A stretch of DNA of 64,000 nucleotides, taken from NCBI GenBank assembly GCA_002694685.1, contig NZMW01000011.1, positions 1 through 64,000 on the forward strand. The letters run 5' to 3'. This DNA is from Balneola sp. (GTDB lineage: Bacteria > Bacteroidota > Rhodothermia > Balneolales > Balneolaceae). Each line of letters starts with the position of its first letter. The first letter of the stretch is position 1. The notes under the pieces were generated by a model, which did not search any database, was not told the origin of the DNA, and worked only from the letters and a program-made list of their open reading frames with translations. The position numbers and the translations under genes were made by a program. Below are positions 1 to 64,000 of this stretch, piece by piece.

Positions 1-1
1 T

Positions 2-106
2 AATTTGGAAGTAGAAGTACAAACATCTGCGTTAGATACATTGCAACTTATGCTGATGGATAACTGGAAAAGTCAGTTAAAGAGAGTTCAAGAGCAGTCT
101 AAATAG
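2..106 (+). CDS. C-terminal end of an unidentified protein (cut by window start)
   Basis: An open frame enters from the left edge and encodes 34 residues ending in RVQEQSK before a TAG stop at 104-106. The residue pattern (alternating hydrophobic and charged, then a basic/Gln tail) looks like a real C-terminal helix. Too little is visible to name a family. About 170 bases without a gene separate it from the convergent restriction gene. Confidence 0.5.
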   Translation, partial: NLEVEVQTSALDTLQLMLMDNWKSQLKRVQEQSK

Positions 107-275
107 TTGTCAAAGTGGTAAAGTGACGAAAAATGCTAAAAACTCTTCTAGAGAAATAATGAGGTTTAATAAACGAACTGATTATACTGATGCTGTTACT
201 AGCTGAGTCAGCGGAAGGAAGGGCGCCTGCTCTTTCATTTAGTTGAACTTTCTTCAGAATTTGGCCACTAAGTCA

Positions 276-2924
276 CTATAACTCTGAAACTATGTCCCGA
301 ATTTGATTTGCGTTGTATGCTCCCTCTATTGCATTATGATTAAATACCATGAGATAACGATAGCTTTTCCCTGCTAAGTCGGCCCATTGCTTACCCAATT
401 TAAGTTTTGCAATACTATCCGAATTATCACGGTCATCACCTTTAGTCTCTATAATTACCACATTTCCTTTTTCTGTATAAATCAAAAAATCAGGATAGTG
501 ATTACCTTTAAAACCATTGATGGCAAAGCCTTTACCCCTCTCAAGATTTCTATGCCAGAATTTAACGTTATCAAGGTTGTGGATTTTTAGCAGGATTTCT
601 TCCTCAAACTTGTTAATTGAAGCCTCTCTTTCATAAAGTGATCTGCTAATATTGGGGGCTAAATTTCCCGGCGCTAGCTGTTCTTTTAGCTTAAAGTTTG
701 GGTGAGCTTTTATCTTATTTGTATCTACTTTCTTTTGGAATTCCTTTTCAGCATGTTCGTCAGCTAAGGTTCTGATCTTTCGTTTTATAATATCTTTGTA
801 GGTATATTTATTTTGCACACAGTCGATGAGCTGCTCACTATTCATATCACTCAAAATTCTACTGACATACAATTTAATATCCTCTTCGGGTATTGGATAA
901 ATACTGCCAATAAGCTCAATTAACGTGTGAGCGACATTCTTAACCTGTGTTTCCTTCGGCTGTGATCGGATGTATTCCACCAATGGTTCCCGAACTCTGT
1001 CATCTTCTATTCTGGCAAAAGACGGAGTAGATTGATTGTTACCCGTTTCTTCTAGATCCACTTTATAGAGCTCCGATTCTAACTCAGAAAAATTGATTTC
1101 TGCGTTTTGGTTACTAAGCCGAAAATCTTCTAACAAATAATTCTGATCTAATGGTACCAATTCAGATTCGGTTCCAAACAATTCATTGCCAGCTCCTTTG
1201 ATTTCAATAAAAAATTGGGGAAGCTCCAGTTTTAAAGCATCTTCCTTAAAATGGTCTTTCATTCTATACATGTTCACCTTGGCATGTTTGAGGTCATTGT
1301 ATTTTTCGGCTTCAGAATCTCCTGTACCCTGAATTTTACGCTCAAATTCTTCACTCTCTTTTTTCGCTGTTTCCTGAATGTCAGAGACAATCTCATCTTC
1401 AACTTCTGCGTCTTCAGTGTCCTCCGATCTAAATCGGATACGGCTTGTTTCAATAGGTTCATCTTCTTCTACTATGGGCTTTTGTTCGGACTCACCTAAA
1501 ACCAATTGTTCTAAGGGATCAGTTGATTCTTCTTTTGATTCAGCCTTTCGATCTTTTTTTCGATAATCACGTTTACTAAACCCGGATTCCTGCAATGCCT
1601 CAACGATGTTATCAAGGGTTTCAGCAAATTGATTGGAAGCTGTAAGTACATAAGAAAGGTTCAGTAGCGGAGAATCATGTTTTGCCACATAAGGTTGACG
1701 TAGAACTCTCCCTAAAATCTGCTCTACATCTACAGCCGATGAACGGTTAGCCAAGGAAGCTAAGATATAGGCAAACGGACAGTCCCATCCTTCTTTCAGT
1801 GCGTTAATGGTAATGATATAGCGAATAGGACAATCCTTAGACATCAAATCTTTACCATCAAGATCATTGATGTTTGCTGTTTTGATTGCAATCTGTTCTT
1901 CCGGGATCTGAAGCTCTAAAAGCTGTTCTTTGATTTTTGTGAAGGTTGTTGAATCATCGTCTCTATCTGCCTGGGCCTGAAAGAGCACAATAGGGCGAAT
2001 GTATTTTCCGCCCTTTTCATGTTCCTCTTTAGCCAGCCTTTCTAATTTGCTCTGCAAGTGAAGGGCACTATTTACGACCTCTGTTTTATCATGATGGTTA
2101 TATACAATTACCGGCAATTTAACCATGTGCTCTCTTTTGAGCGCCATAGCCGAAGCCGAAGAGATGATATTGCTATTACTTTTTGGTGTAGCCGTCAGGT
2201 CAAGAATAAAACTTGGCCGTAGATCTTTAAGCATTTCAACACTTAATTCGGTTTCCGCATTATGGCTTTCATCTAAAACAACTACTGGATTCAGTTTTCT
2301 TATCACATTAATAAGAGCGGTCTCATCGGTATCTTCCAACACATGATCGCTTGTTTCAAAAGCATCTGCAAAGCTCGCAAGCTGCCCATTTTCCTCAAAT
2401 ACTTTTCGGTCTTCTCTTCTTCTAGCTCGTAAACTTGCAAAACTCATCACAAAAATACTGAGCTGCTCTTCAACTACCGTTGGGTTGAAATTGGCTCCCT
2501 GTAGAAGATCCTCTTTTTTATAAATGCCAACTCGATGATTGAATAGTGTATTTAATTTCTGCCGATACGGATGATCCGGGTCCGAAAGTGCTTCATATGC
2601 CTGATCTAATAAATTCCTCCAGGGCACCAACCACACTACTGCTTTAGGCTTACTGGTATCAAAGGCATTGAAGATAGTACGGAGGCCGTTTACAGCAATG
2701 AATGTTTTACCACCGGCAGTCGGAACTTTAATACAAGCATGAACCGCGCCGGGCACATTATTTTTATACGGACGCATCCCATCTCTGGTAACAGGATTGT
2801 AAGCTCCAATCTTATCTTCCCAAAACCGATTGAACGCTTTACCATAGTCATGATCTTCCTGAATGTATTCCAAGTACAATTCCAGATCATCCAGTACATC
2901 TTGTTGGTAGGGTTTAAGCTCCAT
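276..2924 (-). CDS. res: Type III restriction enzyme, Res subunit
   Basis: This 882-residue protein is the helicase-nuclease subunit of a type III restriction system. With the Mod subunit it would translocate from unmodified recognition sites and cut foreign DNA. Visible motifs are Walker A PTAGGKT (about 68-74), the DESH box (about 218-221), the motif V/VI region GWDCPFA and QILGRVLRQP (about 385-415), and a C-terminal PD-(D/E)XK nuclease in which YPDFLIY is followed by IIETKGDD (about 825-845). The length is normal for Res. It lies 199 bp downstream of mod on the same strand, with a hairpin in the gap. The reading frame is intact and no key residue appears lost. Confidence 0.93.
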   Translation of the reverse strand: MELKPYQQDVLDDLELYLEYIQEDHDYGKAFNRFWEDKIGAYNPVTRDGMRPYKNNVPGAVHACIKVPTAGGKTFIAVNGLRTIFNAFDTSKPKAVVWLVPWRNLLDQAYEALSDPDHPYRQKLNTLFNHRVGIYKKEDLLQGANFNPTVVEEQLSIFVMSFASLRARRREDRKVFEENGQLASFADAFETSDHVLEDTDETALINVIRKLNPVVVLDESHNAETELSVEMLKDLRPSFILDLTATPKSNSNIISSASAMALKREHMVKLPVIVYNHHDKTEVVNSALHLQSKLERLAKEEHEKGGKYIRPIVLFQAQADRDDDSTTFTKIKEQLLELQIPEEQIAIKTANINDLDGKDLMSKDCPIRYIITINALKEGWDCPFAYILASLANRSSAVDVEQILGRVLRQPYVAKHDSPLLNLSYVLTASNQFAETLDNIVEALQESGFSKRDYRKKDRKAESKEESTDPLEQLVLGESEQKPIVEEDEPIETSRIRFRSEDTEDAEVEDEIVSDIQETAKKESEEFERKIQGTGDSEAEKYNDLKHAKVNMYRMKDHFKEDALKLELPQFFIEIKGAGNELFGTESELVPLDQNYLLEDFRLSNQNAEINFSELESELYKVDLEETGNNQSTPSFARIEDDRVREPLVEYIRSQPKETQVKNVAHTLIELIGSIYPIPEEDIKLYVSRILSDMNSEQLIDCVQNKYTYKDIIKRKIRTLADEHAEKEFQKKVDTNKIKAHPNFKLKEQLAPGNLAPNISRSLYEREASINKFEEEILLKIHNLDNVKFWHRNLERGKGFAINGFKGNHYPDFLIYTEKGNVVIIETKGDDRDNSDSIAKLKLGKQWADLAGKSYRYLMVFNHNAIEGAYNANQIRDIVSEL

Positions 2925-3070
2925 TTTATAAAATCTTACATCCTGAAAGGATCATTATGACAAATTTATTATAGCTGAACTGTAAAGAGCTCTGTAACAT
3001 TTGATCTCCAACAATTAGCATTTTCTCTGAACTGCACGGATTTTCCGAACATTCGATTTTAGTGAAATTA

Positions 3071-3095
3071 AACTTGTAAGTAATGCTTACAAGTT
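3071..3095. repeat. Perfect 10-bp inverted repeat between mod and res
   Basis: AACTTGTAAG (3071-3080) and CTTACAAGTT (3086-3095) are exact reverse complements around a 5-base loop. It begins about 30 bases after the mod stop on the minus strand and lies about 150 bases before the res start. There is no long T-run after it, so a partial terminator, an mRNA processing/stability hairpin or an operator are all possible. Confidence 0.6.
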
Positions 3096-3123
3096 GAACA
3101 AGTTCTTGTACAATACTTCATTT

Positions 3124-4944
3124 CTAAAACCTCGAAATATCTCGAGGGATCTTCTTGAAGATGATATTCCGGCTCTGCAAAAATTCTTTGGAAAGCAGAC
3201 AGTTATCGGCATAGATCACATACTGATCTGACTTTTGTTTAATGGTTGCTAAAAACTCATGATTGAGCGTGGTAATAATTTCCTTCTCGTAAAAGAAGTA
3301 GTAATCGGTTTCATCTTTGGTGCCGAGTAAATGTTTATGGGCATCTTCAGCACGTTCTTTGGGGAAAGCCGTTTTAGTTTCGCTGTACCACACGTATTCT
3401 CGAATACGTGATTCTTCTACATCTTCGTTAAGTAGTTTATTTTCGTCAAAGAGGGGTTGGCCTAATTGGTAAAAATCGAAACTGCCGCCAATGCCGTTAA
3501 CCTTCCCAGATACTTTCTTTACTCCAACTATATTAATTTTTTCGCCATCACTTTCAATATTTACCTCATTGTACTCTCCATTCGTTCTCTTTTCTTCATA
3601 AAAGTCTACCAGATCATTTGCATTCTTTAAGTTAGTAATATTAATCTTATAACTTTTTAAGGCCTTTTTGACTTTCCCATTAAAATGATAACCTTTTATT
3701 ACCCTTTTTACTCTTTCAGAGGTAACAGAATCTGCATAATCTTCCATTTCTACTAAAATAAAATTTCGATTTCCTCCATCTTCTTTGTTTAATTGCTGAA
3801 CAGCTTGGCCAGTAGTTCCCGTACCTGCAAAAGAATCTAATACTATGTCATTCTTACTAGTGACTAGTTTAATAAGGTATTTTATTAGTTCATGTGGTTT
3901 TGGAAAGTCAAAATTATTTTCTCCTATAATACCTTCCAGTTCTTTTGAGCCAGATTTTGTATTAGCTAGTTTTCTTATTACAGTAGGTGGATTTATTACA
4001 CTTTTTTCTTTTCTATAAGTTAGAACACCACTCGAATTAAAATAAAATTCAAGTAATTTTTGCCCTTTAGTATCATACGTTTCATTTTTATTTCCATAAA
4101 ACCACTCTTTCATTTGAGACTTCATTGCCCAACCTGCTTCTAAAGTAACTTTATCTGGTAACTCACCATCCTCACTTATCATTTCACCGTGCTTTAGAAA
4201 AGTTTTTTCAGATCCACCCCAACTTCCATCAAGTTTTGTCCCCGAATCAGCATCAAACCTTGTTCCTTTAGGAAAAGTAAAATCACTTTTTGGATTCTTC
4301 TTACTAATTTTCTTTAAAGCCGAATGTTTTATCTCCCCAGCACCTCCTTTAAAGTTTGGGACTAGGTTTTTATTCTTACAATAAACTAAAACATATTCAT
4401 GTGATCTAACAAAATGACCTGCTTGAGTACCTGTACCTAAATCCCAAACAACTGTCGCTATTTTATTTTTAATTCCAAATATTTCATTTGCGATACTTAT
4501 TAAGTGGTGGCTTTCATAATCATCTATTGAAATAAAAATTACACCATCATCGGAAAGTAGTTTAAATAAAAGTTGAAGTCGTGGATACATCATACAAAGC
4601 CATTTGTCATGACGGCTTAAGTCGTCACCTTCTTTTCCGACAACCTCACCTAACCATTTTTTTATTTTAGGATGATTGACATTATCGTTATATGCCCACC
4701 CTTCCTCTCCAGTATTGTAAGGAGGATCAATATAAATGCACTTAATTTTACCTTCGTATCCTGGCAGCAGGCTTTTTAGGGCCTCCAGGTTATCCCCGTG
4801 AATAATCTTATTTCCGCTTTCTGTGGGCTCTGTTCTTTCCCCTTGTTCCGCATCAAAGCCATATTGGTGTTCCAACACGCGGTACGGTACATCCTGATGA
4901 TGATTTACGACTTTTTCTTTGCCAATCCAGTGTAGTGTAGGCAT
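3124..4944 (-). CDS. mod: Type III DNA methyltransferase, Mod subunit
   Basis: This 606-residue enzyme methylates adenine in the recognition sequence and gives the type III system its specificity. The catalytic motif DPPYN is at about 73-77. The S-adenosylmethionine motif DSFAGTGTTG lies downstream, around residue 380. That order (catalytic motif first) is the beta-class arrangement typical of Mod proteins. The central part between the motifs is the expected variable target-recognition region, and its DNA is more A+T-rich than the two ends, as is common for exchanged recognition domains. It is followed by res on the same strand. No simple-sequence repeat suggesting phase variation was seen. 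Confidence 0.93.
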   Translation of the reverse strand: MPTLHWIGKEKVVNHHQDVPYRVLEHQYGFDAEQGERTEPTESGNKIIHGDNLEALKSLLPGYEGKIKCIYIDPPYNTGEEGWAYNDNVNHPKIKKWLGEVVGKEGDDLSRHDKWLCMMYPRLQLLFKLLSDDGVIFISIDDYESHHLISIANEIFGIKNKIATVVWDLGTGTQAGHFVRSHEYVLVYCKNKNLVPNFKGGAGEIKHSALKKISKKNPKSDFTFPKGTRFDADSGTKLDGSWGGSEKTFLKHGEMISEDGELPDKVTLEAGWAMKSQMKEWFYGNKNETYDTKGQKLLEFYFNSSGVLTYRKEKSVINPPTVIRKLANTKSGSKELEGIIGENNFDFPKPHELIKYLIKLVTSKNDIVLDSFAGTGTTGQAVQQLNKEDGGNRNFILVEMEDYADSVTSERVKRVIKGYHFNGKVKKALKSYKINITNLKNANDLVDFYEEKRTNGEYNEVNIESDGEKINIVGVKKVSGKVNGIGGSFDFYQLGQPLFDENKLLNEDVEESRIREYVWYSETKTAFPKERAEDAHKHLLGTKDETDYYFFYEKEIITTLNHEFLATIKQKSDQYVIYADNCLLSKEFLQSRNIIFKKIPRDISRF

Positions 4945-5144
4945 CTACAAAATTCCCTTTTTTATCTGTTGCAATATCAGTGGATTATAGGGAATGAGTG
5001 ATTCATTAGAAAGAATTGAATGATATTAATCTGTCATGTTGCTATAGGAGCGCAGCATATTTCTGAATATATGTTACACATATATAGTCCGGCATGGTAT
5101 TTGCACCCCTATGTTCAACAATTAATTAGTTTAAGAGAAACATT

Positions 5145-5390
5145 ATGAAAGATCTAGCAAAACAACTGGAAAAAGAAGCTATGAAGGAAGTAAAGAAAAT
5201 TGAGAAATCATTCACGAAAGAGTTTAATAAATGGATTAATCAGTTTGCTGATAAACACGAGATTGATTCGGGAAAGCTTGAAGTAAGTCAGAATAACAAG
5301 AATAGGTTTGCTGAGGTATTACACGAAGGCAAGATGGTTGCATACGTCAATATCAATAATGACATACTGAAATTTCATGAACTGATTTAA
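5145..5390 (+). CDS. Small highly charged protein of unknown function
   Basis: This 81-residue protein is rich in Lys and Glu. Its N-terminal half (about 1-38) is predicted to be a charged amphipathic helix, followed by a short beta-like segment (EVLHEGKMVAYVNINND). No family is recognised. An A/G-rich stretch (AAGAGAAAC) precedes the ATG. It is followed 42 bases later by the DUF2188 gene on the same strand, and the two may be co-transcribed. Both lie between the type III system and the leftward integrase, so they are probably accessory cargo. Confidence 0.6.
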   Translation: MKDLAKQLEKEAMKEVKKIEKSFTKEFNKWINQFADKHEIDSGKLEVSQNNKNRFAEVLHEGKMVAYVNINNDILKFHELI

Positions 5391-5432
5391 GGTCTTACAG
5401 TGAACAAATGATTAAATAAACGAGAGGTTATT

Positions 5433-5669
5433 ATGGCAAAACGAAACACATACCACATAACAAAAACGAAAGATGGTTGGAAAGGATCCACAGAGAACGC
5501 TAAGAGAGCATCTGTAACTGGAGATACTAAAAGAGAAGTCCAAGAAAAGACCATTAACATTGCTAAGAATAAAGGCAACTCATCAGTAGTAATTCATGGC
5601 AGAAATGGACGGATTCAGGAAGAAAGAACGTACCCAAAAGGAAGCGATCCTTATCCACCAAAGGGCTGA
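5433..5669 (+). CDS. DUF2188 domain protein
   Basis: This 78-residue protein matches the DUF2188 pattern: N-terminal YHITKTKDGWKG, a middle helix that in family members follows TK.E..E, then IAKNKGNSSVVIHG and a final GRIQEERTY. The family is small, widespread and of unknown function, and is often found on mobile DNA. A GAGAGG-type ribosome-binding site (CGAGAGG) lies 7-8 bases before the ATG. It probably shares a transcript with the gene before it. Confidence 0.75.
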   Translation: MAKRNTYHITKTKDGWKGSTENAKRASVTGDTKREVQEKTINIAKNKGNSSVVIHGRNGRIQEERTYPKGSDPYPPKG

Positions 5670-5792
5670 TTTTAAATTTTCTCAAGTTTTTTTGTAAGGA
5701 ACTAGTTTGGGAACGCTCTAAAAACTAACTAAAAAAGCAGTGAAACTCACAAGCGGTTGATCTCTGCAATCTGTTTTGATTGATAATTTGTA

Positions 5793-6908
5793 TTACTTCA
5801 ATACCCGCCCAACCTGCTTCGAAATATCCATATTCAACAAATCCGCATATCGCTGAGTAGTCTTAACATCTGCATGTCTGAGCCAGCGCTGTACGGTATA
5901 AATGGGAACTCCGGCGCGTAGGAGTTCTATACAGCAGGTATGCCGTAAGCTGTGAATGTTCAGGTAGGTCTTCTTGGGAAGAGCCTTTTTCAAATATTTA
6001 TTGAATAGCCGGTTTGTATGTCTTCTACAGGAATGACCAAACAGACGACCATCCTCTGAGCTACATTCAGCCAGTTTGCTTCGAGCTATCTCCTTCAACG
6101 GCTCCACGCTTTCAATGGGTAGCACCTGCTTCTTCTTACTCTTAGTGACGAAGTGGGCATTTCCGATAGTTATTTCCCAGGTATCGGTATTAATGTCTCC
6201 GGCGCGCAAGTTTAAAGTTTCAGAAAGCCGCATTCCAGACAAACGCTGCCAGTGAATGAAATCCACCAGCCACATGGCATTCAATTTTTCTGACTGTAAA
6301 CCTTTTTTGACATCTTTGGCCACTTTGCCACTGATATAGCTGGTTAGCTTTTCAATGTCTTCTTTAGTGAAGTAGTTGATGGATTCTTCCTGCTCACTCC
6401 CATCATTATTTACATGCAGCTTCTTAGAGCTTAGCTTAGCTAGATTGTTTTCATCCAGCCAGATCAGGAAGGTCTTCAGCTTCTTCTTATGAGATCGCTT
6501 GGTTTCGTATTTGATATCATTACGGTTCAAAAAGGTATTAAAGTGCTTCTCTGTGATTCCACCGACCGGGTGATCATTTCCAATCCTCCTCACAAAATCT
6601 TCCAGCACATACTTTGCATTCCTAGCCGTATTAGGTCGCCAATCTTTCTTTGACTTCAGTTTGATGTACTGATCAAGCGCTTCTTTAATAGCAGAATCCT
6701 TGCTTAGCTCTTCTCCCTCAATAGTAACGGTTTCATCCAGCCAGGGATCAAAAGCGCCGGTAGCAAATTCATCTTCCAGCTTACGCTGGAGTTTTAATGC
6801 AGTTTGTTTAGTTCTTGTTTTTAGCGCTACTCGTTTTCTTTTGGGACGTCTTTTGCTGTTGTAGAATTGTACGTAGTAGAGTCCATGTTGCTTAATTAGT
6901 GATGACAT
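5793..6908 (-). CDS. Tyrosine recombinase/integrase (copy A, left of tRNA-Pro)
   Basis: This 371-residue site-specific recombinase has an N-terminal arm-binding region (about 1-65), a SAM-like core-binding domain (about 70-170) and a C-terminal catalytic domain. All catalytic positions are visible: Arg in SGMRLSE, His and Arg in HSLRHT, His in WLRHAD, and the nucleophile Tyr in TTQRYADL. It reads away from the tRNA-Pro gene; its start is 104 bases from the tRNA 5' end. It is a close relative of the integrase at 7240-8355. By eye the two differ at 42 of the first 130 residues but only about 16 of the last 241. No matching attachment repeat was found to its left within the window, so the element it belongs to is undefined. 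Confidence 0.92.
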   Translation of the reverse strand: MSSLIKQHGLYYVQFYNSKRRPKRKRVALKTRTKQTALKLQRKLEDEFATGAFDPWLDETVTIEGEELSKDSAIKEALDQYIKLKSKKDWRPNTARNAKYVLEDFVRRIGNDHPVGGITEKHFNTFLNRNDIKYETKRSHKKKLKTFLIWLDENNLAKLSSKKLHVNNDGSEQEESINYFTKEDIEKLTSYISGKVAKDVKKGLQSEKLNAMWLVDFIHWQRLSGMRLSETLNLRAGDINTDTWEITIGNAHFVTKSKKKQVLPIESVEPLKEIARSKLAECSSEDGRLFGHSCRRHTNRLFNKYLKKALPKKTYLNIHSLRHTCCIELLRAGVPIYTVQRWLRHADVKTTQRYADLLNMDISKQVGRVLK

Positions 6909-6961
6909 CTCGATAGCAATTTTATAGCAGTCACTATCATTTTGCTTATAAAAACCGAAAA

Positions 6962-7000
6962 AATAAGATTGATGCCTGCCACAAATCGGCTTATCTTATT
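6962..7000. repeat. Inverted repeat in the tRNA-Pro upstream region
   Basis: AATAAGAT (6962-6969) and ATCTTATT (6993-7000) are reverse complements with a 23-base spacer containing GCC...GGC. It lies between the start of integrase A and the tRNA, so it may overlap the tRNA promoter or an integrase-binding site. Function is not shown by sequence alone. Confidence 0.35.
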
Positions 7001-7012
7001 ATTCTATTAAAT

Positions 7013-7086
7013 CGGGGCGTGGCTCAGCTAGGTAGAGCGCTCGGCTGGGGGTCGAGAGGTCGCAAGTTCAAATCTTGTCGCCCCGA
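7013..7086 (+). tRNA. tRNA-Pro (anticodon GGG)
   Basis: A full cloverleaf is visible. The acceptor stem CGGGGCG pairs exactly with CGCCCCG and is followed by discriminator A at 7086. The D arm contains GGCTCAGC. The anticodon stem CTCGG/TCGAG closes the loop CTGGGGG, giving anticodon GGG. The T arm has GCAAG-TTCAAAT-CTTGT. The 3' CCA is not encoded. Its 3' part (from 7033) was supplied by the integrated island, which restored the gene on insertion. Divergent integrases lie on both sides. Confidence 0.96.
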
Positions 7087-7087
7087 C
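7033..7087 (+). repeat. attL: left 55-bp attachment core inside tRNA-Pro
   Basis: These 55 bases, from the D arm (TAGAGCGC) to one base past the discriminator, are repeated exactly at 29121-29175. Sequence on either side differs (TAT versus ATA follows). An exact direct repeat of a tRNA 3' part, with an integrase gene just inside, is the standard sign of integration into a tRNA gene. Confidence 0.93.
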
Positions 7088-7094
7088 TATTAGA

Positions 7095-7135
7095 AGCTCC
7101 CAAGTGGCTTATACAGGTCATGAGGGGGCTTTTTC
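7095..7135 (+). terminator. Terminator after tRNA-Pro (island-borne copy)
   Basis: AGCTCCC (7095-7101) pairs with GGGGGCT (7124-7130, one G-T pair) and is followed by a run of T. It is the element-supplied replacement for the original tRNA terminator, which now lies beyond attR at 29182-29222. Confidence 0.7.
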
Positions 7136-7186
7136 ATTTTTAGCCCTTTTGCTCTTTTACTCTCAAAGTCGGGTAAATCTACTCTT

Positions 7187-7207
7187 TTGTTACTCTATTG
7201 TTATACA
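7187..7207 (+). repeat. Left subterminal 21-bp repeat (putative integrase arm site)
   Basis: Starts TTGTTACTC and ends ATTGTTATACA. It recurs with one mismatch, in the same orientation, at 29041-29061 near the other end. Shorter related TACTCT motifs lie just upstream (around 7158 and 7180). Position 100 bases inside attL suits an arm-type integrase-binding site; this is inference. Confidence 0.55.
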
Positions 7208-7239
7208 GATTGTTCTCCAAAATAACGGAGAATATTGCT

Positions 7240-8355
7240 ATGGCGACCCTTCTGAAGCAGAAAAACTGGTACTACCTGCAATTCTATAATGGAAAAAGAC
7301 GACCCCAAAGAAAAAGAGTAGCGCTTAAAACCAGAACAAAGAGTGTTGCCATAAAGCAACAACGTAGGTTAGAAGATGAATATGCTACCGGAGATTTCGA
7401 TCCTTGGCTTGATGATACAGTTTCCATTGAAGGAGAAAAGTTCTCAAAAGATTCTACGCTTAAAGATGCGCTTAATCGCTATATCAAAATTAAAGCTAGA
7501 AAAGATTGGCGGCCTACCACAACTCGTAATGCAACATATGTGTTACAAGACTTTATCAAAAGAACAGGAGAAAGCCGTCCAATAGGTTCTATCACCGAAA
7601 AACACTTCAATGCTTTTCTGAATAGGAGTGACATCAAGTATGAAACCAAACGATCTCACAAAAAGAAGCTAAAGACATTCCTGATCTGGTTAGATGAAAA
7701 CAATCTGGCCAAGCTTACCTCTAAAAAGCTCCATATAGATAATGATGGTGTAGAGCAGGAAGAAAACATCAATTACTTTACTAAAGAAGACATAGAAAAG
7801 CTGACATGCTATATCAGTGGCAAAGTGGCCAAAGATCTGAAAAAAGGTTTTCAGTCAGAAAAATTGAATGCCTTATGGCTAGTTGATTTCATTCACTGGC
7901 AGCGGCTGTCAGGAATGCGGCTTTCTGAAACGCTAAACCTGCGCGCCGGAGATATTAACACTGAGACCTGGGAAATAACTATAGGAAATGCCCACTTCGT
8001 AACTAAGAGTAAGAAGAAACAGGTGCTACCCATTGAAAGCGTGGAACCGTTAAAGGAAATAGCACGAAGCAAACTGGCTGAATGTGGCTCAGACGATGAC
8101 CGCCTATTTGGTCACTCCTGCAGAAGACATACTAATCGGTTATTTAATAAATATCTAAAACAGGCTATACCAAAGAAGACCTATCTAAATATTCACAGCC
8201 TCCGGCATACCTGCTGCATTGAACTACTTCGCGCCGGGGTTCCCATTTATACCGTACAACGCTGGCTCAGGCATGCAGATGTTAAAACAACTCAGCGGTA
8301 TGCTGATTTGCTGAATATGGATATTAGCGAGCAGGTTGGCAGAGTACTAAAGTAG
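7240..8355 (+). CDS. int: Island tyrosine recombinase/integrase (copy B)
   Basis: This 371-residue integrase probably drives the island's insertion into and excision from tRNA-Pro. The catalytic residues are Arg in SGMRLSE, His/Arg in HSLRHT, His in WLRHAD and Tyr in TTQRYADL. The start ATG at 7240 is preferred over an in-frame upstream codon at 7198: it has GGAG nine bases before it and it aligns with the start of copy A. The upstream candidate would add 14 residues lying in the putative attachment arm region. The catalytic half is about 93 percent identical by eye to copy A, while the first 130 residues, which include the arm-binding domain, are about 68 percent identical. It ends convergent with the SEFIR gene. 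Confidence 0.93.
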   Translation: MATLLKQKNWYYLQFYNGKRRPQRKRVALKTRTKSVAIKQQRRLEDEYATGDFDPWLDDTVSIEGEKFSKDSTLKDALNRYIKIKARKDWRPTTTRNATYVLQDFIKRTGESRPIGSITEKHFNAFLNRSDIKYETKRSHKKKLKTFLIWLDENNLAKLTSKKLHIDNDGVEQEENINYFTKEDIEKLTCYISGKVAKDLKKGFQSEKLNALWLVDFIHWQRLSGMRLSETLNLRAGDINTETWEITIGNAHFVTKSKKKQVLPIESVEPLKEIARSKLAECGSDDDRLFGHSCRRHTNRLFNKYLKQAIPKKTYLNIHSLRHTCCIELLRAGVPIYTVQRWLRHADVKTTQRYADLLNMDISEQVGRVLK

Positions 8356-8383
8356 TTGGCTTTTTTTTAAAATATTTATTGAA

Positions 8384-9823
8384 CTAAGTTTTTCTGCAAA
8401 GTTCGTCATAACCAATTAAGTTTTTCGGACTAAATGAGTCGAATTGCCACCGTGGAATTTTACGCTTACCTGTTTCAAATTCTTTCCATAGTTTTTCTAA
8501 TTCATTCTTAGATTCAACACCCAACAGAACCTTTACATTATCAAAGTATTTTGAAGATCTTGAACGTGCAAAAATTTCAAAGGGCCCTGAAAAATGACTT
8601 GCATACAAAAGTGTTTCCGGCCACCAATCATGATAAACTTCCTGATAATCGATTTGATGACGTAAATACAATATTAAATCTGCCTGCATCAAATATCTAA
8701 ATTCAATCCCTGTTTCTTTACACCTATTTTTAAGTAAATCCGCTCTAATTGAAAGCCTATTTTTTTTAAGCCTATTATTTCGATCTTCTAAAGACCTCAT
8801 ATAACGACGAAATTCTGAATAACTAGCCAGATTATTGCCGCCAAATTCAGGATGTCCAGATATATAATATTCATTTTGCATTAAATAATTAGCAGAATCG
8901 AACCTCTCATATTTTACAAGTGCAGCAACTGCATATAGAAATAGCTCATGTATTATAAATCTAAAGTTATCAAAATCCCCTTCTTTGTAACGGTTTGTAT
9001 TATTAGTCTTTGAAAGATATGGAAGCAATTTTTCAAAAAATCTGTGTATTCGAACTCTATTTTCATCGCAATCATTATATAGGGCAATTGTCAAAAAAAT
9101 TTCAATAGCTTGATTTCTGTAGGGAATAAATGACTCAATACTCTCTATTACAGCCTCATCGAATGGTTTTTCATCTCCACTTAATCTTAGCTTTTCAATT
9201 TCTGATGATAATTTTGAGAAATACTCTTCCAGAGCTGCACTTGCATAATCCTTATCATTTTTCAGTGCATTACTTGCTCTTTTAAAAACTACTGAAGTCC
9301 CTAACGATACTGAGTTATTATTTTCATCTAGAAATTTTGGTTTATCACCTAACTCAGGCTTTTGATGTAATGGCTTGTCATAAATCCATCGCAATAGTTT
9401 CTCAAAATTTTTGACATTAGTGCTTTGGTCGCTCATGTCAATATATATTCGAGATTTGTAATATGTAGGTAGGTATGCGTCCCCATTATCATCCCGCTCT
9501 TTGACCACAGCAACAAACTTATCCTGGTCTTGTTTTGAATATATTTCAGAAGATATAATTTGAGCTTCTGTTCCTACACCTCCACTTCTATCATTAGTTT
9601 TTTGGACATACTTTTCATCACAGATCAATAAAACTTTCTCTATTTCAGGTTTACTAACCATCTGCTCCATAAAAGCATTAGCGTCATTTCCTTCCTTAAG
9701 ATCCCATTTATCCAAAATTACATTTATTCCTGAATCCCGGAGCTCAGTCGCAAGATCTAGTACCCATTCTTCATGATCTGGATTGCTCCAACTATATGAT
9801 ATAAATAAATTAGGATTTGACAC
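8384..9823 (-). CDS. SEFIR-domain protein, putative antiphage defence effector
   Basis: This 479-residue protein begins with a SEFIR/TIR-like domain (about 3-140): LFISYSWSNPDHEEWV, then GINVILDKWDLKEGND, then VLLICDEKYVQK and GVGTEAQIISSEIY. Bacterial SEFIR proteins are related to TIR domains; one has been described as an antiphage system that depletes NAD. The remaining 330 residues are mostly helical, with no recognised family, and may sense infection. It has no signal peptide. It follows the secreted-protein gene by about 100 bases on the same strand and ends convergent with the integrase, in cargo position next to attL. The defence role is inferred from the domain and the location. Confidence 0.82.
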   Translation of the reverse strand: MSNPNLFISYSWSNPDHEEWVLDLATELRDSGINVILDKWDLKEGNDANAFMEQMVSKPEIEKVLLICDEKYVQKTNDRSGGVGTEAQIISSEIYSKQDQDKFVAVVKERDDNGDAYLPTYYKSRIYIDMSDQSTNVKNFEKLLRWIYDKPLHQKPELGDKPKFLDENNNSVSLGTSVVFKRASNALKNDKDYASAALEEYFSKLSSEIEKLRLSGDEKPFDEAVIESIESFIPYRNQAIEIFLTIALYNDCDENRVRIHRFFEKLLPYLSKTNNTNRYKEGDFDNFRFIIHELFLYAVAALVKYERFDSANYLMQNEYYISGHPEFGGNNLASYSEFRRYMRSLEDRNNRLKKNRLSIRADLLKNRCKETGIEFRYLMQADLILYLRHQIDYQEVYHDWWPETLLYASHFSGPFEIFARSRSSKYFDNVKVLLGVESKNELEKLWKEFETGKRKIPRWQFDSFSPKNLIGYDELCRKT

Positions 9824-9924
9824 TTCGACAGACCTTTTTAATTAATATTTCTTCTCAATTATTTCGAGAAATAGCAGTTATGGTGCTATTAAGCAAGTCC
9901 ATTTTTAGAACAAAAACGTAAATA

Positions 9925-12171
9925 CTATTTTATTAACATCAACTTTCTAGTGTCCACAAACGCTCCAGCTTGAATACGATAAATATAAGCTCCACTGGTA
10001 AGCCCTGTTGCATCAAAAGTAGCTGTGTGCCACCCGGCGCTTTGTTTATCATTCACTAAAGTAGCTACTCTTTGACCCAGCATGTTAAAAACGGCCAGTT
10101 CAACTTCAGCTGCATCTGGGATACCATAGCGAATTTGTGTAGTAGGATTAAAGGGGTTTGGGTAATTCTGCTGTAGAGAGAACTTATCCGGCTTCGATGA
10201 TAACAGCTCATTTGAAGTTGTCATTTGGGTAGTAAAGCTAAGTACTTCAGACCAGCCACTAAATCCATAACTGTTTACGGCCTGAACTCTCCAGAAGTAT
10301 TTTGCACCTTGGTCTAGGGTATTTACCTGGTACTCTGTTTCGAGCAATTCAGTGACCTCTAGTGTAGTATCTGTAAAAGATTCACTGGTTGATAATTGCA
10401 GCTGATATGTATCTGCTCCCTTTGACTCATTCCATTTCATAAGGGGCGATGTTGAAACACTATCTTCACCATTATTGGGTTCCCACGAAGGAATTCCTGG
10501 AACACCTGATTCGGTAGTAAAAACACCGATTTTACTCCATTGACTATTACCAAATTCATTGTTTCCTCTAACTCGCCAATAGTAGGTTGAGTCATACTCG
10601 AGACTATTTACAACTTGGGTAATCTTCCAATCCTTAGTTCTTATCTTAGAAGCTTCTTCATCATTAACTGAAACAAGTTCATTAAATTCGATACCTGTTG
10701 AAACTTGTAGCTCATAGTCATCTGCTTCACCAATGGGCAACCAAATAAACTGTACTGGGATTGATGCCAAAGAGCTATCTGTAGGAGCATCAAGTTTAGG
10801 TTGATCTAATGCATAGGCTGTTCTAAATGATGTGGTATCACTCCACTCTCCAGTACCAGCTAAGTTGACTCCTCTCAATCTCCAGTAATAATTTGTTCCA
10901 TAGCTTAATTCTCCGTTTAAAGAAAATGTCGTGTCCTCAATACCGAATTCAGAAATAATTTTACTATCAAAGCTTTTCAGTGCAGAAATTTCAATTTCAT
11001 ACGATTCTGAATTATTAGCATACCAATTAAGTGCAGTATCGATAGGAACATTTTCAACACCATCTAAAGGGTAAATTTTGCTAGTAGCAATTGGCGGTTC
11101 TAGGTTTGGTGAAGGAATAGCTTGAACATCTTGCCAGGATAATGCTGGGTAATTATTGGTTAGAACCCAAATTTTCTCAAAGTCTAAAGTATTCATATAA
11201 TAAAATGCAGAGTCTTCGAGCATCTGATTAGTATCAAGACCAACTCCTCCATCGTCAAAGCCTCTTCCAACTGCATTTGATTGGTTTGAACTTTTTACAT
11301 CCCAATATGATGAAACTAACTGCGTCCCATTAACACCTACAATGCCTCCAACATCAACATTGCCTATTACATTACCACTTGAATATGAATTCACTATGTT
11401 GCCAGTCCCTGTTTTCAATCCTACTAAACCACCTATACTTTCCTCACCTTCAACGTCACCCAATGCATACGAGTTTTCAACGATTCCATCCCCGCCACCT
11501 CCTCCACTTCCCATCAATCCACCTACTTGGTTATTACCTGAAATATTTCCAGTTGCAAATGAAGTAATTATGGCTCCGTTTCTATTGTTACCCAATAATC
11601 CTCCAACAACATCAGATCCAGTTACAATAGCTCTGGAAAATGAATCAATAATTTTAGCTCCACCAGTATTATTACCAACTAAACCACCTACAACACCAGA
11701 CCCACTGACAGTACCTGTTGAAGAAGAGTTTTTTATATCACCCCAGGCATTATAACCTGCTAATGCCCCAACAATGCTTTTTCCACTAATCCTACAGTTG
11801 ATAATTACTACATTACTAATTGGAGCACGGTCAACATATCCAAAAAGTCCAACATAATTTTCATTTCTATTTATGTTTAAGTCACTAATTTTATAGCCTT
11901 GCCCATCAAAAGACCCAGTAAAACTTATAATATTATCGCCTATTGGTTCAAACCCTAAACTATCATTCCAAGCAATAGTCTCCCCAGCATCAATGTCGCT
12001 AACCTGGATGTAGTGTTTATCTGGCTGACTACTTATCTCCTGTAGCTGTTCTAACGTAGATATTTGATAAGGGTCCTCTTCAGTCCCAGATCCACCAGCA
12101 AATTGTGCTTGCACTTGCACTGTTCCTAGAAAAACAAAAAGAAGCCCCAATAAAATTTTATTACCCGACAT
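9925..12171 (-). CDS. Secreted GLUG-repeat and fibronectin-type protein with type IX sorting tail
   Basis: This 748-residue protein has an N-terminal signal peptide (about 1-22, ending VQAQ). A run of GLUG-like units follows (about 95-290, repeating GGLVG/VGGLMG). Three fibronectin-type domains come next (about 355-650, with YYWRLRG, YYWRVRG and YFWRVQA strands). The C-terminal type IX secretion sorting domain (about 665-748) contains NYPNPFNP, a GQRVATL strand and a final GAYIYRI. It would be exported through the outer membrane and attached or released outside the cell, perhaps as an adhesin. The Gly/Ser repeats give long open frames on the opposite strand that are shadows. An adhesin-like gene is unusual cargo for a small defence island. 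Confidence 0.85.
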
Positions 12172-12261
12172 ATTATAAATTTTGTATTTAGAAATCCCAT
12201 AAATGTAATGATTTCAAATACTAAATGTAATAATCAGAGCACCTGCTTATTGGGCAATACT

Positions 12262-13599
12262 TTAATTCCTCTCCAAAAAATGCGTCTGGCCCTCCACACG
12301 GTGCATCGTATGAGCTTTAACCAACGTCCCTTTACCATATCGATTATTTATCTCATCTAAAGCTTCATTTCGGGCTACAGATTCGGCTTCATCCTGGAAA
12401 AACATATTCATCTGCTTGGTCTTATCGATTTTATGTGTGCCAATACCCAGGTTCCTAATCTCCAATCCCTTCTGGCATGCCACTGACAAAGCGTATTCGA
12501 CTTTATCCATACAGGCCTCGTATACATATTCGTCAACATTAGTGAAGCCTGGAGTCACAAAGCGAAAGCCTACGGCTGGCCGGTCCGTGTTGTTGAATCC
12601 GAACATTCCGCTGAAGCTGTTGGCTCGGATTCCATAGGCTCGCATTCGGTAGCAAATTTGGTAGATACCAATGGCAAACTCTCCCTTAATACGTTCAAGA
12701 TCTAAGCTGCCCTCAGAAAACGTATGACCATAACTTACGCCCCACTTTGGTGAGTATTCATCGTGTTCTTCTAATATCCTGGCCTGGTCCTGCCCGGTTA
12801 TAGTCTCAAAAATCATTCGTCCGAAGTTGGCCCCGAATAATCGAATGAATGTATTAACGCTTCCCCGATCTACTACATCTCCTATGGTTTGAAATCCTTC
12901 ACCTAAGATATGTTCATAGCGCCGGCGCCCTACCCCCCAAACCTCGTCTACATCTAAGGGATATATGTAAGCTCTCTCGTCTTCATCATTTAGAACCAGA
13001 CTTACACCCTTGGGTTTATCTAAGCTGCTGGCCAGTTTGGAGTAAGTCTTAGATCGCGCTATACCAATAGATCCATAGAGTCCAGTCTCCTGAAATATCT
13101 CATTCTGTAAGCGTTGACCAAACTCTTTGATCTCTTTTTCACACTTGTCTTTCATGAAGGTTAGATCCATAAAGTATTCGTCCATTGAATACCGCTCTAT
13201 CTTGTGGGAGTAGTTTCTCATGATGTGGTGGACTTGCTTGGAAATAGCCGTGTAAGTCGTGTAATCCACCTGAAGCATACAGACATAAGGAAAGAGCTGC
13301 ACGGCCTCGTAGGCGCTCATCCCGGTCTTAACACCGTACTCCCTGGCTTCGTAGGATGCAGTGGCTACTATCCCTTTAACCCTACCATCATCCCTGCGCC
13401 ACCCACCAATTATTAAGGGTAAACCATAGAGCTTTTTTCTACGCTGTTCTACCTGAGCGTAAAAGCAAGCAAAATCAAAATGAAGATATAGTCGCTCTCG
13501 TCGAGATATGTGTTGATGCTCAGGATAAACTGTATTGTATAAAGTAATGCGGTGTACATCATGTTCTGGCTGAAACGGATTCCCTCTTTTTTTTGGCAT
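12262..13599 (-). CDS. Y-family translesion DNA polymerase (DinB/UmuC-like)
   Basis: The protein copies past damaged bases with low fidelity. The palm motifs are visible: HFDFACFYAQVE (about 34-45) with the first catalytic Asp, and YSMDEYFMDL with the Asp-Glu pair. YGSIGIARSKTYSKLASSLDKP is also typical of the family, as is a helix-hairpin region with VWGVGRRRYEHI (about 220). The chosen start is the ATG at 13599 (MPKKRGN), giving 445 residues. An upstream in-frame codon would add 19 residues that overlap the divergent promoter region. No clear beta-clamp-binding tail was identified. It sits on a mobile island near an SRAP protein, which suggests DNA-damage tolerance cargo. Confidence 0.9.
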   Translation of the reverse strand: MPKKRGNPFQPEHDVHRITLYNTVYPEHQHISRRERLYLHFDFACFYAQVEQRRKKLYGLPLIIGGWRRDDGRVKGIVATASYEAREYGVKTGMSAYEAVQLFPYVCMLQVDYTTYTAISKQVHHIMRNYSHKIERYSMDEYFMDLTFMKDKCEKEIKEFGQRLQNEIFQETGLYGSIGIARSKTYSKLASSLDKPKGVSLVLNDEDERAYIYPLDVDEVWGVGRRRYEHILGEGFQTIGDVVDRGSVNTFIRLFGANFGRMIFETITGQDQARILEEHDEYSPKWGVSYGHTFSEGSLDLERIKGEFAIGIYQICYRMRAYGIRANSFSGMFGFNNTDRPAVGFRFVTPGFTNVDEYVYEACMDKVEYALSVACQKGLEIRNLGIGTHKIDKTKQMNMFFQDEAESVARNEALDEINNRYGKGTLVKAHTMHRVEGQTHFLERN

Positions 13600-13620
13600 A
13601 GTTTCTTGATCTTTTATTGA

Positions 13621-13643
13621 TATGTGTAATATATGTGTGTAAT
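13621..13643. promoter_or_regulatory. Repeated TATGTGT motif in divergent polymerase/unknown-gene promoter
   Basis: TATGTGTAAT (13621-13630) and TATGTGTGTAAT (13632-13643) lie in the 69-base gap between the two divergent starts. Spacing of about 11 bases, one helical turn, would suit a dimeric repressor. This is a candidate operator only. Confidence 0.3.
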
Positions 13644-13668
13644 TTAAAATGACCAAAAAGAGTTGGTC

Positions 13669-14271
13669 ATGAATAAATTCCCCTTAATCGAAATGTTGGC
13701 TTATTTCTCGAGACACAGCCGCCCATCTGTGCCTCAATGGAGAGATACCTTTGTACAGAACCAAAAGAGAATCCTAACATCATGTACCAAAGAAGAAGGT
13801 GGTATTAAGAAGTCCTATTACAGCATCGAAACAAAAGAAGGTGAGATCATTGACTTAATATTCAATCATGAAGAACTGATCTGGGATCTGGAAGCCTCCG
13901 GGAAGCTAAAAGGTTATACCGTAGACAAGGTTCTTGTCCATATGAAACGCCACAAGAATCCTACCTCTGCCTCCCACCGAGTGGTTCCACTACGTTTCGA
14001 AGTATTGCCAAGATCAGAGGTCGAGCGTAAATCTCCTATTGAGTTCTCACTTATCGAGCGAATGCAGCCGTATCGGTTTCAGAAGAATAGCAACGGCTCC
14101 ATCCAGGTTCAACGCGTCGTAGCGCGTAATAATGAAAACAGGATACATGAGGTGAATCTCAACTACGTCGTCGAGGATACTGACAAGCGATTCTACCACT
14201 TAATCTTTATCACAAAAGACTTGGACTGGAGATTCATCAAAGAGATGGATCGCTTACTGTTTGAGGACTAA
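13669..14271 (+). CDS. Unknown protein divergent from the Y-family polymerase
   Basis: About 200 residues, no family recognised. It begins MNKFPLIEMLAYFSRHSRPS, contains a Trp-bearing N-terminal helix region and a beta-rich centre, and ends acidic (LLFED). There is no signal peptide or membrane segment. The start at 13669 is chosen because AAAAAGAG lies 7-14 bases before it; a TTG two codons upstream is possible. It shares a 69-base intergenic region with the polymerase gene, a typical layout for co-regulated partners. A role in the polymerase's regulation or recruitment is a guess from position. Confidence 0.65.
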   Translation: MNKFPLIEMLAYFSRHSRPSVPQWRDTFVQNQKRILTSCTKEEGGIKKSYYSIETKEGEIIDLIFNHEELIWDLEASGKLKGYTVDKVLVHMKRHKNPTSASHRVVPLRFEVLPRSEVERKSPIEFSLIERMQPYRFQKNSNGSIQVQRVVARNNENRIHEVNLNYVVEDTDKRFYHLIFITKDLDWRFIKEMDRLLFED

Positions 14272-14339
14272 GCCTTCCCTTTTCACTGAATTTCAGTTAT
14301 TGTAATGCAGATGCAGTTCAATATAAGTTCATACTAATT

Positions 14340-14723
14340 ATGGATAGCCCATTAGACAAAGCGTTATCGGAATATGCGATGGCAAACTTTAAGTTCTTCC
14401 GAAGTTTTGCCCGGCTTAATTCTGAGAAGTTCAATTTCTCAGTACCATTAAAAGACTTTGAGAAGAACATCCACAACTATGAAGAAACTGCTTACCAGCT
14501 AATTGATGCATTAATCGTAAGTGATATTGGAAAAGAAGACTCTGAGGTGTTAGCTGAAAGTATTGAATTGACACTAAAGCTTGCCAGGTATTCAAAGCAA
14601 TCTCTTCATCTAATTAAAAGCTTTTTCAATGGTTCTGCTAGCCAGGAGAGGGTATGTGCCCAAAAAAGCATTGAGAAGATTTGGGGGTTTAATGAGAAAA
14701 TTTTAGAACTGGAACTACCCTAA
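14340..14723 (+). CDS. Unknown all-helical protein
   Basis: 127 residues, no recognised family. The composition (many Leu, Lys, Glu, Ser; few Gly and Pro) predicts an all-helical cytoplasmic protein, with segments such as FKFFRSFARLNSEKFNF and ESIELTLKLARYSKQSLHLI. It lies 68 bases after the previous unknown gene on the same strand and ends 6 bases from the convergent gene at 14730. The short intergenic gap contains no obvious terminator, so it may be co-transcribed with 13669-14271. Confidence 0.6.
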   Translation: MDSPLDKALSEYAMANFKFFRSFARLNSEKFNFSVPLKDFEKNIHNYEETAYQLIDALIVSDIGKEDSEVLAESIELTLKLARYSKQSLHLIKSFFNGSASQERVCAQKSIEKIWGFNEKILELELP

Positions 14724-14729
14724 CACAAG

Positions 14730-14942
14730 TTACGGCTCAATACCCTGAAAGTCCTCCCAGTACCACTCTCTCATGTCTTTGACCAACTGCTCTTTTACTT
14801 CATCCGGCGCTAAATCTCCCCATACTACTTTATCAATGAGATCATCGTCATCTCCAAGCAATGCCTGACATCTTGGAAAATCATTGTGGATAATAAAACC
14901 TCTGTCAGCTTCAAGTGTAAATTCGAATTTTGGTTTTTCCAT
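14730..14942 (-). CDS. Small acidic protein of unknown function, downstream of SRAP
   Basis: 70 residues, strongly acidic (a DDDD run at about 32-35) with several Trp residues near the C-terminus (REWYWEDF). It begins 14 bases after the SRAP stop on the same strand and has a GAGG-like site before its ATG, so the two genes probably form an operon. No family was recognised. Acidity and size would fit a small regulator, DNA mimic or inhibitor, but nothing in the sequence proves this. Confidence 0.6.
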   Translation of the reverse strand: MEKPKFEFTLEADRGFIIHNDFPRCQALLGDDDDLIDKVVWGDLAPDEVKEQLVKDMREWYWEDFQGIEP

Positions 14943-14956
14943 AGTACGCCCTCCAT

Positions 14957-15679
14957 TTAACCAAAAAGGTCAGCCTTTTCGATTAGTCCAGGTTCATTGT
15001 TTTTCACATTTCCAACGGCTTTCGGCACAATATGTTCTTTTAGCGCATCATCAGGATAGGGCTCTAAGAAATCAAGAAGAAAGTCTGGATCAGTGTTTTC
15101 AGGATTCAACCAATCATCAAATTCTTCCGGGTGTAAAATAACAGGCATTCGATCATGTATGCTCTCCATAAGCTTATTCGGAGAAGTAGTAATGATGGAA
15201 TAGGATTGACCAACACTTGACGATTCCGGCGCTATATCAGAATAAATGCCAGCAAAACCCATAAACTTGCCTTCTTTCGGATAGATGTAGTGCGGAGTCT
15301 TATTTCCTTTTGATCCTGTCCATTCATAAAAGCCATTAGCCGGAACTATACACCTTCGATTTAGAAACGGAGACTTCCACATTCGGCTGCTCATAATCTT
15401 ATCATCTCTGGTATTAATTGGAGTGAATGGCTTATCTCCCTTTTTAGGCTTCCATCCCATAAATCCCCAGTGCATAGATACGATAACTCTTTGGCCTTCT
15501 TCATTCACAAACGCGACAGGCATTTCATGAGTTGGAGCAACATTATAATTAGCAAAGAAGATTTCGGTTTGCTTACCAGGGCGCCGGTTTAGAGGAGGAG
15601 CAATTCCTTGATCAATGGAATTTAGAAAGTCTTCCAACTCTTGCTGTTCTTCTGCTGTCAGGGTGTATCGTCCGCACAT
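14957..15679 (-). CDS. SRAP/HMCES-family abasic-site protein (YedK-like)
   Basis: This 240-residue protein belongs to the SOS-response-associated peptidase family, which crosslinks to abasic sites in single-stranded DNA and shields them. The catalytic Cys2 follows the initiator in MCGRYTLTAEE. NYNVAPTHEMPV, the NTRDDKI segment, RRCIVPANGFYEW (active-site Glu) and HDRMPVIL (active-site His) are all present. Length is normal. It faces left, back to back with the DUF3987 gene and near the Y-family polymerase, so the island carries two proteins for tolerating damaged template. It probably leads a two-gene operon with 14730-14942. Confidence 0.93.
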   Translation of the reverse strand: MCGRYTLTAEEQQELEDFLNSIDQGIAPPLNRRPGKQTEIFFANYNVAPTHEMPVAFVNEEGQRVIVSMHWGFMGWKPKKGDKPFTPINTRDDKIMSSRMWKSPFLNRRCIVPANGFYEWTGSKGNKTPHYIYPKEGKFMGFAGIYSDIAPESSSVGQSYSIITTSPNKLMESIHDRMPVILHPEEFDDWLNPENTDPDFLLDFLEPYPDDALKEHIVPKAVGNVKNNEPGLIEKADLFG

Positions 15680-15825
15680 GTTGTCGAATATTTATTTCTA
15701 ATTAAAAATTTTGTAGATAAACCTTTCCCTTTCTTGTGACTAGATACAGCTTGATTATATTTGCCCTGCAAAAGAAAATACCCCTCCAATTAAGTTTTAA
15801 TTACATAAGCCACAATGGGAGAGGT

Positions 15826-17889
15826 ATGTCATTAAAACAATCACAAATTCATGAGGAAATAAATTTGAATACCAAAAGTACTCAAAAACAAGATACTCGG
15901 ACTGCTATAAATCGATTATTAAATGAACCAAATCACCCATTAATTGTCAATACCAAAAAGTATGATCAGCTAGAGTATAATACGCTTGTTAAATTCAACG
16001 CCGGCATTATTAATATCTGGGGATATGATTGGCTGTTATTTAAATACAATACCGGCGCACAGCTTTACAGAAGGGAAAATAACAAAAAAGTAATAAGAGC
16101 AGTCACAGACTCAAAGCCTGCTGAGAGCTTCTTTGGTCTCGAAAACCTCAACCCACACCATAAACTTATTGTAGCAAAATCACCACGTGAAGCAATGTTA
16201 CTTGATCAGCTAATGGGTGATGAGTACTCAGTACTGGGTCTCGCTTCAGGTGAGGTAGGCACTTTGAGTTCAGCACAAAAAAAATGCCTGGAACTGGTAC
16301 TTCCAAGCATTCAAAAAATCTATGTTTTTATGGACACAAATGACATCAATTCTTTAAAAATCTCATCTATGTTAACAGAAGATATATCTAAATTAACTAA
16401 TAAAGCAACCCGCCAAATTGACATCACTAGGTCGAGTGAGGGGAAATTCAAAGATGTTACTGATGCAATTCGGAATGGAGAAGGTAAAGCATTTATTCAG
16501 AAAAGCATGAATAATTCAAAGCTCTTTGAACCTGCAGCTACTGCAAGTACTGCAATAGCTCCAAAAGTTTCTACTTCAATATTCAATGAAACTAATTTTC
16601 CTTCAAGACTCCCTGAATTTATTGTTGAGGATATGTCACCCTCAATTGGTAACCTCCTCAAACTTATTAATGAAGACTATAAGCGGGATGTTTTTCTTTT
16701 ATCTTCACTTCCAGTTATCGCTTCCCACTTAGTAAATGTTAAAATCCATACTAGGGATGGATTGGTAACCCCAGACCTTTATTCAATGGTTGTAGCCCCC
16801 CCGGCTTCTGGAAAAGGAGTTGCAAATAAGGCTAGAGATATCGGCAAATCTTTAGAAGAACATTTCAGTTCTCAATACCAAGAATCTTTGAGGCTTTGGA
16901 GAAGTCTTCGAAAAGAAGACCCTACTTTAGATAAACCTGAACCTAGAATGCTCTTTTTACCTGCTAACTCTTCAAATAGAGCAATGCACGATAGTCTGAA
17001 AGTGAATAATGAGCACGGAATAATATTTGAATCCGAAATTGACACACTAGTAGAAGCTTTCAACCAAGATTGGGGTAACTTTTCAGCATTAGCAAGACAA
17101 GCTTTTCATCATGAGAGTGTTTCCATTAACAGAAAGGATGAATACTTCTCTTTAGAAAACCCATCACTATCTATTTTCTTATCTGGAACAGAAGATCAGT
17201 TTACAAGGCTATTCAAGAACCCGGATAATGGATTTTTCTCACGATTCCTATTTTACACATATAGAGCCGAAAGAAAGTGGCAAAGTCAAAGAGCTACAAA
17301 CCAATCAAGGGAGCTTGAATCAAAAATTGATGAACTAAGTAAATCACTAAAAGAATTGTTTCTGTACCTGGATCAAAGAGAGAAACCAATCATAATTTTG
17401 ATTGGGAAAAGACAATGGGATAGAATAGATAGTTTTTTTAATGATATGACCCAATTCTTAGTTCGTGAAGGTTTCAGTGATCATCATCACTCGATTCTAA
17501 GAAGAAACTCTCTAATACTAGTAAGAATTCTAACTATTCTTAGCTGTTTAAGATTATTGCATACTTTAGGAATAGGGGCATTTGATACTGATAAAATTAA
17601 TACTACTGAGGACGAACTTGATGTCTCCATTAAAATAATTGAAGTATTATTTGAGCACAGCTCTCATTTTCTTGAAAAACTCTTTAGTAGAAGAAAAACT
17701 TCAAAGCTAAACCAAAAAGAATCTAGTCTCTTAAAATTACTCCCATTTGAGTTTGAAACAAATGATGCAATTAATATTGGCAGCCAGTTAGAGTACTCTG
17801 AAAGGAGCACTTATTATGCTTTAAAAAAGTTAACTAAAGAGGGAATCCTAGAGAATCCAAAAAAAGGACTTTACAAGAAATCAGCATAG
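15826..17889 (+). CDS. DUF3987-family primase/helicase-like replication protein
   Basis: About 687 residues. The N-terminal part (about 100-230) looks Toprim-like: KLIVAKSPREAMLLDQ, a VLGLASGEVG segment and IYVFMDTND. The C-terminal DUF3987 domain has a Walker A-like APPASGKG, the acidic IIFESEIDTL, a SGTEDQFTRLFKN segment and GFFSRFLFYTYR. Such proteins are common on Bacteroidota mobile elements beside integrases and probably act in element replication. The start at 15826 (MSLKQSQ) has GGGAGAGG just before it; an upstream in-frame start would add 30 residues of poor quality. It ends with a winged-helix-like tail (RSTYYALKKLTKEGIL). Confidence 0.8.
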   Translation: MSLKQSQIHEEINLNTKSTQKQDTRTAINRLLNEPNHPLIVNTKKYDQLEYNTLVKFNAGIINIWGYDWLLFKYNTGAQLYRRENNKKVIRAVTDSKPAESFFGLENLNPHHKLIVAKSPREAMLLDQLMGDEYSVLGLASGEVGTLSSAQKKCLELVLPSIQKIYVFMDTNDINSLKISSMLTEDISKLTNKATRQIDITRSSEGKFKDVTDAIRNGEGKAFIQKSMNNSKLFEPAATASTAIAPKVSTSIFNETNFPSRLPEFIVEDMSPSIGNLLKLINEDYKRDVFLLSSLPVIASHLVNVKIHTRDGLVTPDLYSMVVAPPASGKGVANKARDIGKSLEEHFSSQYQESLRLWRSLRKEDPTLDKPEPRMLFLPANSSNRAMHDSLKVNNEHGIIFESEIDTLVEAFNQDWGNFSALARQAFHHESVSINRKDEYFSLENPSLSIFLSGTEDQFTRLFKNPDNGFFSRFLFYTYRAERKWQSQRATNQSRELESKIDELSKSLKELFLYLDQREKPIIILIGKRQWDRIDSFFNDMTQFLVREGFSDHHHSILRRNSLILVRILTILSCLRLLHTLGIGAFDTDKINTTEDELDVSIKIIEVLFEHSSHFLEKLFSRRKTSKLNQKESSLLKLLPFEFETNDAINIGSQLEYSERSTYYALKKLTKEGILENPKKGLYKKSA

Positions 17890-17904
17890 CATTGTATCAT
17901 AATA

Positions 17905-17928
17905 TTGCAGTTTTGCAGTTTTGCAGTT
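17905..17928 (+). repeat. Three tandem TTGCAGTT octamers
   Basis: TTGCAGTT occurs three times head to tail just after the DUF3987 stop. It is short enough to be chance slippage, but iterons beside a replication-type gene can mark an origin. Confidence 0.5.
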
Positions 17929-17943
17929 ATTCAAAATCTGAAA

Positions 17944-17971
17944 GGCACCTCTGTCAGGTGCTTTTCATTTT
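17944..17971 (+). terminator. Terminator of the DUF3987 gene
   Basis: GCACCT (17945-17950) and AGGTGC (17956-17961) form a hairpin with a CTGTC loop, followed by TTTTCATTTTTT. It is a good intrinsic terminator about 55 bases after the stop. Confidence 0.8.
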
Positions 17972-18513
17972 TTCGGCTTTTGGAGCCTGGATTTTTTTCA
18001 CCCCCCTCATATATTAAAAATCCCTGCTATGGATGGCTACCTCAGTGGCATATGGTCTATAAGGTTCATCAAAAAGGAAACTGGAGTCCCAATAGGGGAC
18101 CCGTTCAAATGCCTTAAAATCACACCCACTCTAAAACGACGTTAAACGAACTTTTTATTTCCTTATAGCTACCATTATGTAAAGTCGACCTCTTTTCCGA
18201 ACTAATCTTAGAATATTTATTTATTCTCATAAATTATTAAGGAATTTACATCAACGTGTTTAAATATAGTCAGGTGGGCGCATCATGTTTAAAGTTACAT
18301 AAGGGCTGATTTACAATTTCCTTAGTTTTTAAGGTATAGAGATAGATATTTGTAAGATCCGGCGCCGGGAATATTGCGCCCAACTCTCAAAAAAACTCTC
18401 TAAAATGACCCCACTTACTCCCAACTCAAAGCACCTATTACTACCGATATAAAATGTATCCAGCAGGTAAAAGTTAACTTCTGAAGTCACACTCTCTTTT
18501 CCAATTTCAACTG
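17972..18513. other. Gene-free stretch between DUF3987 and hsdR
   Basis: About 540 bases with no convincing gene. Short frames at 18030-18120 in two registers have Trp- and Gly-rich codons but no start, ribosome site or family resemblance. The rest is A+T-rich. It may hold element-specific replication or regulatory sequence, but none was recognised apart from the TTGCAGTT repeats beside it. Confidence 0.5.
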
Positions 18514-21500
18514 TCAATAGCTTTGCAATACATGATCAAACACTTCGCTACAGGTTTGTGCATATAGCTTTCGATCATACTTGTCAGGCAAGAAGCCATC
18601 CAGTTCTTTCTCTATGGTGACTTTCACATCCGAAATTCGCTTCTGGTACTTACTCCAATCCAGCACCAGCTTCTCAGACTTCAGTTTGTCCAGCAGTTCC
18701 TTAATCCCTTCTTTTATCTTGTCTCTCTCCTTCTTAGTAAGCTGTACTTTATCATGTAGTGTTACCACATCAAACAGGGCCAACTGCTCTTCAGAAAGGT
18801 TTTCCCGCATATGTCTCTCGGACTCATCATCCAGCTTCTTCACAAACTTGAATAACTCTTCAAGCTGGATCTCAGCAGTAACGCTGTAGTTATTGTACCG
18901 CTCAATCATTTCTTCAAACTCTTCTTTGAAATCGATTCGGGTGCGGTTCTCTTCCATCATCTGCTCCAGGCGATCTTCAATGGTGGCTTTCACTTTTTGC
19001 AGCTCAACCCGCTTATTCTTTTTCTTAGCAAATCGCTCTTTGAGCTTCTCGAAATCGATGTTGCTTAGATCAATCGGTTCAGAGCCTTCATCAATGATAT
19101 ATGGCTTGCTCTTAATAGATTCATCCAGTTTGTTGGAAATCTCTTCTCGTACTTCATTCAGATCGTCCTCAGTAGATGGCCCTAATCGTTTTATTAAATC
19201 AGCTATTGCTTTCAGTGCAGCTCGCGCCGGCAGGAACTGGCTGGCCTTAGGATCTGGCAGGATGGACTTATACAACTGATTCACTGTCTTAGCGTGGGCT
19301 ATGAACTCTTTCTTCTTTTCTTCGTTGATCAGGAGCTTATCAGCAGCTCCCTCTATTTCTTCATTTAACTCTTCAAAGTCTACCAGGATCTTTGCGAACT
19401 CTTCCTGGTACTTAGACTTCTCAAACCCTTTTGCATTGATGATCTTATCCAGATCTACACCTTGTTCATTACAATACTTTTTGGCCTTCTGGATGGCTGC
19501 TTTTAATTGTTCTATCAATTCGGCTTTATTCTTGACCGGAGGGTCTTCGTCCCCTTCTTTATTATCCTTTCCAGTGGCATAAGTTGCCAGAGCTTTCTGC
19601 AGGTGACGAAAGACGCCTACATAGTCAACGATCATTCCATTGTTCTTATCCACAAACACCCGGTTGGCTCTCGCTATGGTCTGCATCAGCGTGTGACTCT
19701 TCATCGGCTTATCCAGGTAGAGCGTAGACAGACTTGAAACGGAGAAGCCGGTAATCCACATTGCACAGACAAAAACCAGCCGTAGAGGATCATCATCATC
19801 TTTGAACTTATCATCCAGCGATTCTTTTTCCAGGCGCTTTCTGTGCTCCCGGATATCTAATCCCTCTTCATCAAACTCTTTAATCTCATTCTGGGACTTA
19901 GAGATTACCACCGCCATATCGGTTTCCTTCATGAAGTTGAGCCGTTCCAATAGCTCATCTGTTTCATGAGCGCCGGCGCTTTGAATCTGCTTCTTGAGTC
20001 GCTCTTCTTCAGCCTTCCATTCTTTCTGAACCAGGTCGTACATACGAACGGTCGTAAAACGATCTATACAGATCATCATGCCTTTCCCCATAAAGCCACG
20101 ATTGAGGAAGTGCTGCACTAAATCCTTAGCTATGGTTTCCAGTCGCTCTTTGCGGGTGATAAGGTGATATTCCTGCTTAAATTCTCGCTCCAGCTTCTTC
20201 TCCTGCTCTTCGTTGAGCATTGCATCGTCTAAGAGCTGTTGAAGCTCTTCATTGAGATGTTCGTTGCTGAGCTCCAGTTCTGGTATGCGGTTCTCATAGT
20301 ATAGGGGAACTGTTGCATTGTCTTCTATGGATTGCTTGAAGTCATACACGCTTACATAGTCACCAAATACCTCGCGGGTTTTCTGATCTTCTCCTTTAAT
20401 CAGCGGGGTGCCGGTAAAGCCAAGGAATGCAGCATTAGGAAGAGCCTTTCGCATATTCATTGCTAGGGTATCGTATTGAGTACGGTGAGCCTCGTCCGTG
20501 ATGACAATGATGTTATCATCCTCACTAATGACGGGAAACTCTTCTCCGTCTCGACTGTGGAACTTGTGGATGAGGGTGAATATGTACCGGTGGTTTTCTC
20601 CCAGTAGTTGCTGAAGCTGTTCTTTGCTTTCAGCCCGGACTTCAGATTCCGGTTCGGTTACAGCACCAACACCGGCAAAGTTCTTGTAGATTTGCTCATC
20701 CAGATCCAGCCGGTCTGTAACGATCACGAACTTCCAGTCGCCCGGAATGGATCGCATAATCTTTCGGGTAAGCAAGGCCATCGAGTAGCTCTTACCGCTG
20801 CCTTGGGTGTGCCAGAACACTCCAAGCTTACCCTTGTTCTCCTCAATACGATTTACGGCTTGTATGGCGTTATTTACCCCTAAATACTGGTGATTGCGAG
20901 CCATTAATTTCTTTGGCTTGGACTGCACATTCTCAAACAGAATGAAATGCTCCAGCAGATCCATTAGCCGGTTCTTTTCACACATCCCACGAATAGCGGT
21001 CTCTAGGGAAACTATGCCGGGTTCTTCTTCATCACTGATCTTCTTCCACTCGGTATAAAATTCCCAGGGATTAGATATCGTGCCTATTTTGGTATCCACA
21101 CCATTGGATAGGAAGATGAACTGGTTGTACCAAAAGAGCTGTGGAATAGTATCTTTATAGTCACTGATATTATCATTCAAAGCCTCCTCAATCCGGCGCG
21201 CCGGCTTCTTGAGTTCAAACAGTAACAGTGGAAGGCCATTTACAAAGCCTACCAGGTCAGGGCGTTTATTGCCGTAATCTCCACTAACCCAGAGTTGAGA
21301 TACCAGCAGATAGTGATTGTTCTCCGGTTCGTTCCAGTCAATGATCTGGACGGTTACTTCTTTAAGCTTGCCATCGGTTCCACGGTATTCTACATCAACA
21401 CCTTCCCGGATCAGATCATAGATTTCTTTATTTGCCCGAACCGGATGCATTGAGGATCGGTCTTTGGATAGCTCCTTAATAACCTCATCCACTTGTTCCT

Positions 21501-21708
21501 TAGGCAGCTTTGGATTGAACTCCCGAATCTTTTCTTTGAGATGCTTCGCTAATACCACCTCATTCCGCGTACTTCTGCTCAGCGTCCCCGAAGACTCATT
21601 GGATGCCAGCTCTTCCTGATAGGCATTTAACGTATCCCAATTTATGTTTTTGAAGATGTCTATAGCTGGTTGTTCAACCGATGCATCTTCACTGTAGCTT
21701 GATGGCAT
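18514..21708 (-). CDS. hsdR: Type I restriction enzyme, HsdR motor/nuclease subunit
   Basis: This 1064-residue subunit translocates DNA and cuts it away from the recognition site. An N-terminal PD-(D/E)XK nuclease is visible (about 140-180: RPDLVGFVNG then LLLFELKKPARR). The superfamily 2 helicase follows, with Walker A TQGSGKS (about 310), DEAHRTQ (about 408) and GFTGTPL. A long helical C-terminus (about 800-1064) binds the methylase core. Length is normal. It is the last gene of the six-gene hsd operon, 21 bases after the DUF4411 gene and separated from hsdM and hsdS by three inserted genes. The frame is intact. Confidence 0.95.
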   Translation of the reverse strand: MPSSYSEDASVEQPAIDIFKNINWDTLNAYQEELASNESSGTLSRSTRNEVVLAKHLKEKIREFNPKLPKEQVDEVIKELSKDRSSMHPVRANKEIYDLIREGVDVEYRGTDGKLKEVTVQIIDWNEPENNHYLLVSQLWVSGDYGNKRPDLVGFVNGLPLLLFELKKPARRIEEALNDNISDYKDTIPQLFWYNQFIFLSNGVDTKIGTISNPWEFYTEWKKISDEEEPGIVSLETAIRGMCEKNRLMDLLEHFILFENVQSKPKKLMARNHQYLGVNNAIQAVNRIEENKGKLGVFWHTQGSGKSYSMALLTRKIMRSIPGDWKFVIVTDRLDLDEQIYKNFAGVGAVTEPESEVRAESKEQLQQLLGENHRYIFTLIHKFHSRDGEEFPVISEDDNIIVITDEAHRTQYDTLAMNMRKALPNAAFLGFTGTPLIKGEDQKTREVFGDYVSVYDFKQSIEDNATVPLYYENRIPELELSNEHLNEELQQLLDDAMLNEEQEKKLEREFKQEYHLITRKERLETIAKDLVQHFLNRGFMGKGMMICIDRFTTVRMYDLVQKEWKAEEERLKKQIQSAGAHETDELLERLNFMKETDMAVVISKSQNEIKEFDEEGLDIREHRKRLEKESLDDKFKDDDDPLRLVFVCAMWITGFSVSSLSTLYLDKPMKSHTLMQTIARANRVFVDKNNGMIVDYVGVFRHLQKALATYATGKDNKEGDEDPPVKNKAELIEQLKAAIQKAKKYCNEQGVDLDKIINAKGFEKSKYQEEFAKILVDFEELNEEIEGAADKLLINEEKKKEFIAHAKTVNQLYKSILPDPKASQFLPARAALKAIADLIKRLGPSTEDDLNEVREEISNKLDESIKSKPYIIDEGSEPIDLSNIDFEKLKERFAKKKNKRVELQKVKATIEDRLEQMMEENRTRIDFKEEFEEMIERYNNYSVTAEIQLEELFKFVKKLDDESERHMRENLSEEQLALFDVVTLHDKVQLTKKERDKIKEGIKELLDKLKSEKLVLDWSKYQKRISDVKVTIEKELDGFLPDKYDRKLYAQTCSEVFDHVLQSY

Positions 21709-21729
21709 TTTTTTTAAAGCTTTTAATAT

Positions 21730-22191
21730 TTAACTAAATATTATTCCTTCTTTTGTAATCACTTCCACGAATTTAATTCGATAAATATCCTCAGCCCGAC
21801 AAATATCAGGAATTTTAGGGCCGTTCATATCATTAGAAGGAGATTCATTAGTAACAACAACGGCATTTTTTACAATTGCTAACGCAACTACATAGGGGTC
21901 GCCCTCATTTTTACCCGTGGTGAGCCCAAAATTGTTATAATACGTTACAAGCCGTTGAACTTCAGCTTGAATTGTTTGATCAGAAGGATGAATAAAATAA
22001 TCTCGCCTTTTTTTAAACCACTCAAAACATTCGTCACCGCCCCTCTCAAGCTCTTTAAATACCACCTCTGACATACCACCGATTTCTTCAATACCTAAAG
22101 ATTCTATCCACTGCCATATTTTTGGAAAATTTTGGATGGGATAATCCCTCCAGGCATTGATAATTGCATCGGAATCGAGGGAGTATTTCAC
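21730..22191 (-). CDS. DUF4411 PIN-like protein (putative toxin) inside hsd operon
   Basis: About 153 residues resembling DUF4411, a PIN-fold-like family. It opens with a strand and acidic residue typical of PIN proteins (YSLDSDAIINAW), has a mid-chain Glu (SEVVFKELE), and later GDPYVVALAI and VVVTNES, which supply further acidic metal ligands. The start is taken as the GTG at 22191: it overlaps the TGA of the upstream gene as GTGA, a classic coupling arrangement, and has GGAGGG about ten bases before it. An ATG eight codons upstream is the alternative. PIN proteins are usually RNases and often toxins. Its partner is the ImmA/IrrE-type gene. Confidence 0.78.
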   Translation of the reverse strand: MKYSLDSDAIINAWRDYPIQNFPKIWQWIESLGIEEIGGMSEVVFKELERGGDECFEWFKKRRDYFIHPSDQTIQAEVQRLVTYYNNFGLTTGKNEGDPYVVALAIVKNAVVVTNESPSNDMNGPKIPDICRAEDIYRIKFVEVITKEGIIFS

Positions 22192-23348
22192 ACGTAAGAG
22201 CCCTCCTCTGGCCAATCAAATGTTTTGGCTGCCAGTTCATTGAGATTGGGGACTTTCCAACCGGTTAAATTGGCAAGTTCTGCAACATTTATTTGATCAT
22301 TGAAATAGTTCTGAAAAGCTGCTTTCAGGTACAATTTCCCCTTTCTTACAATCTTATTGTAATAAGCATTTCCTCCATCTCCCCCGCCTGAGGAATTATT
22401 ATAGAAGGAGAAATCTGGAATAAGACTATCGTATTCTTCCTGTGTTATATAATCTAAAGTCATTAACCGGATAAGTATTACATAACCAGATACCCGAAAT
22501 TTATTACTCAACCGGTTTACTTCTCTCACGGATAGTCTATCCCGGTTAAATCCTTCTCTAATATTTTGGTCAGGGACAAGAATCTCAGCAGTAAGACGAT
22601 TACACTTTTGTTCAAGTGTTTGGTTGTTACCAAAATAATCGGACAACGAATCATTTATGAGAACAGAATCCCGATAAAGTACATGCGCCAGTTCATGTAT
22701 TAGTGTGAATATTCGAGCATTGTAAGAGTCCTTCGAATTTATGCCAATAACCGGAAACTGCTCTTCAGCAATTGCAAAGCCCCGACATGCGTTTACCTCT
22801 ACATAAGGAAATTGAGTGATATAAATATCCTTCTCTTCCAACAAGTTTTTCCATTCAGTTAAAGCATTAGAAGAACTGGTCCAGGAGGACTGCACCTCAA
22901 ATGTAACGCCCAACCACTCCCGGATCTGGCGGGCTTGATCTTGCACAGTGCCTGAAAATACGTTAAGCTTTGGAATCGTTTGCGGTGTCCTTTTTATAGA
23001 TTCATAAAATGAAAAGAGCTGCTCCCTGTTTCTTTTTGCTTCACGAATAGCTGCAATCAGCTTTGGTGGAGCTCCATCAAGCGGCATATTATTAATTGTG
23101 CGGAACTCAGAAAGGGTTTCATTTTCCTCTGGTACATCATTTAAGTAAAAAAATCCTGGAGTGCGATCCAATTGTTCAGCAATCGTCATTAACTGGTTGG
23201 TCGTAGGTTTGGCTTCTCCTTTTTCCCACTGCACCCAACGCTCTTCTTTAACCGGTACTTTACCGGCAATAATGGGTATATCATACCCCATACGCTCACG
23301 AGAGAACGTTAATAGCTTTGGGTTGATATGTGCCTTAGGGTATTGCAT
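22188..23348 (-). CDS. XRE-type regulator with ImmA/IrrE metallopeptidase domain (putative antitoxin)
   Basis: This 386-residue protein combines an N-terminal helix-turn-helix (about 8-70: GKVPVKEERWVQWEKGEAKP) with a DUF955/ImmA-IrrE zinc peptidase domain (about 165-270) bearing HELAH in TLIHELAHVLYRDS. Proteins of this type cleave or sense repressors and are often paired with toxins. It is translation-coupled to the DUF4411 gene by a 4-base overlap and follows the membrane protein gene by 81 bases, so this pair could have its own promoter. It most likely controls the pair, although acting as a protease sensor is also possible. Confidence 0.88.
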   Translation of the reverse strand: MQYPKAHINPKLLTFSRERMGYDIPIIAGKVPVKEERWVQWEKGEAKPTTNQLMTIAEQLDRTPGFFYLNDVPEENETLSEFRTINNMPLDGAPPKLIAAIREAKRNREQLFSFYESIKRTPQTIPKLNVFSGTVQDQARQIREWLGVTFEVQSSWTSSSNALTEWKNLLEEKDIYITQFPYVEVNACRGFAIAEEQFPVIGINSKDSYNARIFTLIHELAHVLYRDSVLINDSLSDYFGNNQTLEQKCNRLTAEILVPDQNIREGFNRDRLSVREVNRLSNKFRVSGYVILIRLMTLDYITQEEYDSLIPDFSFYNNSSGGGDGGNAYYNKIVRKGKLYLKAAFQNYFNDQINVAELANLTGWKVPNLNELAAKTFDWPEEGSYV

Positions 23349-23429
23349 TTAGTTAATATAACGAATCTACACTAATTAGAGTTTTAGCTAACTGATTCTC
23401 CAAGTTTTGCTGTAAGTTCATATTGCCTG

Positions 23430-24131
23430 TCATTTATTTAATTTAACCTGGATAACATCATTTTCATTAATAACAATAGTATTTGGCTTGTCATTATTTT
23501 CTATTTCCTCGCATATATAATATTTGCCCCCCATATTAGATATCAATACATAGTCTTTAAAAACATCTTTAGAGTCTTTTAAGTAAAGATCTATTTTGTT
23601 TCCAAATACTCCTTTGGCAACACTTCTTGCAACTACATTAGCATAAATTTTAGTTGCCAAAATGGAGAGCATCAATAAAGCAATAGCTATAAAAAATTTT
23701 CCGTGGTTATCCTTTATTGCCTTACCTACTGCAAATATTCTATCCCTAATAATTATTTTTATAAAAATGTAGGTAATCAAAAGAGAAAAAATTATAACTA
23801 TTCGAATCCATAAAGCATCTATAAAGGGTTGTACGCTAAATACTATTATTAAGAAGAGTAATAGTATTATTGGATGAAGAGAAATGCTTATGTCTTCTAT
23901 GCTATTTATTCTTTTACCTGAATTGTCTAATACAATAATTATATACGCGAACATTATCACTAAACTTGACCAAGCTGAAAGAATAATATTCAAAAAAGAA
24001 ATATTGAGTGCACTTTCAGGTATGCCAAAAAAACTGTAATAACTCTCCCAATATATCCAACCCATAAGGTATATATAACCAATACCTAAGCTTAGTAATA
24101 TTGCCAAATCAAATTTTTTGTTTCCACTCAT
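23430..24131 (-). CDS. Unknown five-helix membrane protein coupled to hsdS
   Basis: 233 residues, no recognised family. Five hydrophobic segments are visible (about 8-28, 43-67, 86-104, 107-127 and 142-162), followed by a soluble C-terminal tail of about 70 residues with beta-like pattern (DYVLISNMGGKYYICEEI). Its ATG overlaps the hsdS stop by 4 bases (ATGA), so translation depends on hsdS. The DNA is notably A+T-rich compared with hsdM and hsdR. A membrane protein is not part of any classical type I enzyme. Membrane proteins in defence loci are often pore-forming effectors, but nothing here proves that. Confidence 0.75.
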   Translation of the reverse strand: MSGNKKFDLAILLSLGIGYIYLMGWIYWESYYSFFGIPESALNISFLNIILSAWSSLVIMFAYIIIVLDNSGKRINSIEDISISLHPIILLLFLIIVFSVQPFIDALWIRIVIIFSLLITYIFIKIIIRDRIFAVGKAIKDNHGKFFIAIALLMLSILATKIYANVVARSVAKGVFGNKIDLYLKDSKDVFKDYVLISNMGGKYYICEEIENNDKPNTIVINENDVIQVKLNK

Positions 24132-25312
24132 AAACTTTCAATTTCAATCTTCCCCGAAATCAACTTTGGCAAAAGTAAATCTCTGGTTTCCCGAAACTTT
24201 CTATTTTTATTTATAAGCGTATCGATTTCCTCATAAATAGGTTGTACAGTGCTATTAAACTGATCTATTATTCCTGATTTTGGTTTTTTTACCATTATAC
24301 CGTGTAAGTTTTTAGAACTTATATTTGGCTGTGCAGCCCCATAGGCTAAATTGTTCATGATATCTTGATACTCTCTGCTCTTTAAGAGCTCATAAAAGTA
24401 ATTAATAAGGTGTCTATATTTCTTTGTAAATACTTTGCCAACCCTTTGATTAGCATAGAAGGGCCCTTCTAATTTTGGCACTCGAACAACTCGACCAATG
24501 TATCCAGTCATTGTCAGTAAAACATCACCATTTTTTAGCTTAAATTTTTGACCTCTTTCAGGTATTGGACCTTCGTGATAATCAAGGCTGTCGATATCTA
24601 ACCCATTATCAGTTACATTTTTAATTTTAATTATACCGAAAGCCCCATCATCTGATAAGTTTTTACTTTTAAATGCATATCCTGATTTAACCTTAAATAG
24701 GTCTCCAAGCTCTTTAACCTCCCACCCCTCAGGAATCTCCCCCAAATCCGTTCCGGAATCGACCAGAGCATCATTCTCGTGGCCGGGGTAGCGGTAGTGA
24801 ACAAACCACTCGCGGTAAATGAGCCGGGCCATCTCTTCCAAAATCTCAATGCGCCGGGTGTTGTTTTCGATGAGGTCATCAAAAGTTGAGAGTATTGAAG
24901 CTATCTTTTGTTGGGTATTTAAGCCTGGAACTGATACCTGAAGTTTGTGTACATGATTTCTATTTAGCGTTGGGTTTGAAGCACCTACATCGTACTTCTC
25001 TAAATGAAGAGTTTTAAGGAAATAATAAATGAACAACGGATCATTACCATTAAACTTTTTAACCCATAAAGTTGTGTCATGTGGCCAGTAATTACTATCA
25101 CTGTAGTGAACAGTTCCTAAAGATCCCTTCCGTCCAATAATTACACCTGGCCCCTTTACCTTATACTCATTATGATTATAGCTTACTCCAGAAGAAGATA
25201 TGACATCATATGAACCTTCAACTCGTTCTTTTTTTGTAATATCAAAACCTCTTTGAAGTGTAATAACCTCGCCAAGCTTTTTGTTCTCCCAACTATTCAT
25301 AACTTCTTTCAT
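24128..25312 (-). CDS. hsdS: Type I restriction enzyme, HsdS specificity subunit
   Basis: This 394-residue subunit chooses the bipartite target sequence. Two target-recognition domains are visible. The first (about 8-150) opens [15 protein letters not shown]. The second (about 200-350) opens [18 protein letters not shown]. Conserved helical spacers follow each: [25 protein letters not shown] (split here for length) with the [11 protein letters not shown] segment, and a terminal [15 protein letters not shown]. The start overlaps the hsdM stop by 4 bases. The two recognition domains are A+T-rich and the central spacer G+C-rich, consistent with domain exchange by recombination in the conserved spacer. 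Confidence 0.94.
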
Positions 25313-26904
25313 TCTAAGATTCTTTGAATATTCTGAGATATCTGATTCTCTAATTTTGAGGCATTAATATTCAAAAGCTCTAATTCTTCATACAACTCTT
25401 CCAGCCTGACTTTGAAATCAACATCATTTTCTTCTCGTTCTTTGACTCCCACATAACGACCTGGATTTAAACTCCATCCCTGAGCCTCAATTTCTTCCAC
25501 TGTAGCCACTTTACACAAGCCGGGAATGTCTTCATACTTCCCATTCGGGAATAGCTCATTCATATTATCAGGTTGAGTAATGGCATTACCATTGGCCTCA
25601 TATTCTATCCCTTCTTCGGCAGCCATAGGGATGGTCGCTTCCATTTCTTTGCCCCGGTAGCGCCGGACGATGCCTGAGATGAAATCAATCTGTTCCGGAG
25701 TATAATCGCGGTGGGCACGGTCAAGCTGCCGGTAGATATTCCGGGCATCAATAAAAAGCACTTTGTCTTCACGGTCGGTGCCTTTCTTTCCTTTATCCAG
25801 GAACCAAAGCGTACAGGGCAAGGTCACCGTATAGAAGAAGTTGGAGCTGATCGAGATGATTACATCCACCACGCCTTCCTCAATCATTTTCTTGCGGATC
25901 TCCTGCTCACTATGTCGGGCATCGGCTGCGGAGTTGGCCATTACAAAGCCGGCGCGTCCATTGTCGTTCAGGGCCGCATAAAACTCCTGCATCCACAGGT
26001 AGTTGGCATTATCGGTACTCGGCACTCCAAATGGGTAGCGGGGATCAGTTTCAATGGCTTCCTTATCCACCCCGCTTACATTAAAAGGTGGATTGGCCAT
26101 CACATAATCAAACTTACCGACCACATCGTGAAGATTCTCATAATAGGTATTCCCTGCGCGGATGTCGCCCTCCAGTCCGTGGACGGCCAGGTTCATCTTA
26201 CACAAGCGAACCGTGGCATCCACCTTTTCCTGTCCATAAATAGAAAGCACTTTGGAAGCTTCCTCCCGGTGGCGCTGACGAAACTTCTCACTTTGTATAA
26301 ACATACCACCCGAACCACAGGCCGGGTCCAGGATCTTCCCGCCATAGGGCTCCATCACTTCCACAATCAATTTTACAAGAGATGTCGGGGTAAAGAACTC
26401 GCCGCCTTTTTGCCCCTCACTCATCGCAAACTTACCCAGAAAGTATTCATAGATCTGCCCGAATACATCTCCTTCAACTCCCATTGGAATGTTGGAAAAG
26501 GTTTTCAGCAAATCCTTCAGGATAGGGTTATCAAATCGTTTGTATCGCTTCGGCAGCACATCAGCCAGCTCCGGGTTTTCCCGTTCAATAGCTTCCATCG
26601 CATCGTTGATGGCCTTGCCAATGTCCTCACTTTCAGGCATCTCTAGGAGCTGATCATACCAGGCTTCTTCCGGGAGATACATAACACCCTCAGCTTTGTA
26701 GTCATCCGGTCCAATCGTGCGCCGGCCTGTGGCTTGCTGGGAAAGCTCATCGTGCACTGGCTTAAACCGGCTCCAGGCATACCGCAAAAAGATGAGCCCT
26801 AATACCGGATTCGAATATTCGTAGGAACTGAGAGATGAATTGGCCCGAAGACTATCTGCGGCACTCCATAAACGATTCTCCAACTGCTTGATGTCTGTAC
26901 TCAT
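25309..26904 (-). CDS. hsdM: Type I restriction enzyme, HsdM methyltransferase subunit
   Basis: This 531-residue N6-adenine methylase has an N-terminal helical domain (about 1-150, with [16 protein letters not shown]). The catalytic domain carries [17 protein letters not shown], the cofactor motif [11 protein letters not shown] (about 193-203) and the catalytic NPPF (about 273-276). Two HsdM and one HsdS make the modification core. It is the first gene of the operon; its leader contains the tRNA-like sequence at 26999-27105, which ends 94 bases upstream. A long open frame on the opposite strand (25711-26646) is a codon-bias shadow. Confidence 0.95.
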
Positions 26905-26998
26905 GTACTGCTAATCCCCAAATTAAGATTATGGTGAAGTGTGGTTATTACAAGAACTTAAAATAGGGTAAAACTCATAAAAGGAAAGCAATAAATAG

Positions 26999-27105
26999 TG
27001 GTGGAGTGGGAGGGACTTGAACCCCCCCTGACCCTATATCTTGGAATAGTCCTACTTTAATGACTTGGTTGTCCCGAAAACGTTGGATCAGCTACCTGCC
27101 ACTCC
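26999..27105 (-). ncRNA. tRNA-like sequence with encoded CCA, upstream of hsdM
   Basis: On the minus strand, GGAGTGG (27105-27099) pairs exactly with CCACTCC (27009-27003), followed by A and an encoded CCA (27001-26999). A textbook T arm precedes the 3' acceptor strand: GGGGG, loop TTCAAGT, CCCTC with one G-T pair (27026-27010). The roughly 72 bases between the 5' acceptor strand and the T arm do not form a normal D arm or a 7-base anticodon loop; a weak hairpin GACTAT/ATAGGGTC is present. It could be a decayed tRNA, a tRNA mimic, or an attachment-site remnant. The host tRNA-Pro does not encode CCA, so this sequence is probably foreign. Confidence 0.5.
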
Positions 27106-27314
27106 ACTAGGGCCCCAACGAATAATCGTTCTATTTTAATTTTCCACTCAATCTTAATCTTACCAAACTTGGTCTTCATAACTTTACTCCATTTTATATT
27201 TAACTTTACAATTAAAGGGAGAATTAAGCAGATAACCGCTGTAAGCGGATCAACCAAACCTAGGTAGTACCATTGTCCTAAGTTCTCTAATAATTAAAAC
27301 TAAATTTTGTTGAA

Positions 27315-27596
27315 ATGAAAGTAATTGTCACCTCTGAAGAAGAGTTACAGGAAATGATCAATAGGGCAGTTGAAAAGACCTTTAAAGAATTACTTCCGAA
27401 AGCTATTCGTGAGGCCTCACGTAAAGAATGGCTTAATACTGATGATGTAATGGAGTATCTGGGTTGCAGCCGTAGAACTATTCAATATCTTCGTGATGAA
27501 CGCAGAATCTCATTTACCCAAGACGGTCGTAAGATTCTTTACCATATTGATGATGTCAATGAATACTTAGAGAAAGGAAAGGTCCGGCGCTGGTAG
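27315..27596 (+). CDS. Excisionase-like helix-turn-helix protein
   Basis: This 93-residue protein has a MerR/excisionase-type HTH in its second half (about 42-90): LNTDDVMEYLGCSRRTIQYL followed by the wing DGRKILYHIDDVNEYLEKGK. This is the pattern of the small DNA-binding proteins that direct excision on Bacteroidota mobile elements. The N-terminal 40 residues are helical and charged. It reads rightward, divergent from the hsd operon, and is followed by a small gene on the same strand. Near attR, it could serve the island integrase or the degenerate recombinase next to it. Confidence 0.8.
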   Translation: MKVIVTSEEELQEMINRAVEKTFKELLPKAIREASRKEWLNTDDVMEYLGCSRRTIQYLRDERRISFTQDGRKILYHIDDVNEYLEKGKVRRW

Positions 27597-27647
27597 AATG
27601 AAATCATTATCTTATACATACATAAACCAATCAAGTTAATAAGCAAA

Positions 27648-27839
27648 ATGGCTAAAGTTACTTATAAAGGCATGTTACCAGACGATCACCCTGTTTATAA
27701 GGATGGTGGATACAATGTGATTACAGGGGGCAACTTGAATCCGCTTTGGGTCGAATCGATGAAGCGTCAGGGCAAGCTGACTACCAAACAAAGTGATGAT
27801 TCTGCCTCAAAAGATAGGCTTGAAGAAGACGATAGTTAG
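27648..27839 (+). CDS. Small unknown protein downstream of the excisionase-like gene
   Basis: 63 residues, no recognised family. It starts MAKVTYKGMLPDDHPVYKDG, has a Gly/Asn-rich turn (ITGGNLNPLW) and ends with an acidic, Ser/Asp-rich tail. It is 51 bases after the excisionase-like gene, with TTAATAAGCAAA before the ATG. Balanced codon use and close spacing suggest a real gene in a two-gene unit, but the function is unknown. Confidence 0.5.
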   Translation: MAKVTYKGMLPDDHPVYKDGGYNVITGGNLNPLWVESMKRQGKLTTKQSDDSASKDRLEEDDS

Positions 27840-27860
27840 TCTTCCCAATAGTTAATCAAC

Positions 27861-28724
27861 TTAACTATCTGAAAATGCTCTTCTAGCTTGCGCCCAATAA
27901 AGTTGCTGATATTCTTTAGTTTTTTGGATGGCGTTAAAGCCAAGCACATCGTGAACAACAAATAACGGTAGTTGATATTTAAGAGCTACCGTAGTTGCAA
28001 ATGTATACCTAGCAGTTTCAAACTTCAATTTAAATGGGATGCCGATCATCTTCTGTATCTCCTTTAAATCTTTACTTGTAGAAACACCTCCAATACCTGG
28101 AAATATCAAATTGCAATTTTTTGCCTTCCGATTATCATCATACTTATTGTCTATATCCATTAACTCTGGTAGGCAAGGAACTAATCGATTTTCAAAACTC
28201 TCTCCTCTTTTTAGGGAGAACCAATACAATTTATCTTTATAGATAACGTCTTCAAAACTTACTGATTTCAACTCTTCTAAGGACATCCCGGTGTAACAAC
28301 TGTACAGAAATAGATCCCGTACCAGATCCGTATCTCCTTTTAAGTCCAACTTATGGAAGGCCTCTATCTGTTTTTCATTTAGGTAATTAATGCTCTTTTG
28401 ATCTTTGGAGAATGAGAAGTATTGCGCCGGATCAACAGGTACACTAAACCCTCTATTCCTTGCATATCGAAATACCTTTCCCATCATCCACACATAGGTA
28501 ACAGCTGAATTATTGGATAGATCATATTCTTCTCTTAGAAATGCATAAAACTCGTCAGCAAAGTCTTTTCCAATTTCGTTGAATTCCAGGTCTTCTTGTC
28601 TATACTTCGACTGAATGAAATTCCCTAACCTTTTCCTGATTGTCTTATTCTTCGTTAGCGTAGCTTTAGAGCCGGTAAGTGATTCATTATGGTTATCGAA
28701 TTGTGCTAAGATGTAAGCTTTCAT
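27861..28724 (-). CDS. Degenerate, N-terminally short tyrosine recombinase
   Basis: This 287-residue protein has the SAM-like (about 20-100) and catalytic-type (about 115-287) domains of a Bacteroidota tyrosine recombinase. The first catalytic Arg, normally in TGLR, is Ser in YTGMSLEEL. The box II His is Glu (FETARYTFAT), the following His is Tyr, and the LGH histidine is Phe (VLGFNAIQKT). The second Arg and the Tyr (TKEYQQL) remain. It also lacks the N-terminal arm-binding domain usual for the roughly 400-residue family. The frame is otherwise clean, which suggests selection for DNA binding rather than simple decay; both are open. Confidence 0.8.
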   Translation of the reverse strand: MKAYILAQFDNHNESLTGSKATLTKNKTIRKRLGNFIQSKYRQEDLEFNEIGKDFADEFYAFLREEYDLSNNSAVTYVWMMGKVFRYARNRGFSVPVDPAQYFSFSKDQKSINYLNEKQIEAFHKLDLKGDTDLVRDLFLYSCYTGMSLEELKSVSFEDVIYKDKLYWFSLKRGESFENRLVPCLPELMDIDNKYDDNRKAKNCNLIFPGIGGVSTSKDLKEIQKMIGIPFKLKFETARYTFATTVALKYQLPLFVVHDVLGFNAIQKTKEYQQLYWAQARRAFSDS

Positions 28725-29120
28725 AATAGTTGTGTTTATTCATCCTTAAATGAGGATACACAACAAAAACTATAACTTCAACAAGTTAAATAATTTCAAA
28801 TGTTTAGCGTGCTTTACAGATTTTCTTTCTATGCTTATAAGTGACGTCTTTATCCTTGTTTGTGAGGCATAACCGTGCCTTTTAGAACTATCAATTTAAT
28901 TTGAGTGTCAAGCAGACTGTACAACTACGATTCAAAAAATATTATAGCCAAACAATCTTGAATCTTATCTCACATTGAAATAAAATAGAACTTATATTTG
29001 ATCATTAATCAAAGAACAATTCTGTGTATAAAGTGAATCGTTGTTACTCCATTGTTATACAAAAATACAGTAGCACAAAAAATCACTTATTAGGTAACTT
29101 TAAAGCTAGATTTCGATCTA
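28725..29120. other. Right-end non-coding region of the island
   Basis: About 400 A+T-rich bases without a gene between the degenerate recombinase and attR. It contains a 6-bp inverted repeat TTTGAT/ATCAAA (28997-29002 and 29008-29013) and the 21-bp repeat at 29041-29061. The layout, with repeats crowding toward the core, suits an attachment arm with integrase and excisionase binding sites. Confidence 0.55.
29041..29061 (+). repeat. Right subterminal 21-bp repeat (putative integrase arm site)
   Basis: Matches 7187-7207 at 20 of 21 positions in the same orientation (TTGTTACTC then C for T, then ATTGTTATACA). It lies 60 bases inside attR. Probable arm-type site by position. Confidence 0.55.
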
Positions 29121-29175
29121 TAGAGCGCTCGGCTGGGGGTCGAGAGGTCGCAAGTTCAAATCTTGTCGCCCCGAC
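29121..29175 (+). repeat. attR: duplicated 3' part of tRNA-Pro
   Basis: Exact 55-base copy of 7033-7087, starting in the D arm and including the anticodon loop, T arm and 3' acceptor strand. It lacks the 5' acceptor and half the D arm, so it is not a functional tRNA. It marks the right end of the island; the chromosome resumes at 29176. Confidence 0.93.
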
Positions 29176-29181
29176 ATATAT

Positions 29182-29222
29182 AAAGCCTTTAAGTATCTTA
29201 TATGATACTGAGGGCTTTTTTT
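29182..29222 (+). terminator. Original tRNA-Pro terminator, displaced by the island
   Basis: AAGCC (29183-29187) pairs with GGCTT (29213-29217) and AGTATC (29192-29197) with GATACT (29204-29209), followed by a T-run. Before integration it would have sat directly after the tRNA gene. Confidence 0.8.
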
Positions 29223-29289
29223 ATTTGTGGGCTCACAAGAACAATGACTCTTGTGTAAACATATAAAGCTGGTTTATCAAAAGAGGTAG

Positions 29290-29990
29290 GTGGTTGATCA
29301 CTTTCACTTATTCAACCAATGTGGTTCAGAAGAGTCTTGGCGTATTCTCAAGCTATATCAGGAAAAAGGGTTTGTTACCGTACATGATTGGACAAAGATA
29401 GATTCAAAATATCAGCGTTCTACCTTCTTTTTTCAGAAGGATAAGAATCACATGGGATATATCTATGCAGCAACCAATTACCGACAAGAAACAGAATGGC
29501 TGTTAAAGATTGATCTGGATGAGTTCTTGTTTATGAATGACAAAAAAGAAAGTATCAAGGGCTGGTTAAAAAAGCTCAAGAAAGACTCTATTCGATCTAT
29601 CCGCGTGCCTCGCATAGATTTTGGAAGTAATGGGCATGAAAAAATGCCAGAAGAAGGTGTATTAGAGAGTTATATCTGCACTTCGAATTACAAAGATATG
29701 GCTAACAAAACTATTTGAATGATAATAAACGATGTCTCTCTTCATATAAATGGACATGCTTATGGTTTTTTGGTGGAAAGTTTTATAAACCTGACCCATT
29801 AAAGAGTCTTCGAATCAATCATTACTACACAAAATCAAAAGAAGAATATTTAAATCGGCAGAACATTGCGTACGAACGAAAAGTAAGCGAGGAAAATTTT
29901 AGAGTAATCGAAGAACGAACGAATCAAGTAGTGGATAAATCTATGAATCATCATTTTCCCCTTGATTTACAAGCTCTGTACTCCGATTAA
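29290..29990 (+). pseudogene. Broken glycosyltransferase (GT2/GT92-like)
   Basis: Two open pieces belong to one glycosyltransferase. The first has VDHFHLFNQCGSEESWRI and the metal-binding WLLKIDLDEFLFM; the second has FFGGKFYKPDPL and RINHYYTKSKEEYLNRQ. The 5' end is missing: a TAG lies directly upstream of the first homologous codon. The first frame stops at TGA (29716-29718), but coding-like sequence continues in the same frame (MIINDVSLHINGHAYGF). It then shifts frame in a T-run near 29765 into the second piece. So there is a 5' truncation, a nonsense codon and a frameshift. It lies just beyond attR on the chromosomal side. Confidence 0.82.
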
Positions 29991-30208
29991 TCACCGAAAT
30001 CTGAAAAGAAGTCACCACGGACCCATTCAAGATACAAGCGAAAATCATCCGATTTAGAGTACCAATCAAGAGCTAAGCTAAAAATCTGGTCCTTACGTTC
30101 TGTAATATTTCCATCATCATTAACTTGGCTAGCTCGGAAAAAATCAAATCGATTCAATAAAACCGAGTTTTGACCTGTATAAAAATTAGTTTGTAGAACT
30201 TTTAGTTT
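29987..30208 (-). pseudogene. C-terminal remnant of an outer-membrane beta-barrel protein
   Basis: A minus-strand open frame without start encodes about 73 residues with alternating aromatic strands: NFYTGQNSVLLNRFDFF, QIFSLALDWYSKSDDFRLY and LEWVRGDFFSDFGD before TAA at 29989-29987. The aromatic-rich end fits an outer-membrane barrel, perhaps a porin or capsule-assembly protein; the exact family is uncertain. Its stop overlaps the end of the glycosyltransferase pseudogene, and its 5' side runs into the truncated GT4 gene in another frame. It looks like the surviving 3' end of a deleted gene. Confidence 0.6.
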
Positions 30209-30605
30209 CTAGTCCGGATATAGATTGAAGGTCTTTAGCGATCTGATATCCCCTCCTTATATCAAATATTGTATCATTATGATCTTTTAGTTTTTGATAG
30301 ATATAACTTATTGTCCCCACCTGTAATAAGTCAATGTTACTTATTCGTGTTGCAGTAATATGTGTACAATCCTTTATGGAGTGGTCGATTAAGCTATTTC
30401 TCCCCCACCACGGAATTCTCACACTGCCAGTTATATGCTCTATCTTACAATCAAACTTTCTTTCAAGGCTTGATTTGGTTAAGCTTGGTGCAAATACAAT
30501 TACCTTGTGATTTTTTCGGACCAGTTCATTACTTAATTGCGTAACATGAGTCTGTACTCCTCCCGGAATTGATAAATCGTAAGGGCACACCTGAATGATA
30601 TTCAT
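30186..30605 (-). pseudogene. Truncated GT4-type glycosyltransferase
   Basis: 139 residues. The first 75 or so match the N-terminal domain of GT4 glycosyltransferases: MNIIQVCPYDLSIPGGVQTH, ALSNELVRKNHKVIVFAP-like spacing and VRIPWWGR. The family is normally 350-400 residues and its whole C-terminal nucleotide-sugar domain is absent. The last 60 residues have no clear match and may come from another gene joined by deletion, since the outer-membrane remnant overlaps its end in a different frame. It diverges from the PLD-family gene with only 20 bases between the starts. Confidence 0.65.
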
Positions 30606-30625
30606 ATTTAAACTACGCCAATAAT

Positions 30626-31618
30626 ATGTGTGTAAATTACGCTGCCAATGAAATTCGTGTTTTTACGGATAGCGATCATTTTTTTGAGCAGCTTACCACC
30701 GACGTTCAAAATGCTAAGCAATCGGTGCGTATCCAATGCATGAGTTTTGAAGCCGATCAGGTTGGCGTCAAACTTATTGAATTGCTCGGCAGTAAGCCAA
30801 CCATCGAGCGCATTTTATTGATTGACCATTATTCACGCTTTGTTGTTAATGATACCTTTTTAAATGCACCTCAAGGCTGGATGAATAAAGACAATGCCCG
30901 CGAAGAACGTAAGGACCTAGACAAGCTTATTCAACGAGCAAAAAAAATGGGCCTTCGTATTAAATTTACTAACCCCATGGGGTTTTTAATGCATCGCTAC
31001 CCTGCCCGAAACCATAAGAAAATGATCCTCATTGATGAGGATGTATCCTATGTGGGAGGCATGAATTTTACAGAGCATAATTTTCTTTGGAGTGACATGA
31101 TGGTACGGCAAGAAAACCCGGATATTAATGCTGCTTTAAACGTCTCCTTCATGGCTGACTTAAATGAGACCGAGCCAGAGCCTATTATAGACGTTAATGA
31201 TGATGTGACCCTTTACACGTTAAATGGATGGAAGACCAAGGCAGTGTTCGGAGACTTAATAAACCGAATAAAATCCAGTAATAAAGTCATCGCCATATCA
31301 CCTTATATCTCCTACCCAATGCTGGATGCAATTGCTTCGGTAGAGGATAACACCGTAATCCTTCCTAAGAATAATAATAAACCGATTATTCAGTTTTTGC
31401 ATGGCCTGGAGCGTTATTCGGAAATTAATTTTAAATACGTTCCAGGCAAAATGCTTCACGCAAAATTGCTTATTTTGGACGACCAAACAGCGGTCTATGG
31501 ATCTTCAAATTTTGACTTGATAAGTTACTTTTTTGAGAAAGAAGTAGTTTTGGTCCACAAAAATGAAAATCTGATAAAACAACTATCAACGTTCACGTCA
31601 GAACTAATTAATAAATAA
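30626..31618 (+). CDS. Phospholipase D-family protein (cardiolipin-synthase-like)
   Basis: This 330-residue protein has the two HKD motifs of the PLD superfamily: NHKKMILIDEDVSYVGGMNF (about 131-150) and LHAKLLILDDQTAVYGSSNF (about 280-299). Each supplies a catalytic His-Lys-Asp set to one shared active site. Such enzymes hydrolyse or exchange phospholipid headgroups. There is no clear signal peptide or membrane anchor. It is followed after 6 bases by a CDP-alcohol phosphatidyltransferase on the same strand, so the pair probably acts on the same lipid class. The annotated start may be a little too long; MSFEADQ or a nearby residue is not favoured because it would cut the first strand. Confidence 0.88.
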   Translation: MCVNYAANEIRVFTDSDHFFEQLTTDVQNAKQSVRIQCMSFEADQVGVKLIELLGSKPTIERILLIDHYSRFVVNDTFLNAPQGWMNKDNAREERKDLDKLIQRAKKMGLRIKFTNPMGFLMHRYPARNHKKMILIDEDVSYVGGMNFTEHNFLWSDMMVRQENPDINAALNVSFMADLNETEPEPIIDVNDDVTLYTLNGWKTKAVFGDLINRIKSSNKVIAISPYISYPMLDAIASVEDNTVILPKNNNKPIIQFLHGLERYSEINFKYVPGKMLHAKLLILDDQTAVYGSSNFDLISYFFEKEVVLVHKNENLIKQLSTFTSELINK

Positions 31619-31624
31619 CCACGG

Positions 31625-32533
31625 ATGTCTTCAAAGGGTTTTTTCAGTAATTACGATAACTCTATAAAAAATCGAGTTGTTGAGGAAGGTTATGACCTCT
31701 ACTTCAGCCGGCCTTGTGGTTTTGTACTAGCTAAGTTTTTCCATAAGCTACATTTTACTCCTACAAATATTTCCGTTTTAGGGATGTTGATAGGGGTGGC
31801 TGGAGGGACTTTACTCTACTGGCAAGATGTTTTGATGTACACATCTATTGGGTTTGTACTGGTTACTTTTGCAGGTTTAATGGACAGTGCTGATGGACAA
31901 GCTGCCCGTTTATACGATCAACGATCGGAAATGGGAAAGTACCTTGATTTCTTTAATGACATGCTGGTATTTATCAGCTGTTATCTCGCAGGAGCACTTT
32001 ATTTTGCTGACACATATACCCTTGCAGGTATCTTAGCTATCGGTTTTGCTTCCGGATACGTACACAGCATTAAATCTAACCTCTATGAATATTACAAAGG
32101 GGAGTTTTTACATTTCAGCCTCACCGATTCCAAGCACCGAAACCCTCCCGTTGATGACATTAAAGACAATTTTGACAGATCTTCAACTCTTCTTCGACGA
32201 GTTACTTATCCAGTCCTGATTAACTATGTACAGCTTCAAAACAAGATTAAGTTCAGAAGCGATGAGGTCACCGAGGCTTTTGAACGTGCAAGGAAAAAAG
32301 ATCCTCAAAAATTCAAAGAAGTTTATCAGCGGCACTGTCGTAAAATGCTAGCGGGCTGGGCTTGGGTTTGTGGGTCAAACATCATGAGAAACGGAATACT
32401 GGTTTCCAGTTTATTTGGAAGGTTTGACATCTATCTAATCGCAAATATTGCCTCTTATGGACTTTACTTATTGGTGGGTAAGAAGCAAAACCAAGTAGAT
32501 CAAAGAATCCTTACAGAAATTAAAGATTGGTAG
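31625..32533 (+). CDS. CDP-alcohol phosphatidyltransferase
   Basis: This 302-residue membrane enzyme transfers a phosphoalcohol between a CDP-linked donor and an alcohol acceptor to make phospholipids. The signature D-G-x2-A-R-x8-G-x3-D-x3-D is complete: DGQAARLYDQRSEMGKYLDF and the ND that follows (about 90-112). Several hydrophobic helices surround it (about 45-65, 70-88, 118-136, 140-155, 270-290). It follows the PLD-family gene by 6 bases and converges with the MMPL gene (one base between stops). The donor or acceptor alcohol cannot be told from sequence. The PhnW-like gene nearby raises the possibility of an amino- or phosphono-headgroup. Confidence 0.9.
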   Translation: MSSKGFFSNYDNSIKNRVVEEGYDLYFSRPCGFVLAKFFHKLHFTPTNISVLGMLIGVAGGTLLYWQDVLMYTSIGFVLVTFAGLMDSADGQAARLYDQRSEMGKYLDFFNDMLVFISCYLAGALYFADTYTLAGILAIGFASGYVHSIKSNLYEYYKGEFLHFSLTDSKHRNPPVDDIKDNFDRSSTLLRRVTYPVLINYVQLQNKIKFRSDEVTEAFERARKKDPQKFKEVYQRHCRKMLAGWAWVCGSNIMRNGILVSSLFGRFDIYLIANIASYGLYLLVGKKQNQVDQRILTEIKDW

Positions 32534-32534
32534 C

Positions 32535-34937
32535 TCACCTCTTAAGAAGAAAAGTCTGAACTAATAAGGACGTAATATAAGTTGCCAGAAGGGTTGTTGT
32601 TATCCCTGTAATGGCCAAGATACCCACCGACTCCATTCCAGGGTGATCAATAAACAGCAGACCAATAAATCCCAGGATTGTTGTTACTGAGCAAGCGGCT
32701 AAAACAGGGAACCTGCTTGAAAGAAAATACTCCAAAAACGACGCCCTTTTATTTATGAGAGCATCTACAAGATGTATTCCATTATCAGCCCCAACACCTA
32801 TTATTATAGGAAATACAATCACGTTATATAAATTAATATCGAACATATAAACTGACCGAACTGCTAGCATCATTGCAATGGTAAGTAATAGCGGTGTTGC
32901 CGCAAGCAGTGCTCTCAGAACAGATCGATAGTACAAAATTAAGATCATCAAAATTGTAATCAGTGGAACCACAAAAAGAAAGGTCGACTCCTGTATCAAA
33001 AGCTCTAAAATACTGGATGCAATCATCTGAGTGCTTGCTGCATAAAATGTTTTGCCCGATTCTACTGAAATTGCTCCTGAACTTTTCCTGAATTGAATGG
33101 AAGCTTGCCCATTTGATAAACTCATGGCAGAGTACACAACAACGAGTGGCGCCATACTTCCATCTTTATAAAAAAATCTGTTCTTAATGTATTTAGGCAA
33201 ACCTTCAATGGTAGGCGGTACCGAATTTTGGGCTAGATCAATAAACTCTTTAACATCAGAACTAACATTAGCTAAAAACTCTTCATTTACAGCCAACAAC
33301 TGTTTTATTGAATCCACTTTTTGAGCTTTCATACTGAGTTCCTCGTCACCTGTAGGATAACGAGCTGAGAAAGATTCTACCGTTTCAATATCCTGATATT
33401 TCTTACCTATTCCGGCTTTTATCTCATTAAATAAAGCCTTTGACTCTCTCACATTATCGGTTACAAAAAATGTGGGGTCATGGTAACTCTCACCGGTTTC
33501 GATTTGGGTTTTCAATTCATCGAAAGATGTCCTGCTGGATTCCGGTTCTAACTCCGAAAAATTAAAGTTAAAACTCAAAGATTGAGCACCAATAAATCCT
33601 CCAACACTTATTAGAAGTAAAAATACGGGTAACCCTATTTTACGGGCTTGTCTACTGATTCCGGACGATGAAGTATTTAGCCAGAGGGTGGCTTGGTCTT
33701 TTACCGAACTACTTTTTAGAATAGAAGGTGAAAACAGTAAAAACAGATACGTCGATAGTAAGTTTACAATAATATTGATAAAGAAAATGATGCCAAACTG
33801 AATGAAGCCTTCAAACTCAGCAAATATCAGGCTCATAATAGCCAGTCCGGTGGTCAGGCAGCTTAACAAAATGGGCTTCGTTGACGAGAAATAAGAACGA
33901 ACTATGCTGCTCAGTGAGGATGTATCTAGAGGATATTGCTTATTGATAGAGTAAAGATGCAGTATATAATCCAGATTTATTCCGAAGAGGATGCTGAAAA
34001 TTATACCCGTGAATACATTGATCTCATTAAAAATAAAGGACGAGAACCCAATTGAAATGATAAAACCGGAAAATAGCACGAAGAACACGAGCAGAATATC
34101 TACAATCACATACCGGATTTTATAGCCGGTGTTTTGGTTCACCAGAACCATATATGCAATTAGAAAGCCAACAAGGCTAAAAATACCAATGATTAATGCC
34201 TTTGCAATCGTACTCTGCACATCATTAATTTTGTAATAGTGATCTACATAAGAACCTCCCCAATATAACTCCAGATTATTGAAATTTGCTTCCAGTTCAT
34301 TTTTCTGCCGCTGTAATAGCTGATATGTATTTTTCACCTTATTGTAGTCGCTCTTAGGAAAATCCGCAAGAAATAATATGCTAATCACGGTACTGTCCTC
34401 ATTCATATTGTACCGGCGTGTACTTGCCACTTCTTCAAGCAGTACTGAAGAGTTTGAGGCTGTTTCGAGCGAAGTCTCTGGTGTGGCGTTTTCATCTTCA
34501 TCAAAGTTAACATAAAGTGGATTAGCCTCTAGCTTTTGTTGAGTTACGTAGTTACTAATCTCAATGTAAAGGCTATCAAGTTCTGGTTCCGTCATTAGAA
34601 ACAAGGCAGACTTGCGGATATCAAACAAGTCATTTTCCAACTCTGCGCTTCTAAATACTGGCTTACTTTTATTACTTAATTCTAGCAGGGAGTCCTTGAT
34701 AGCATGTGACGATGGAACAACTGATTGACCATTTTTGGAACTAATAATGAGCGTAAATCCACCTTCGCTAGAATTTAATTGTTCAAGTTTTTTGTAGGTA
34801 TTTAGGTGAGGATTATCTGCCGGTAATAGAGCAATGAGCTCGCCGTTGAACTCGAGGTTTAAACTTCGATTAAGTAAGTAGGCGAATGCAACTGAGTAAA
34901 CAAAAAGAAATAGGAAAAGTAATTTTTGGTGCTTCAT
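32535..34937 (-). CDS. MMPL/RND-family exporter (lipid or hydrophobic-substrate type)
   Basis: This 800-residue inner-membrane protein has the RND duplicated layout: helix 1 (about 6-22), a large periplasmic loop (about 25-240), a five-helix block (about 245-400), helix 7 (about 430-450), a second loop, and a last five-helix block (about 655-798). The blocks contain the FGINLDYILHLY and IGVGADNGIHLVDALI motifs, with the Asp residues used for proton coupling. It resembles predicted lipid exporters such as the hopanoid-associated HpnN type. It starts 2 bases after the PhnW-like gene ends, so the two share a transcript, and may export the lipid made by the neighbouring enzymes. Confidence 0.85.
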   Translation of the reverse strand: MKHQKLLFLFLFVYSVAFAYLLNRSLNLEFNGELIALLPADNPHLNTYKKLEQLNSSEGGFTLIISSKNGQSVVPSSHAIKDSLLELSNKSKPVFRSAELENDLFDIRKSALFLMTEPELDSLYIEISNYVTQQKLEANPLYVNFDEDENATPETSLETASNSSVLLEEVASTRRYNMNEDSTVISILFLADFPKSDYNKVKNTYQLLQRQKNELEANFNNLELYWGGSYVDHYYKINDVQSTIAKALIIGIFSLVGFLIAYMVLVNQNTGYKIRYVIVDILLVFFVLFSGFIISIGFSSFIFNEINVFTGIIFSILFGINLDYILHLYSINKQYPLDTSSLSSIVRSYFSSTKPILLSCLTTGLAIMSLIFAEFEGFIQFGIIFFINIIVNLLSTYLFLLFSPSILKSSSVKDQATLWLNTSSSGISRQARKIGLPVFLLLISVGGFIGAQSLSFNFNFSELEPESSRTSFDELKTQIETGESYHDPTFFVTDNVRESKALFNEIKAGIGKKYQDIETVESFSARYPTGDEELSMKAQKVDSIKQLLAVNEEFLANVSSDVKEFIDLAQNSVPPTIEGLPKYIKNRFFYKDGSMAPLVVVYSAMSLSNGQASIQFRKSSGAISVESGKTFYAASTQMIASSILELLIQESTFLFVVPLITILMILILYYRSVLRALLAATPLLLTIAMMLAVRSVYMFDINLYNVIVFPIIIGVGADNGIHLVDALINKRASFLEYFLSSRFPVLAACSVTTILGFIGLLFIDHPGMESVGILAITGITTTLLATYITSLLVQTFLLKR

Positions 34938-34939
34938 TA

Positions 34940-35914
34940 CTAGCTATATGGTTTAAGGTAAGAGCAAATTTCTGAGACCACTCGCTCAACATCCTCCTTA
35001 TATAAGTCCCCTATTACTGCCATACGGAAAGTATCAGATTCCGGGATTACGCCCGGATAAATCGTGATATCTTTTTTGTACAAATAATCATGAAAATGGT
35101 CGAAGCCTTTTGGCAACACCTTATTTAGCTTAATAGCCATCAAAATTCTGGATTGTTGTCCATCAGGTAAATAGAAATTAAATCCAAGATCGCTAAGCCC
35201 ATCACATAGCACCTGCCAGTTTTCTCTGTACCGATTCCACCAAGAATGGATCGTTTCTTCGAGCGTTTCTTCAATTGCCTGCATAAAAGCATAGCTAACC
35301 TGAACGGGCGGAGTAAACCTAAGCTGCTTTTTCTCTTTTAAATACTTCCACTGCTTATACAAATCAAAGTAGAAGTTTCGGGAATTTTGCTTCAGTTCCG
35401 GCAATAGTTCTTTACGGAAAATCACGAACGACAGCTCGGCCACCCCTTGAATGCACTTATTGGATGAAGCGGCTAAATACCCAATATTCAGCTTATCTAA
35501 ATCCATAGGATAAGCACCAAAAGAACTCATAGCATCCACAATCAACGTCACATCAAAATCACTGCATAATTCGGAAATTTCTTCTATGGGATTCATCATT
35601 CCTGTTGAGGTTTCATGATGAATCATAGCCAAGTGGGTAAAGTCACCATTTTCTAACCTTTCTTTAATCAGTTTTGGATCCGGATAGTCACCAAAATCGC
35701 AAATAGTCTCATGAGGAAGTTCATATGATTCACAAATCTGTTTCATTCGAATGCCATACCCCCCATTTGTAACAATAAGAGCTTTTTTCGTTTTATTGAG
35801 TGAAGAATTCAGTATAGCCTCCGCTGCGCCGGTTCCACTAACAGCAAATATGGCACACTCGTATTCTTTGTGACCATTTCCGATAGTTAGAAGGCCACTC
35901 AAAATGTCTTGCAT
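34940..35914 (-). CDS. PhnW-like class V aminotransferase, 5' end probably broken
   Basis: 324 residues from the first ATG. It matches 2-aminoethylphosphonate-pyruvate transaminase: AVSGTGAAEAIL, MIHHETSTGMMNPIEE, VDAMSSFGAYPMD and the PLP lysine in SSNKCIQGVAEL. Homology continues upstream of the only ATG: the ten codons 35915-35944 read CPRKEDFGTP, matching the family, but are preceded by TAA (35945-35947). The same frame before the stop reads KVLLLND, which aligns with the family's VKEAMLFDS. The conserved N-terminal PGP-containing segment is therefore lost or out of frame. It is either a recent pseudogene or makes a short protein. It is coupled to the MMPL gene. Confidence 0.75.
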   Translation of the reverse strand: MQDILSGLLTIGNGHKEYECAIFAVSGTGAAEAILNSSLNKTKKALIVTNGGYGIRMKQICESYELPHETICDFGDYPDPKLIKERLENGDFTHLAMIHHETSTGMMNPIEEISELCSDFDVTLIVDAMSSFGAYPMDLDKLNIGYLAASSNKCIQGVAELSFVIFRKELLPELKQNSRNFYFDLYKQWKYLKEKKQLRFTPPVQVSYAFMQAIEETLEETIHSWWNRYRENWQVLCDGLSDLGFNFYLPDGQQSRILMAIKLNKVLPKGFDHFHDYLYKKDITIYPGVIPESDTFRMAVIGDLYKEDVERVVSEICSYLKPYS

Positions 35915-35944
35915 AGGAGTTCCAAAATCTTCTTTTCTTGGACA

Positions 35945-36365
35945 TTAATCATTTAATAATAATACTTTTTAATGTTGAATCGGGTTTTGGGTTTGGTAAT
36001 ATTTTTTCAACGAATATTTACTAATTTCTACGCTTAAAGCTAGGGAAGTATGACGTAAATTCGCAGTTTCATTTTAATTAATCCCTTTCGGTTCCTTTGC
36101 TTTTATATGTGTTAACGCTGAAGTATTCCTTGTTTTTTCTTCCGCATATTCAATGTGTGCTACTAATGCTTTATTCTAACCTCACATATTATTACTAACT
36201 GTTTTGTTTTGCGCAGACTCTCATAACTCATTGAGCATTCAGCTAGTTTATTCTCTTGACTTTCTTATATTATCAGCGCTACTGAAAATTTTTTTGATTA
36301 CATATTTGTATCATTTAAGGGTTCGGGAACTCAGATTAGCTTAAAAATTTAAAAGGGTATCGGGT
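35945..36365. other. Gene-free stretch before the GAF-phosphatase gene
   Basis: About 420 bases. The left 70 bases hold the damaged N-terminal coding remains of the PhnW-like gene (a minus-strand frame at 35952-36011 encodes LPNPKPDSTLKSIIIK-like sequence). The rest is A+T-rich with no gene, tRNA or strong hairpin seen. Confidence 0.5.
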
Positions 36366-37643
36366 ATGAAGACCACCATACAGTCAATTAATGGAGACCA
36401 GCTTAACCTACTGATGGCTTTAGTAGGTAAAATGAATTCTAACCTTAAGCTGGAAACCCTTTTGTTGGATATTATGGATTCAACAAAAATCATAATGGAC
36501 AGCCAGGCAAGCTCCTTATTTCTACTATCCGATGATAAAACTAGACTGACCTTAACAGTACCTACAGGTCCTGCAACAGCTGAAGTATCCGGAAAAAGCA
36601 TTCCTTCTAATCAGGGACTTAGTGGATGGGTTGCACAGAATCGAGAGCCAGTTCTTGTCAAGGATGTTCAGAATGATGAACGCTTTGAAGGGGAACTAAG
36701 TGAGTCTACATCATTCGTTACTAACGATTTGATTTGTGTCCCTCTCATCAATAATGAGGATGAAGTAATCGGTGTTCTGCAGGCTATAAATCGGAAAGAC
36801 GACAAAGAATTTACTGACGATTTAATACCCGTTTTTCAGACTCTAGCCAATCAAGCTGCTATTGCAATCGAGAATGCGAAACTTCAGGAAGAGAGATTAG
36901 AAAAAGAATTAATTCATAAAGAGCTGGAAGTTGCACGAACTATTCAGTCCGGGTTCTGGCCTAAGGAAGTACCTAATATCCCAAATTATCGAGTGGCTGG
37001 GTGTAGTAAGCCCGCCAAGAGTGTAGGTGGTGATTATTATGACTACATCCCTATTCCAAATACAAGCCGTTGGGGTTTTACCGTGGCCGATGTTACCGGA
37101 AAAGGTGTTCCGGCTTCATTATTAATGGCCACTATGCGTGCCTCACTTCGCTCCCATGTGGAGAATAATAATAATGTTAGTGATTCCGTCAATAGAGTGA
37201 ATAAACTGATTTTTGAAGACTCCCCTATTGATAAGTTTATCACGGCTGTATACGGAGAGCTTGATACCGAGAATCATGTTTTTAATTATGTGAATGCAGG
37301 CCATAATAACCCCTACCTTCTTAATGTACATTATAACAAATTGACTCAGCTTGAAGTTGGTGGCGTTATGCTGGGCATCATGGATCCTGTAGATTTTACC
37401 GGAGACTCCATTACCATGGAAGCCGGCGAGAAATTAATCCTTTTTTCTGACGGTATTCCGGAAGCCCGAAATGTTGAGGGTGACTTTTTTACCGATGAAG
37501 CTTTTGAAGAATGGTTGCTCGATCATAAATCACTGACTCCTTCTCAGATGATGATGAATCTCCTAAAAACCATTGATAATTTCAGTAGAGGTCAGGCACA
37601 AAGCGATGATATTACGATTATCATTATAGAACGAGTTGAGTAA
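36366..37643 (+). CDS. GAF-domain PP2C/SpoIIE-type serine phosphatase (RsbU-like)
   Basis: This 425-residue cytoplasmic signalling protein has an N-terminal GAF sensor domain (about 15-175, with SSLFLLSDD and LANQAAIAIENAKL). A short coiled linker (about 176-200) leads to a SpoIIE/PP2C phosphatase domain (about 205-422). Metal-binding acids are visible in KSVGGDYYDY, FTVADVTGKGVPASLLM, NAGHNNPYLL, LFSDGIPEARN and SDDITIIII. Such proteins dephosphorylate an anti-sigma-antagonist or similar partner in response to a signal. No partner gene (STAS or HPK anti-sigma) is adjacent. Confidence 0.92.
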   Translation: MKTTIQSINGDQLNLLMALVGKMNSNLKLETLLLDIMDSTKIIMDSQASSLFLLSDDKTRLTLTVPTGPATAEVSGKSIPSNQGLSGWVAQNREPVLVKDVQNDERFEGELSESTSFVTNDLICVPLINNEDEVIGVLQAINRKDDKEFTDDLIPVFQTLANQAAIAIENAKLQEERLEKELIHKELEVARTIQSGFWPKEVPNIPNYRVAGCSKPAKSVGGDYYDYIPIPNTSRWGFTVADVTGKGVPASLLMATMRASLRSHVENNNNVSDSVNRVNKLIFEDSPIDKFITAVYGELDTENHVFNYVNAGHNNPYLLNVHYNKLTQLEVGGVMLGIMDPVDFTGDSITMEAGEKLILFSDGIPEARNVEGDFFTDEAFEEWLLDHKSLTPSQMMMNLLKTIDNFSRGQAQSDDITIIIIERVE

Positions 37644-37775
37644 TACGCCATTCATTTACTTCTTTCGTTTCCTACCTATCAACAATTACAAAATAGCCTG
37701 AAATAATTTGTAACAATCTAACTCCTCGGAACTTTTACTATGAGTAGAAGTATCTTTAGATAGAGTAGTCTAATT

Positions 37776-38273
37776 ATGTATATCATCAACAGTAAGCGAC
37801 AAATTGAACGCATCAGAGATATGGTTCCCGTCCGTAAGGATATGGAAACTTTTGAGGTGTTTTATCACGACCCGTCAACAGGTGAACTCTGGAAGAGTTT
37901 TTTCCCGCGTGGCTTTAAAGAGCACCAAGGACCAAAACTTCTCCGCCCCGAACCCCTTCCTGACAACCTTGAACTTCAACTAGAAATCTGCCTCAATAGT
38001 CCAGATGATTCAGATGCAATCGGCTTAGGTATTGAATGTTCCATAAAGCCAGAAAAATGGAAGCTCATCTTAAACCTTCTTGATAAAAACAGAAAACGAT
38101 ATCTTCGAAGCCACCTAAATACATTTATCAAACACCTTGGGGTATTAAACCCAGTAGAATCCTTAAAAGAAATTGAAACCGACCCTTCCTCGATAGGCCT
38201 TGATGAAAGTACACTTAACAGTTTCAGAAAGAAGGCCCGCATCATTAAAGTAAAGCGCTTCTTTAGAATATAG
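37776..38273 (+). CDS. Unknown cytoplasmic protein
   Basis: 165 residues, no recognised family. It opens MYIINSKRQIERIRDMVPVR, has a beta-rich first half (FEVFYHDPSTGELWKSFFPRG) and a helical second half, and ends very basic (KKARIIKVKRFF). There is no signal peptide. It lies 130 bases after the phosphatase on the same strand and could be co-expressed. Clean codon use supports a real gene. Confidence 0.65.
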   Translation: MYIINSKRQIERIRDMVPVRKDMETFEVFYHDPSTGELWKSFFPRGFKEHQGPKLLRPEPLPDNLELQLEICLNSPDDSDAIGLGIECSIKPEKWKLILNLLDKNRKRYLRSHLNTFIKHLGVLNPVESLKEIETDPSSIGLDESTLNSFRKKARIIKVKRFFRI

Positions 38274-38502
38274 CCTACCCTGACTTTCCCTTTTATTTAC
38301 CCATCCTAAGTTCTAAATCAGCTAAGAAAAGCTAAACATTAAAATCCTTTAATATTCTAATAGTTGTAAAAACAGCCTTTATAGCTATTTGAGCCCTCTT
38401 TTTTAGACTAATGGAAGAGAATTACTACATTTATAAACATTAGAGTTTTTTAATATTAAAGAAATTTAATATTTTGTGGATGAATTAAAGAAACACCTCT
38501 TA

Positions 38503-38922
38503 ATGAAAACAGCTTTATACATAGTGGCCTTATTGGTTTCAGGAATCGGGTTCTCAGCACAAGCTCAGACTACTGCTGTTATGCAGGCCAGAGTTGAAGT
38601 TGTAAGCGGCGCAGGATTCACTTCCGTCGAAGATGCCATTATTGACCTGAGTACTTTGGCGTTAGAACAGAATAATACGGTGAAAGCAGGCGCTTTTTCT
38701 TTAGTTGCTGCCCCCGGAACTGATGTAAATGTCAGCGTCATTAACTCGAATTCTTTAAGAAATGAAAACGGTGAAGCAATCAACCTTGATTCGCTCTCCA
38801 TTAATCAAGTCTCTAATGACAAAGGCGAACACAACATTTCAGTAAATGGCTTAGTTAAAAACTCACAAAACCTGAAGGGCCACTTTCAGGGCCAGATAAC
38901 CGCCGTTGTAGAGTACCTCTAA
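38503..38922 (+). CDS. Small secreted protein of unknown function
   Basis: 139 residues from the preferred ATG at 38503, which places a signal peptide at the N-terminus (MKTALYIVALLVSGIGFSAQAQ). A GTG at 38476 would add nine charged residues in front of it. The mature part is beta-rich and Asn/Ser/Val-rich (SVINSNSLRNENGEAINLD) and resembles the style of DUF4402-type extracellular proteins, although the match is weak. It is probably periplasmic or cell-surface. Confidence 0.65.
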   Translation: MKTALYIVALLVSGIGFSAQAQTTAVMQARVEVVSGAGFTSVEDAIIDLSTLALEQNNTVKAGAFSLVAAPGTDVNVSVINSNSLRNENGEAINLDSLSINQVSNDKGEHNISVNGLVKNSQNLKGHFQGQITAVVEYL

Positions 38923-39091
38923 ACCACCTTTCCCACTACTCATTTCTTTTCCACTTGTCCCACTTCTCTATAGAATAGCTAAGGTCACATTAGCTACACC
39001 CCTTTTTAATTCCAATCCAAGACTTTATTCGATTCGTATTTTCTCTTGCCGAGATTAAGAGATTGGCAAATTATACTCCGAATAACTCAAT

Positions 39092-39126
39092 AAAGCCTTG
39101 GTTTTGATAGATCAAGGCTTTTTTAT
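39092..39126 (+). terminator. Intrinsic terminator
   Basis: AAAGCCTTG (39092-39100) and CAAGGCTT (39113-39120) form a stem followed by TTTTTATTT. It lies 170 bases after the secreted-protein gene and ends that transcript before the lipoprotein gene. The rest of the roughly 420-base gap (38923-39341) shows no gene. Confidence 0.85.
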
Positions 39127-39341
39127 TTCCTCCTCCCTTAATAGAAACCTACCACACCCGGCATCTTTTCTCCATTTCTAGTCAATGCCTATTTCAACCC
39201 TTCTTAGTAGTCAGTTATTGAAAATATTCGGACCAAAAGGCATACGATTTTAAGAAAAATCAGAAATCAACAATCTGATTGAAAACTCACCTCGTATTCA
39301 AAACCAGACTAGAAATAAAAAATCATCAAGTAACAATTATT

Positions 39342-40856
39342 ATGAAATCATTAAATAAATTATTCATCATTTTGGCTGCTGTCGGACTTTCCTTCACAGC
39401 CTGCGACAATAATAACTCCTCAGGAGAAAACGATGGCGATATTCCATCGGTAGCTGTTAATACCCAGGGCACCTCCAGCGGTAACCAAGTAGTCATTTCT
39501 AATGTAGTATCCCCAGAAAATGGCTGGATTGTAATTCACCGCTCTAATGCTGACGGTAACGGACCTCAGGTTCCTGAAATTATCGGAAAAGCTATGGTTG
39601 AAGCCGGTACAAACACTGACGTTTCTATTCAATTAGAAGAAGGCGTACAGAATAATGAAACCCTCTGGGCTATGCTTCACGAGGATACCGGAACAATCGG
39701 CGAATACGAATTTGACGGAAGCAGTGGGCTAGACCTTCCTGTAACCCTCAATGACGAAATCGTCATGACTTCGTTTTCTATCTCTCAAACCGATCCTTCA
39801 ATAACATCAATGGATCAGGTTAACAGAGGGAATATCTTTAGAATCACATCGGTATCAGCCGCAGAAGATGGCTGGATTGTAATTCATGGTCCAAATGCTA
39901 ATAATGACGGACCACAGATCCCTGAAATTATTGGTAAAGCTCCAGTTACAGCCGGTGTAAATGAGAACGTTGAAATTGTTCTTAATGAAGGAGCTGAAGT
40001 CTCTACCGGTGATAACCTTTTCCCAATGCTCCATTATGATACGGGAACAATTGGCGAGTATGAATTTGACGGTAATAGCGGATTAGATTTACCAGTAATC
40101 ACTCCCGCCGGCGATATTGTACTTACTTCGTTTGAAGTGATTGAAAACATGTCCACAATAACAGCTGAGGACCAAATGGTTATGGACAACTCCATTTCTG
40201 TTGATGTTGAGTCTGACACTGATGGGTGGATTGTAGTTCATGCATCTAATGCTAACAACGACGGACCGCAGATACCTGAAATTATTGGTAAAGCTCCTAT
40301 TTCAGAAGGAATGAATACCGACGTTCAAATTACTTTTAATGAAGGTGTAGTAGTAGAAGATGGAGATGTTCTTTACCCAATGGCGCACTATGACACCGGT
40401 GTTATTGGTGAGTATGAATTTGACGGAGCCGGCCCACATGACCAACCGGTTATCACCGCAAACGGAATTCTTTTAACCAGTATTACTGTGAGTGGTTCCG
40501 CTTCCCCAGCCGTAATGGTCGAAAATCAAACTGCTGAAGATGGAATGATTACCATTTCAGAAACTATGACTAACCAAATAGGTTTTGTAGTGCTTCACAG
40601 AGATACAGGCAGCGACAGCCCTGTTGTGCCCGCAAGCATTGGACACGGTCAGGTTTACACAGGCGCCAATAATGATTTGGTAATTGAGCTTGACGAAGGA
40701 GAGACCGTAGAGTCAGGAGAAAAAGTATGGGCGATGTTGCACATCGATAATGGAACAATCGGGTCTTACGATTTCGATGGTTCTGAAGGATCAGACGATC
40801 CCCCCGTATTTGACGAAATGCAAAACATAGTAATGGTTCAGTTTACGATAGAGTAA
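39342..40856 (+). CDS. Lipoprotein with four tandem repeats (DUF7282-like)
   Basis: 504 residues from the ATG at 39342. The N-terminal lipoprotein signal is MKSLNKLFIILAAVGLSFTAC with the lipidated Cys. A TTG at 39279 would put 21 residues before it and is rejected. Four repeats of about 110 residues follow. Each has GWIVIH or FVVLH, then PEIIGKA or PASIGHG, a run like NTDVSIQLEEGV, and ML(H)xDTGTIGEYEFDG. The unit resembles DUF7282, known from archaeal and bacterial surface proteins. Repeats 2 and 3 are the most alike and repeat 4 is the most diverged. Likely surface-exposed; function unknown. Confidence 0.8.
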   Translation: MKSLNKLFIILAAVGLSFTACDNNNSSGENDGDIPSVAVNTQGTSSGNQVVISNVVSPENGWIVIHRSNADGNGPQVPEIIGKAMVEAGTNTDVSIQLEEGVQNNETLWAMLHEDTGTIGEYEFDGSSGLDLPVTLNDEIVMTSFSISQTDPSITSMDQVNRGNIFRITSVSAAEDGWIVIHGPNANNDGPQIPEIIGKAPVTAGVNENVEIVLNEGAEVSTGDNLFPMLHYDTGTIGEYEFDGNSGLDLPVITPAGDIVLTSFEVIENMSTITAEDQMVMDNSISVDVESDTDGWIVVHASNANNDGPQIPEIIGKAPISEGMNTDVQITFNEGVVVEDGDVLYPMAHYDTGVIGEYEFDGAGPHDQPVITANGILLTSITVSGSASPAVMVENQTAEDGMITISETMTNQIGFVVLHRDTGSDSPVVPASIGHGQVYTGANNDLVIELDEGETVESGEKVWAMLHIDNGTIGSYDFDGSEGSDDPPVFDEMQNIVMVQFTIE

Positions 40857-40877
40857 TCTGATTGGTTAAGTGGTTGA

Positions 40878-40908
40878 GGCTGTCGGGTGTTCCCCGGCAG
40901 CCTTTTTT
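40878..40908 (+). terminator. Terminator between the repeat lipoprotein and the hydroxylase gene
   Basis: GGCTGTCGGG (40878-40887) pairs with CCCGGCAGCC (40893-40902), one T-G pair, followed by TTTTTT. It serves the plus-strand gene; the minus-strand gene converges here. Confidence 0.88.
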
Positions 40909-40928
40909 ATTTGTATGAAATAAAAGCG

Positions 40929-41762
40929 TCACTCTTCTTTCTTCCCTTCTCTAAACGGCATGGAAAACATTCCTTTCACCTGCTGATCTTCTTCTGAATC
41001 AAATTCATCCAGACCCATTTTAATTGTTTCTAAAGGATCATGTAGACGAAATGTGCTCCAAATCCGATCCCAAAAAGAAAAAATGGTACTGTAGTTTGAA
41101 TCCGTTTCCGGCTGCCACCGAGAGTGATGAACTTTATGCATATGCGGGGTCACAATCACCCATCTTAAAATAGAATCCATCTTGCCAGGGAGGTTGATGT
41201 TAGCATGATGAAACTGAACAACGATAGCTACCAAAATTCCATAAATCAGCAATTCCCACAGGTACAATCCAGTGATGATAATGATTGGAATTCTCAATAT
41301 TGAAGAGAACAAAATCTCACCTGTGTGAAACCTCGTTGCTGTAGAAACATCCATATTGGGATCTGAATGATGAACCCGATGAAACCTCCATAGAAAGGGT
41401 ATTCGGTGATTCATCCGGTGCCAGGCGTACATCCAGATATCAAATATAAGTACCGCAACTACTACCCTTGGCCATCCAGCGAAAGCGGGAAATGAGCTTT
41501 CCAGCCAGTTTAGTAACCCGAAATTATGATTATCAGCCCATGTAGATGCCCATAGCCAAAGCCCTACAAATATCAGGGCATTCATAAGCGCATTTACCAC
41601 TCCCAAACTGATGTTAGCCAAAAAATGTCGCCCTCGGTTTTTGAAGGATCCTTTAAAAAAATCAAAAAAGGGGTGAATGCTCTCTATCAAGAATAGAATA
41701 ACAAGACCAACAAAAGCGACCAAAACCTGAGTTTGTTCTACAGCGCTCACTAATTCTTGCAT
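40929..41762 (-). CDS. Sterol desaturase/fatty acid hydroxylase superfamily membrane protein
   Basis: This 277-residue membrane di-iron enzyme has the histidine clusters of the family: HRMNHR, FHRVHHSD (about 120-133) and HMHKVHHSR (about 205-213). Four to five hydrophobic helices are visible (about 13-30, 45-68, 85-110, 155-185). It would hydroxylate or desaturate a lipid; carotenoid or fatty-acid substrates are both plausible. It is 25 bases downstream of the PCuAC gene on the same strand and may be the tail of that transcript. Confidence 0.88.
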   Translation of the reverse strand: MQELVSAVEQTQVLVAFVGLVILFLIESIHPFFDFFKGSFKNRGRHFLANISLGVVNALMNALIFVGLWLWASTWADNHNFGLLNWLESSFPAFAGWPRVVVAVLIFDIWMYAWHRMNHRIPFLWRFHRVHHSDPNMDVSTATRFHTGEILFSSILRIPIIIITGLYLWELLIYGILVAIVVQFHHANINLPGKMDSILRWVIVTPHMHKVHHSRWQPETDSNYSTIFSFWDRIWSTFRLHDPLETIKMGLDEFDSEEDQQVKGMFSMPFREGKKEE

Positions 41763-41786
41763 CGCGTATCCTCTATTTGTTCAAAC

Positions 41787-42215
41787 CTATTGAAGTACCG
41801 GTAGTTTTTTATCAACTACTCCGGCGTTTGAAAAATTCAACCCTAACTGAACAGAATCACCCAGAGCAAGTTCCCGGTTTGTATTCATGAGCATAACGTG
41901 GAGTCCGCCTTGCCTGAAACGCAACTCCTCACCGGGCTGAACTATAACTTCTTTTTGCTCCCTCATCCCCATCATCCCATCTTCTGTTTCATATGATTCG
42001 TGAACCTGAGCCATTGCTGCAAAATCAGCCTGTATTGCAATCAAGGTATCGGCTTTTTCTAATGGATTGGTATAAACAAAATAAGCTGCTGTTGTGCCTC
42101 CTAAAGCTGCTGGGCGAACCCGCTCAGTAATTTGATTTTCTTGGGGAACAGGCTTGTCATTAGAACAAGCTGTCAGAAACATTCCTGCCACTATAACTAA
42201 TACTGCTTTTCTCAT
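41787..42215 (-). CDS. PCuAC-type periplasmic copper chaperone lipoprotein
   Basis: 142 residues. A lipoprotein signal (MRKAVLVIVAGMFLTAC) anchors it outside the inner membrane. Copper ligands of the PCuAC family follow: Met/His in MAQVHESYETEDGMMGM and HVMLMN near the end. It starts within the SCO1 stop (4-base overlap), so the two are translation-coupled. Both families deliver copper to the CuA site of cytochrome c oxidase, and their pairing is typical. Confidence 0.9.
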   Translation of the reverse strand: MRKAVLVIVAGMFLTACSNDKPVPQENQITERVRPAALGGTTAAYFVYTNPLEKADTLIAIQADFAAMAQVHESYETEDGMMGMREQKEVIVQPGEELRFRQGGLHVMLMNTNRELALGDSVQLGLNFSNAGVVDKKLPVLQ

Positions 42216-42787
42216 CGTACTTTATTTAAATCTTCAACGACTAAAGAAGGGATCATTTTTTGGCTGCCGCCATACTCAAAAATCACCCTTGCTTGTTTAT
42301 CAAGAACCATGATTTTGTCTGAGTGATTGATAAAATACAACTTCTCTCCACTCTCGGTTTCTCGTGATAACGAAATCTGGCTGCGAACACGAGCACTGTC
42401 CATCAGTGCAAAAACTTCGGTGGAGTCTCCCGTTAGAAAGGTGAAGTTTTTATCCACGCCAAATGCATTTCCATATTTTTTTAATGCTGATGGGGTGTCT
42501 CTGTTTGGATCAAAAGTAGCTGCTATAAACTGAACATCCTCCGGGTAGTTCAGGTCTTTTTGGATCTTTACCAGGTTCTGTGTTATCAATGAGCATATAT
42601 CCGGGCAATTGGTATATATAAATCCCATCACCACATAATCGCCTTCAAAATCATCGGGGAAGGTAACGCTGTTACTATCTGCATCTACCAACTTGAAAGA
42701 AGCGTCTCCCATATCTTCAATTACATCCGGGTTATTTCCGCAGGCAATTACTAAAAAGGGTAATGCTAATAAAAGTAGTTTCTTCAT
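42212..42787 (-). CDS. SCO1/SenC-family copper protein
   Basis: 191 residues with a lipoprotein signal (MKKLLLLALPFLVIAC). The thioredoxin-like fold carries the copper-binding CPDIC (CxxxC) in YTNCPDICSLI (about 57-67) and the distal His in INHSDKI (about 155). It is needed for copper insertion into, or redox maintenance of, cytochrome oxidase. It is the first gene of a coupled pair with the PCuAC chaperone, and probably of the unit that ends with the hydroxylase gene. Confidence 0.93.
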   Translation of the reverse strand: MKKLLLLALPFLVIACGNNPDVIEDMGDASFKLVDADSNSVTFPDDFEGDYVVMGFIYTNCPDICSLITQNLVKIQKDLNYPEDVQFIAATFDPNRDTPSALKKYGNAFGVDKNFTFLTGDSTEVFALMDSARVRSQISLSRETESGEKLYFINHSDKIMVLDKQARVIFEYGGSQKMIPSLVVEDLNKVR

Positions 42788-42896
42788 TCTTGGTATTTTT
42801 TCAAAGTTTGTTGAAGATAATCATTAATTCTTATGATCATTAAAGTCGCTAAATACGAAACTTCATCAACACAGCACTTCTGCGATAATGAAAACT

Positions 42897-43826
42897 CTAA
42901 TGCTTATGAACAACTTCGTGGCTGTGAGCTCCACATGGTTCAAATTCAAACTCGAGCGTACTGTGATGAATTTCGAACTCGTCGTGCAGTATTTTTTTAA
43001 GGGATGATTTTATAGACTCCATATCACCAATATCGTCTTTTTCGATAACTACATGGCTTTCTAATAAAGTGCTCTTTTCATCAAGCCTCCAAACATGGAC
43101 ATGATGCACATCGCACACTTTTTCTACGCTTTTCATACTGGTTGTGAGCTCAGAAATATCAATGCCCTCCGGCTTCGACTCCATCAAAATATTGATGGTT
43201 TCACGAAGCATATAATAGGAATGCCAAAGAATGTAGATCCCAATTATAACTGTCAGAATCGTATCTACGATATACCACTCATACTTCAGAATTAACCAAC
43301 CGCCAATAATCACCCCAACCGAAGAAAGTCCATCTGACAGAATATGGATGAAAGCACTCCTCATGTTGATGTTATCTTTCGAGTCTTTCCAGAGTAATGC
43401 AGCCGTTGCAAAATTTCCTATCAATCCTACAATAGCTACCACAAACATGATGTAACCATCAATAGGCTGAGGATCAAAAAAGCGCTCTACTCCTTCTTTG
43501 ATCAGGAATAAAGCTACAATCACCAATGTAATCAGGTTTATAAAAGCACCGATAATTTCAGCTCGTTTGTAACCAAATGTTTTGGAGGGATTGGCTCCCT
43601 TTTTTGAAATCTTCTTGGCAACTAGGGTTATTCCTAACGACATCGTGTCGTTCAGGTTGTGGATAGCATCAGAAAGAAGAGCTAAGCTATTGGAAAGTAT
43701 ACCACCCACAAACTCAGCAATGGTGATTGCCAGATTAAAGAATATAGAAGCCCACAGCTTCCAAATAGAGGCATCATCTACATTATTATGATGATGGTGG
43801 TGATGATGATTATGATTATGGCCCAT
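42897..43826 (-). CDS. Cation diffusion facilitator metal exporter (CzcD/ZitB type)
   Basis: This 309-residue efflux protein exchanges cytoplasmic zinc or a similar metal for protons. It has a His-rich N-terminus (about 3-14), six membrane helices (about 25-45, 50-70, 90-112, 122-142, 158-178, 185-205), and metal-site acids in DAIHNLNDTMSL and HILSDGLSSVGV. A C-terminal cytoplasmic ferredoxin-like domain (about 215-300) contains CDVHHVHVW. It stands alone, about 110 bases upstream of the SCO1 gene on the same strand. Length is normal. Confidence 0.93.
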   Translation of the reverse strand: MGHNHNHHHHHHHNNVDDASIWKLWASIFFNLAITIAEFVGGILSNSLALLSDAIHNLNDTMSLGITLVAKKISKKGANPSKTFGYKRAEIIGAFINLITLVIVALFLIKEGVERFFDPQPIDGYIMFVVAIVGLIGNFATAALLWKDSKDNINMRSAFIHILSDGLSSVGVIIGGWLILKYEWYIVDTILTVIIGIYILWHSYYMLRETINILMESKPEGIDISELTTSMKSVEKVCDVHHVHVWRLDEKSTLLESHVVIEKDDIGDMESIKSSLKKILHDEFEIHHSTLEFEFEPCGAHSHEVVHKH

Positions 43827-43967
43827 ATATATGTGCTTTTCTCTTAGTTAAAGCAGCTAAAATATAACAGATTTAGTTACTGAACAGTTTGAAGATGGGA
43901 CTTAAAAAAGAAAAGATACTTGCTGATTTCTGCCTTCTTCTTGTCTAATATTTTGACGCACTAGAAA

Positions 43968-44432
43968 TTAAGAATGCTCTACGTACCAAATTGCAAAACT
44001 TGCAATCAAAGAAACTAAGAACAGGAAGTAGGCTTGCTTAACTGGTTTATCAGGCAGGAAGTTGTAGAGTGGGTTTTCAATAAAAAAAGCTTCTAACTGC
44101 TCCCGGCGAGACTTTTCTTCCGGAGCCAGCTCAGCTTCTTTCTTGACTAATACTTCAGCATCGCCATCAATTTCTTTCAGGCTTTCATTCAAGAATCCGG
44201 CTATAGTATATTGATCTACTTTACCGAGGTTACTTGCAATAAGGTAAGCGGGCGTACCCACCATAAAAATAGCTATACCAACTATAGACCGGTCAAGTAC
44301 CGAGAGTTCTACAACCAACCCAAGTGCCATGCTTATTAAAATGCCTAAGCCCATGATGCAAAGTAATGCACTCAAAACCAGTCTTAGCTTCCAGTTATAA
44401 ATTCCTTCTAGTAGTACTTGTGAACCTGTCAT
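43968..44432 (-). CDS. Unknown small membrane protein
   Basis: 154 residues. Two hydrophobic helices near the N-terminus (about 17-40 and 47-66) and one at the C-terminus (about 131-150) flank a charged cytoplasmic segment of about 60 residues rich in Glu (VLVKKEAELAPEEKSRREQL). No family recognised. It lies 40 bases downstream of the carboxypeptidase gene and may be co-transcribed. Confidence 0.65.
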   Translation of the reverse strand: MTGSQVLLEGIYNWKLRLVLSALLCIMGLGILISMALGLVVELSVLDRSIVGIAIFMVGTPAYLIASNLGKVDQYTIAGFLNESLKEIDGDAEVLVKKEAELAPEEKSRREQLEAFFIENPLYNFLPDKPVKQAYFLFLVSLIASFAIWYVEHS

Positions 44433-44472
44433 TGCCTTTTATTTAATTGTCCAGAATATGTGCATCCCAAAT

Positions 44473-45750
44473 TTAGTTTTCAAGAGCTGTTTTCTCCCAT
44501 TCATCCAATAATAACTGCATAAGAGACCTTATGGCTGAGCGTGATACGGCCTCCATATCCTCCTCCGTGATTTTATCGTTTACCTCGTAAGTAACCGCAT
44601 CAATGCCAAAGGTATGATAAAACCAGTTTTTTGCAATAGGAGATGAAGTGTCAAATTCTTCAATATTGAAAGCCACATTCGGGTTTTCCGAAACCACCTT
44701 TCCAGTCCATTTTTGTGTGATGTTATCCGGAGACGTTCTCACTTCTTCATTAATTGGATAAAAGATATTTTCGTTGGTTGAATGAAAATCCAGCGCATAG
44801 AACATCACTTTTGATTCATCTTTTTTAATAGGCGTCAGGGCATCTCTCACCACTCTGTTTTCGGGTTGATTGAAGTTTTCCCAATCCCTGTTTAAGTCAA
44901 CACCTCCGGCATTATGCCGCCAGTGGCCCATATCAACCCCATCTGGATTTAGCATTGGAAATGCTTCTACTATAAAGGTCTCTCGGAATCTTTTTGCTAA
45001 GTCCGTATCTGAGGCCAGTTCCTCCAGGAAAAATAATGAGGCAACGTACCCAGTCACTTCGGGAGGGTGCTGCCGACCCACCATAGCCAGAACAGGTGCC
45101 TTCTGACCTTCCGGAACTTCGGTAATCTCCAGCTTCCAAATAGTGCGTCCAAGCTTAGATTTTCCAGCTTCTTCTATCTGTACAAAATCTTTGCCAAGCA
45201 CACCTCGCTTTTTAAGCTCGGGCTTTATTTCTGAGGATGTGTTCAAAGGCTGTCCACTTATTATGATTGGATCTTTGGCGAGAAGCACATTAAATGAGGC
45301 CGTGCCGGATACCGTGTCATATTCAACGGGTAATTGCATTTGCTCTTTCCAGATACTGTCGGGCCATACCCAGCTCTGCAGCTTTGGAATATATCTGTGT
45401 GTGGCATCCCGGTAATTTAGCCTTATCTTTGCTGTTCGAACGGTATCGCTCCATACTTTAAAAGCGTACCATGGACTATTATTTATAGGATAATTTTCCG
45501 ACTCGATAAAAACCTCAAATGTGGAGTCATTAACAGCATAAAAATCATTCACGCGAGCGCCTTCAAATTCGTTACTAATCCAGACCTTTGGTGAGCCAAC
45601 CCCAATTACCCTACGATCTTGAAGTTTTATTTTTTTGTCGGTCGTATTGGTGACGTCAGGTGGATCGTAAGAAAAGCCTGTAAACTCTTCCGTGCTTTTG
45701 CACGAAATCAGCAATAGTGAAACAATTGTTACCAGAAAATACTTAATCAT
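44473..45750 (-). CDS. M14-family zinc carboxypeptidase, lipoprotein
   Basis: 425 residues. A lipoprotein signal (MIKYFLVTIVSLLLISC) is followed by a beta-sandwich-like region (about 25-200) and an M14 peptidase domain (about 205-415). The zinc ligands are His and Glu in RQHPPE and a later His in ALDFHST. The substrate-binding Arg lies in NAGGVDLNRDW and the catalytic Glu in TYEVNDKI. It should trim peptides or crosslinked peptides outside the cytoplasm. Divergent from the TamA-like gene with about 110 bases between starts. Confidence 0.9.
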   Translation of the reverse strand: MIKYFLVTIVSLLLISCKSTEEFTGFSYDPPDVTNTTDKKIKLQDRRVIGVGSPKVWISNEFEGARVNDFYAVNDSTFEVFIESENYPINNSPWYAFKVWSDTVRTAKIRLNYRDATHRYIPKLQSWVWPDSIWKEQMQLPVEYDTVSGTASFNVLLAKDPIIISGQPLNTSSEIKPELKKRGVLGKDFVQIEEAGKSKLGRTIWKLEITEVPEGQKAPVLAMVGRQHPPEVTGYVASLFFLEELASDTDLAKRFRETFIVEAFPMLNPDGVDMGHWRHNAGGVDLNRDWENFNQPENRVVRDALTPIKKDESKVMFYALDFHSTNENIFYPINEEVRTSPDNITQKWTGKVVSENPNVAFNIEEFDTSSPIAKNWFYHTFGIDAVTYEVNDKITEEDMEAVSRSAIRSLMQLLLDEWEKTALEN

Positions 45751-45860
45751 AAAAGGACGTTGCTTGCATTAATAATGCAACAAAATTTAAAGCTTAAACT
45801 AAGATTTCAAAGATAACTAACATTCAGTTATACTTATCTCAAATAATATAAATCACTCGT

Positions 45861-47825
45861 TTGTTTACTACTAATTTAAAACTTCTAATTCGGCTGCTCT
45901 CGCTACTTGGCGTCTTCTGCCTGTCATTTAATATGGCAAATGCACAGGATGATTCTGATGATCCGGTACCACCACGGGTATGGAGTGTTAAGGTTGAAGG
46001 AAACAGAACTTTTGAATCTATTGTAATCAAAGATGTGATTTACAATGAATCTCCCTCTCCCTTAAAAAAGTTAATCTTTTGGAAAAAACCGGGAATGCTG
46101 CTAAACCTCAATGAGGTAAAAAGGGACGTTATCCGGATACAGCGGTTTTACCAGCGGCGTGGATTTGATGATGTAATAGTGAACTACAGAATAGAAGACT
46201 TGAATAAAGACTGGAGGAAATCAGTCATATTCGAAATTACGGAAAACACACCTATTCGAATTGAGACGGTTGATTTTGAAATTGCCTCATCTGAAGAAGA
46301 CAGCTCCCTTATTATTAACAATGATGATTTTAGCCAGATCAAGAAAAAACTACCATATAAAAAGGGACAGCGATACGAGACGATTAATATAACTGAGGAG
46401 GAAGGACGGCTCACCGGATCCCTGAGAAACCTTGGTTATCCTTATGCCAAAACTCAAATCAATGCAGATATTGACAGCGTTTCTAAAAAAGCCTACCTAA
46501 ACCTGATAAGCACACCGGGGCCACGAGCACGGTTTGATTCTGTTATTGTTGAGGGAGAAGAAAATCTGGCTGCAAAATACATTATTCGCGAAACTGGAAT
46601 TGACCGTGGTGAATTATTCCGCGAAAACAAACTCAGGGAAGCACAACGTGAGGTATTCAGTCATCATCTCCTTCGCTTTGCATTGATTAACATTCCTGAA
46701 CAACCCCAAGATTCTTCCATAAATGTCCAGGTTCGTGTTAAAGAAGCTCCCCTTCGGTCTGTTCAGCTTCAGTTTGGGGTTGGTAACTTAACCCGCATTG
46801 ATGACGGCTGGGCTGATTTCTATAAAATATTCCGCGGACAAGCTTCGTGGACACATCGAAATGTACGGAGCCGTGGTGAACGACTGACTGTTACTGCGAA
46901 TGCATCAGCCATTGAGCAACGATTTGGGACTACCTACTTGTTTCCGTACTTGTATAACACGAAAAGCTCGCTGGTACTTTCTCCATTTGTACAGCACAAG
47001 CTGGAGCCTTCTTATGAAATTGTTCGAGGTGGTGCTGTCAGTAGTTTTATCTATCAATATAGCCCGAATCTTACGGGTACTATTTCCTATGAATTTACCC
47101 TGAACAATGAGGTTACCTTAAATTCACAGGAAAGCCTGCCAGACAGTATCGAAGCTTACAACGTTTCCTCTTTTAATTTGAATGCTTTTTATTCTAAGAG
47201 TCTGCGTCGAGGTCAAAAAGGGTGGTCTCTTCAACCTTTTTGGGAGTTATCAGGACTATTTGGAGAAGCAACCTACAGCTTCCAGGAATTTGGCATGGAT
47301 ACCCGGAAGTTCACATCCTTAACTGACAACATTGTATTCGCCAAACGGTTAAACTTTGCCGGAATCTATTATGCCAAGCAAGACTCTCTCCCATCCGATA
47401 TTCGAATATACAGTGGAGGCACAAACTCCGTCCGTGGATGGAACCGGCAGGAACTGGGGCCTAAGCGCGCCATCATTAATGAACAAGGAGAGTTTGAACA
47501 ATTTGTCCCGATTGGTGGCCGTGCGATGGTTAGTTTTAATACCGAATTTCGTTTTCAGCTGAATGACTTAATCAAAGGCTTTGGCGTTGCTGCTTTTTTA
47601 GATGGCGGACAGGTTTGGAGAAATTTTGGTGATACCGGCACAAGCCCAATACAATTTGGTGTTGGAGGAGGCTTCAGGTATCAATCCCCTATTGGCCCAA
47701 TCCGGATTGACCTCGCTTATAAAGTCAACCCTACTGATGAGGATTTACGTATTTATCAGGGGCAGAATTTTGGAAGTGCCTGGGACCGGTGGGGCCTCCA
47801 CTTTAGTATAGGGCAAGCATTTTAA
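45861..47825 (+). CDS. Omp85-family outer-membrane assembly protein (TamA-like)
   Basis: 654 residues. Signal peptide (about 1-29, ending NANA-like MANAQ), three POTRA domains (about 37-310, including RVWSVKVEGNRTFES and GPRARFDSVIVEGEEN), then a 16-strand-type Omp85 barrel (about 320-654) with the lid motif FYSGG-like IYSGGTNSVRGW and a last strand ending GLHFSIGQAF (terminal Phe). The start is a TTG at 45861: a TAA lies three codons upstream and the next ATG would remove the signal peptide. The tamB gene follows after 3 bases, so the pair builds one trans-envelope machine for outer-membrane protein assembly or lipid transport. Confidence 0.9.
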   Translation: MFTTNLKLLIRLLSLLGVFCLSFNMANAQDDSDDPVPPRVWSVKVEGNRTFESIVIKDVIYNESPSPLKKLIFWKKPGMLLNLNEVKRDVIRIQRFYQRRGFDDVIVNYRIEDLNKDWRKSVIFEITENTPIRIETVDFEIASSEEDSSLIINNDDFSQIKKKLPYKKGQRYETINITEEEGRLTGSLRNLGYPYAKTQINADIDSVSKKAYLNLISTPGPRARFDSVIVEGEENLAAKYIIRETGIDRGELFRENKLREAQREVFSHHLLRFALINIPEQPQDSSINVQVRVKEAPLRSVQLQFGVGNLTRIDDGWADFYKIFRGQASWTHRNVRSRGERLTVTANASAIEQRFGTTYLFPYLYNTKSSLVLSPFVQHKLEPSYEIVRGGAVSSFIYQYSPNLTGTISYEFTLNNEVTLNSQESLPDSIEAYNVSSFNLNAFYSKSLRRGQKGWSLQPFWELSGLFGEATYSFQEFGMDTRKFTSLTDNIVFAKRLNFAGIYYAKQDSLPSDIRIYSGGTNSVRGWNRQELGPKRAIINEQGEFEQFVPIGGRAMVSFNTEFRFQLNDLIKGFGVAAFLDGGQVWRNFGDTGTSPIQFGVGGGFRYQSPIGPIRIDLAYKVNPTDEDLRIYQGQNFGSAWDRWGLHFSIGQAF

Positions 47826-47828
47826 CGT

Positions 47829-50800
47829 ATGAGTGAAAACAAACCACATATCGCAGTCCGTATCTTAAAAGCTTTAGGGTGGACTATATTCAGCTTAGTC
47901 GTTTTGGCTACTGCGCTTCGGTTCTCGCTCAAAACATCAGCTGTACATAACTTTGCAAAAAGCAAAGTCACTGAACTTGCAAATCAGCAGCTGAACGGAA
48001 CCCTAAGTATCGGTGATATTAACGGTGATTTATGGAATGACTTCTCAATCATTAACCTGACAATCACTCAATCTGACACTCTTGCTACTCTAGATACCGC
48101 ACGAATTCAATACAACATTTGGAGCTTACTCGACTATACTTTCAGTGCTTCCCAAGTCAGTATTTCAGGCTTAAATGCCAATGTAATTGAAACCGCTGAC
48201 AGCACCTTTAATGTTCAGCAATTGATAAAACCCGCCACTCCCAAGGGTCAAGTTGAAGACAGCTCAAGCACGCCTTTTGCCGTAGATATTCAGGCTATAA
48301 ATCTCAATAACAGCAATATATTTGTACGGTCACATTCTTACCTCCCGGATTCAACTTTGCGGGTAAAAGACCTAAATGCCTCAGCTGGTTTTAGTTTATA
48401 TGATGAAATTTCAGCCTCGCTATCCTCCCTCTCTTTTAAACTGATAGAAGGCAGGCTTCCAAACCCAATCGCTTTTGAAACGTCGGGTTCTTATTCCGAT
48501 CAGGAAATCACACTAAACCAATTGGTTATTGAAACAGGCCGTTCCATGTTGAAGGCTAATGGTTTTGCAAATCTTCAGGACTCGACACTACAGGCTCAAG
48601 CCGATACCCGGCCCATTTCCTTTGCAGATATTCAGCCTTATTTAACTCAGGAAATTCCTGCACAGGAACTGCAGATTAGCTTAAAAGCAGGTGGAAATCC
48701 CGATTCGTTGCACATTGAATTGAAAGCAGAAGGTGAAGGCTTTGATGACTTTGTTGCCATCTCCGATCTTTCTTTCACGAGAAGCCCAACCCTGACAAAA
48801 TTTGGGGTAAGCGCTCAAAATATTGATGTCGGTTATTTCACAAATGATTCTGTAAAAGCTACCATCTCCGGTTTTCAGGCGACCGTTGAGGGACAAATCA
48901 CACAAGATTACCCTGCCATGAATGCCACCTGGGGATTTACTTTTTATGATATTAGCTATCAGCAGTATGTATTTGAGCGATTTTTTGGAAGCGGCACCAT
49001 TATAAATGGAGAGCTACGATCTAATTTCCAAGTTAGTGATGGGGAAGATAAAATTGTCATCAACCCTTATGTAGATCAACTATTTGGTGACTCACCAAAC
49101 TGGCGGGCTCCCCTTTTTGCTTCTAATCTGGATATTGGATGGTGGTTACAAAACCCTGAATTAACCGGTGAGTTAAGTTTCAGAGGCAATGCTGCTGGTA
49201 AAGGGTTCGAGCTTTCTGACGAGACCTGGACTTTCAGTCTCAAAACATCCAGATCCATGAACCGGCCTCCAAGGATCAAAGAAGATGAAAATGGAAAACC
49301 TGTAGCGATTTTTCCAAGCGTTGTGGATGACACACTAAGAGTCAACGGTCAGGTGATCTCGCTATTTGATATTGATGGAAGCATCAACAAAGATTCGCTA
49401 CGTGTTGATGGCTTTGTACAGCTACTTACTGACCGTATTAACTTCTCTACGGTACTCAATGATTATTCAAGCGAAAAACCGACTTATAATTTTGACCTGA
49501 ATACATCTGAATTTGATTTAACTGAAGTGAATGGACTCGAGGAATTCCCAACCCGAATTAATCTAAAAGCCAATGGCTCAGGCACTTACTTCGATCCGGA
49601 GAAATTAGAACTTCAAGCTAACCTTCTTATTGATTCCAGCTATGCCAATGGGGCTTCTTTTGATCGGCTGAACATTATCGCTAATCTGAATAATAATATT
49701 CTCACAATATCTGAAGGAGAGCTAAATAGCGAAGTGATTGAAGGAGAGTTTTCCGGTCGCCGAAATCTCGAAGATCAGTCCGATCCTTTAAATAAGTTCA
49801 ACCTTGATATGCAGATCAAAAACCTGCAGCCGTTAGCCTCTTTGGTCGGAGCTCAAACGTTGAGTGCTTCGGGTACAGTTACAGGAAATGTGACAGAAAT
49901 TACCCCCGGAAACCTCCTATTTGATGGTGGAATTCAGCTTAATGATATTAATTACGACACTTTATTCTACGCAAACTCCATTTCAGGAAATACCAAAATA
50001 TCTATTCAGGATCAGTATGGGTATGATTTCTCTCTTAATATCACAGAACCCACTTTTAATGATTTAAGCCTTCAGGATATCAGTCTCTCTACTTTGGGCA
50101 CCGCGAGTCCCGACTCTGTCTCCGGGAACTTCAACCTCGATATCTCCAGTGATGATGCCGGGAAAATTTCACAGTCCGGAAACTTCGGTGTCAGCCTTGA
50201 ATCACTCAAAACACATATCCTATGGAATACCTTCACTTTCCAAACGCCGGCCAGTTTACTTTCACTTCAGGCACCGTTCAACCTCACTTATCAGGATGCC
50301 TCAATACAAACCGATACGCTTGTACTAAGCTCAGATGACGGAACATATATGAGTTTAGCAATCCCATACGCCGACTCCCTTAATCAGGAAGCCTGGGCGA
50401 GTGGACGGGATTTTAACTTTGGTGTCATCCAGGAAATTCTTTTTGATGAGCGTTTTGTTGATGGAATTCTTTCCGGTAACCTGAGCTTTAAAAATAGCCC
50501 GGAAGAATTATCAGGCGACGGCCAGTTTACCGTCGATAATCTGGTCTATAAAGGTACAAATGTTGATGTTTTAGACCTCGAATATTACATCGCCTCCAAG
50601 CGACTTAAAGCCGAGCTTGGGCTGATTATGAATGGAGAGGAAAAAGTATATGGAAATCTGGATATCCCGTTTGTTCCTGAAGATCCAGAGACTTTGGGCG
50701 ATGCTTTCTTCAGGGAATCGGTAAGTGGAGTACTCGTTATCAATCCCGTTCGGCTGAGTGAATTTCAAAGCATATTAGATGCGTATCAAATTACCGGAAC

Positions 50801-52379
50801 CGAAGGTATTATCAGCTTTAACGGGGAGCTTTCCGGAACGGCTGGCGAGCCTAATTTTGATGGCGCTTTAACACTGGGAGACCCTACTCTTTCCGGCATT
50901 AAAATTGATTCTGCTTTTGCTGAATTCAAATACCATCACCTTGAGAAAAACGTAACTACAAATGCCGAAATTAATGCCCAGGGGCAGACGGCTGCATCTA
51001 TCCGCTCCAGATTACCAATCTCTGTCGATTTCAGAACCATGGCTTTAAATATGCCGGATGAAACTGATTCTATTTCGGTAAACATGATCACCGACAACTT
51101 TAACCTTTCGGTGTTCAATGACTTCCTTGATAAACAATATCTAAACCGATTACGCGGAGTTCTGAATGCTGATATCAATATTGAAGGGACTACGAATACC
51201 CTCACGCCAAAAGGATATTTCCGACTGCAGAACGGCCAAATTTCAGTACCAATCGCAGGTATAAAATTGACAGGAATTACTTCTGAACTCAACTTTAGTC
51301 AGTCTGGCTTACAGCTTAGTCAGCTTAGTGCCCGCAGTGGAAGCGGCTCCTTTTCAGCTTCGGGAAATATTGATTTGGAAGGTATTGTTCCAACTAACTT
51401 AGACATAACAGCCAAAGCAAACCGATTCCGGTTGGCCAACACTTCCGATTATAACCTAACTATAGACCTGGACAGTAAACTCACCGGTAAGCCAACCCAG
51501 CCTAAAGCATCCGGAGAATTACGGGTTAAGAACGGCTTTGTATTTCTTCAGGATTTTGGGGAAAAATCGGTTGAGACCATAGAACTTGAAGGTGAAGAAA
51601 CTTCTTCGTTCAGCGCTTATGACTCCCTTGCAATGGATATGCGGTTTGTTATTGAGCGGAATTTCCTGATTCGAAATAGCAGATATCTTGACTTGGAAAT
51701 TGCACTCACCGGAGAGCTGGATGCCCAGAAGCAACGAAGCGAAGACCTGCAACTATTCGGCACTTTAGATGCTCAACGCGGATATGTGCGCCCTCTTGGC
51801 AAGCAATTTACGCTGGATGAAGGTACGTTTACTTTCAGCGGGCCGGTCGAGGAGCCTGATTTATTTATCAAAACCAGTTATGTGCCTCAATCATCGCAAA
51901 AACAGGGCGACCCTATTATCCTCTACTACATTATTGAGGGAAATGCCCAAGATCCGACTTTCCGATTTGAAAGCCAGCCACAAATGGAACAGCAAGATAT
52001 AATCTGTTACACCTTGTTCAACAAACCTTGCTATGCTCTTGAATCCTGGCAACAAGTGGTGAGTGGAAGCGGCGGCTCTTCCCCAACCGATTTACTGGTA
52101 GATGTGCTTTTGGATGAATTTGAAGCTCTCGCTACCCAGCAGCTGGGCATTGACGTCGTTCAGATTGACAACTCCTCGATAAACGGAGGTACGTCTATCA
52201 AAACAGGTTGGTACTTAAACCGACGCACCTTCTTCGCTATTGTGAATGAGATCAGCAGCACGACTCCTGAAACACTCTTTATCCTGGAATATCTTCTTAC
52301 CAAAAATCTGGATCTAATTATTACCCAGGGAGATGATAACCGGCAAGGAATCGATATTCGCTGGCAGTACGACTATTGA
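47829..52379 (+). CDS. tamB: TamB/DUF490 translocation and assembly protein
   Basis: 1516 residues. One N-terminal membrane helix (about 13-31) anchors it in the inner membrane. A very long beta-rich region follows, with repeating amphipathic strands (LNGTLSIGDINGDLW and many similar), as in bridge-like lipid-transport proteins. It ends in a DUF490 domain (about 1100-1516) with LDAQRGYVRPLGKQFTLDEG and FILEYLLTKNLDLIITQGDD. It spans the periplasm and contacts the TamA-like barrel encoded 3 bases upstream. Length is typical of Bacteroidota members. Confidence 0.92.
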   Translation: MSENKPHIAVRILKALGWTIFSLVVLATALRFSLKTSAVHNFAKSKVTELANQQLNGTLSIGDINGDLWNDFSIINLTITQSDTLATLDTARIQYNIWSLLDYTFSASQVSISGLNANVIETADSTFNVQQLIKPATPKGQVEDSSSTPFAVDIQAINLNNSNIFVRSHSYLPDSTLRVKDLNASAGFSLYDEISASLSSLSFKLIEGRLPNPIAFETSGSYSDQEITLNQLVIETGRSMLKANGFANLQDSTLQAQADTRPISFADIQPYLTQEIPAQELQISLKAGGNPDSLHIELKAEGEGFDDFVAISDLSFTRSPTLTKFGVSAQNIDVGYFTNDSVKATISGFQATVEGQITQDYPAMNATWGFTFYDISYQQYVFERFFGSGTIINGELRSNFQVSDGEDKIVINPYVDQLFGDSPNWRAPLFASNLDIGWWLQNPELTGELSFRGNAAGKGFELSDETWTFSLKTSRSMNRPPRIKEDENGKPVAIFPSVVDDTLRVNGQVISLFDIDGSINKDSLRVDGFVQLLTDRINFSTVLNDYSSEKPTYNFDLNTSEFDLTEVNGLEEFPTRINLKANGSGTYFDPEKLELQANLLIDSSYANGASFDRLNIIANLNNNILTISEGELNSEVIEGEFSGRRNLEDQSDPLNKFNLDMQIKNLQPLASLVGAQTLSASGTVTGNVTEITPGNLLFDGGIQLNDINYDTLFYANSISGNTKISIQDQYGYDFSLNITEPTFNDLSLQDISLSTLGTASPDSVSGNFNLDISSDDAGKISQSGNFGVSLESLKTHILWNTFTFQTPASLLSLQAPFNLTYQDASIQTDTLVLSSDDGTYMSLAIPYADSLNQEAWASGRDFNFGVIQEILFDERFVDGILSGNLSFKNSPEELSGDGQFTVDNLVYKGTNVDVLDLEYYIASKRLKAELGLIMNGEEKVYGNLDIPFVPEDPETLGDAFFRESVSGVLVINPVRLSEFQSILDAYQITGTEGIISFNGELSGTAGEPNFDGALTLGDPTLSGIKIDSAFAEFKYHHLEKNVTTNAEINAQGQTAASIRSRLPISVDFRTMALNMPDETDSISVNMITDNFNLSVFNDFLDKQYLNRLRGVLNADINIEGTTNTLTPKGYFRLQNGQISVPIAGIKLTGITSELNFSQSGLQLSQLSARSGSGSFSASGNIDLEGIVPTNLDITAKANRFRLANTSDYNLTIDLDSKLTGKPTQPKASGELRVKNGFVFLQDFGEKSVETIELEGEETSSFSAYDSLAMDMRFVIERNFLIRNSRYLDLEIALTGELDAQKQRSEDLQLFGTLDAQRGYVRPLGKQFTLDEGTFTFSGPVEEPDLFIKTSYVPQSSQKQGDPIILYYIIEGNAQDPTFRFESQPQMEQQDIICYTLFNKPCYALESWQQVVSGSGGSSPTDLLVDVLLDEFEALATQQLGIDVVQIDNSSINGGTSIKTGWYLNRRTFFAIVNEISSTTPETLFILEYLLTKNLDLIITQGDDNRQGIDIRWQYDY

Positions 52380-52387
52380 AAGTATAA

Positions 52388-52449
52388 AAGTGTTTAGGTG
52401 TTTAAGTGCTTAAGTGCTTACGTGTTGATACTTAAACACTCTAACACTT
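52388..52449. repeat. Octamer-repeat palindrome between tamB and the zinc-ribbon gene
   Basis: The left arm (52388-52407) and right arm (52430-52449) are reverse complements except at a few central positions. Both arms are built of 8-base units: AGTGTTTA, GGTGTTTA, AGTGCTTA (twice) on the left, and CTTAAACA, CTCTAACA, CTTCAACA on the right. The hairpin could act as a bidirectional terminator for the two convergent genes, but the octamer periodicity is unusual for one. Confidence 0.7.
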
Positions 52450-52616
52450 CAACACTTAGTCTCCCCCCTGCAGCATTCTTCAGCGTTGATTCCACAAGCA
52501 GAACATTGACCATGACCGTGAACCCAAACCAGTTCGGCTACCTGCCCACAAAACAGGCATCGGCGTTTGGTTTCCTTATTAGTATTTGTTTGGGGTGATG
52601 TTGGTACTTTATCCAT
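52449..52616 (-). CDS. Small zinc-ribbon protein
   Basis: About 55 residues with CLFCGQVAELVWVHGHGQC followed by SACG and CC: two or three Cys pairs plus His, a zinc-ribbon pattern. The start ATG at 52616 overlaps the metallo-beta-lactamase stop by 8 bases (ATGGATAA), implying co-expression. An upstream ATG at 52637 is possible but would overlap more. No specific family named; it may bind nucleic acid or a protein partner. Confidence 0.6.
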   Translation of the reverse strand: MDKVPTSPQTNTNKETKRRCLFCGQVAELVWVHGHGQCSACGINAEECCRGETKC

Positions 52617-53523
52617 CGCCTTCAGTGAGTTCAGCATATGCTACTTCAAGATTAGCACTCAGCGGCAGCCTCCAGCCCGGTGCTTTAAATTCCTCAAAAC
52701 CGGGTAAGGTTTCGATGCCCGTTATTTCCTCTTTCGACTTTCCTGCATCAATTCCCTTCTGGGTATAATCAAGTAATTCGGCTAAGAAGTCTTTCATAAC
52801 CATGAGGTCTTCGTTACTCCCAGTAATTCCATAATCCGTGTTACCATGGCCAAAGATATACACCGCATCTTCAGGAAGATCTTCGGCAGTCTTATTGAGC
52901 GTTGTGACCCAGTTGGAAATTGAGGCTCCTGAGCCCCGATCAATAAATGGATGAGCTCGATTAAACATCAAATCTCCCATGTGAGCTACATTCGCTTTTT
53001 CGAAATAGATTACGGAATCGCCACTTGTATGGGCGCGGCCATAATGGGTCAAATGAACAACTTCATCACCTACCGTTTCTTTCCATGAGGTTTCGTACGT
53101 CGTATCGGGATAAACCTGGGCGTCTAAAGTTTCTTGTCCGCGAGACTCTGCAGCTTTTCTCTGTAAATCAGGCACATTCTGATGAGCCACAATTCGCTTC
53201 ACCTTATCCTTAAATACTGGGTTTCCTGCAGTGTGATCGCCGTGATGATGCGTATTAATCAGCATATCAAAATCAATATCTGTCATCTCCTCCAAACCTG
53301 TTACACAATTTTGTGCCGATTCCGGAAACTGGGAGTCGATAATAACAACGGCATCACTATTAACCAACCATCCGATGGTCCCACCGCTTCCTCTAAACGT
53401 TCCAACATTTCTTCGAAGAGTTGTAAACGGACTGTCCTGCCCCAGTGCAAAAAGTTTATGGAATGGCATAGTTGCAGCCGCTCCCATTAAAGCAGATTTC
53501 AATATAAATTCCCGACGTTTCAT
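52609..53523 (-). CDS. Tat-exported metallo-beta-lactamase-fold hydrolase
   Basis: About 304 residues from the ATG at 53523. A twin-arginine signal is visible (KRREFILKSALMGAAATMP); the ATG at 53562 would add 13 residues before it. The metal-binding HHHGDH in NTHHHGDHTAGN, a later His in LTHYGRAHTSGD and Asp in GDLM, and His in FGHGNTD complete a two-zinc site. It is a periplasmic hydrolase of unknown substrate, resembling quinoprotein-relay/SoxH- or class B-like hydrolases. The small zinc-ribbon gene overlaps its stop. Confidence 0.87.
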   Translation of the reverse strand: MKRREFILKSALMGAAATMPFHKLFALGQDSPFTTLRRNVGTFRGSGGTIGWLVNSDAVVIIDSQFPESAQNCVTGLEEMTDIDFDMLINTHHHGDHTAGNPVFKDKVKRIVAHQNVPDLQRKAAESRGQETLDAQVYPDTTYETSWKETVGDEVVHLTHYGRAHTSGDSVIYFEKANVAHMGDLMFNRAHPFIDRGSGASISNWVTTLNKTAEDLPEDAVYIFGHGNTDYGITGSNEDLMVMKDFLAELLDYTQKGIDAGKSKEEITGIETLPGFEEFKAPGWRLPLSANLEVAYAELTEGDG

Positions 53524-54129
53524 ATGGCTTCTAATTAGGTTAAGGTGAAGATGCTCATTCAACGCAATATAAAAGACAAAACATTCCGTGCAAGCTTTGA
53601 ATAGCTATTTCGAGCTATAATACGTGCCGAGGCAGAGTGTCAGTACGAGGAAGAGTCAGTTTATGTCTGGTTTTATTAGCCACTAAATATCTAAAGCACA
53701 AAAAGGTTAGGGAAACGGATTTGTAATCAGTTTTGAATTGCTATTTATTTCTTTGATACTATGTTAGCAAACATAACTTCGTTAGTCCTGAGTGATTACA
53801 TCTTTTCCCCTTAAGAGCTTATCAAGCATTCGACCTCTTCTGTCTTTACTGAATCGAGTTCAGCACAGGCCTCCTTCACAAGGAGAAGGACGCGTTGATA
53901 AAATTCATAATCATGAACATATATCGCAGCTATTATAAGATTAGAAAAAGTCTCTCCTTGAGAAGGAGAGATTTAGAGAGGTCGGAGGTATAGGGCTAGA
54001 AATAGTTACCGCCTGACTGTGAATATTAACCAATAACGTCTACTCAAAAGCCCACCTTATTTCCTTTCAGCGAACATCCGTAACATCCGCTTTATCCGTG
54101 TTCAATTCCGAAGTTTGTAGAAGAACAGC
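53524..54129. repeat. Intergenic region with two CTCCTT/AAGGAG hairpins
   Basis: About 600 bases without a gene. CTCCTTCACAAGGAG (53871-53885) is a 6-bp inverted repeat, and TCTCTCCTT-GAG-AAGGAGAGA (53951-53971) is a perfect 9-bp one. The shared CTCCTT...AAGGAG core and neighbouring text suggest a dispersed intergenic repeat family in this genome. No start codon, tRNA or coding pattern was found. Confidence 0.6.
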
Positions 54130-54795
54130 TCAGCTCATTCCTCGATAGCGGCCAGGCTTGTGATTAATCGCCAGAATGATATTCAATGCAATAGAAGCAA
54201 GCACCGAAAAGGCTACCGCCTTCCAATCCACAATAAAGAATGCCGCGCAAATAATGATGACATCCGCCACCATTTGAAATTTACCGGCACTGATATCATA
54301 ATTCTCCTGCAGGAAGATGGACACGATATTCAATCCGCCCAAGCTGGCCTTGTGACGGAATAATGCCAGCAAGCCACTGCCAATCAAGAAGCCACCTAAA
54401 ATGGCAGCAAACCAGGGATTGATCTCTCCAAATTCAAATATCAGCGGTATCATTTCGGTGAGGAAAGAAACCGTAAAAACAGCCAAAAAGGTTTTGATGG
54501 TGAATTCCCAGCCCAGCTTTTTGACCGCTAACACATAAAATGGAAGATTGATCACAAAAAAGATCGGCCCGAAGGTAAAGGGGGTAGCATACTGAGTCAG
54601 GAAGGCTACTCCGGCTGTACCGCCAATCAAAAAATTCATATGGGAAAAAATAGCGATGCCAAAAGAGGCTAATAATGAGCCAATGATAATGCCTTGAACA
54701 TCATCAAAAATGGAGTGTTTCTTTACGCTGGGCGGTGATTGTTCTTCTTGGGTTTTCTCTTGTCTCTTTTCGTCGGGGGATTGGGTTTGTGTCAT
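54130..54795 (-). CDS. YitT-family membrane protein
   Basis: 221 residues. A hydrophilic Gln/Glu-rich N-terminus (about 1-27) is followed by five or six membrane helices (about 35-55, 62-80, 88-105, 115-135, 140-158, 180-210) with the DUF161/YitT pattern FGIAIFSHMNFLIGGTAGVA and LGGLNIVSIFLQ. The C-terminal DUF2179 domain usual in YitT is missing, so this is a short form. Its ATG overlaps the TAA of the upstream GroES-like gene (TAATG), so the two are coupled. Transport substrate unknown. Confidence 0.82.
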   Translation of the reverse strand: MTQTQSPDEKRQEKTQEEQSPPSVKKHSIFDDVQGIIIGSLLASFGIAIFSHMNFLIGGTAGVAFLTQYATPFTFGPIFFVINLPFYVLAVKKLGWEFTIKTFLAVFTVSFLTEMIPLIFEFGEINPWFAAILGGFLIGSGLLALFRHKASLGGLNIVSIFLQENYDISAGKFQMVADVIIICAAFFIVDWKAVAFSVLASIALNIILAINHKPGRYRGMS

Positions 54796-55166
54796 TAAGT
54801 CGTTTCTTCATCCCGGATGAGCAACAAGATTGCTGCGTGCGGGACGATTAAATATTTTTCGTTTTCAAATTCAATTTCATAAGCCTGCTTTTTCAGGAAG
54901 ATGGCTAAGTCGCCCTCAATGGCCTGCATGCCGATATACTTTGTATCTGTGCTTCCCTTCCATGTTTCTTCAATATCGGTATTGGGAATAGGATAGCCCG
55001 GTCCAGTCTTCACGATATAACCGCTTTGGATTTCCTCCTTCTCTTTGACCGAAGCCGGAAGCACCAATCCACTGCGCGTATGGGTTTCCATATCGCGGGG
55101 TTTGATGAGTACGCGATCACCTACTACAACAAATTTTTCAATAGAATTCAGATATTCTTGTATCAT
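54795..55166 (-). CDS. GroES-like co-chaperonin paralogue
   Basis: 123 residues with the Cpn10 fold: FVVVGDRVLIKP at the N-terminus, SGLVLPASVKEKEEIQSGYI (mobile-loop-like insert), VVKTGPG-type strand, and the roof and C-terminal strand YEIEFENEKYLIVPHAAILLL. It is about 25 residues longer than classical GroES and has no groEL beside it, so it is probably not the housekeeping copy. Coupled to the YitT-family gene. Confidence 0.82.
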   Translation of the reverse strand: MIQEYLNSIEKFVVVGDRVLIKPRDMETHTRSGLVLPASVKEKEEIQSGYIVKTGPGYPIPNTDIEETWKGSTDTKYIGMQAIEGDLAIFLKKQAYEIEFENEKYLIVPHAAILLLIRDEETT

Positions 55167-55243
55167 GTCTTTTGCTTTAGTTCAAAGATAAGGAATTTGA
55201 TACTTCAATAAACCGTTAGCGTGAATCATTCACACCACTAAAA

Positions 55244-55696
55244 ATGAACTTATCAAGAGCCACAATTTTTCTCTGCATAGCAGGAGTATTTACATCATAT
55301 GGACATTTCAAAAACCTTAAAAAAGATCCTTGTTGGGCAGAAGACGATTATTTGAGAGAGGTTATGGAACATTTCATTACAAGTGAGAATTGGTCGCCAG
55401 AGAGAATTGAAACCGGAACTACTCATTTATCCACCTCACAAATTGAACTGCTCACCAACTCACAAGATTTCCAGACCTGTGTAGATTTGAATGAAGAGTT
55501 TGAAGAAGCTATTGCAGCCACCTGGAACAATAATGACAGGAAATTTGACTTCAATTACTATAAAGCCGGGAATTTCTTTTTTGTTATAACTGGAATGGCT
55601 CAAAGTTCCGATCCGAATATTCTAGTATCGGGAGTTACCACAATTAGTATTTTTGATAACAATCTGAATGTTTTAGGTGGATATTCTTTCCGCTAA
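55244..55696 (+). CDS. Unknown exported protein
   Basis: 150 residues. The N-terminus (MNLSRATIFLCIAGVFTSYG) is a signal peptide or anchor, and the mature part has an acidic Trp-containing helix (WAEDDYLREVMEHF) and a beta-rich C-terminal half (NYYKAGNFFFVITGMAQSSD). No family recognised. It stands alone between divergent and codirectional genes, with an ATG 77 bases from the GroES-like start on the other strand. Confidence 0.65.
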   Translation: MNLSRATIFLCIAGVFTSYGHFKNLKKDPCWAEDDYLREVMEHFITSENWSPERIETGTTHLSTSQIELLTNSQDFQTCVDLNEEFEEAIAATWNNNDRKFDFNYYKAGNFFFVITGMAQSSDPNILVSGVTTISIFDNNLNVLGGYSFR

Positions 55697-55971
55697 CTAC
55701 AATATGTAAATGGAATTGGACTAAAAATCTCTTAAGTCTTATAGCCAGCCCATATAGTTGCTTTAACCCAACTTTATCGAGCGATGAATCAATCGGAATA
55801 GAAATGTGTATCTTCAACAGGACTTCACCCATATTGGAATCGTGCAGGGTTATTCTTTTGAAGATTCCTCGTACTATGATTGAGAGTCCTTCCAAACATA
55901 TTCTACTCGGAATGACTCTTATGTATTCTATCTTTGATTAATTTTGAATCGAGCTGTTTAACCTTCTTTTT

Positions 55972-56808
55972 ATGAACAACAAATTATGTGTAATCACCGG
56001 GGCTAATTCCGGTATCGGTTTTGAAACTACAAAGGCGCTGGCTAAACAAGGCGCATATATTGTGATGGTTTGCCGGAATGAAGACAAAGCTGAAGCTGCC
56101 CGCCAGCAGATCATTGATGAAACGTCAAATCCGGGCATTGAAATCGTGCTTTGTGATTTTGCCATCCAGTCTGAAATACGAACAGCGGCCGAACACATCA
56201 AAAAGAATTACGAGAAAATAGATGTGCTGATTAATAATCATGGCTTTGTTGCTGCTGAACGAGAAGAAACAGTAGATGGGCTGGAAAAGACTTTTGCCGT
56301 AAACCACATTGGCTACTTTTTATTCACCAATTTATTACTGGATCACATCAAAGCCTCCGACTATGCGCGTATTGTAAGCGTTGCTTCCGAAGCTCATAAA
56401 ACCGGAGAGTTTAATCCCGAAAACATTCAGCTTTCAGAGGGATTTTCTCCAATGAAAGCTTATGGGAATTCAAAGCTTTTCAACATTCTGTTCACTAAAG
56501 AGCTTGCTCATCGCCTAACTGAAACCCATGTAACTGCCAACTGCCTTCATCCGGGTGTAGTCGCTTCAAATTTCGCCCAAAGTGGCAGCTGGCTGTTGAG
56601 GACCTTCTTCACCATTGGAAAGCTGTTTATGGTTTCTCCAAAAAAGGGAGCCCAAACTTCTATTTATCTGGCTACATCTGATGATGTGGAGAATGTGAAT
56701 GGTGCTTACTTCAAAAACGAAAAAGCAGCCACACCAAGTAAAACCGCCCGAGATGCGGATGCTGCGGCAGAACTCTGGAAGATGAGTGAAAAGCTCTGTG
56801 GGATGTAA
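55972..56808 (+). CDS. Short-chain dehydrogenase/reductase (retinol-dehydrogenase-like)
   Basis: 278 residues. The NAD(P)-binding TGANSGIG (about 8-15), the NNHG strand motif (about 84-87) and the catalytic YGNSK (about 162-166, with the upstream Ser in VASEAH) are all present. It resembles the retinol dehydrogenase/WWOX branch of classical SDRs, which reduce aldehydes or ketones. The length is usual. It has no operon partner. Confidence 0.92.
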   Translation: MNNKLCVITGANSGIGFETTKALAKQGAYIVMVCRNEDKAEAARQQIIDETSNPGIEIVLCDFAIQSEIRTAAEHIKKNYEKIDVLINNHGFVAAEREETVDGLEKTFAVNHIGYFLFTNLLLDHIKASDYARIVSVASEAHKTGEFNPENIQLSEGFSPMKAYGNSKLFNILFTKELAHRLTETHVTANCLHPGVVASNFAQSGSWLLRTFFTIGKLFMVSPKKGAQTSIYLATSDDVENVNGAYFKNEKAATPSKTARDADAAAELWKMSEKLCGM

Positions 56809-57099
56809 ATCAGTAAAAGAATTCATTGTTGTAGAAGTAAGGTGTGTCAAATAAGAACCAATATTCAAGCTTCTGATACTTGGCTACTACCCTAAATCGA
56901 CACAAACATTTGCAGATCCCTCGTATATGACATCGAAACATCCCTTACACTTTGCTCTCGGGATGACAATTAAGTAAAAACAGCCATTAGAAAGGTTATT
57001 ACATCGTATCCAACGCCGTTGTCATTTCGAATGAAATGAGAAATCTAAGGATGAAAAGCTCGACATTCGTTGCCTGTTTTAGAAAAAATATCCTGACAT
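56809..57099. repeat. Intergenic repeat-like region
   Basis: About 290 bases without a gene. It contains CTCGGGATGACA (around 56955) and, in inverted sense, GTCATTTCGAATGAAATGAG followed by AAATCT (around 57023). These word pairs resemble a non-coding dispersed repeat seen in many Bacteroidota intergenic regions; membership here is inferred by resemblance. Confidence 0.5.
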
Positions 57100-57132
57100 A
57101 AAAAAGCCCGAACTAACTGAATAGTCCGGGCT
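57100..57132 (-). terminator. Terminator of the small membrane-protein gene
   Basis: On the minus strand AGCCCGGAC pairs with GTTCGGGCT (one mismatch/bulge), followed by TTTTTT. It lies about 25 bases past the 57155 stop. Confidence 0.85.
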
Positions 57133-57154
57133 CGATTTCTTAAATACCTGAATG

Positions 57155-57358
57155 CTACTTAATATTCATTTTTGAGATTACAATACCTGCCACCAATACT
57201 ACAGCTGAAATGATGATTGGAGTATAATCTCCTGTACTTATTGCTACATCTGCTCCAAATGCTTCAAATGATTCGGAGTTTTCAAAATATTGGTACCCAT
57301 AGAAAATAATGCCGATTAATCCACCGGCTGTTAAAATTCCACCAATCGCCTTTTTCAT
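57155..57358 (-). CDS. Small two-helix membrane protein (DUF3185-like)
   Basis: 67 residues with one hydrophobic helix at each end (about 4-24 and 47-64) and an acidic periplasmic loop (FENSESFEAFGADV). The arrangement resembles DUF3185-type small membrane proteins, although the match is weak. It has its own terminator, and an A/T-rich upstream region. Confidence 0.65.
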   Translation of the reverse strand: MKKAIGGILTAGGLIGIIFYGYQYFENSESFEAFGADVAISTGDYTPIIISAVVLVAGIVISKMNIK

Positions 57359-57437
57359 AATTAGTTGTTTTGTTTGTATTCACCTTATTAAAGACTTTAA
57401 GTGGCATTTTGTTTCATATTTTTATGTAAAACACATA

Positions 57438-57468
57438 AAAAAAGCCCTTATCACTACAATAAAGGCTT
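57438..57468 (-). terminator. Terminator of the DUF411 gene
   Basis: On the minus strand AAAGCC-TTTAT pairs with ATAAG-GGCTTT, followed by TTTTTT. It begins about 55 bases after the DUF411 stop. Confidence 0.8.
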
Positions 57469-57523
57469 TGTCAATTTCAAAAAATTCAGATTTCGGGCAT
57501 CCGCCGCGAAATAACTGCTAAGT

Positions 57524-58006
57524 TTAGTAAGAAGAGAACACGCTGGTGGTTCCGTCTTTCTTCAGCAAAAGCACGTCGTAACTGTCCGGCATTTGTCCCG
57601 GCATTTCCATTCCCGGTGAGCCTGTTGGCATTCCCGGCACGGCAAGTCCGATAGCATCAGGTTTTTCTTTTAGAAGGCGTTCTACATCAGCTCTGGGTAC
57701 GTGACCTTCAACCACATAATCACCAATCATTGCGGTGTGGCAAGACGCCATTTCGCGAGAAATTCCATTCTGTTGTTTCACCTGCATCAAAACAGGAGTT
57801 GGTACTTCTTCAACTGCAAAATCTCCTTCCATCATATGACTGCCCCATCGGGTACAGCACTCACAACCTTGATTCTTATACATTACCACCTCGGTCTTGT
57901 CGGACATCATGTTGCTTGCGGAACTTCCCGGCCAAAATAGATAACCGGCAACACCCGCTGTTACCAATAGTCCAATAATCAATATCTTATTATTACTCAT
58001 GTTCAA
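57524..58006 (-). CDS. DUF411-family metal-binding protein
   Basis: 160 residues. An N-terminal helix (about 5-25) exports or anchors it. The DUF411 domain carries GCECCTRWGSHM (Cys ligands), ASCHTAMIGDYVVEGHVP (conserved Cys-His and Gly-His) and AIGLAVPGMPTGSPGME. DUF411 proteins are periplasmic and are linked to copper or silver handling. It lies between the small membrane protein and the copper ATPase, fitting a copper-homeostasis neighbourhood. Confidence 0.88.
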   Translation of the reverse strand: MNMSNNKILIIGLLVTAGVAGYLFWPGSSASNMMSDKTEVVMYKNQGCECCTRWGSHMMEGDFAVEEVPTPVLMQVKQQNGISREMASCHTAMIGDYVVEGHVPRADVERLLKEKPDAIGLAVPGMPTGSPGMEMPGQMPDSYDVLLLKKDGTTSVFSSY

Positions 58007-58160
58007 TCTTTGTTTTTAAAAATGATTTGCGTCAAGATAACTCTCTTTCGGCAATTTTGTTTTATCAGAGCTATCAAAATAAGTTAAAGGTTGAGGGGTT
58101 AGTAAAATGGTTCTTCTATGCTGGGGCATTCTGGTTGCTCTGCTGCGGAAGCTTAACTTG

Positions 58161-58271
58161 AGGCTGAGCCTCAGACGTACATTACGGAGCGGAGCTCCGT
58201 AACGAGGTTTGGACTACAAAACAACAACAAGCCCTACCCATTCATCAGACGAGCTGTAGTCGTCAGATGAA
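58161..58271. repeat. Cluster of three inverted repeats between DUF411 and copA
   Basis: Three hairpins follow one another: TGAGGCT/AGCCTCA (58161-58175, 1-base loop), TTACGGAGC/GCTCCGTAA (58184-58204, GGA loop), and CATCAGACGA/TCGTCAGATG (58245-58271, one mismatch). None has a T-run. The gap (58007-58311) holds no gene. It could be a dispersed repeat, or a processing or regulatory RNA downstream of copA. Confidence 0.7.
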
Positions 58272-58311
58272 GATGTGGGAATGGATTGTGACTCTTTGCC
58301 TATCAATTATG

Positions 58312-60576
58312 CTAATCCAGCTTCGCCTTTCCTAATCTTCTTGAATTAAAAACTACATTTATTGAACTAAATGCCATCGCTGCTTCGGCGAGTAGTGGAT
58401 GGAGCCATCCTACGAAAGCCAGCGGAATCATGATCAGGTTGTAGAAGAAGGCCCAGAATAGGTTTTGCTTAATTTTTGTGAAGGTTTTATTGCTGAGATT
58501 TATCGCACGAATCACGGCTGACAAATCTCCTTTCACCAATACTATATCGCCGGATTCAATCGCCACATCGGTTCCGGTTCCAATAGCAATCCCAACATCC
58601 GCAAGGGTAAGCGCCGGGGCATCATTAATTCCATCGCCTACCATCGCCACTACTTTTCCGGCTTCTTGTAATTTTCGTATCTCATCTGATTTTTGGTCGG
58701 GCAGCACTTCCGCAATCACCTCATCAATCCCAACCTGATTGGCAATAGCCCGGGCTGTTTTTTGATTATCGCCTGTCAGCATGATGGTTTGTAATCCAAG
58801 TTTCTTCAGCTCTGAAATGGCCTGCTTGCTGTCTTCTTTAACTTCATCGGCAATTCCGACGAGCCCTACTAACTTTCCGGCATAGCTTATATAGACGGCC
58901 GTTTTAGCCTGTTCTTCCAGTTTCGCTTTTTGGGATGAAGCCTCCTCATCCACTTCGATACCAAGCTCTTCCATCAATCCTGAAGTTCCAACCCCGACGG
59001 CACCTTCAGCCAAGATGGCCTTCACTCCTTTTCCCGTGATACTTTCAAATCCCGTGACAGAAATCAGCTCCAGCTCTTTTTCTTTGGCGTGATGTACAAC
59101 CGCCTGAGCCAATGGATGTTCAGAATTATGCTCCACCGATGCCGCCCATTTCAACACCTCTTCTTCTGAATTTTCTCCAAAAGTGATTACGTCGGTAACC
59201 GTTGGTTTTCCTTTGGTGATGGTGCCCGTTTTGTCCAACACAATGGCATTCACATCTTTCATTCGCTGAATGGCTTCCCCTTTTCGGATGAGGATTCCGT
59301 TTTCAGCTCCCAGTCCGGAGCCTACCATCAATGCGGTTGGTGTAGCCAAGCCTAAGGCACAGGGACAAGCAATGACCAGCACCGCTATCATTGCATAAAA
59401 CGCCAACGCCGTTGAGCCTAAATCCGGATTTACCCAGGGAAGGAAACTGGCAGCCCATTCAACAATACCACCAAAGAAAGTGGGAAAAATAAGCCAAAGA
59501 GCTAAGGTCATTACGGCAAGTACTAATACCACGGGGACAAATACTTTGGTCACACGATCGGCGAAATCCTGTATAGGAATTTTACTCCCCTGCGCCTCTT
59601 CTACCATTTTAATCACCTGATTCAGGAAGGTATCTTTTCCGACTTTGGTAGCCTTCACTTTTAACACACTGTTGGTGTTTAGTGTAGCGCCAATAACCTC
59701 GTCGCCTGCTGATTTTTCTACCGGCATGGATTCTCCTGTAGCAATAGATTCATCCACGCTGCTGGTGCCTTCAACAATTTCTCCATCGGTAGGAATCTTC
59801 TCTCCCGGTCGAACCAGCATTACATCACCCAACTTTAATTCCTTAATTGGGATTTTTACTTCTTCCCCATCTCGAATAACGGATGCTTCTTTTGCTCCCA
59901 GCGTTAATAGCTTTCGGATGGCTTGAGATGCACTTCCCTTGGCTTTGGTTTCGATAAATCGTCCGGTCAAATGGAAAGCCATAATCATACCACCAATCAT
60001 GGCGAAACTGTGGAAATCCGGTCCATAGCCTAGTTCATGAGACAGCTTCACAAATCCTGTAGAAAGCGAAGCTAATGCCCCGATGGCGATCAGCACATCC
60101 ATGTTGGGACTCAAGTTCAACGAAGACTTCCACGCACTTTTAATGGTTTCCCAGCCGGGTACAAAAATGGCAAAACCGGAGAGCAAGATCATTCCGGCCT
60201 CCATTCCCACAGGTCCCAAAAACATATAGCCGGAAATCCACATAGGCAGCATCCATAAGATCATGATGGCTGTCGGAATGCCGGACCAAATCATGTTCCA
60301 TTTCGCCACTTCAAATTTCTTCTGCTCTCGCTCTTCAACCTGCTCAGCTTTAGATTTGGTCTCAGATTCATCCCGAACCAAGGTATAACCCGCTTTGGAA
60401 ATCGCTTCAGCAAAATCATCCGTACTGATGTTGCCTTCATATTCTACAATGGCAGATTCGGTAGCAAGGTTAACACTGGCAGACTTCACCCCTTCCAACG
60501 ACTCAAGTTGTTTATCTACCGCATTGGCACATCCGGCACAATGCATCCCGTCAATTTGAAGTGTGGCCTTTTCCAT
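58312..60576 (-). CDS. copA: Copper-translocating P1B-type ATPase
   Basis: 754 residues. A heavy-metal-binding domain (about 1-70, MHCAGCA) is followed by eight membrane helices. The ion-path motif is CPCAL (about 404-408), the phosphorylated Asp is in DKTGTIT (about 446-452), and the hinge is [12 protein letters not shown] (about 650-661). TGES and the HP locus (SEHPLA) are present. It exports Cu(I) from the cytoplasm. It follows the CopZ-like gene by 4 bases, the classical coupling of chaperone and pump. Length is normal. Confidence 0.95.
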
Positions 60577-60580
60577 TAGT

Positions 60581-60799
60581 TTATGATTTTACGCCTGTCA
60601 TTTTATATCCGGCTTTTTCGATTGCTTCTTCAAAATCTGAGTGCTTTAAACCCGCTTCGGCATACGAAACTTCTGCTGTTTCATTCTTCAAATTCACCGA
60701 TGCAGTTACAACGCCATCTAATGAACTCAAGGCTGATTCCACGCTGTCGGCGCAGCCACTGCATCCCATTCCTGATACTTTTAAAACTGTTGTTTTCAT
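60581..60799 (-). CDS. copZ: CopZ-like copper chaperone (HMA domain)
   Basis: 72 residues, a single heavy-metal-associated domain. The ligand motif [11 protein letters not shown] (about 10-20) is present with a normal beta-alpha-beta-beta-alpha-beta length. The chaperone carries Cu(I) to the ATPase encoded just downstream. The promoter region upstream (60800-61137) would carry any copper-responsive site, but none was recognised. Confidence 0.9.
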
Positions 60800-61137
60800 A
60801 GCATATATTTTTGTTTACTTATTAATTCTAATTTAACTGCTTTGATAGACTTGTGAATGCATAATACTGATGAATGTTTATCGAATTATGTTTGGCAGGT
60901 AATGTTCTATCTTCGCGGCAGGGTTGAAGCCCTTTGCTTGTGTAATGGAATATATTTTTCCCTGAATGAATGGTGAGCGAAGCGAAAAAGCATTCCCGTA
61001 AACAAGCTGGGCGTTCACGGCTGGTCTTGAGCCTCACATAATTTATAGATCATCCATAAACCAATTTTTGCAATTTTTCTCCTCCAAAGTTTTTATCCTC
61101 ATCTATCATTTTTAAAGACTCAATCTTTGTCCAACCT
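60800..61137. other. Intergenic region upstream of copZ and the S9 peptidase
   Basis: About 340 bases. A short palindromic AGGGTTGAAGCCCT-like sequence lies near 60920 and a GAGCGAAGCGAAAAAGC stretch near 60975; the text looks like an intergenic repeat. A minus-strand frame at 60828-61037 shows no coding character. No gene was accepted. Confidence 0.5.
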
Positions 61138-63210
61138 ATGAAAAAACTGATTCCAATTACTTTAGCACTCCTTCTTTTTGGGGCTGACCTTTTTGCCCAA
61201 CAGTTTCCTGAAAAGCTAACGATGAAGGATATTTTTCATGAGCCTTTTATCCCGGGAACGCGTCCGTCTTTTTCTCATTTCTCTCCGGATGGAAAAACCA
61301 TCTATTATTCTGCCAGTGATTCTGCAACTTCCGATACTGATTTATATCAGGTTGGATTGAGCGGCAGGAATAAACAAGAAGCTCCGAATGATGTAGTGAG
61401 GAACTATGAGCTTTCTCCTGATGGGAATCATGTTCTCTATATCGAGAATGGTGATCTGGTATTAGCCGACAAAGATTTTGAAAACAAACGAGTAGTTGTT
61501 GCCTCAAAAGGTTTTGATTACAGCCCTGAGTGGAGCGCCGATGGTTCTCGCTTTGCCTTCATCCAAAATGGAGATGTATGGGTTTCCGGTGTTGAACAAG
61601 CATTTATGAAGCAGATTACGGATCGAGAAGAAGGTCGCGCAGGTTATGGAATTGAGGGCTGGGCTGGTGATAAACTCGTGCTTTCACAAACAGACCGCTC
61701 AGATTACCGGACCGTTTACTTCCCGGAATACAACGATACATTTGTTGATCCCGGCCGTTCCAGTCGCGGTATCCCAACCCGCGTAATCTCTATTGCAGGT
61801 GTTGATTCCGGTGATGTTGAAATCATTTTTACTCATAAAGGATATTTAAATACCAGTGTGAGTGCATCCGGTAATTTTCTCGCTATCGATCAGATTGATC
61901 CTCCTATGAAAAACCGAAAAATTACGGTTTATAACGTGAATACCCTGGAAGCCAAAACGCTTTTTGAGGATTCTACTGAGGGCTGGATGTATAACACCAA
62001 TCTTGAATTTGCTCCCGCTACCGATCGCCTAATGTTTCAGAGTGAGCAAGATGGGTGGAATCATATCTATACCGTCAACCCTGATGGCACCGGGTTTGAA
62101 CAGCACACCTTTGGAGAGTATGATATTCCATGGGCAACATGGATGAATGAGCGAACCATTGTGATGGCTACTTCAGAAATGGATCCGGGCGAAATTCAGC
62201 TAAATAAGTTGGACATCATTACCAATCTCCCCACCAAATTAACAACAGCAGAAGGTTACCGAAGAGATTTTGAACTGAGTCACGACCGTCGATATGTGGT
62301 CTATGAAAAAACGTATTTCAATGAGCCCTTTGAGTTGTATGCAATAGATACCATGATCCCGAATCGGGAAACTCAACTTACCAATACGGTTCCGGATTCT
62401 TTTTACGAATACAACTGGCAGGAAGAAGAGTATGTAAAGGTAACCAGCCGTGATGGTGAAACCCGCTTATCAATGTCCGTACTTAAGCCAGAAAGGAGAA
62501 ACCCGGAGGGTAATCCGGTAGTGGTTTTTGTTCATGGTGCCGGTTCGTTACAGAACGTGTATAAAGGCTGGTCAAATAATTACTGGCGCGAATACATGTT
62601 CCACCAATACCTGACGCATCAGGGATATTACGTGATTGAAGTTGATTACAGACACAGCACCGGTTACGGGCGCAAGTTCAGAGAAGACGTCACCAACTGG
62701 ATGGGTAAATATGAAACCGAAGATATCGAAGACGGCTTGGCCTTCCTTGCCGATAATTATGATAAAGCCGATACTTCCCGAGTAGGAATTTATGGTGGAA
62801 GTTATGGAGGCTTTATGGCCCTTTATGCTGTTGGAGTTTCCCCCGAACACTTCGATGCAGCGGCTGGTCTCCGCTCCGTTACCAATTGGGAAAATTACTA
62901 TTATGCTAACCCTTGGTACACCTTACCCCGTTTAGGAACTCCGGAAGATAATCCGGAAAACTATGCCCGAAGTTCACCCCTGACTTATGCTGACTCTCTG
63001 GAACAGCCCGTGATTCTCCTTCATGGCCTGACCGATGACAATGTTGGATTTCAGGATGCGGTACAATACATCGAAGTTCTTATCCAATCCGGAAATGAGG
63101 ATTTTGAGATGATGATGTATCCGACTGAGCGACATAGTTTTCAGGATGAAGATGCCTGGTATGACGAATACCGACGTATTTACGAGTTCTTTAACAAGCA
63201 CTTGAAATAG
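61138..63210 (+). CDS. S9-family prolyl oligopeptidase (DPP-type), secreted
   Basis: 690 residues. Signal peptide (about 1-21, ending LFAQ), a beta-propeller-like region (about 30-430, with FSHFSPDGKTIYYSA and WSADGSRFAFIQ) and an alpha/beta hydrolase domain (about 440-690). The nucleophile Ser is in GIYGGSYGGFMA; Asp in HGLTDDNVGFQD and His in YPTERHSF complete the triad. It would release dipeptides from peptides in the periplasm. No operon partner is evident; the downstream gene is codirectional after 60 bases. Confidence 0.93.
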   Translation: MKKLIPITLALLLFGADLFAQQFPEKLTMKDIFHEPFIPGTRPSFSHFSPDGKTIYYSASDSATSDTDLYQVGLSGRNKQEAPNDVVRNYELSPDGNHVLYIENGDLVLADKDFENKRVVVASKGFDYSPEWSADGSRFAFIQNGDVWVSGVEQAFMKQITDREEGRAGYGIEGWAGDKLVLSQTDRSDYRTVYFPEYNDTFVDPGRSSRGIPTRVISIAGVDSGDVEIIFTHKGYLNTSVSASGNFLAIDQIDPPMKNRKITVYNVNTLEAKTLFEDSTEGWMYNTNLEFAPATDRLMFQSEQDGWNHIYTVNPDGTGFEQHTFGEYDIPWATWMNERTIVMATSEMDPGEIQLNKLDIITNLPTKLTTAEGYRRDFELSHDRRYVVYEKTYFNEPFELYAIDTMIPNRETQLTNTVPDSFYEYNWQEEEYVKVTSRDGETRLSMSVLKPERRNPEGNPVVVFVHGAGSLQNVYKGWSNNYWREYMFHQYLTHQGYYVIEVDYRHSTGYGRKFREDVTNWMGKYETEDIEDGLAFLADNYDKADTSRVGIYGGSYGGFMALYAVGVSPEHFDAAAGLRSVTNWENYYYANPWYTLPRLGTPEDNPENYARSSPLTYADSLEQPVILLHGLTDDNVGFQDAVQYIEVLIQSGNEDFEMMMYPTERHSFQDEDAWYDEYRRIYEFFNKHLK

Positions 63211-63272
63211 ATCTCTTTTTTGAAATGTATTCTTAGTATAAAAGGTTATCATCGAGGACTAAATTACTCCCT

Positions 63273-64000
63273 ATGAACCTATTTACTAAAATCATGATCT
63301 GGATTTTCGGTGCGGCGGCACTTTTCGCATTGATTATTGTCATACTTGGCAAAACCTTTTCCCAGCCAGGCTATGATGGTCCGGAATCCAATCACTTCAA
63401 TGGTACTACCTTCGAAAATACAGGAGATGTTCCATCCAAAGGGTTTCTCGATGTAATGAAATGGTACCTGAATCGGGATCAAGGGGAATGGAAAGAAATA
63501 CCAGAAGAGGAAGTTGTTTTTGCTGAACGCCCAGCTGACAATGTGACCTCGGGAATGAAAATCACTTACGTCAATCACTCCACCTTTCTCATACAAACAG
63601 CAGGAGTTAATATTCTCACCGACCCTGTTTGGAGTGAGCGAGTGAGTCCGCTTGATTTCGCCGGCCCTAAGAGGTTCCGGCCTGCCGGAGTAAAATTTGA
63701 AGACCTTCCGCCCATCAACTTGGTATTGATCAGCCACAACCATTATGATCACTTAGATATTGAGACCCTAAAGAAGCTAAATGAAAATTTCAGCCCACGT
63801 TTTATTGTGCCATTAGGCGTTGACCGATACCTCACTGAAGAAGGCCTCGAAAATATATCTCCGATTGACTGGTGGCAGTCAAAACCTATTGACAGTGACA
63901 TCACTATTCACTCCGTTGAAGCCCAGCATTTCTCAGCACGTGGTTTATTTGATAGAGATAAAACATTGTGGACCGGATATGTTATCGATACACCAACCGG
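63273..64000 (+). CDS. UlaG/NAPE-PLD-like metallo-beta-lactamase-fold protein (cut by window end)
   Basis: At least 242 residues, running off the right edge without a stop. One N-terminal membrane helix (about 9-27) is followed by a metallo-beta-lactamase fold: TYVNHSTFLIQT, ILTDPVWSERVSP, then the metal ligands in ISHNHYDHLD and a later HSVEAQHFSARG. The order and spacing fit N-acyl-phosphatidylethanolamine-hydrolysing phospholipase D-like enzymes. The ATG at 63273 follows ACTCCCT. It lies 62 bases after the S9 peptidase. Confidence 0.85.
   Translation, partial: MNLFTKIMIWIFGAAALFALIIVILGKTFSQPGYDGPESNHFNGTTFENTGDVPSKGFLDVMKWYLNRDQGEWKEIPEEEVVFAERPADNVTSGMKITYVNHSTFLIQTAGVNILTDPVWSERVSPLDFAGPKRFRPAGVKFEDLPPINLVLISHNHYDHLDIETLKKLNENFSPRFIVPLGVDRYLTEEGLENISPIDWWQSKPIDSDITIHSVEAQHFSARGLFDRDKTLWTGYVIDTPT

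Follow-up and report, generated by a model that had tools for sequence, protein, structure and literature searches.

Almost nothing is known of the biosynthesis or roles of surface phosphonates, according to PMC6697681, and their attachment to bacterial lipids is poorly understood. The described systems closest to the locus analysed here are the Pnt clusters with nucleotidyl activation (PMC6697681), a putative phosphonolipid cluster of a lichen Nostoc and of Burkholderia (PMC5987646), and an alternative inositol-lipid cluster of Bacteroides and Prevotella, for which PMC9246714 proposes a Kennedy-like route. We analysed a stretch of 64,000 nucleotides from Balneola sp. (hereafter the window). 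Its locus is, in our judgement, probably the decaying remnant of a cluster whose enzymes produced 2-aminoethylphosphonate (AEP), converted it into its CMP ester and coupled this headgroup to a membrane (glyco)lipid destined for export. The complete clusters of its relatives provide a defined set of genes with a candidate CMP-AEP:lipid transferase and a candidate exporter, an inositol version in another family provides a natural control for the gene determining the headgroup, and the window locus is a natural case of loss of function.

Layout and decay of the locus

The locus consists of the following features:
29290..29990, plus strand: remnant of a GT92-family glycosyltransferase (tblastn; Pfam PF01697)
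30375..30605, minus strand: remnant of a PimA-like GT4 (tblastn; Pfam PF13439)
30626..31618, plus strand: PLD-superfamily (cardiolipin-synthase-like) enzyme, 330 aa, ORF intact (Pfam PF13091/PF00614)
31625..32533, plus strand: CDP-alcohol phosphotransferase, 302 aa, catalytic motif kept (Pfam PF01066)
32535..34937, minus strand: predicted MMPL/RND-type (HpnN-like) membrane exporter, 800 aa, ORF intact (Pfam PF03176)
34940..35914, minus strand: remnant of aepZ (AEP aminotransferase), a class-V aminotransferase ORF of 324 aa (TIGR03301)
35915..36030 (outer limit approximate), minus strand: decayed 5' end of aepZ (DNA alignment, tblastn and three-frame translation)

The original prediction described four genes in two convergent pairs, with gaps of 6 bases (PLD and phosphotransferase) and 2 bases (MMPL and aminotransferase), and the ORF coordinates bear this out. 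It erred in taking the aminotransferase for an intact gene reaching position 35944. That position opens a TGT codon immediately preceded by an in-frame TAA, and the earliest start codon available to the ORF is the ATG at 35914. This ORF scores 311.2 bits with TIGR03301 (cut-off 360.8), with coverage starting at profile position 34, and lacks the first 40–43 residues of the full-length proteins of five relatives (362–365 aa; alignment A3). The missing 5' end is still recognisable as decayed sequence. Aligned with four intact genes, it lacks a start codon where theirs lies and shows an 11-nt deletion that shifts the frame, and an in-frame TAA, and the NPGPG segment, identical in the four intact proteins aligned, is altered. 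Conserved positions are also substituted within the ORF, e.g., G203E and R268W (alignment numbering). The SNKC context, whose lysine is presumably the PLP lysine, is retained. Tajima tests gave p values of 0.033 and 0.027 with G003 as the outgroup and of 0.28 and 0.44 with G035, i.e., the acceleration of aepZ is weak. Since dS has reached or nearly reached saturation whenever the window genome is compared, we make no dN/dS claim for its aepZ or MMPL. The 324-aa ORF, the SNKC context and the weak acceleration count against reading the gene as a remnant: either the decay is recent or the shortened form is still in use.

Other genes of the locus are damaged or absent. The PimA-like GT4 is cut to the first 75 of 380 residues (71% identity over residues 1–75, tblastn). 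The GT92 remnant aligns by tblastn as two segments that lie in different reading frames (with 61% and 56% identity to a 261-aa gene of G003, locus L034), with a frameshift near 29706–29709 and the first 30 residues not found; among the five intact loci, such a gene was seen in G003 alone. The phosphotransferase ends within its C-terminal tail region, up to ~15 residues of which were lost through an early stop. We found no trace of aepX, aepY, or the PntC-like NTP transferase, LicD-like, Stealth and ABC genes between positions 29001 and 37000 (E ≤ 1). A SpoIIE-like gene (at 36366) and a DUF6962 gene lie ~97 kb apart both in the window genome and in its relative G023, with the locus at opposite ends of this segment in the two genomes. 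We rejected a simple inversion as the cause of the gene loss: a breakpoint upstream of aepZ would place aepX and aepY next to DUF6962, where neither has a match in the window genome (E ≤ 1) and other genes, one of them resembling metK, occupy the place.

The three remaining genes are better preserved. The PLD protein is 57–75% identical to four orthologues, and the residues of its HxK-type PLD motifs are invariant in their alignment. It belongs to the PLD superfamily but scores only 73.4 bits with the cardiolipin synthase model TIGR04265 (cut-off 290). The phosphotransferase is 52–87% identical to four orthologues (alignment A1), among which D87, D90, G91, A94, R95, G104, D108 and D112 are invariant, matching the CDP-alcohol phosphotransferase motif DxxDGxxAR...GxxxDxxxD given in PMC9246714. 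Its AlphaFold model (three sequences) was too poor to use (mean pLDDT 50). The MMPL protein is 58–68% identical to five orthologues (tblastn) and passes Pfam MMPL (PF03176) with 36 for a cut-off of 20.5. None of the three genes shows significant rate acceleration, as expected if they are still working.

Complete clusters in relatives

We searched 92 genomes of the family using the phosphotransferase as a query. Six genomes besides that of the window matched at E ≤ 2e-99. Five of them, three from the same genus and two from other genera of the family (two of the five being MAGs), carry, in order, aepX-aepY-aepZ-MMPL-CDPAT-PLD-GT4-NTP; in the sixth (G087), the contig terminates within the phosphotransferase gene. 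The conservation of the four-gene order, proposed as a check in the original prediction, was thus found: order and orientation are kept in the five relatives, beside aepX and aepY. Their aepX is a cytidylyltransferase fused to a PEP mutase. The GT4 is a PimA-like glycosyltransferase and the NTP transferase a PntC-like cytidylyltransferase. The larger cluster also holds a gene for a Stealth protein, with a LicD-like gene in four of the five and an ABC-exporter gene in three.

All five AepX proteins contain EDKxxxxxNS, given as the PEP-mutase motif in PMC6697681. The only one scored, from locus L031 of G023, reached 404.9 bits (cut-off 319.55). The aepY of the same locus, which has orthologues in all five loci, scored 472.6 bits with TIGR03297 (cut-off 312.5), and its aepZ passed TIGR03301 (372.3 vs. 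360.8 bits). The N-terminal domain of AepX matches PDB 5x3d (E 1.7e-50). Residues 15–253 of the 254 of the G023 NTP transferase match residues 2–239 of PDB 6pd1, which we take to be PntC (E 7.5e-31), and aepZ matches the aminotransferase portion of this chain (E 3.2e-87). The second-best structure for the NTP transferase was the CTP:phosphocholine cytidylyltransferase 1jyk (E 6.4e-16). Going by its closest solved relative, this enzyme is PntC-like, with a predicted AEP cytidylyltransferase activity. The intact GT4 of G023 matches PimA structures (E about 2e-22).

Phosphonate enzymes in the window genome

The original prediction saw no PEP mutase in the window and suggested searching the genome for this enzyme and for phosphonopyruvate decarboxylase. 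PEP mutase was not found in the window genome with TIGR02320, with PF13714 (9 of 14 control genomes exceed its cut-off) or with a relative's aepX as a query. No phosphonopyruvate decarboxylase exceeded the cut-off (best AepY-family match 36.2 vs. 312.5 bits). The profiles TIGR02320, TIGR03297 and TIGR01422 exceeded their cut-offs in none of the control genomes, so these three negatives lack a positive control, whereas the aepX query, positive in the five relatives, provides one for the absence of aepX. The assembly has 17 contigs and is 99.7% complete and 0.08% contaminated; a missed gene might sit in an assembly gap. We also rejected a catabolic role, with a best PhnX-family match of 49.6 bits (cut-off 220), in a search confined to PhnX, among the catabolic enzymes PhnX, PhnA, PhnY and C–P lyase, that no control genome (0 of 14) passes.

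Synthesis and export of a lipid with an aminophosphonate-type headgroup, as originally proposed, is the best reading for the five relatives. It fails for the window genome at present because aepX is not found, no aepY exceeds the cut-off, aepZ is broken at its 5' end, the PntC-like, LicD-like, Stealth and ABC genes left no trace in the locus (E ≤ 1), and GT4 and GT92 are fragments. The proposal was to fall if phosphonate genes were missing and the four genes did not co-occur elsewhere: the pathway is indeed missing here, but the genes do co-occur elsewhere, together with the pathway. The phosphonate idea thus suits the relatives, and probably their ancestor too, but not the window genome, which retains a decayed relic.

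An inositol counterpart

Two loci in another family of the order (G104 and G106) combine GT4, PLD and CDP-alcohol phosphotransferase genes with an inositol-phosphate synthase and an inositol-phosphate-type cytidylyltransferase; ABC and MMPL genes accompany them in G104 only, with no MMPL match within the 16.7 kb examined at G106. The window genome has a separate inositol locus (contig C1, about 65.8–71.8 kb) encoding an inositol-phosphate synthase (PF07994/PF01658), an NTP-transferase (PF12804/PF00483) and an MMPL paralogue. The MMPL of the G104 locus is closer to this paralogue (442 bits) than to the MMPL of the G023 AEP locus (303 bits), and in G104 the window MMPL finds its best match on C13, away from the inositol locus. 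These affinities and the lack of a match at G106 weaken the inclusion of MMPL in a constant core, and we therefore restricted the common core to GT4, PLD and the phosphotransferase. Since AEP and inositol loci share these three genes, the headgroup supply and its matching cytidylyltransferase appear to swap around the core: inositol-phosphate synthase and the inositol-phosphate-type enzyme in one family, AepXYZ and PntC in the other. The probable CMP-bearing substrate of the phosphotransferase (CDP-diacylglycerol vs. CMP-AEP/CDP-inositol) was judged solely from this exchange of partners. We tentatively propose, as a possibility rather than an expectation, that the core, usually with an MMPL nearby, takes such cassettes interchangeably and that the core of the window may now use the inositol locus.

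Proposed route and alternatives

What the sequences establish is which genes are present, their order and families, and the lesions; the substrates, the lipid product and its export are all inferred. In the relatives, AEP would be made by the successive action of the PEP mutase AepX, the phosphonopyruvate decarboxylase AepY and the aminotransferase AepZ. Its conversion to CMP-AEP would fall to the PntC-like enzyme, to the cytidylyltransferase domain of AepX, or to both. The CDP-alcohol phosphotransferase would transfer AEP to diacylglycerol or to a glycolipid acceptor, the latter possibly built by the PimA-like GT4. The PLD-like protein may remodel the headgroup, and export of the product would rest with MMPL, joined by the ABC transporter in the loci that have one. 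The LicD-like and Stealth proteins may put AEP or sugar phosphates on a glycan; family resemblance suggests a lipid rather than a glycan as the product. In the window genome, where no AEP-synthesis enzymes were found, the pathway should not run, and the PLD, phosphotransferase and MMPL genes, which are still open, may be relics or may now serve a different headgroup.

The survivors could instead form a working phosphonate-free set for the synthesis, remodelling and export of a phospholipid, e.g., cardiolipin-like or an inositol lipid, perhaps supplied with CDP-inositol by the separate inositol locus. Their open frames, the motifs kept in the phosphotransferase and PLD, the absence of significant acceleration, the presence of that inositol locus and the association of GT4, PLD and phosphotransferase with inositol-phosphate synthase in another family all favour this view, but the locus no longer has its glycosyltransferase and nucleotidyltransferase, and a recent loss of constraint would stay hidden with dS near or at saturation. 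We regard it as rather doubtful. That the shortened aminotransferase acts on imported AEP or another amine, making the four genes a salvage-and-export set, is improbable: the long ORF, its ATG and the weak acceleration are compatible with it, whereas the loss of the N-terminal residues including NPGPG, the changes at conserved positions and the low PhnX score (although no control genome passes either) are not what it predicts. Assembly or sequencing errors, or the joining of two strains in the window, are a highly improbable source of the lesions, given that these are of different types in three genes and that aepX is missing from a nearly complete and uncontaminated genome.

Comparison with known systems

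Among the titles and abstract openings surveyed, with subscription journals mostly outside the survey, there was no Balneolaceae phosphonate cluster or AEP/inositol swap, which does not imply absence from print. Like the Pnt clusters (PMC6697681), the relatives encode a phosphonopyruvate decarboxylase, an AEP aminotransferase and a LicD-like protein (4 of 5), together with a PEP mutase that carries a fused cytidylyltransferase (PF01467) and a nucleotidyltransferase (PF12804) whose match in PDB 6pd1 is the N-terminal part of the chain. Unlike them, they add CDP-alcohol phosphotransferase, PLD-like, MMPL and PimA-like GT4 genes, and the window genome has lost most of the set. The Nostoc and Burkholderia cluster (PMC5987646) shares pepM, ppd, AEPT, NTP transferase and CDP-alcohol phosphatidyltransferase; its figure legend includes an oxidase and HpnL, not identified in the Balneolaceae loci, and names no PLD, MMPL, GT4, LicD or Stealth, some of the genes being labelled 'unk'. 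The inositol-phosphate synthase, NTP transferase and CDP-alcohol phosphotransferase of G104 and G106 resemble the Bacteroides/Prevotella cluster (PMC9246714), from which they differ by GT4 and PLD in both loci and ABC and MMPL in G104; in the family of the window, AEP supply replaces inositol supply. In the wider MMPL family, the window protein shares its Pfam domain with the hopanoid/lipid RND exporters, and HpnN (TIGR03480) is its closest NCBIfam model, but it falls far under the cut-off (105.6 vs. 751.85 bits). We regard the clusters as a new variation on the phosphonate-tailoring and CDP-inositol lipid clusters already described.

Gene content of the locus

Sequence comparisons suggest that the locus is the relic of a phosphonate-headgroup cluster, in a genome without a working phosphonate pathway. 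The four ORFs of the original prediction are present as described, with gaps of 6 and 2 bases and the two pairs converging, and their families are backed by Pfam and NCBIfam:

30626-31618, + strand, PLD-family protein (Pfam/NCBIfam support)
31625-32533, + strand, CDP-alcohol phosphotransferase (Pfam/NCBIfam support)
32535-34937, - strand, MMPL protein (Pfam/NCBIfam support)
34940-35914, - strand, class-V aminotransferase (Pfam/NCBIfam support)

The aminotransferase had been extended to 35944, which is a TGT codon directly after an in-frame TAA; the earliest possible start is the ATG at 35914.

The genome (3.95 Mb, 17 contigs, 99.7% complete) gave no PEP mutase with the two family models TIGR02320 and PF13714 or with the AepX protein of a relative. 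Among 14 control genomes, PF13714 was over the cut-off in nine, and TIGR02320 and the decarboxylase model TIGR03297 in none. No phosphonopyruvate decarboxylase of the genome passed the cut-off (best 36.2 vs 312.5 bits). At E ≤ 1, nothing in window positions 29001-37000 matches aepX, aepY, NTP transferase, LicD-like, Stealth or ABC genes. The proposed phosphonate function was a good guess for the relatives described below, but not for this genome, which has no working phosphonate pathway.

Complete clusters in related genomes

The aminotransferase search in 92 genomes of the family gave five strong matches outside the window genome (E ≤ 2e-143), three in the same genus (G023, G026, G029) and two in other genera (G003, G035). 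All five loci share the order aepX, aepY (phosphonopyruvate decarboxylase), aepZ (2-aminoethylphosphonate, AEP, aminotransferase), MMPL, CDP-alcohol phosphotransferase, PLD, GT4 and NTP transferase, with Stealth further on. The order of the four predicted genes, whose conservation had been proposed as a check, is kept in every intact locus. Within the 20 kb fetched per locus, a LicD-like gene is found in all but G035 (four of five), an ABC exporter in the three of the same genus, and, among intact loci, GT92 in G003. In a further genome (G087) the PLD and phosphotransferase genes are adjacent, and the contig ends inside the latter.

The aepX, aepY and aepZ products of the G023 locus all score over curated cut-offs. 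AepX is a cytidylyltransferase domain fused to PEP mutase. Among solved structures, the former domain is nearest to 5x3d (E 1.7e-50); this entry is listed as phosphoenolpyruvate phosphomutase, and we take it to be the Fom1 cytidylyltransferase domain. The AEP-type NTP transferase and AepZ are closest to residues 2-239 and 247-609, respectively, of 6pd1, listed as 'Nucleotidyl transferase/aminotransferase, class V' and presumably T. denticola PntC-AEPT. The intact GT4 of G023 is closest to phosphatidylinositol mannosyltransferase PimA. All five AepX proteins carry the motif EDKxxxxxNS, specific to PEP mutase according to excerpts of PMC6697681.

Elsewhere in the family, G046, G050, G060 and G061 encode aminotransferases 36-39% identical to the window's; the fetched stretches around them contain none of the remaining genes of the window locus. 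Matches to aepX occur in 14 of the 92 genomes (E ≤ 0.001); four are weak and partial (G011, G045, G047, G072), which leaves ten strong. Five genomes hold aepX outside a window-type locus. The four inspected (G008, G034, G044, G064; G084 was left out) have an aepX-aepY pair, and the fetched 6.5-20 kb show no BLAST match to phosphotransferase, PLD or MMPL. Loci L041-L044, from four genomes of the family other than those with the complete cluster, carry a more distant pair (aepX 59-64% identical) amid other genes, and would represent another phosphonate pathway. The next gene encodes 371-374 residues in three of them, and in L044 a 334-residue weak relative of AepZ (27% over 150).

Decay of the window locus

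The aminotransferase gene of the window is broken. Its ORF matches the NCBIfam AepZ/PhnW model from position 34, with 311.2 bits, below the cut-off of 360.8. The five intact orthologues have 362-365 residues, and alignment with four of them shows that 40-43 N-terminal residues are missing. In the DNA alignment with the same four genes, the 5' end lacks a start codon at the corresponding position and shows an altered NPGPG segment, an 11-nt deletion, and TAA at the site of the relatives' Ile codon. Of the neighbouring GT4 gene, no more than residues 1-75 of 380 survive (30186-30605), and a GT92 gene (29290-29990) has lost its start and is frameshifted.

Just beyond the ORF holding the GT4 remnant, a fragment (30002-30190, - strand) is a weak match, 39% identical (E 6e-7), to residues 279-341 of a 514-residue gene product adjoining the G035 cluster. 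The 3' part of a tRNA-Pro gene (7013-7087) forms a 55-nt perfect direct repeat (7033-7087 and 29121-29175). The repeats bracket ORFs that, by eye, resemble an integrase (27861-28724) and type I restriction-modification subunits (24128-26904). The ~22 kb between them is probably an integrated island, whose end lies ~120 bases short of the damaged GT92 gene. A ~97-kb segment from SpoIIE-like to DUF6962 genes (contig C11, 36366 to 132843) has equal length in G023, where the cluster lies at its opposite end.

For the phosphotransferase, PLD, MMPL and the aepZ body, in this order, dN was 0.082, 0.166, 0.234 and 0.194 between the window genome and G023, against 0.220, 0.359, 0.301 and 0.195 between G003 and G023. 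Among the four genes, aepZ alone is therefore equally far from G023 in the window genome and in the other genus. Relative-rate tests of aepZ gave 41 vs 23 (p=0.033) and 39 vs 21 changes (p=0.027) with outgroup G003, and p=0.28 and 0.44 with G035; for the other three genes, none of 12 tests gave p below 0.2. Judging by this weak signal, aepZ has decayed recently or only mildly, and PLD, phosphotransferase and MMPL may still be functional.

Inositol-type loci and a constant phosphotransferase

The phosphotransferase profile matched 14 of the 244 genomes of the class at E ≤ 1e-30, window genome included. Two from another family of the order (G104, G106) encode GT4, PLD, phosphotransferase and NTP transferase with an adjoining inositol-phosphate synthase; G104 additionally has MMPL and ABC genes. 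Its synthase reaches 401.4 of the 638 bits required by TIGR03450, and is thus a family relative only; it shares 74% identity with the G106 synthase. Both loci match G023 in GT4, PLD and phosphotransferase (33-40% identity, E 2e-47 or better). For their NTP transferases the nearest relative is CTP:inositol-1-phosphate cytidylyltransferase 2xme (E 3e-15 and 1.3e-19), and they score 103 and 91 bits against the enzyme of an inositol locus in the window genome vs 40 and 56 bits against the AEP type. The G104 MMPL is also nearer to the MMPL of that locus (442 bits) than to the AEP-locus MMPL of G023 (303 bits), which counts against a constant exporter. The other five class-level matches were weak, and simple BLAST showed no such neighbours; two lie on 5-6 kb contigs, and ORF calling was poor in some others.

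This inositol locus (L079, contig C1, 58000-77900; genes at 4206-13802 of the stretch) encodes a sulfotransferase, a flippase-type polysaccharide biosynthesis protein, myo-inositol-1-phosphate synthase, an NTP transferase and an MMPL paralogue (29%), an arrangement also found in G023. It may be involved in making an inositol lipid or glycan. Speculatively, its synthase, NTP transferase and MMPL paralogue could be an alternative supply for the remnant.

The CDP-alcohol phosphotransferase appears to be the constant partner, and the headgroup supply and cytidylyltransferase the variable ones. This swap suggests a CMP-activated headgroup, CMP-AEP or CDP-inositol, as the substrate that the phosphotransferase would use. 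We infer all four of CMP-headgroup use, acceptor lipid, PLD step and export. Use of CMP-activated inositol has been proposed for an alternative Bacteroides cluster (excerpts of PMC9246714).

Comparison with known systems

We did not find this cluster's set of partners described in the portions of the literature examined. The logic of a phosphonate-headgroup cluster is itself already known, as excerpts of PMC6697681 and PMC5987646 indicate.
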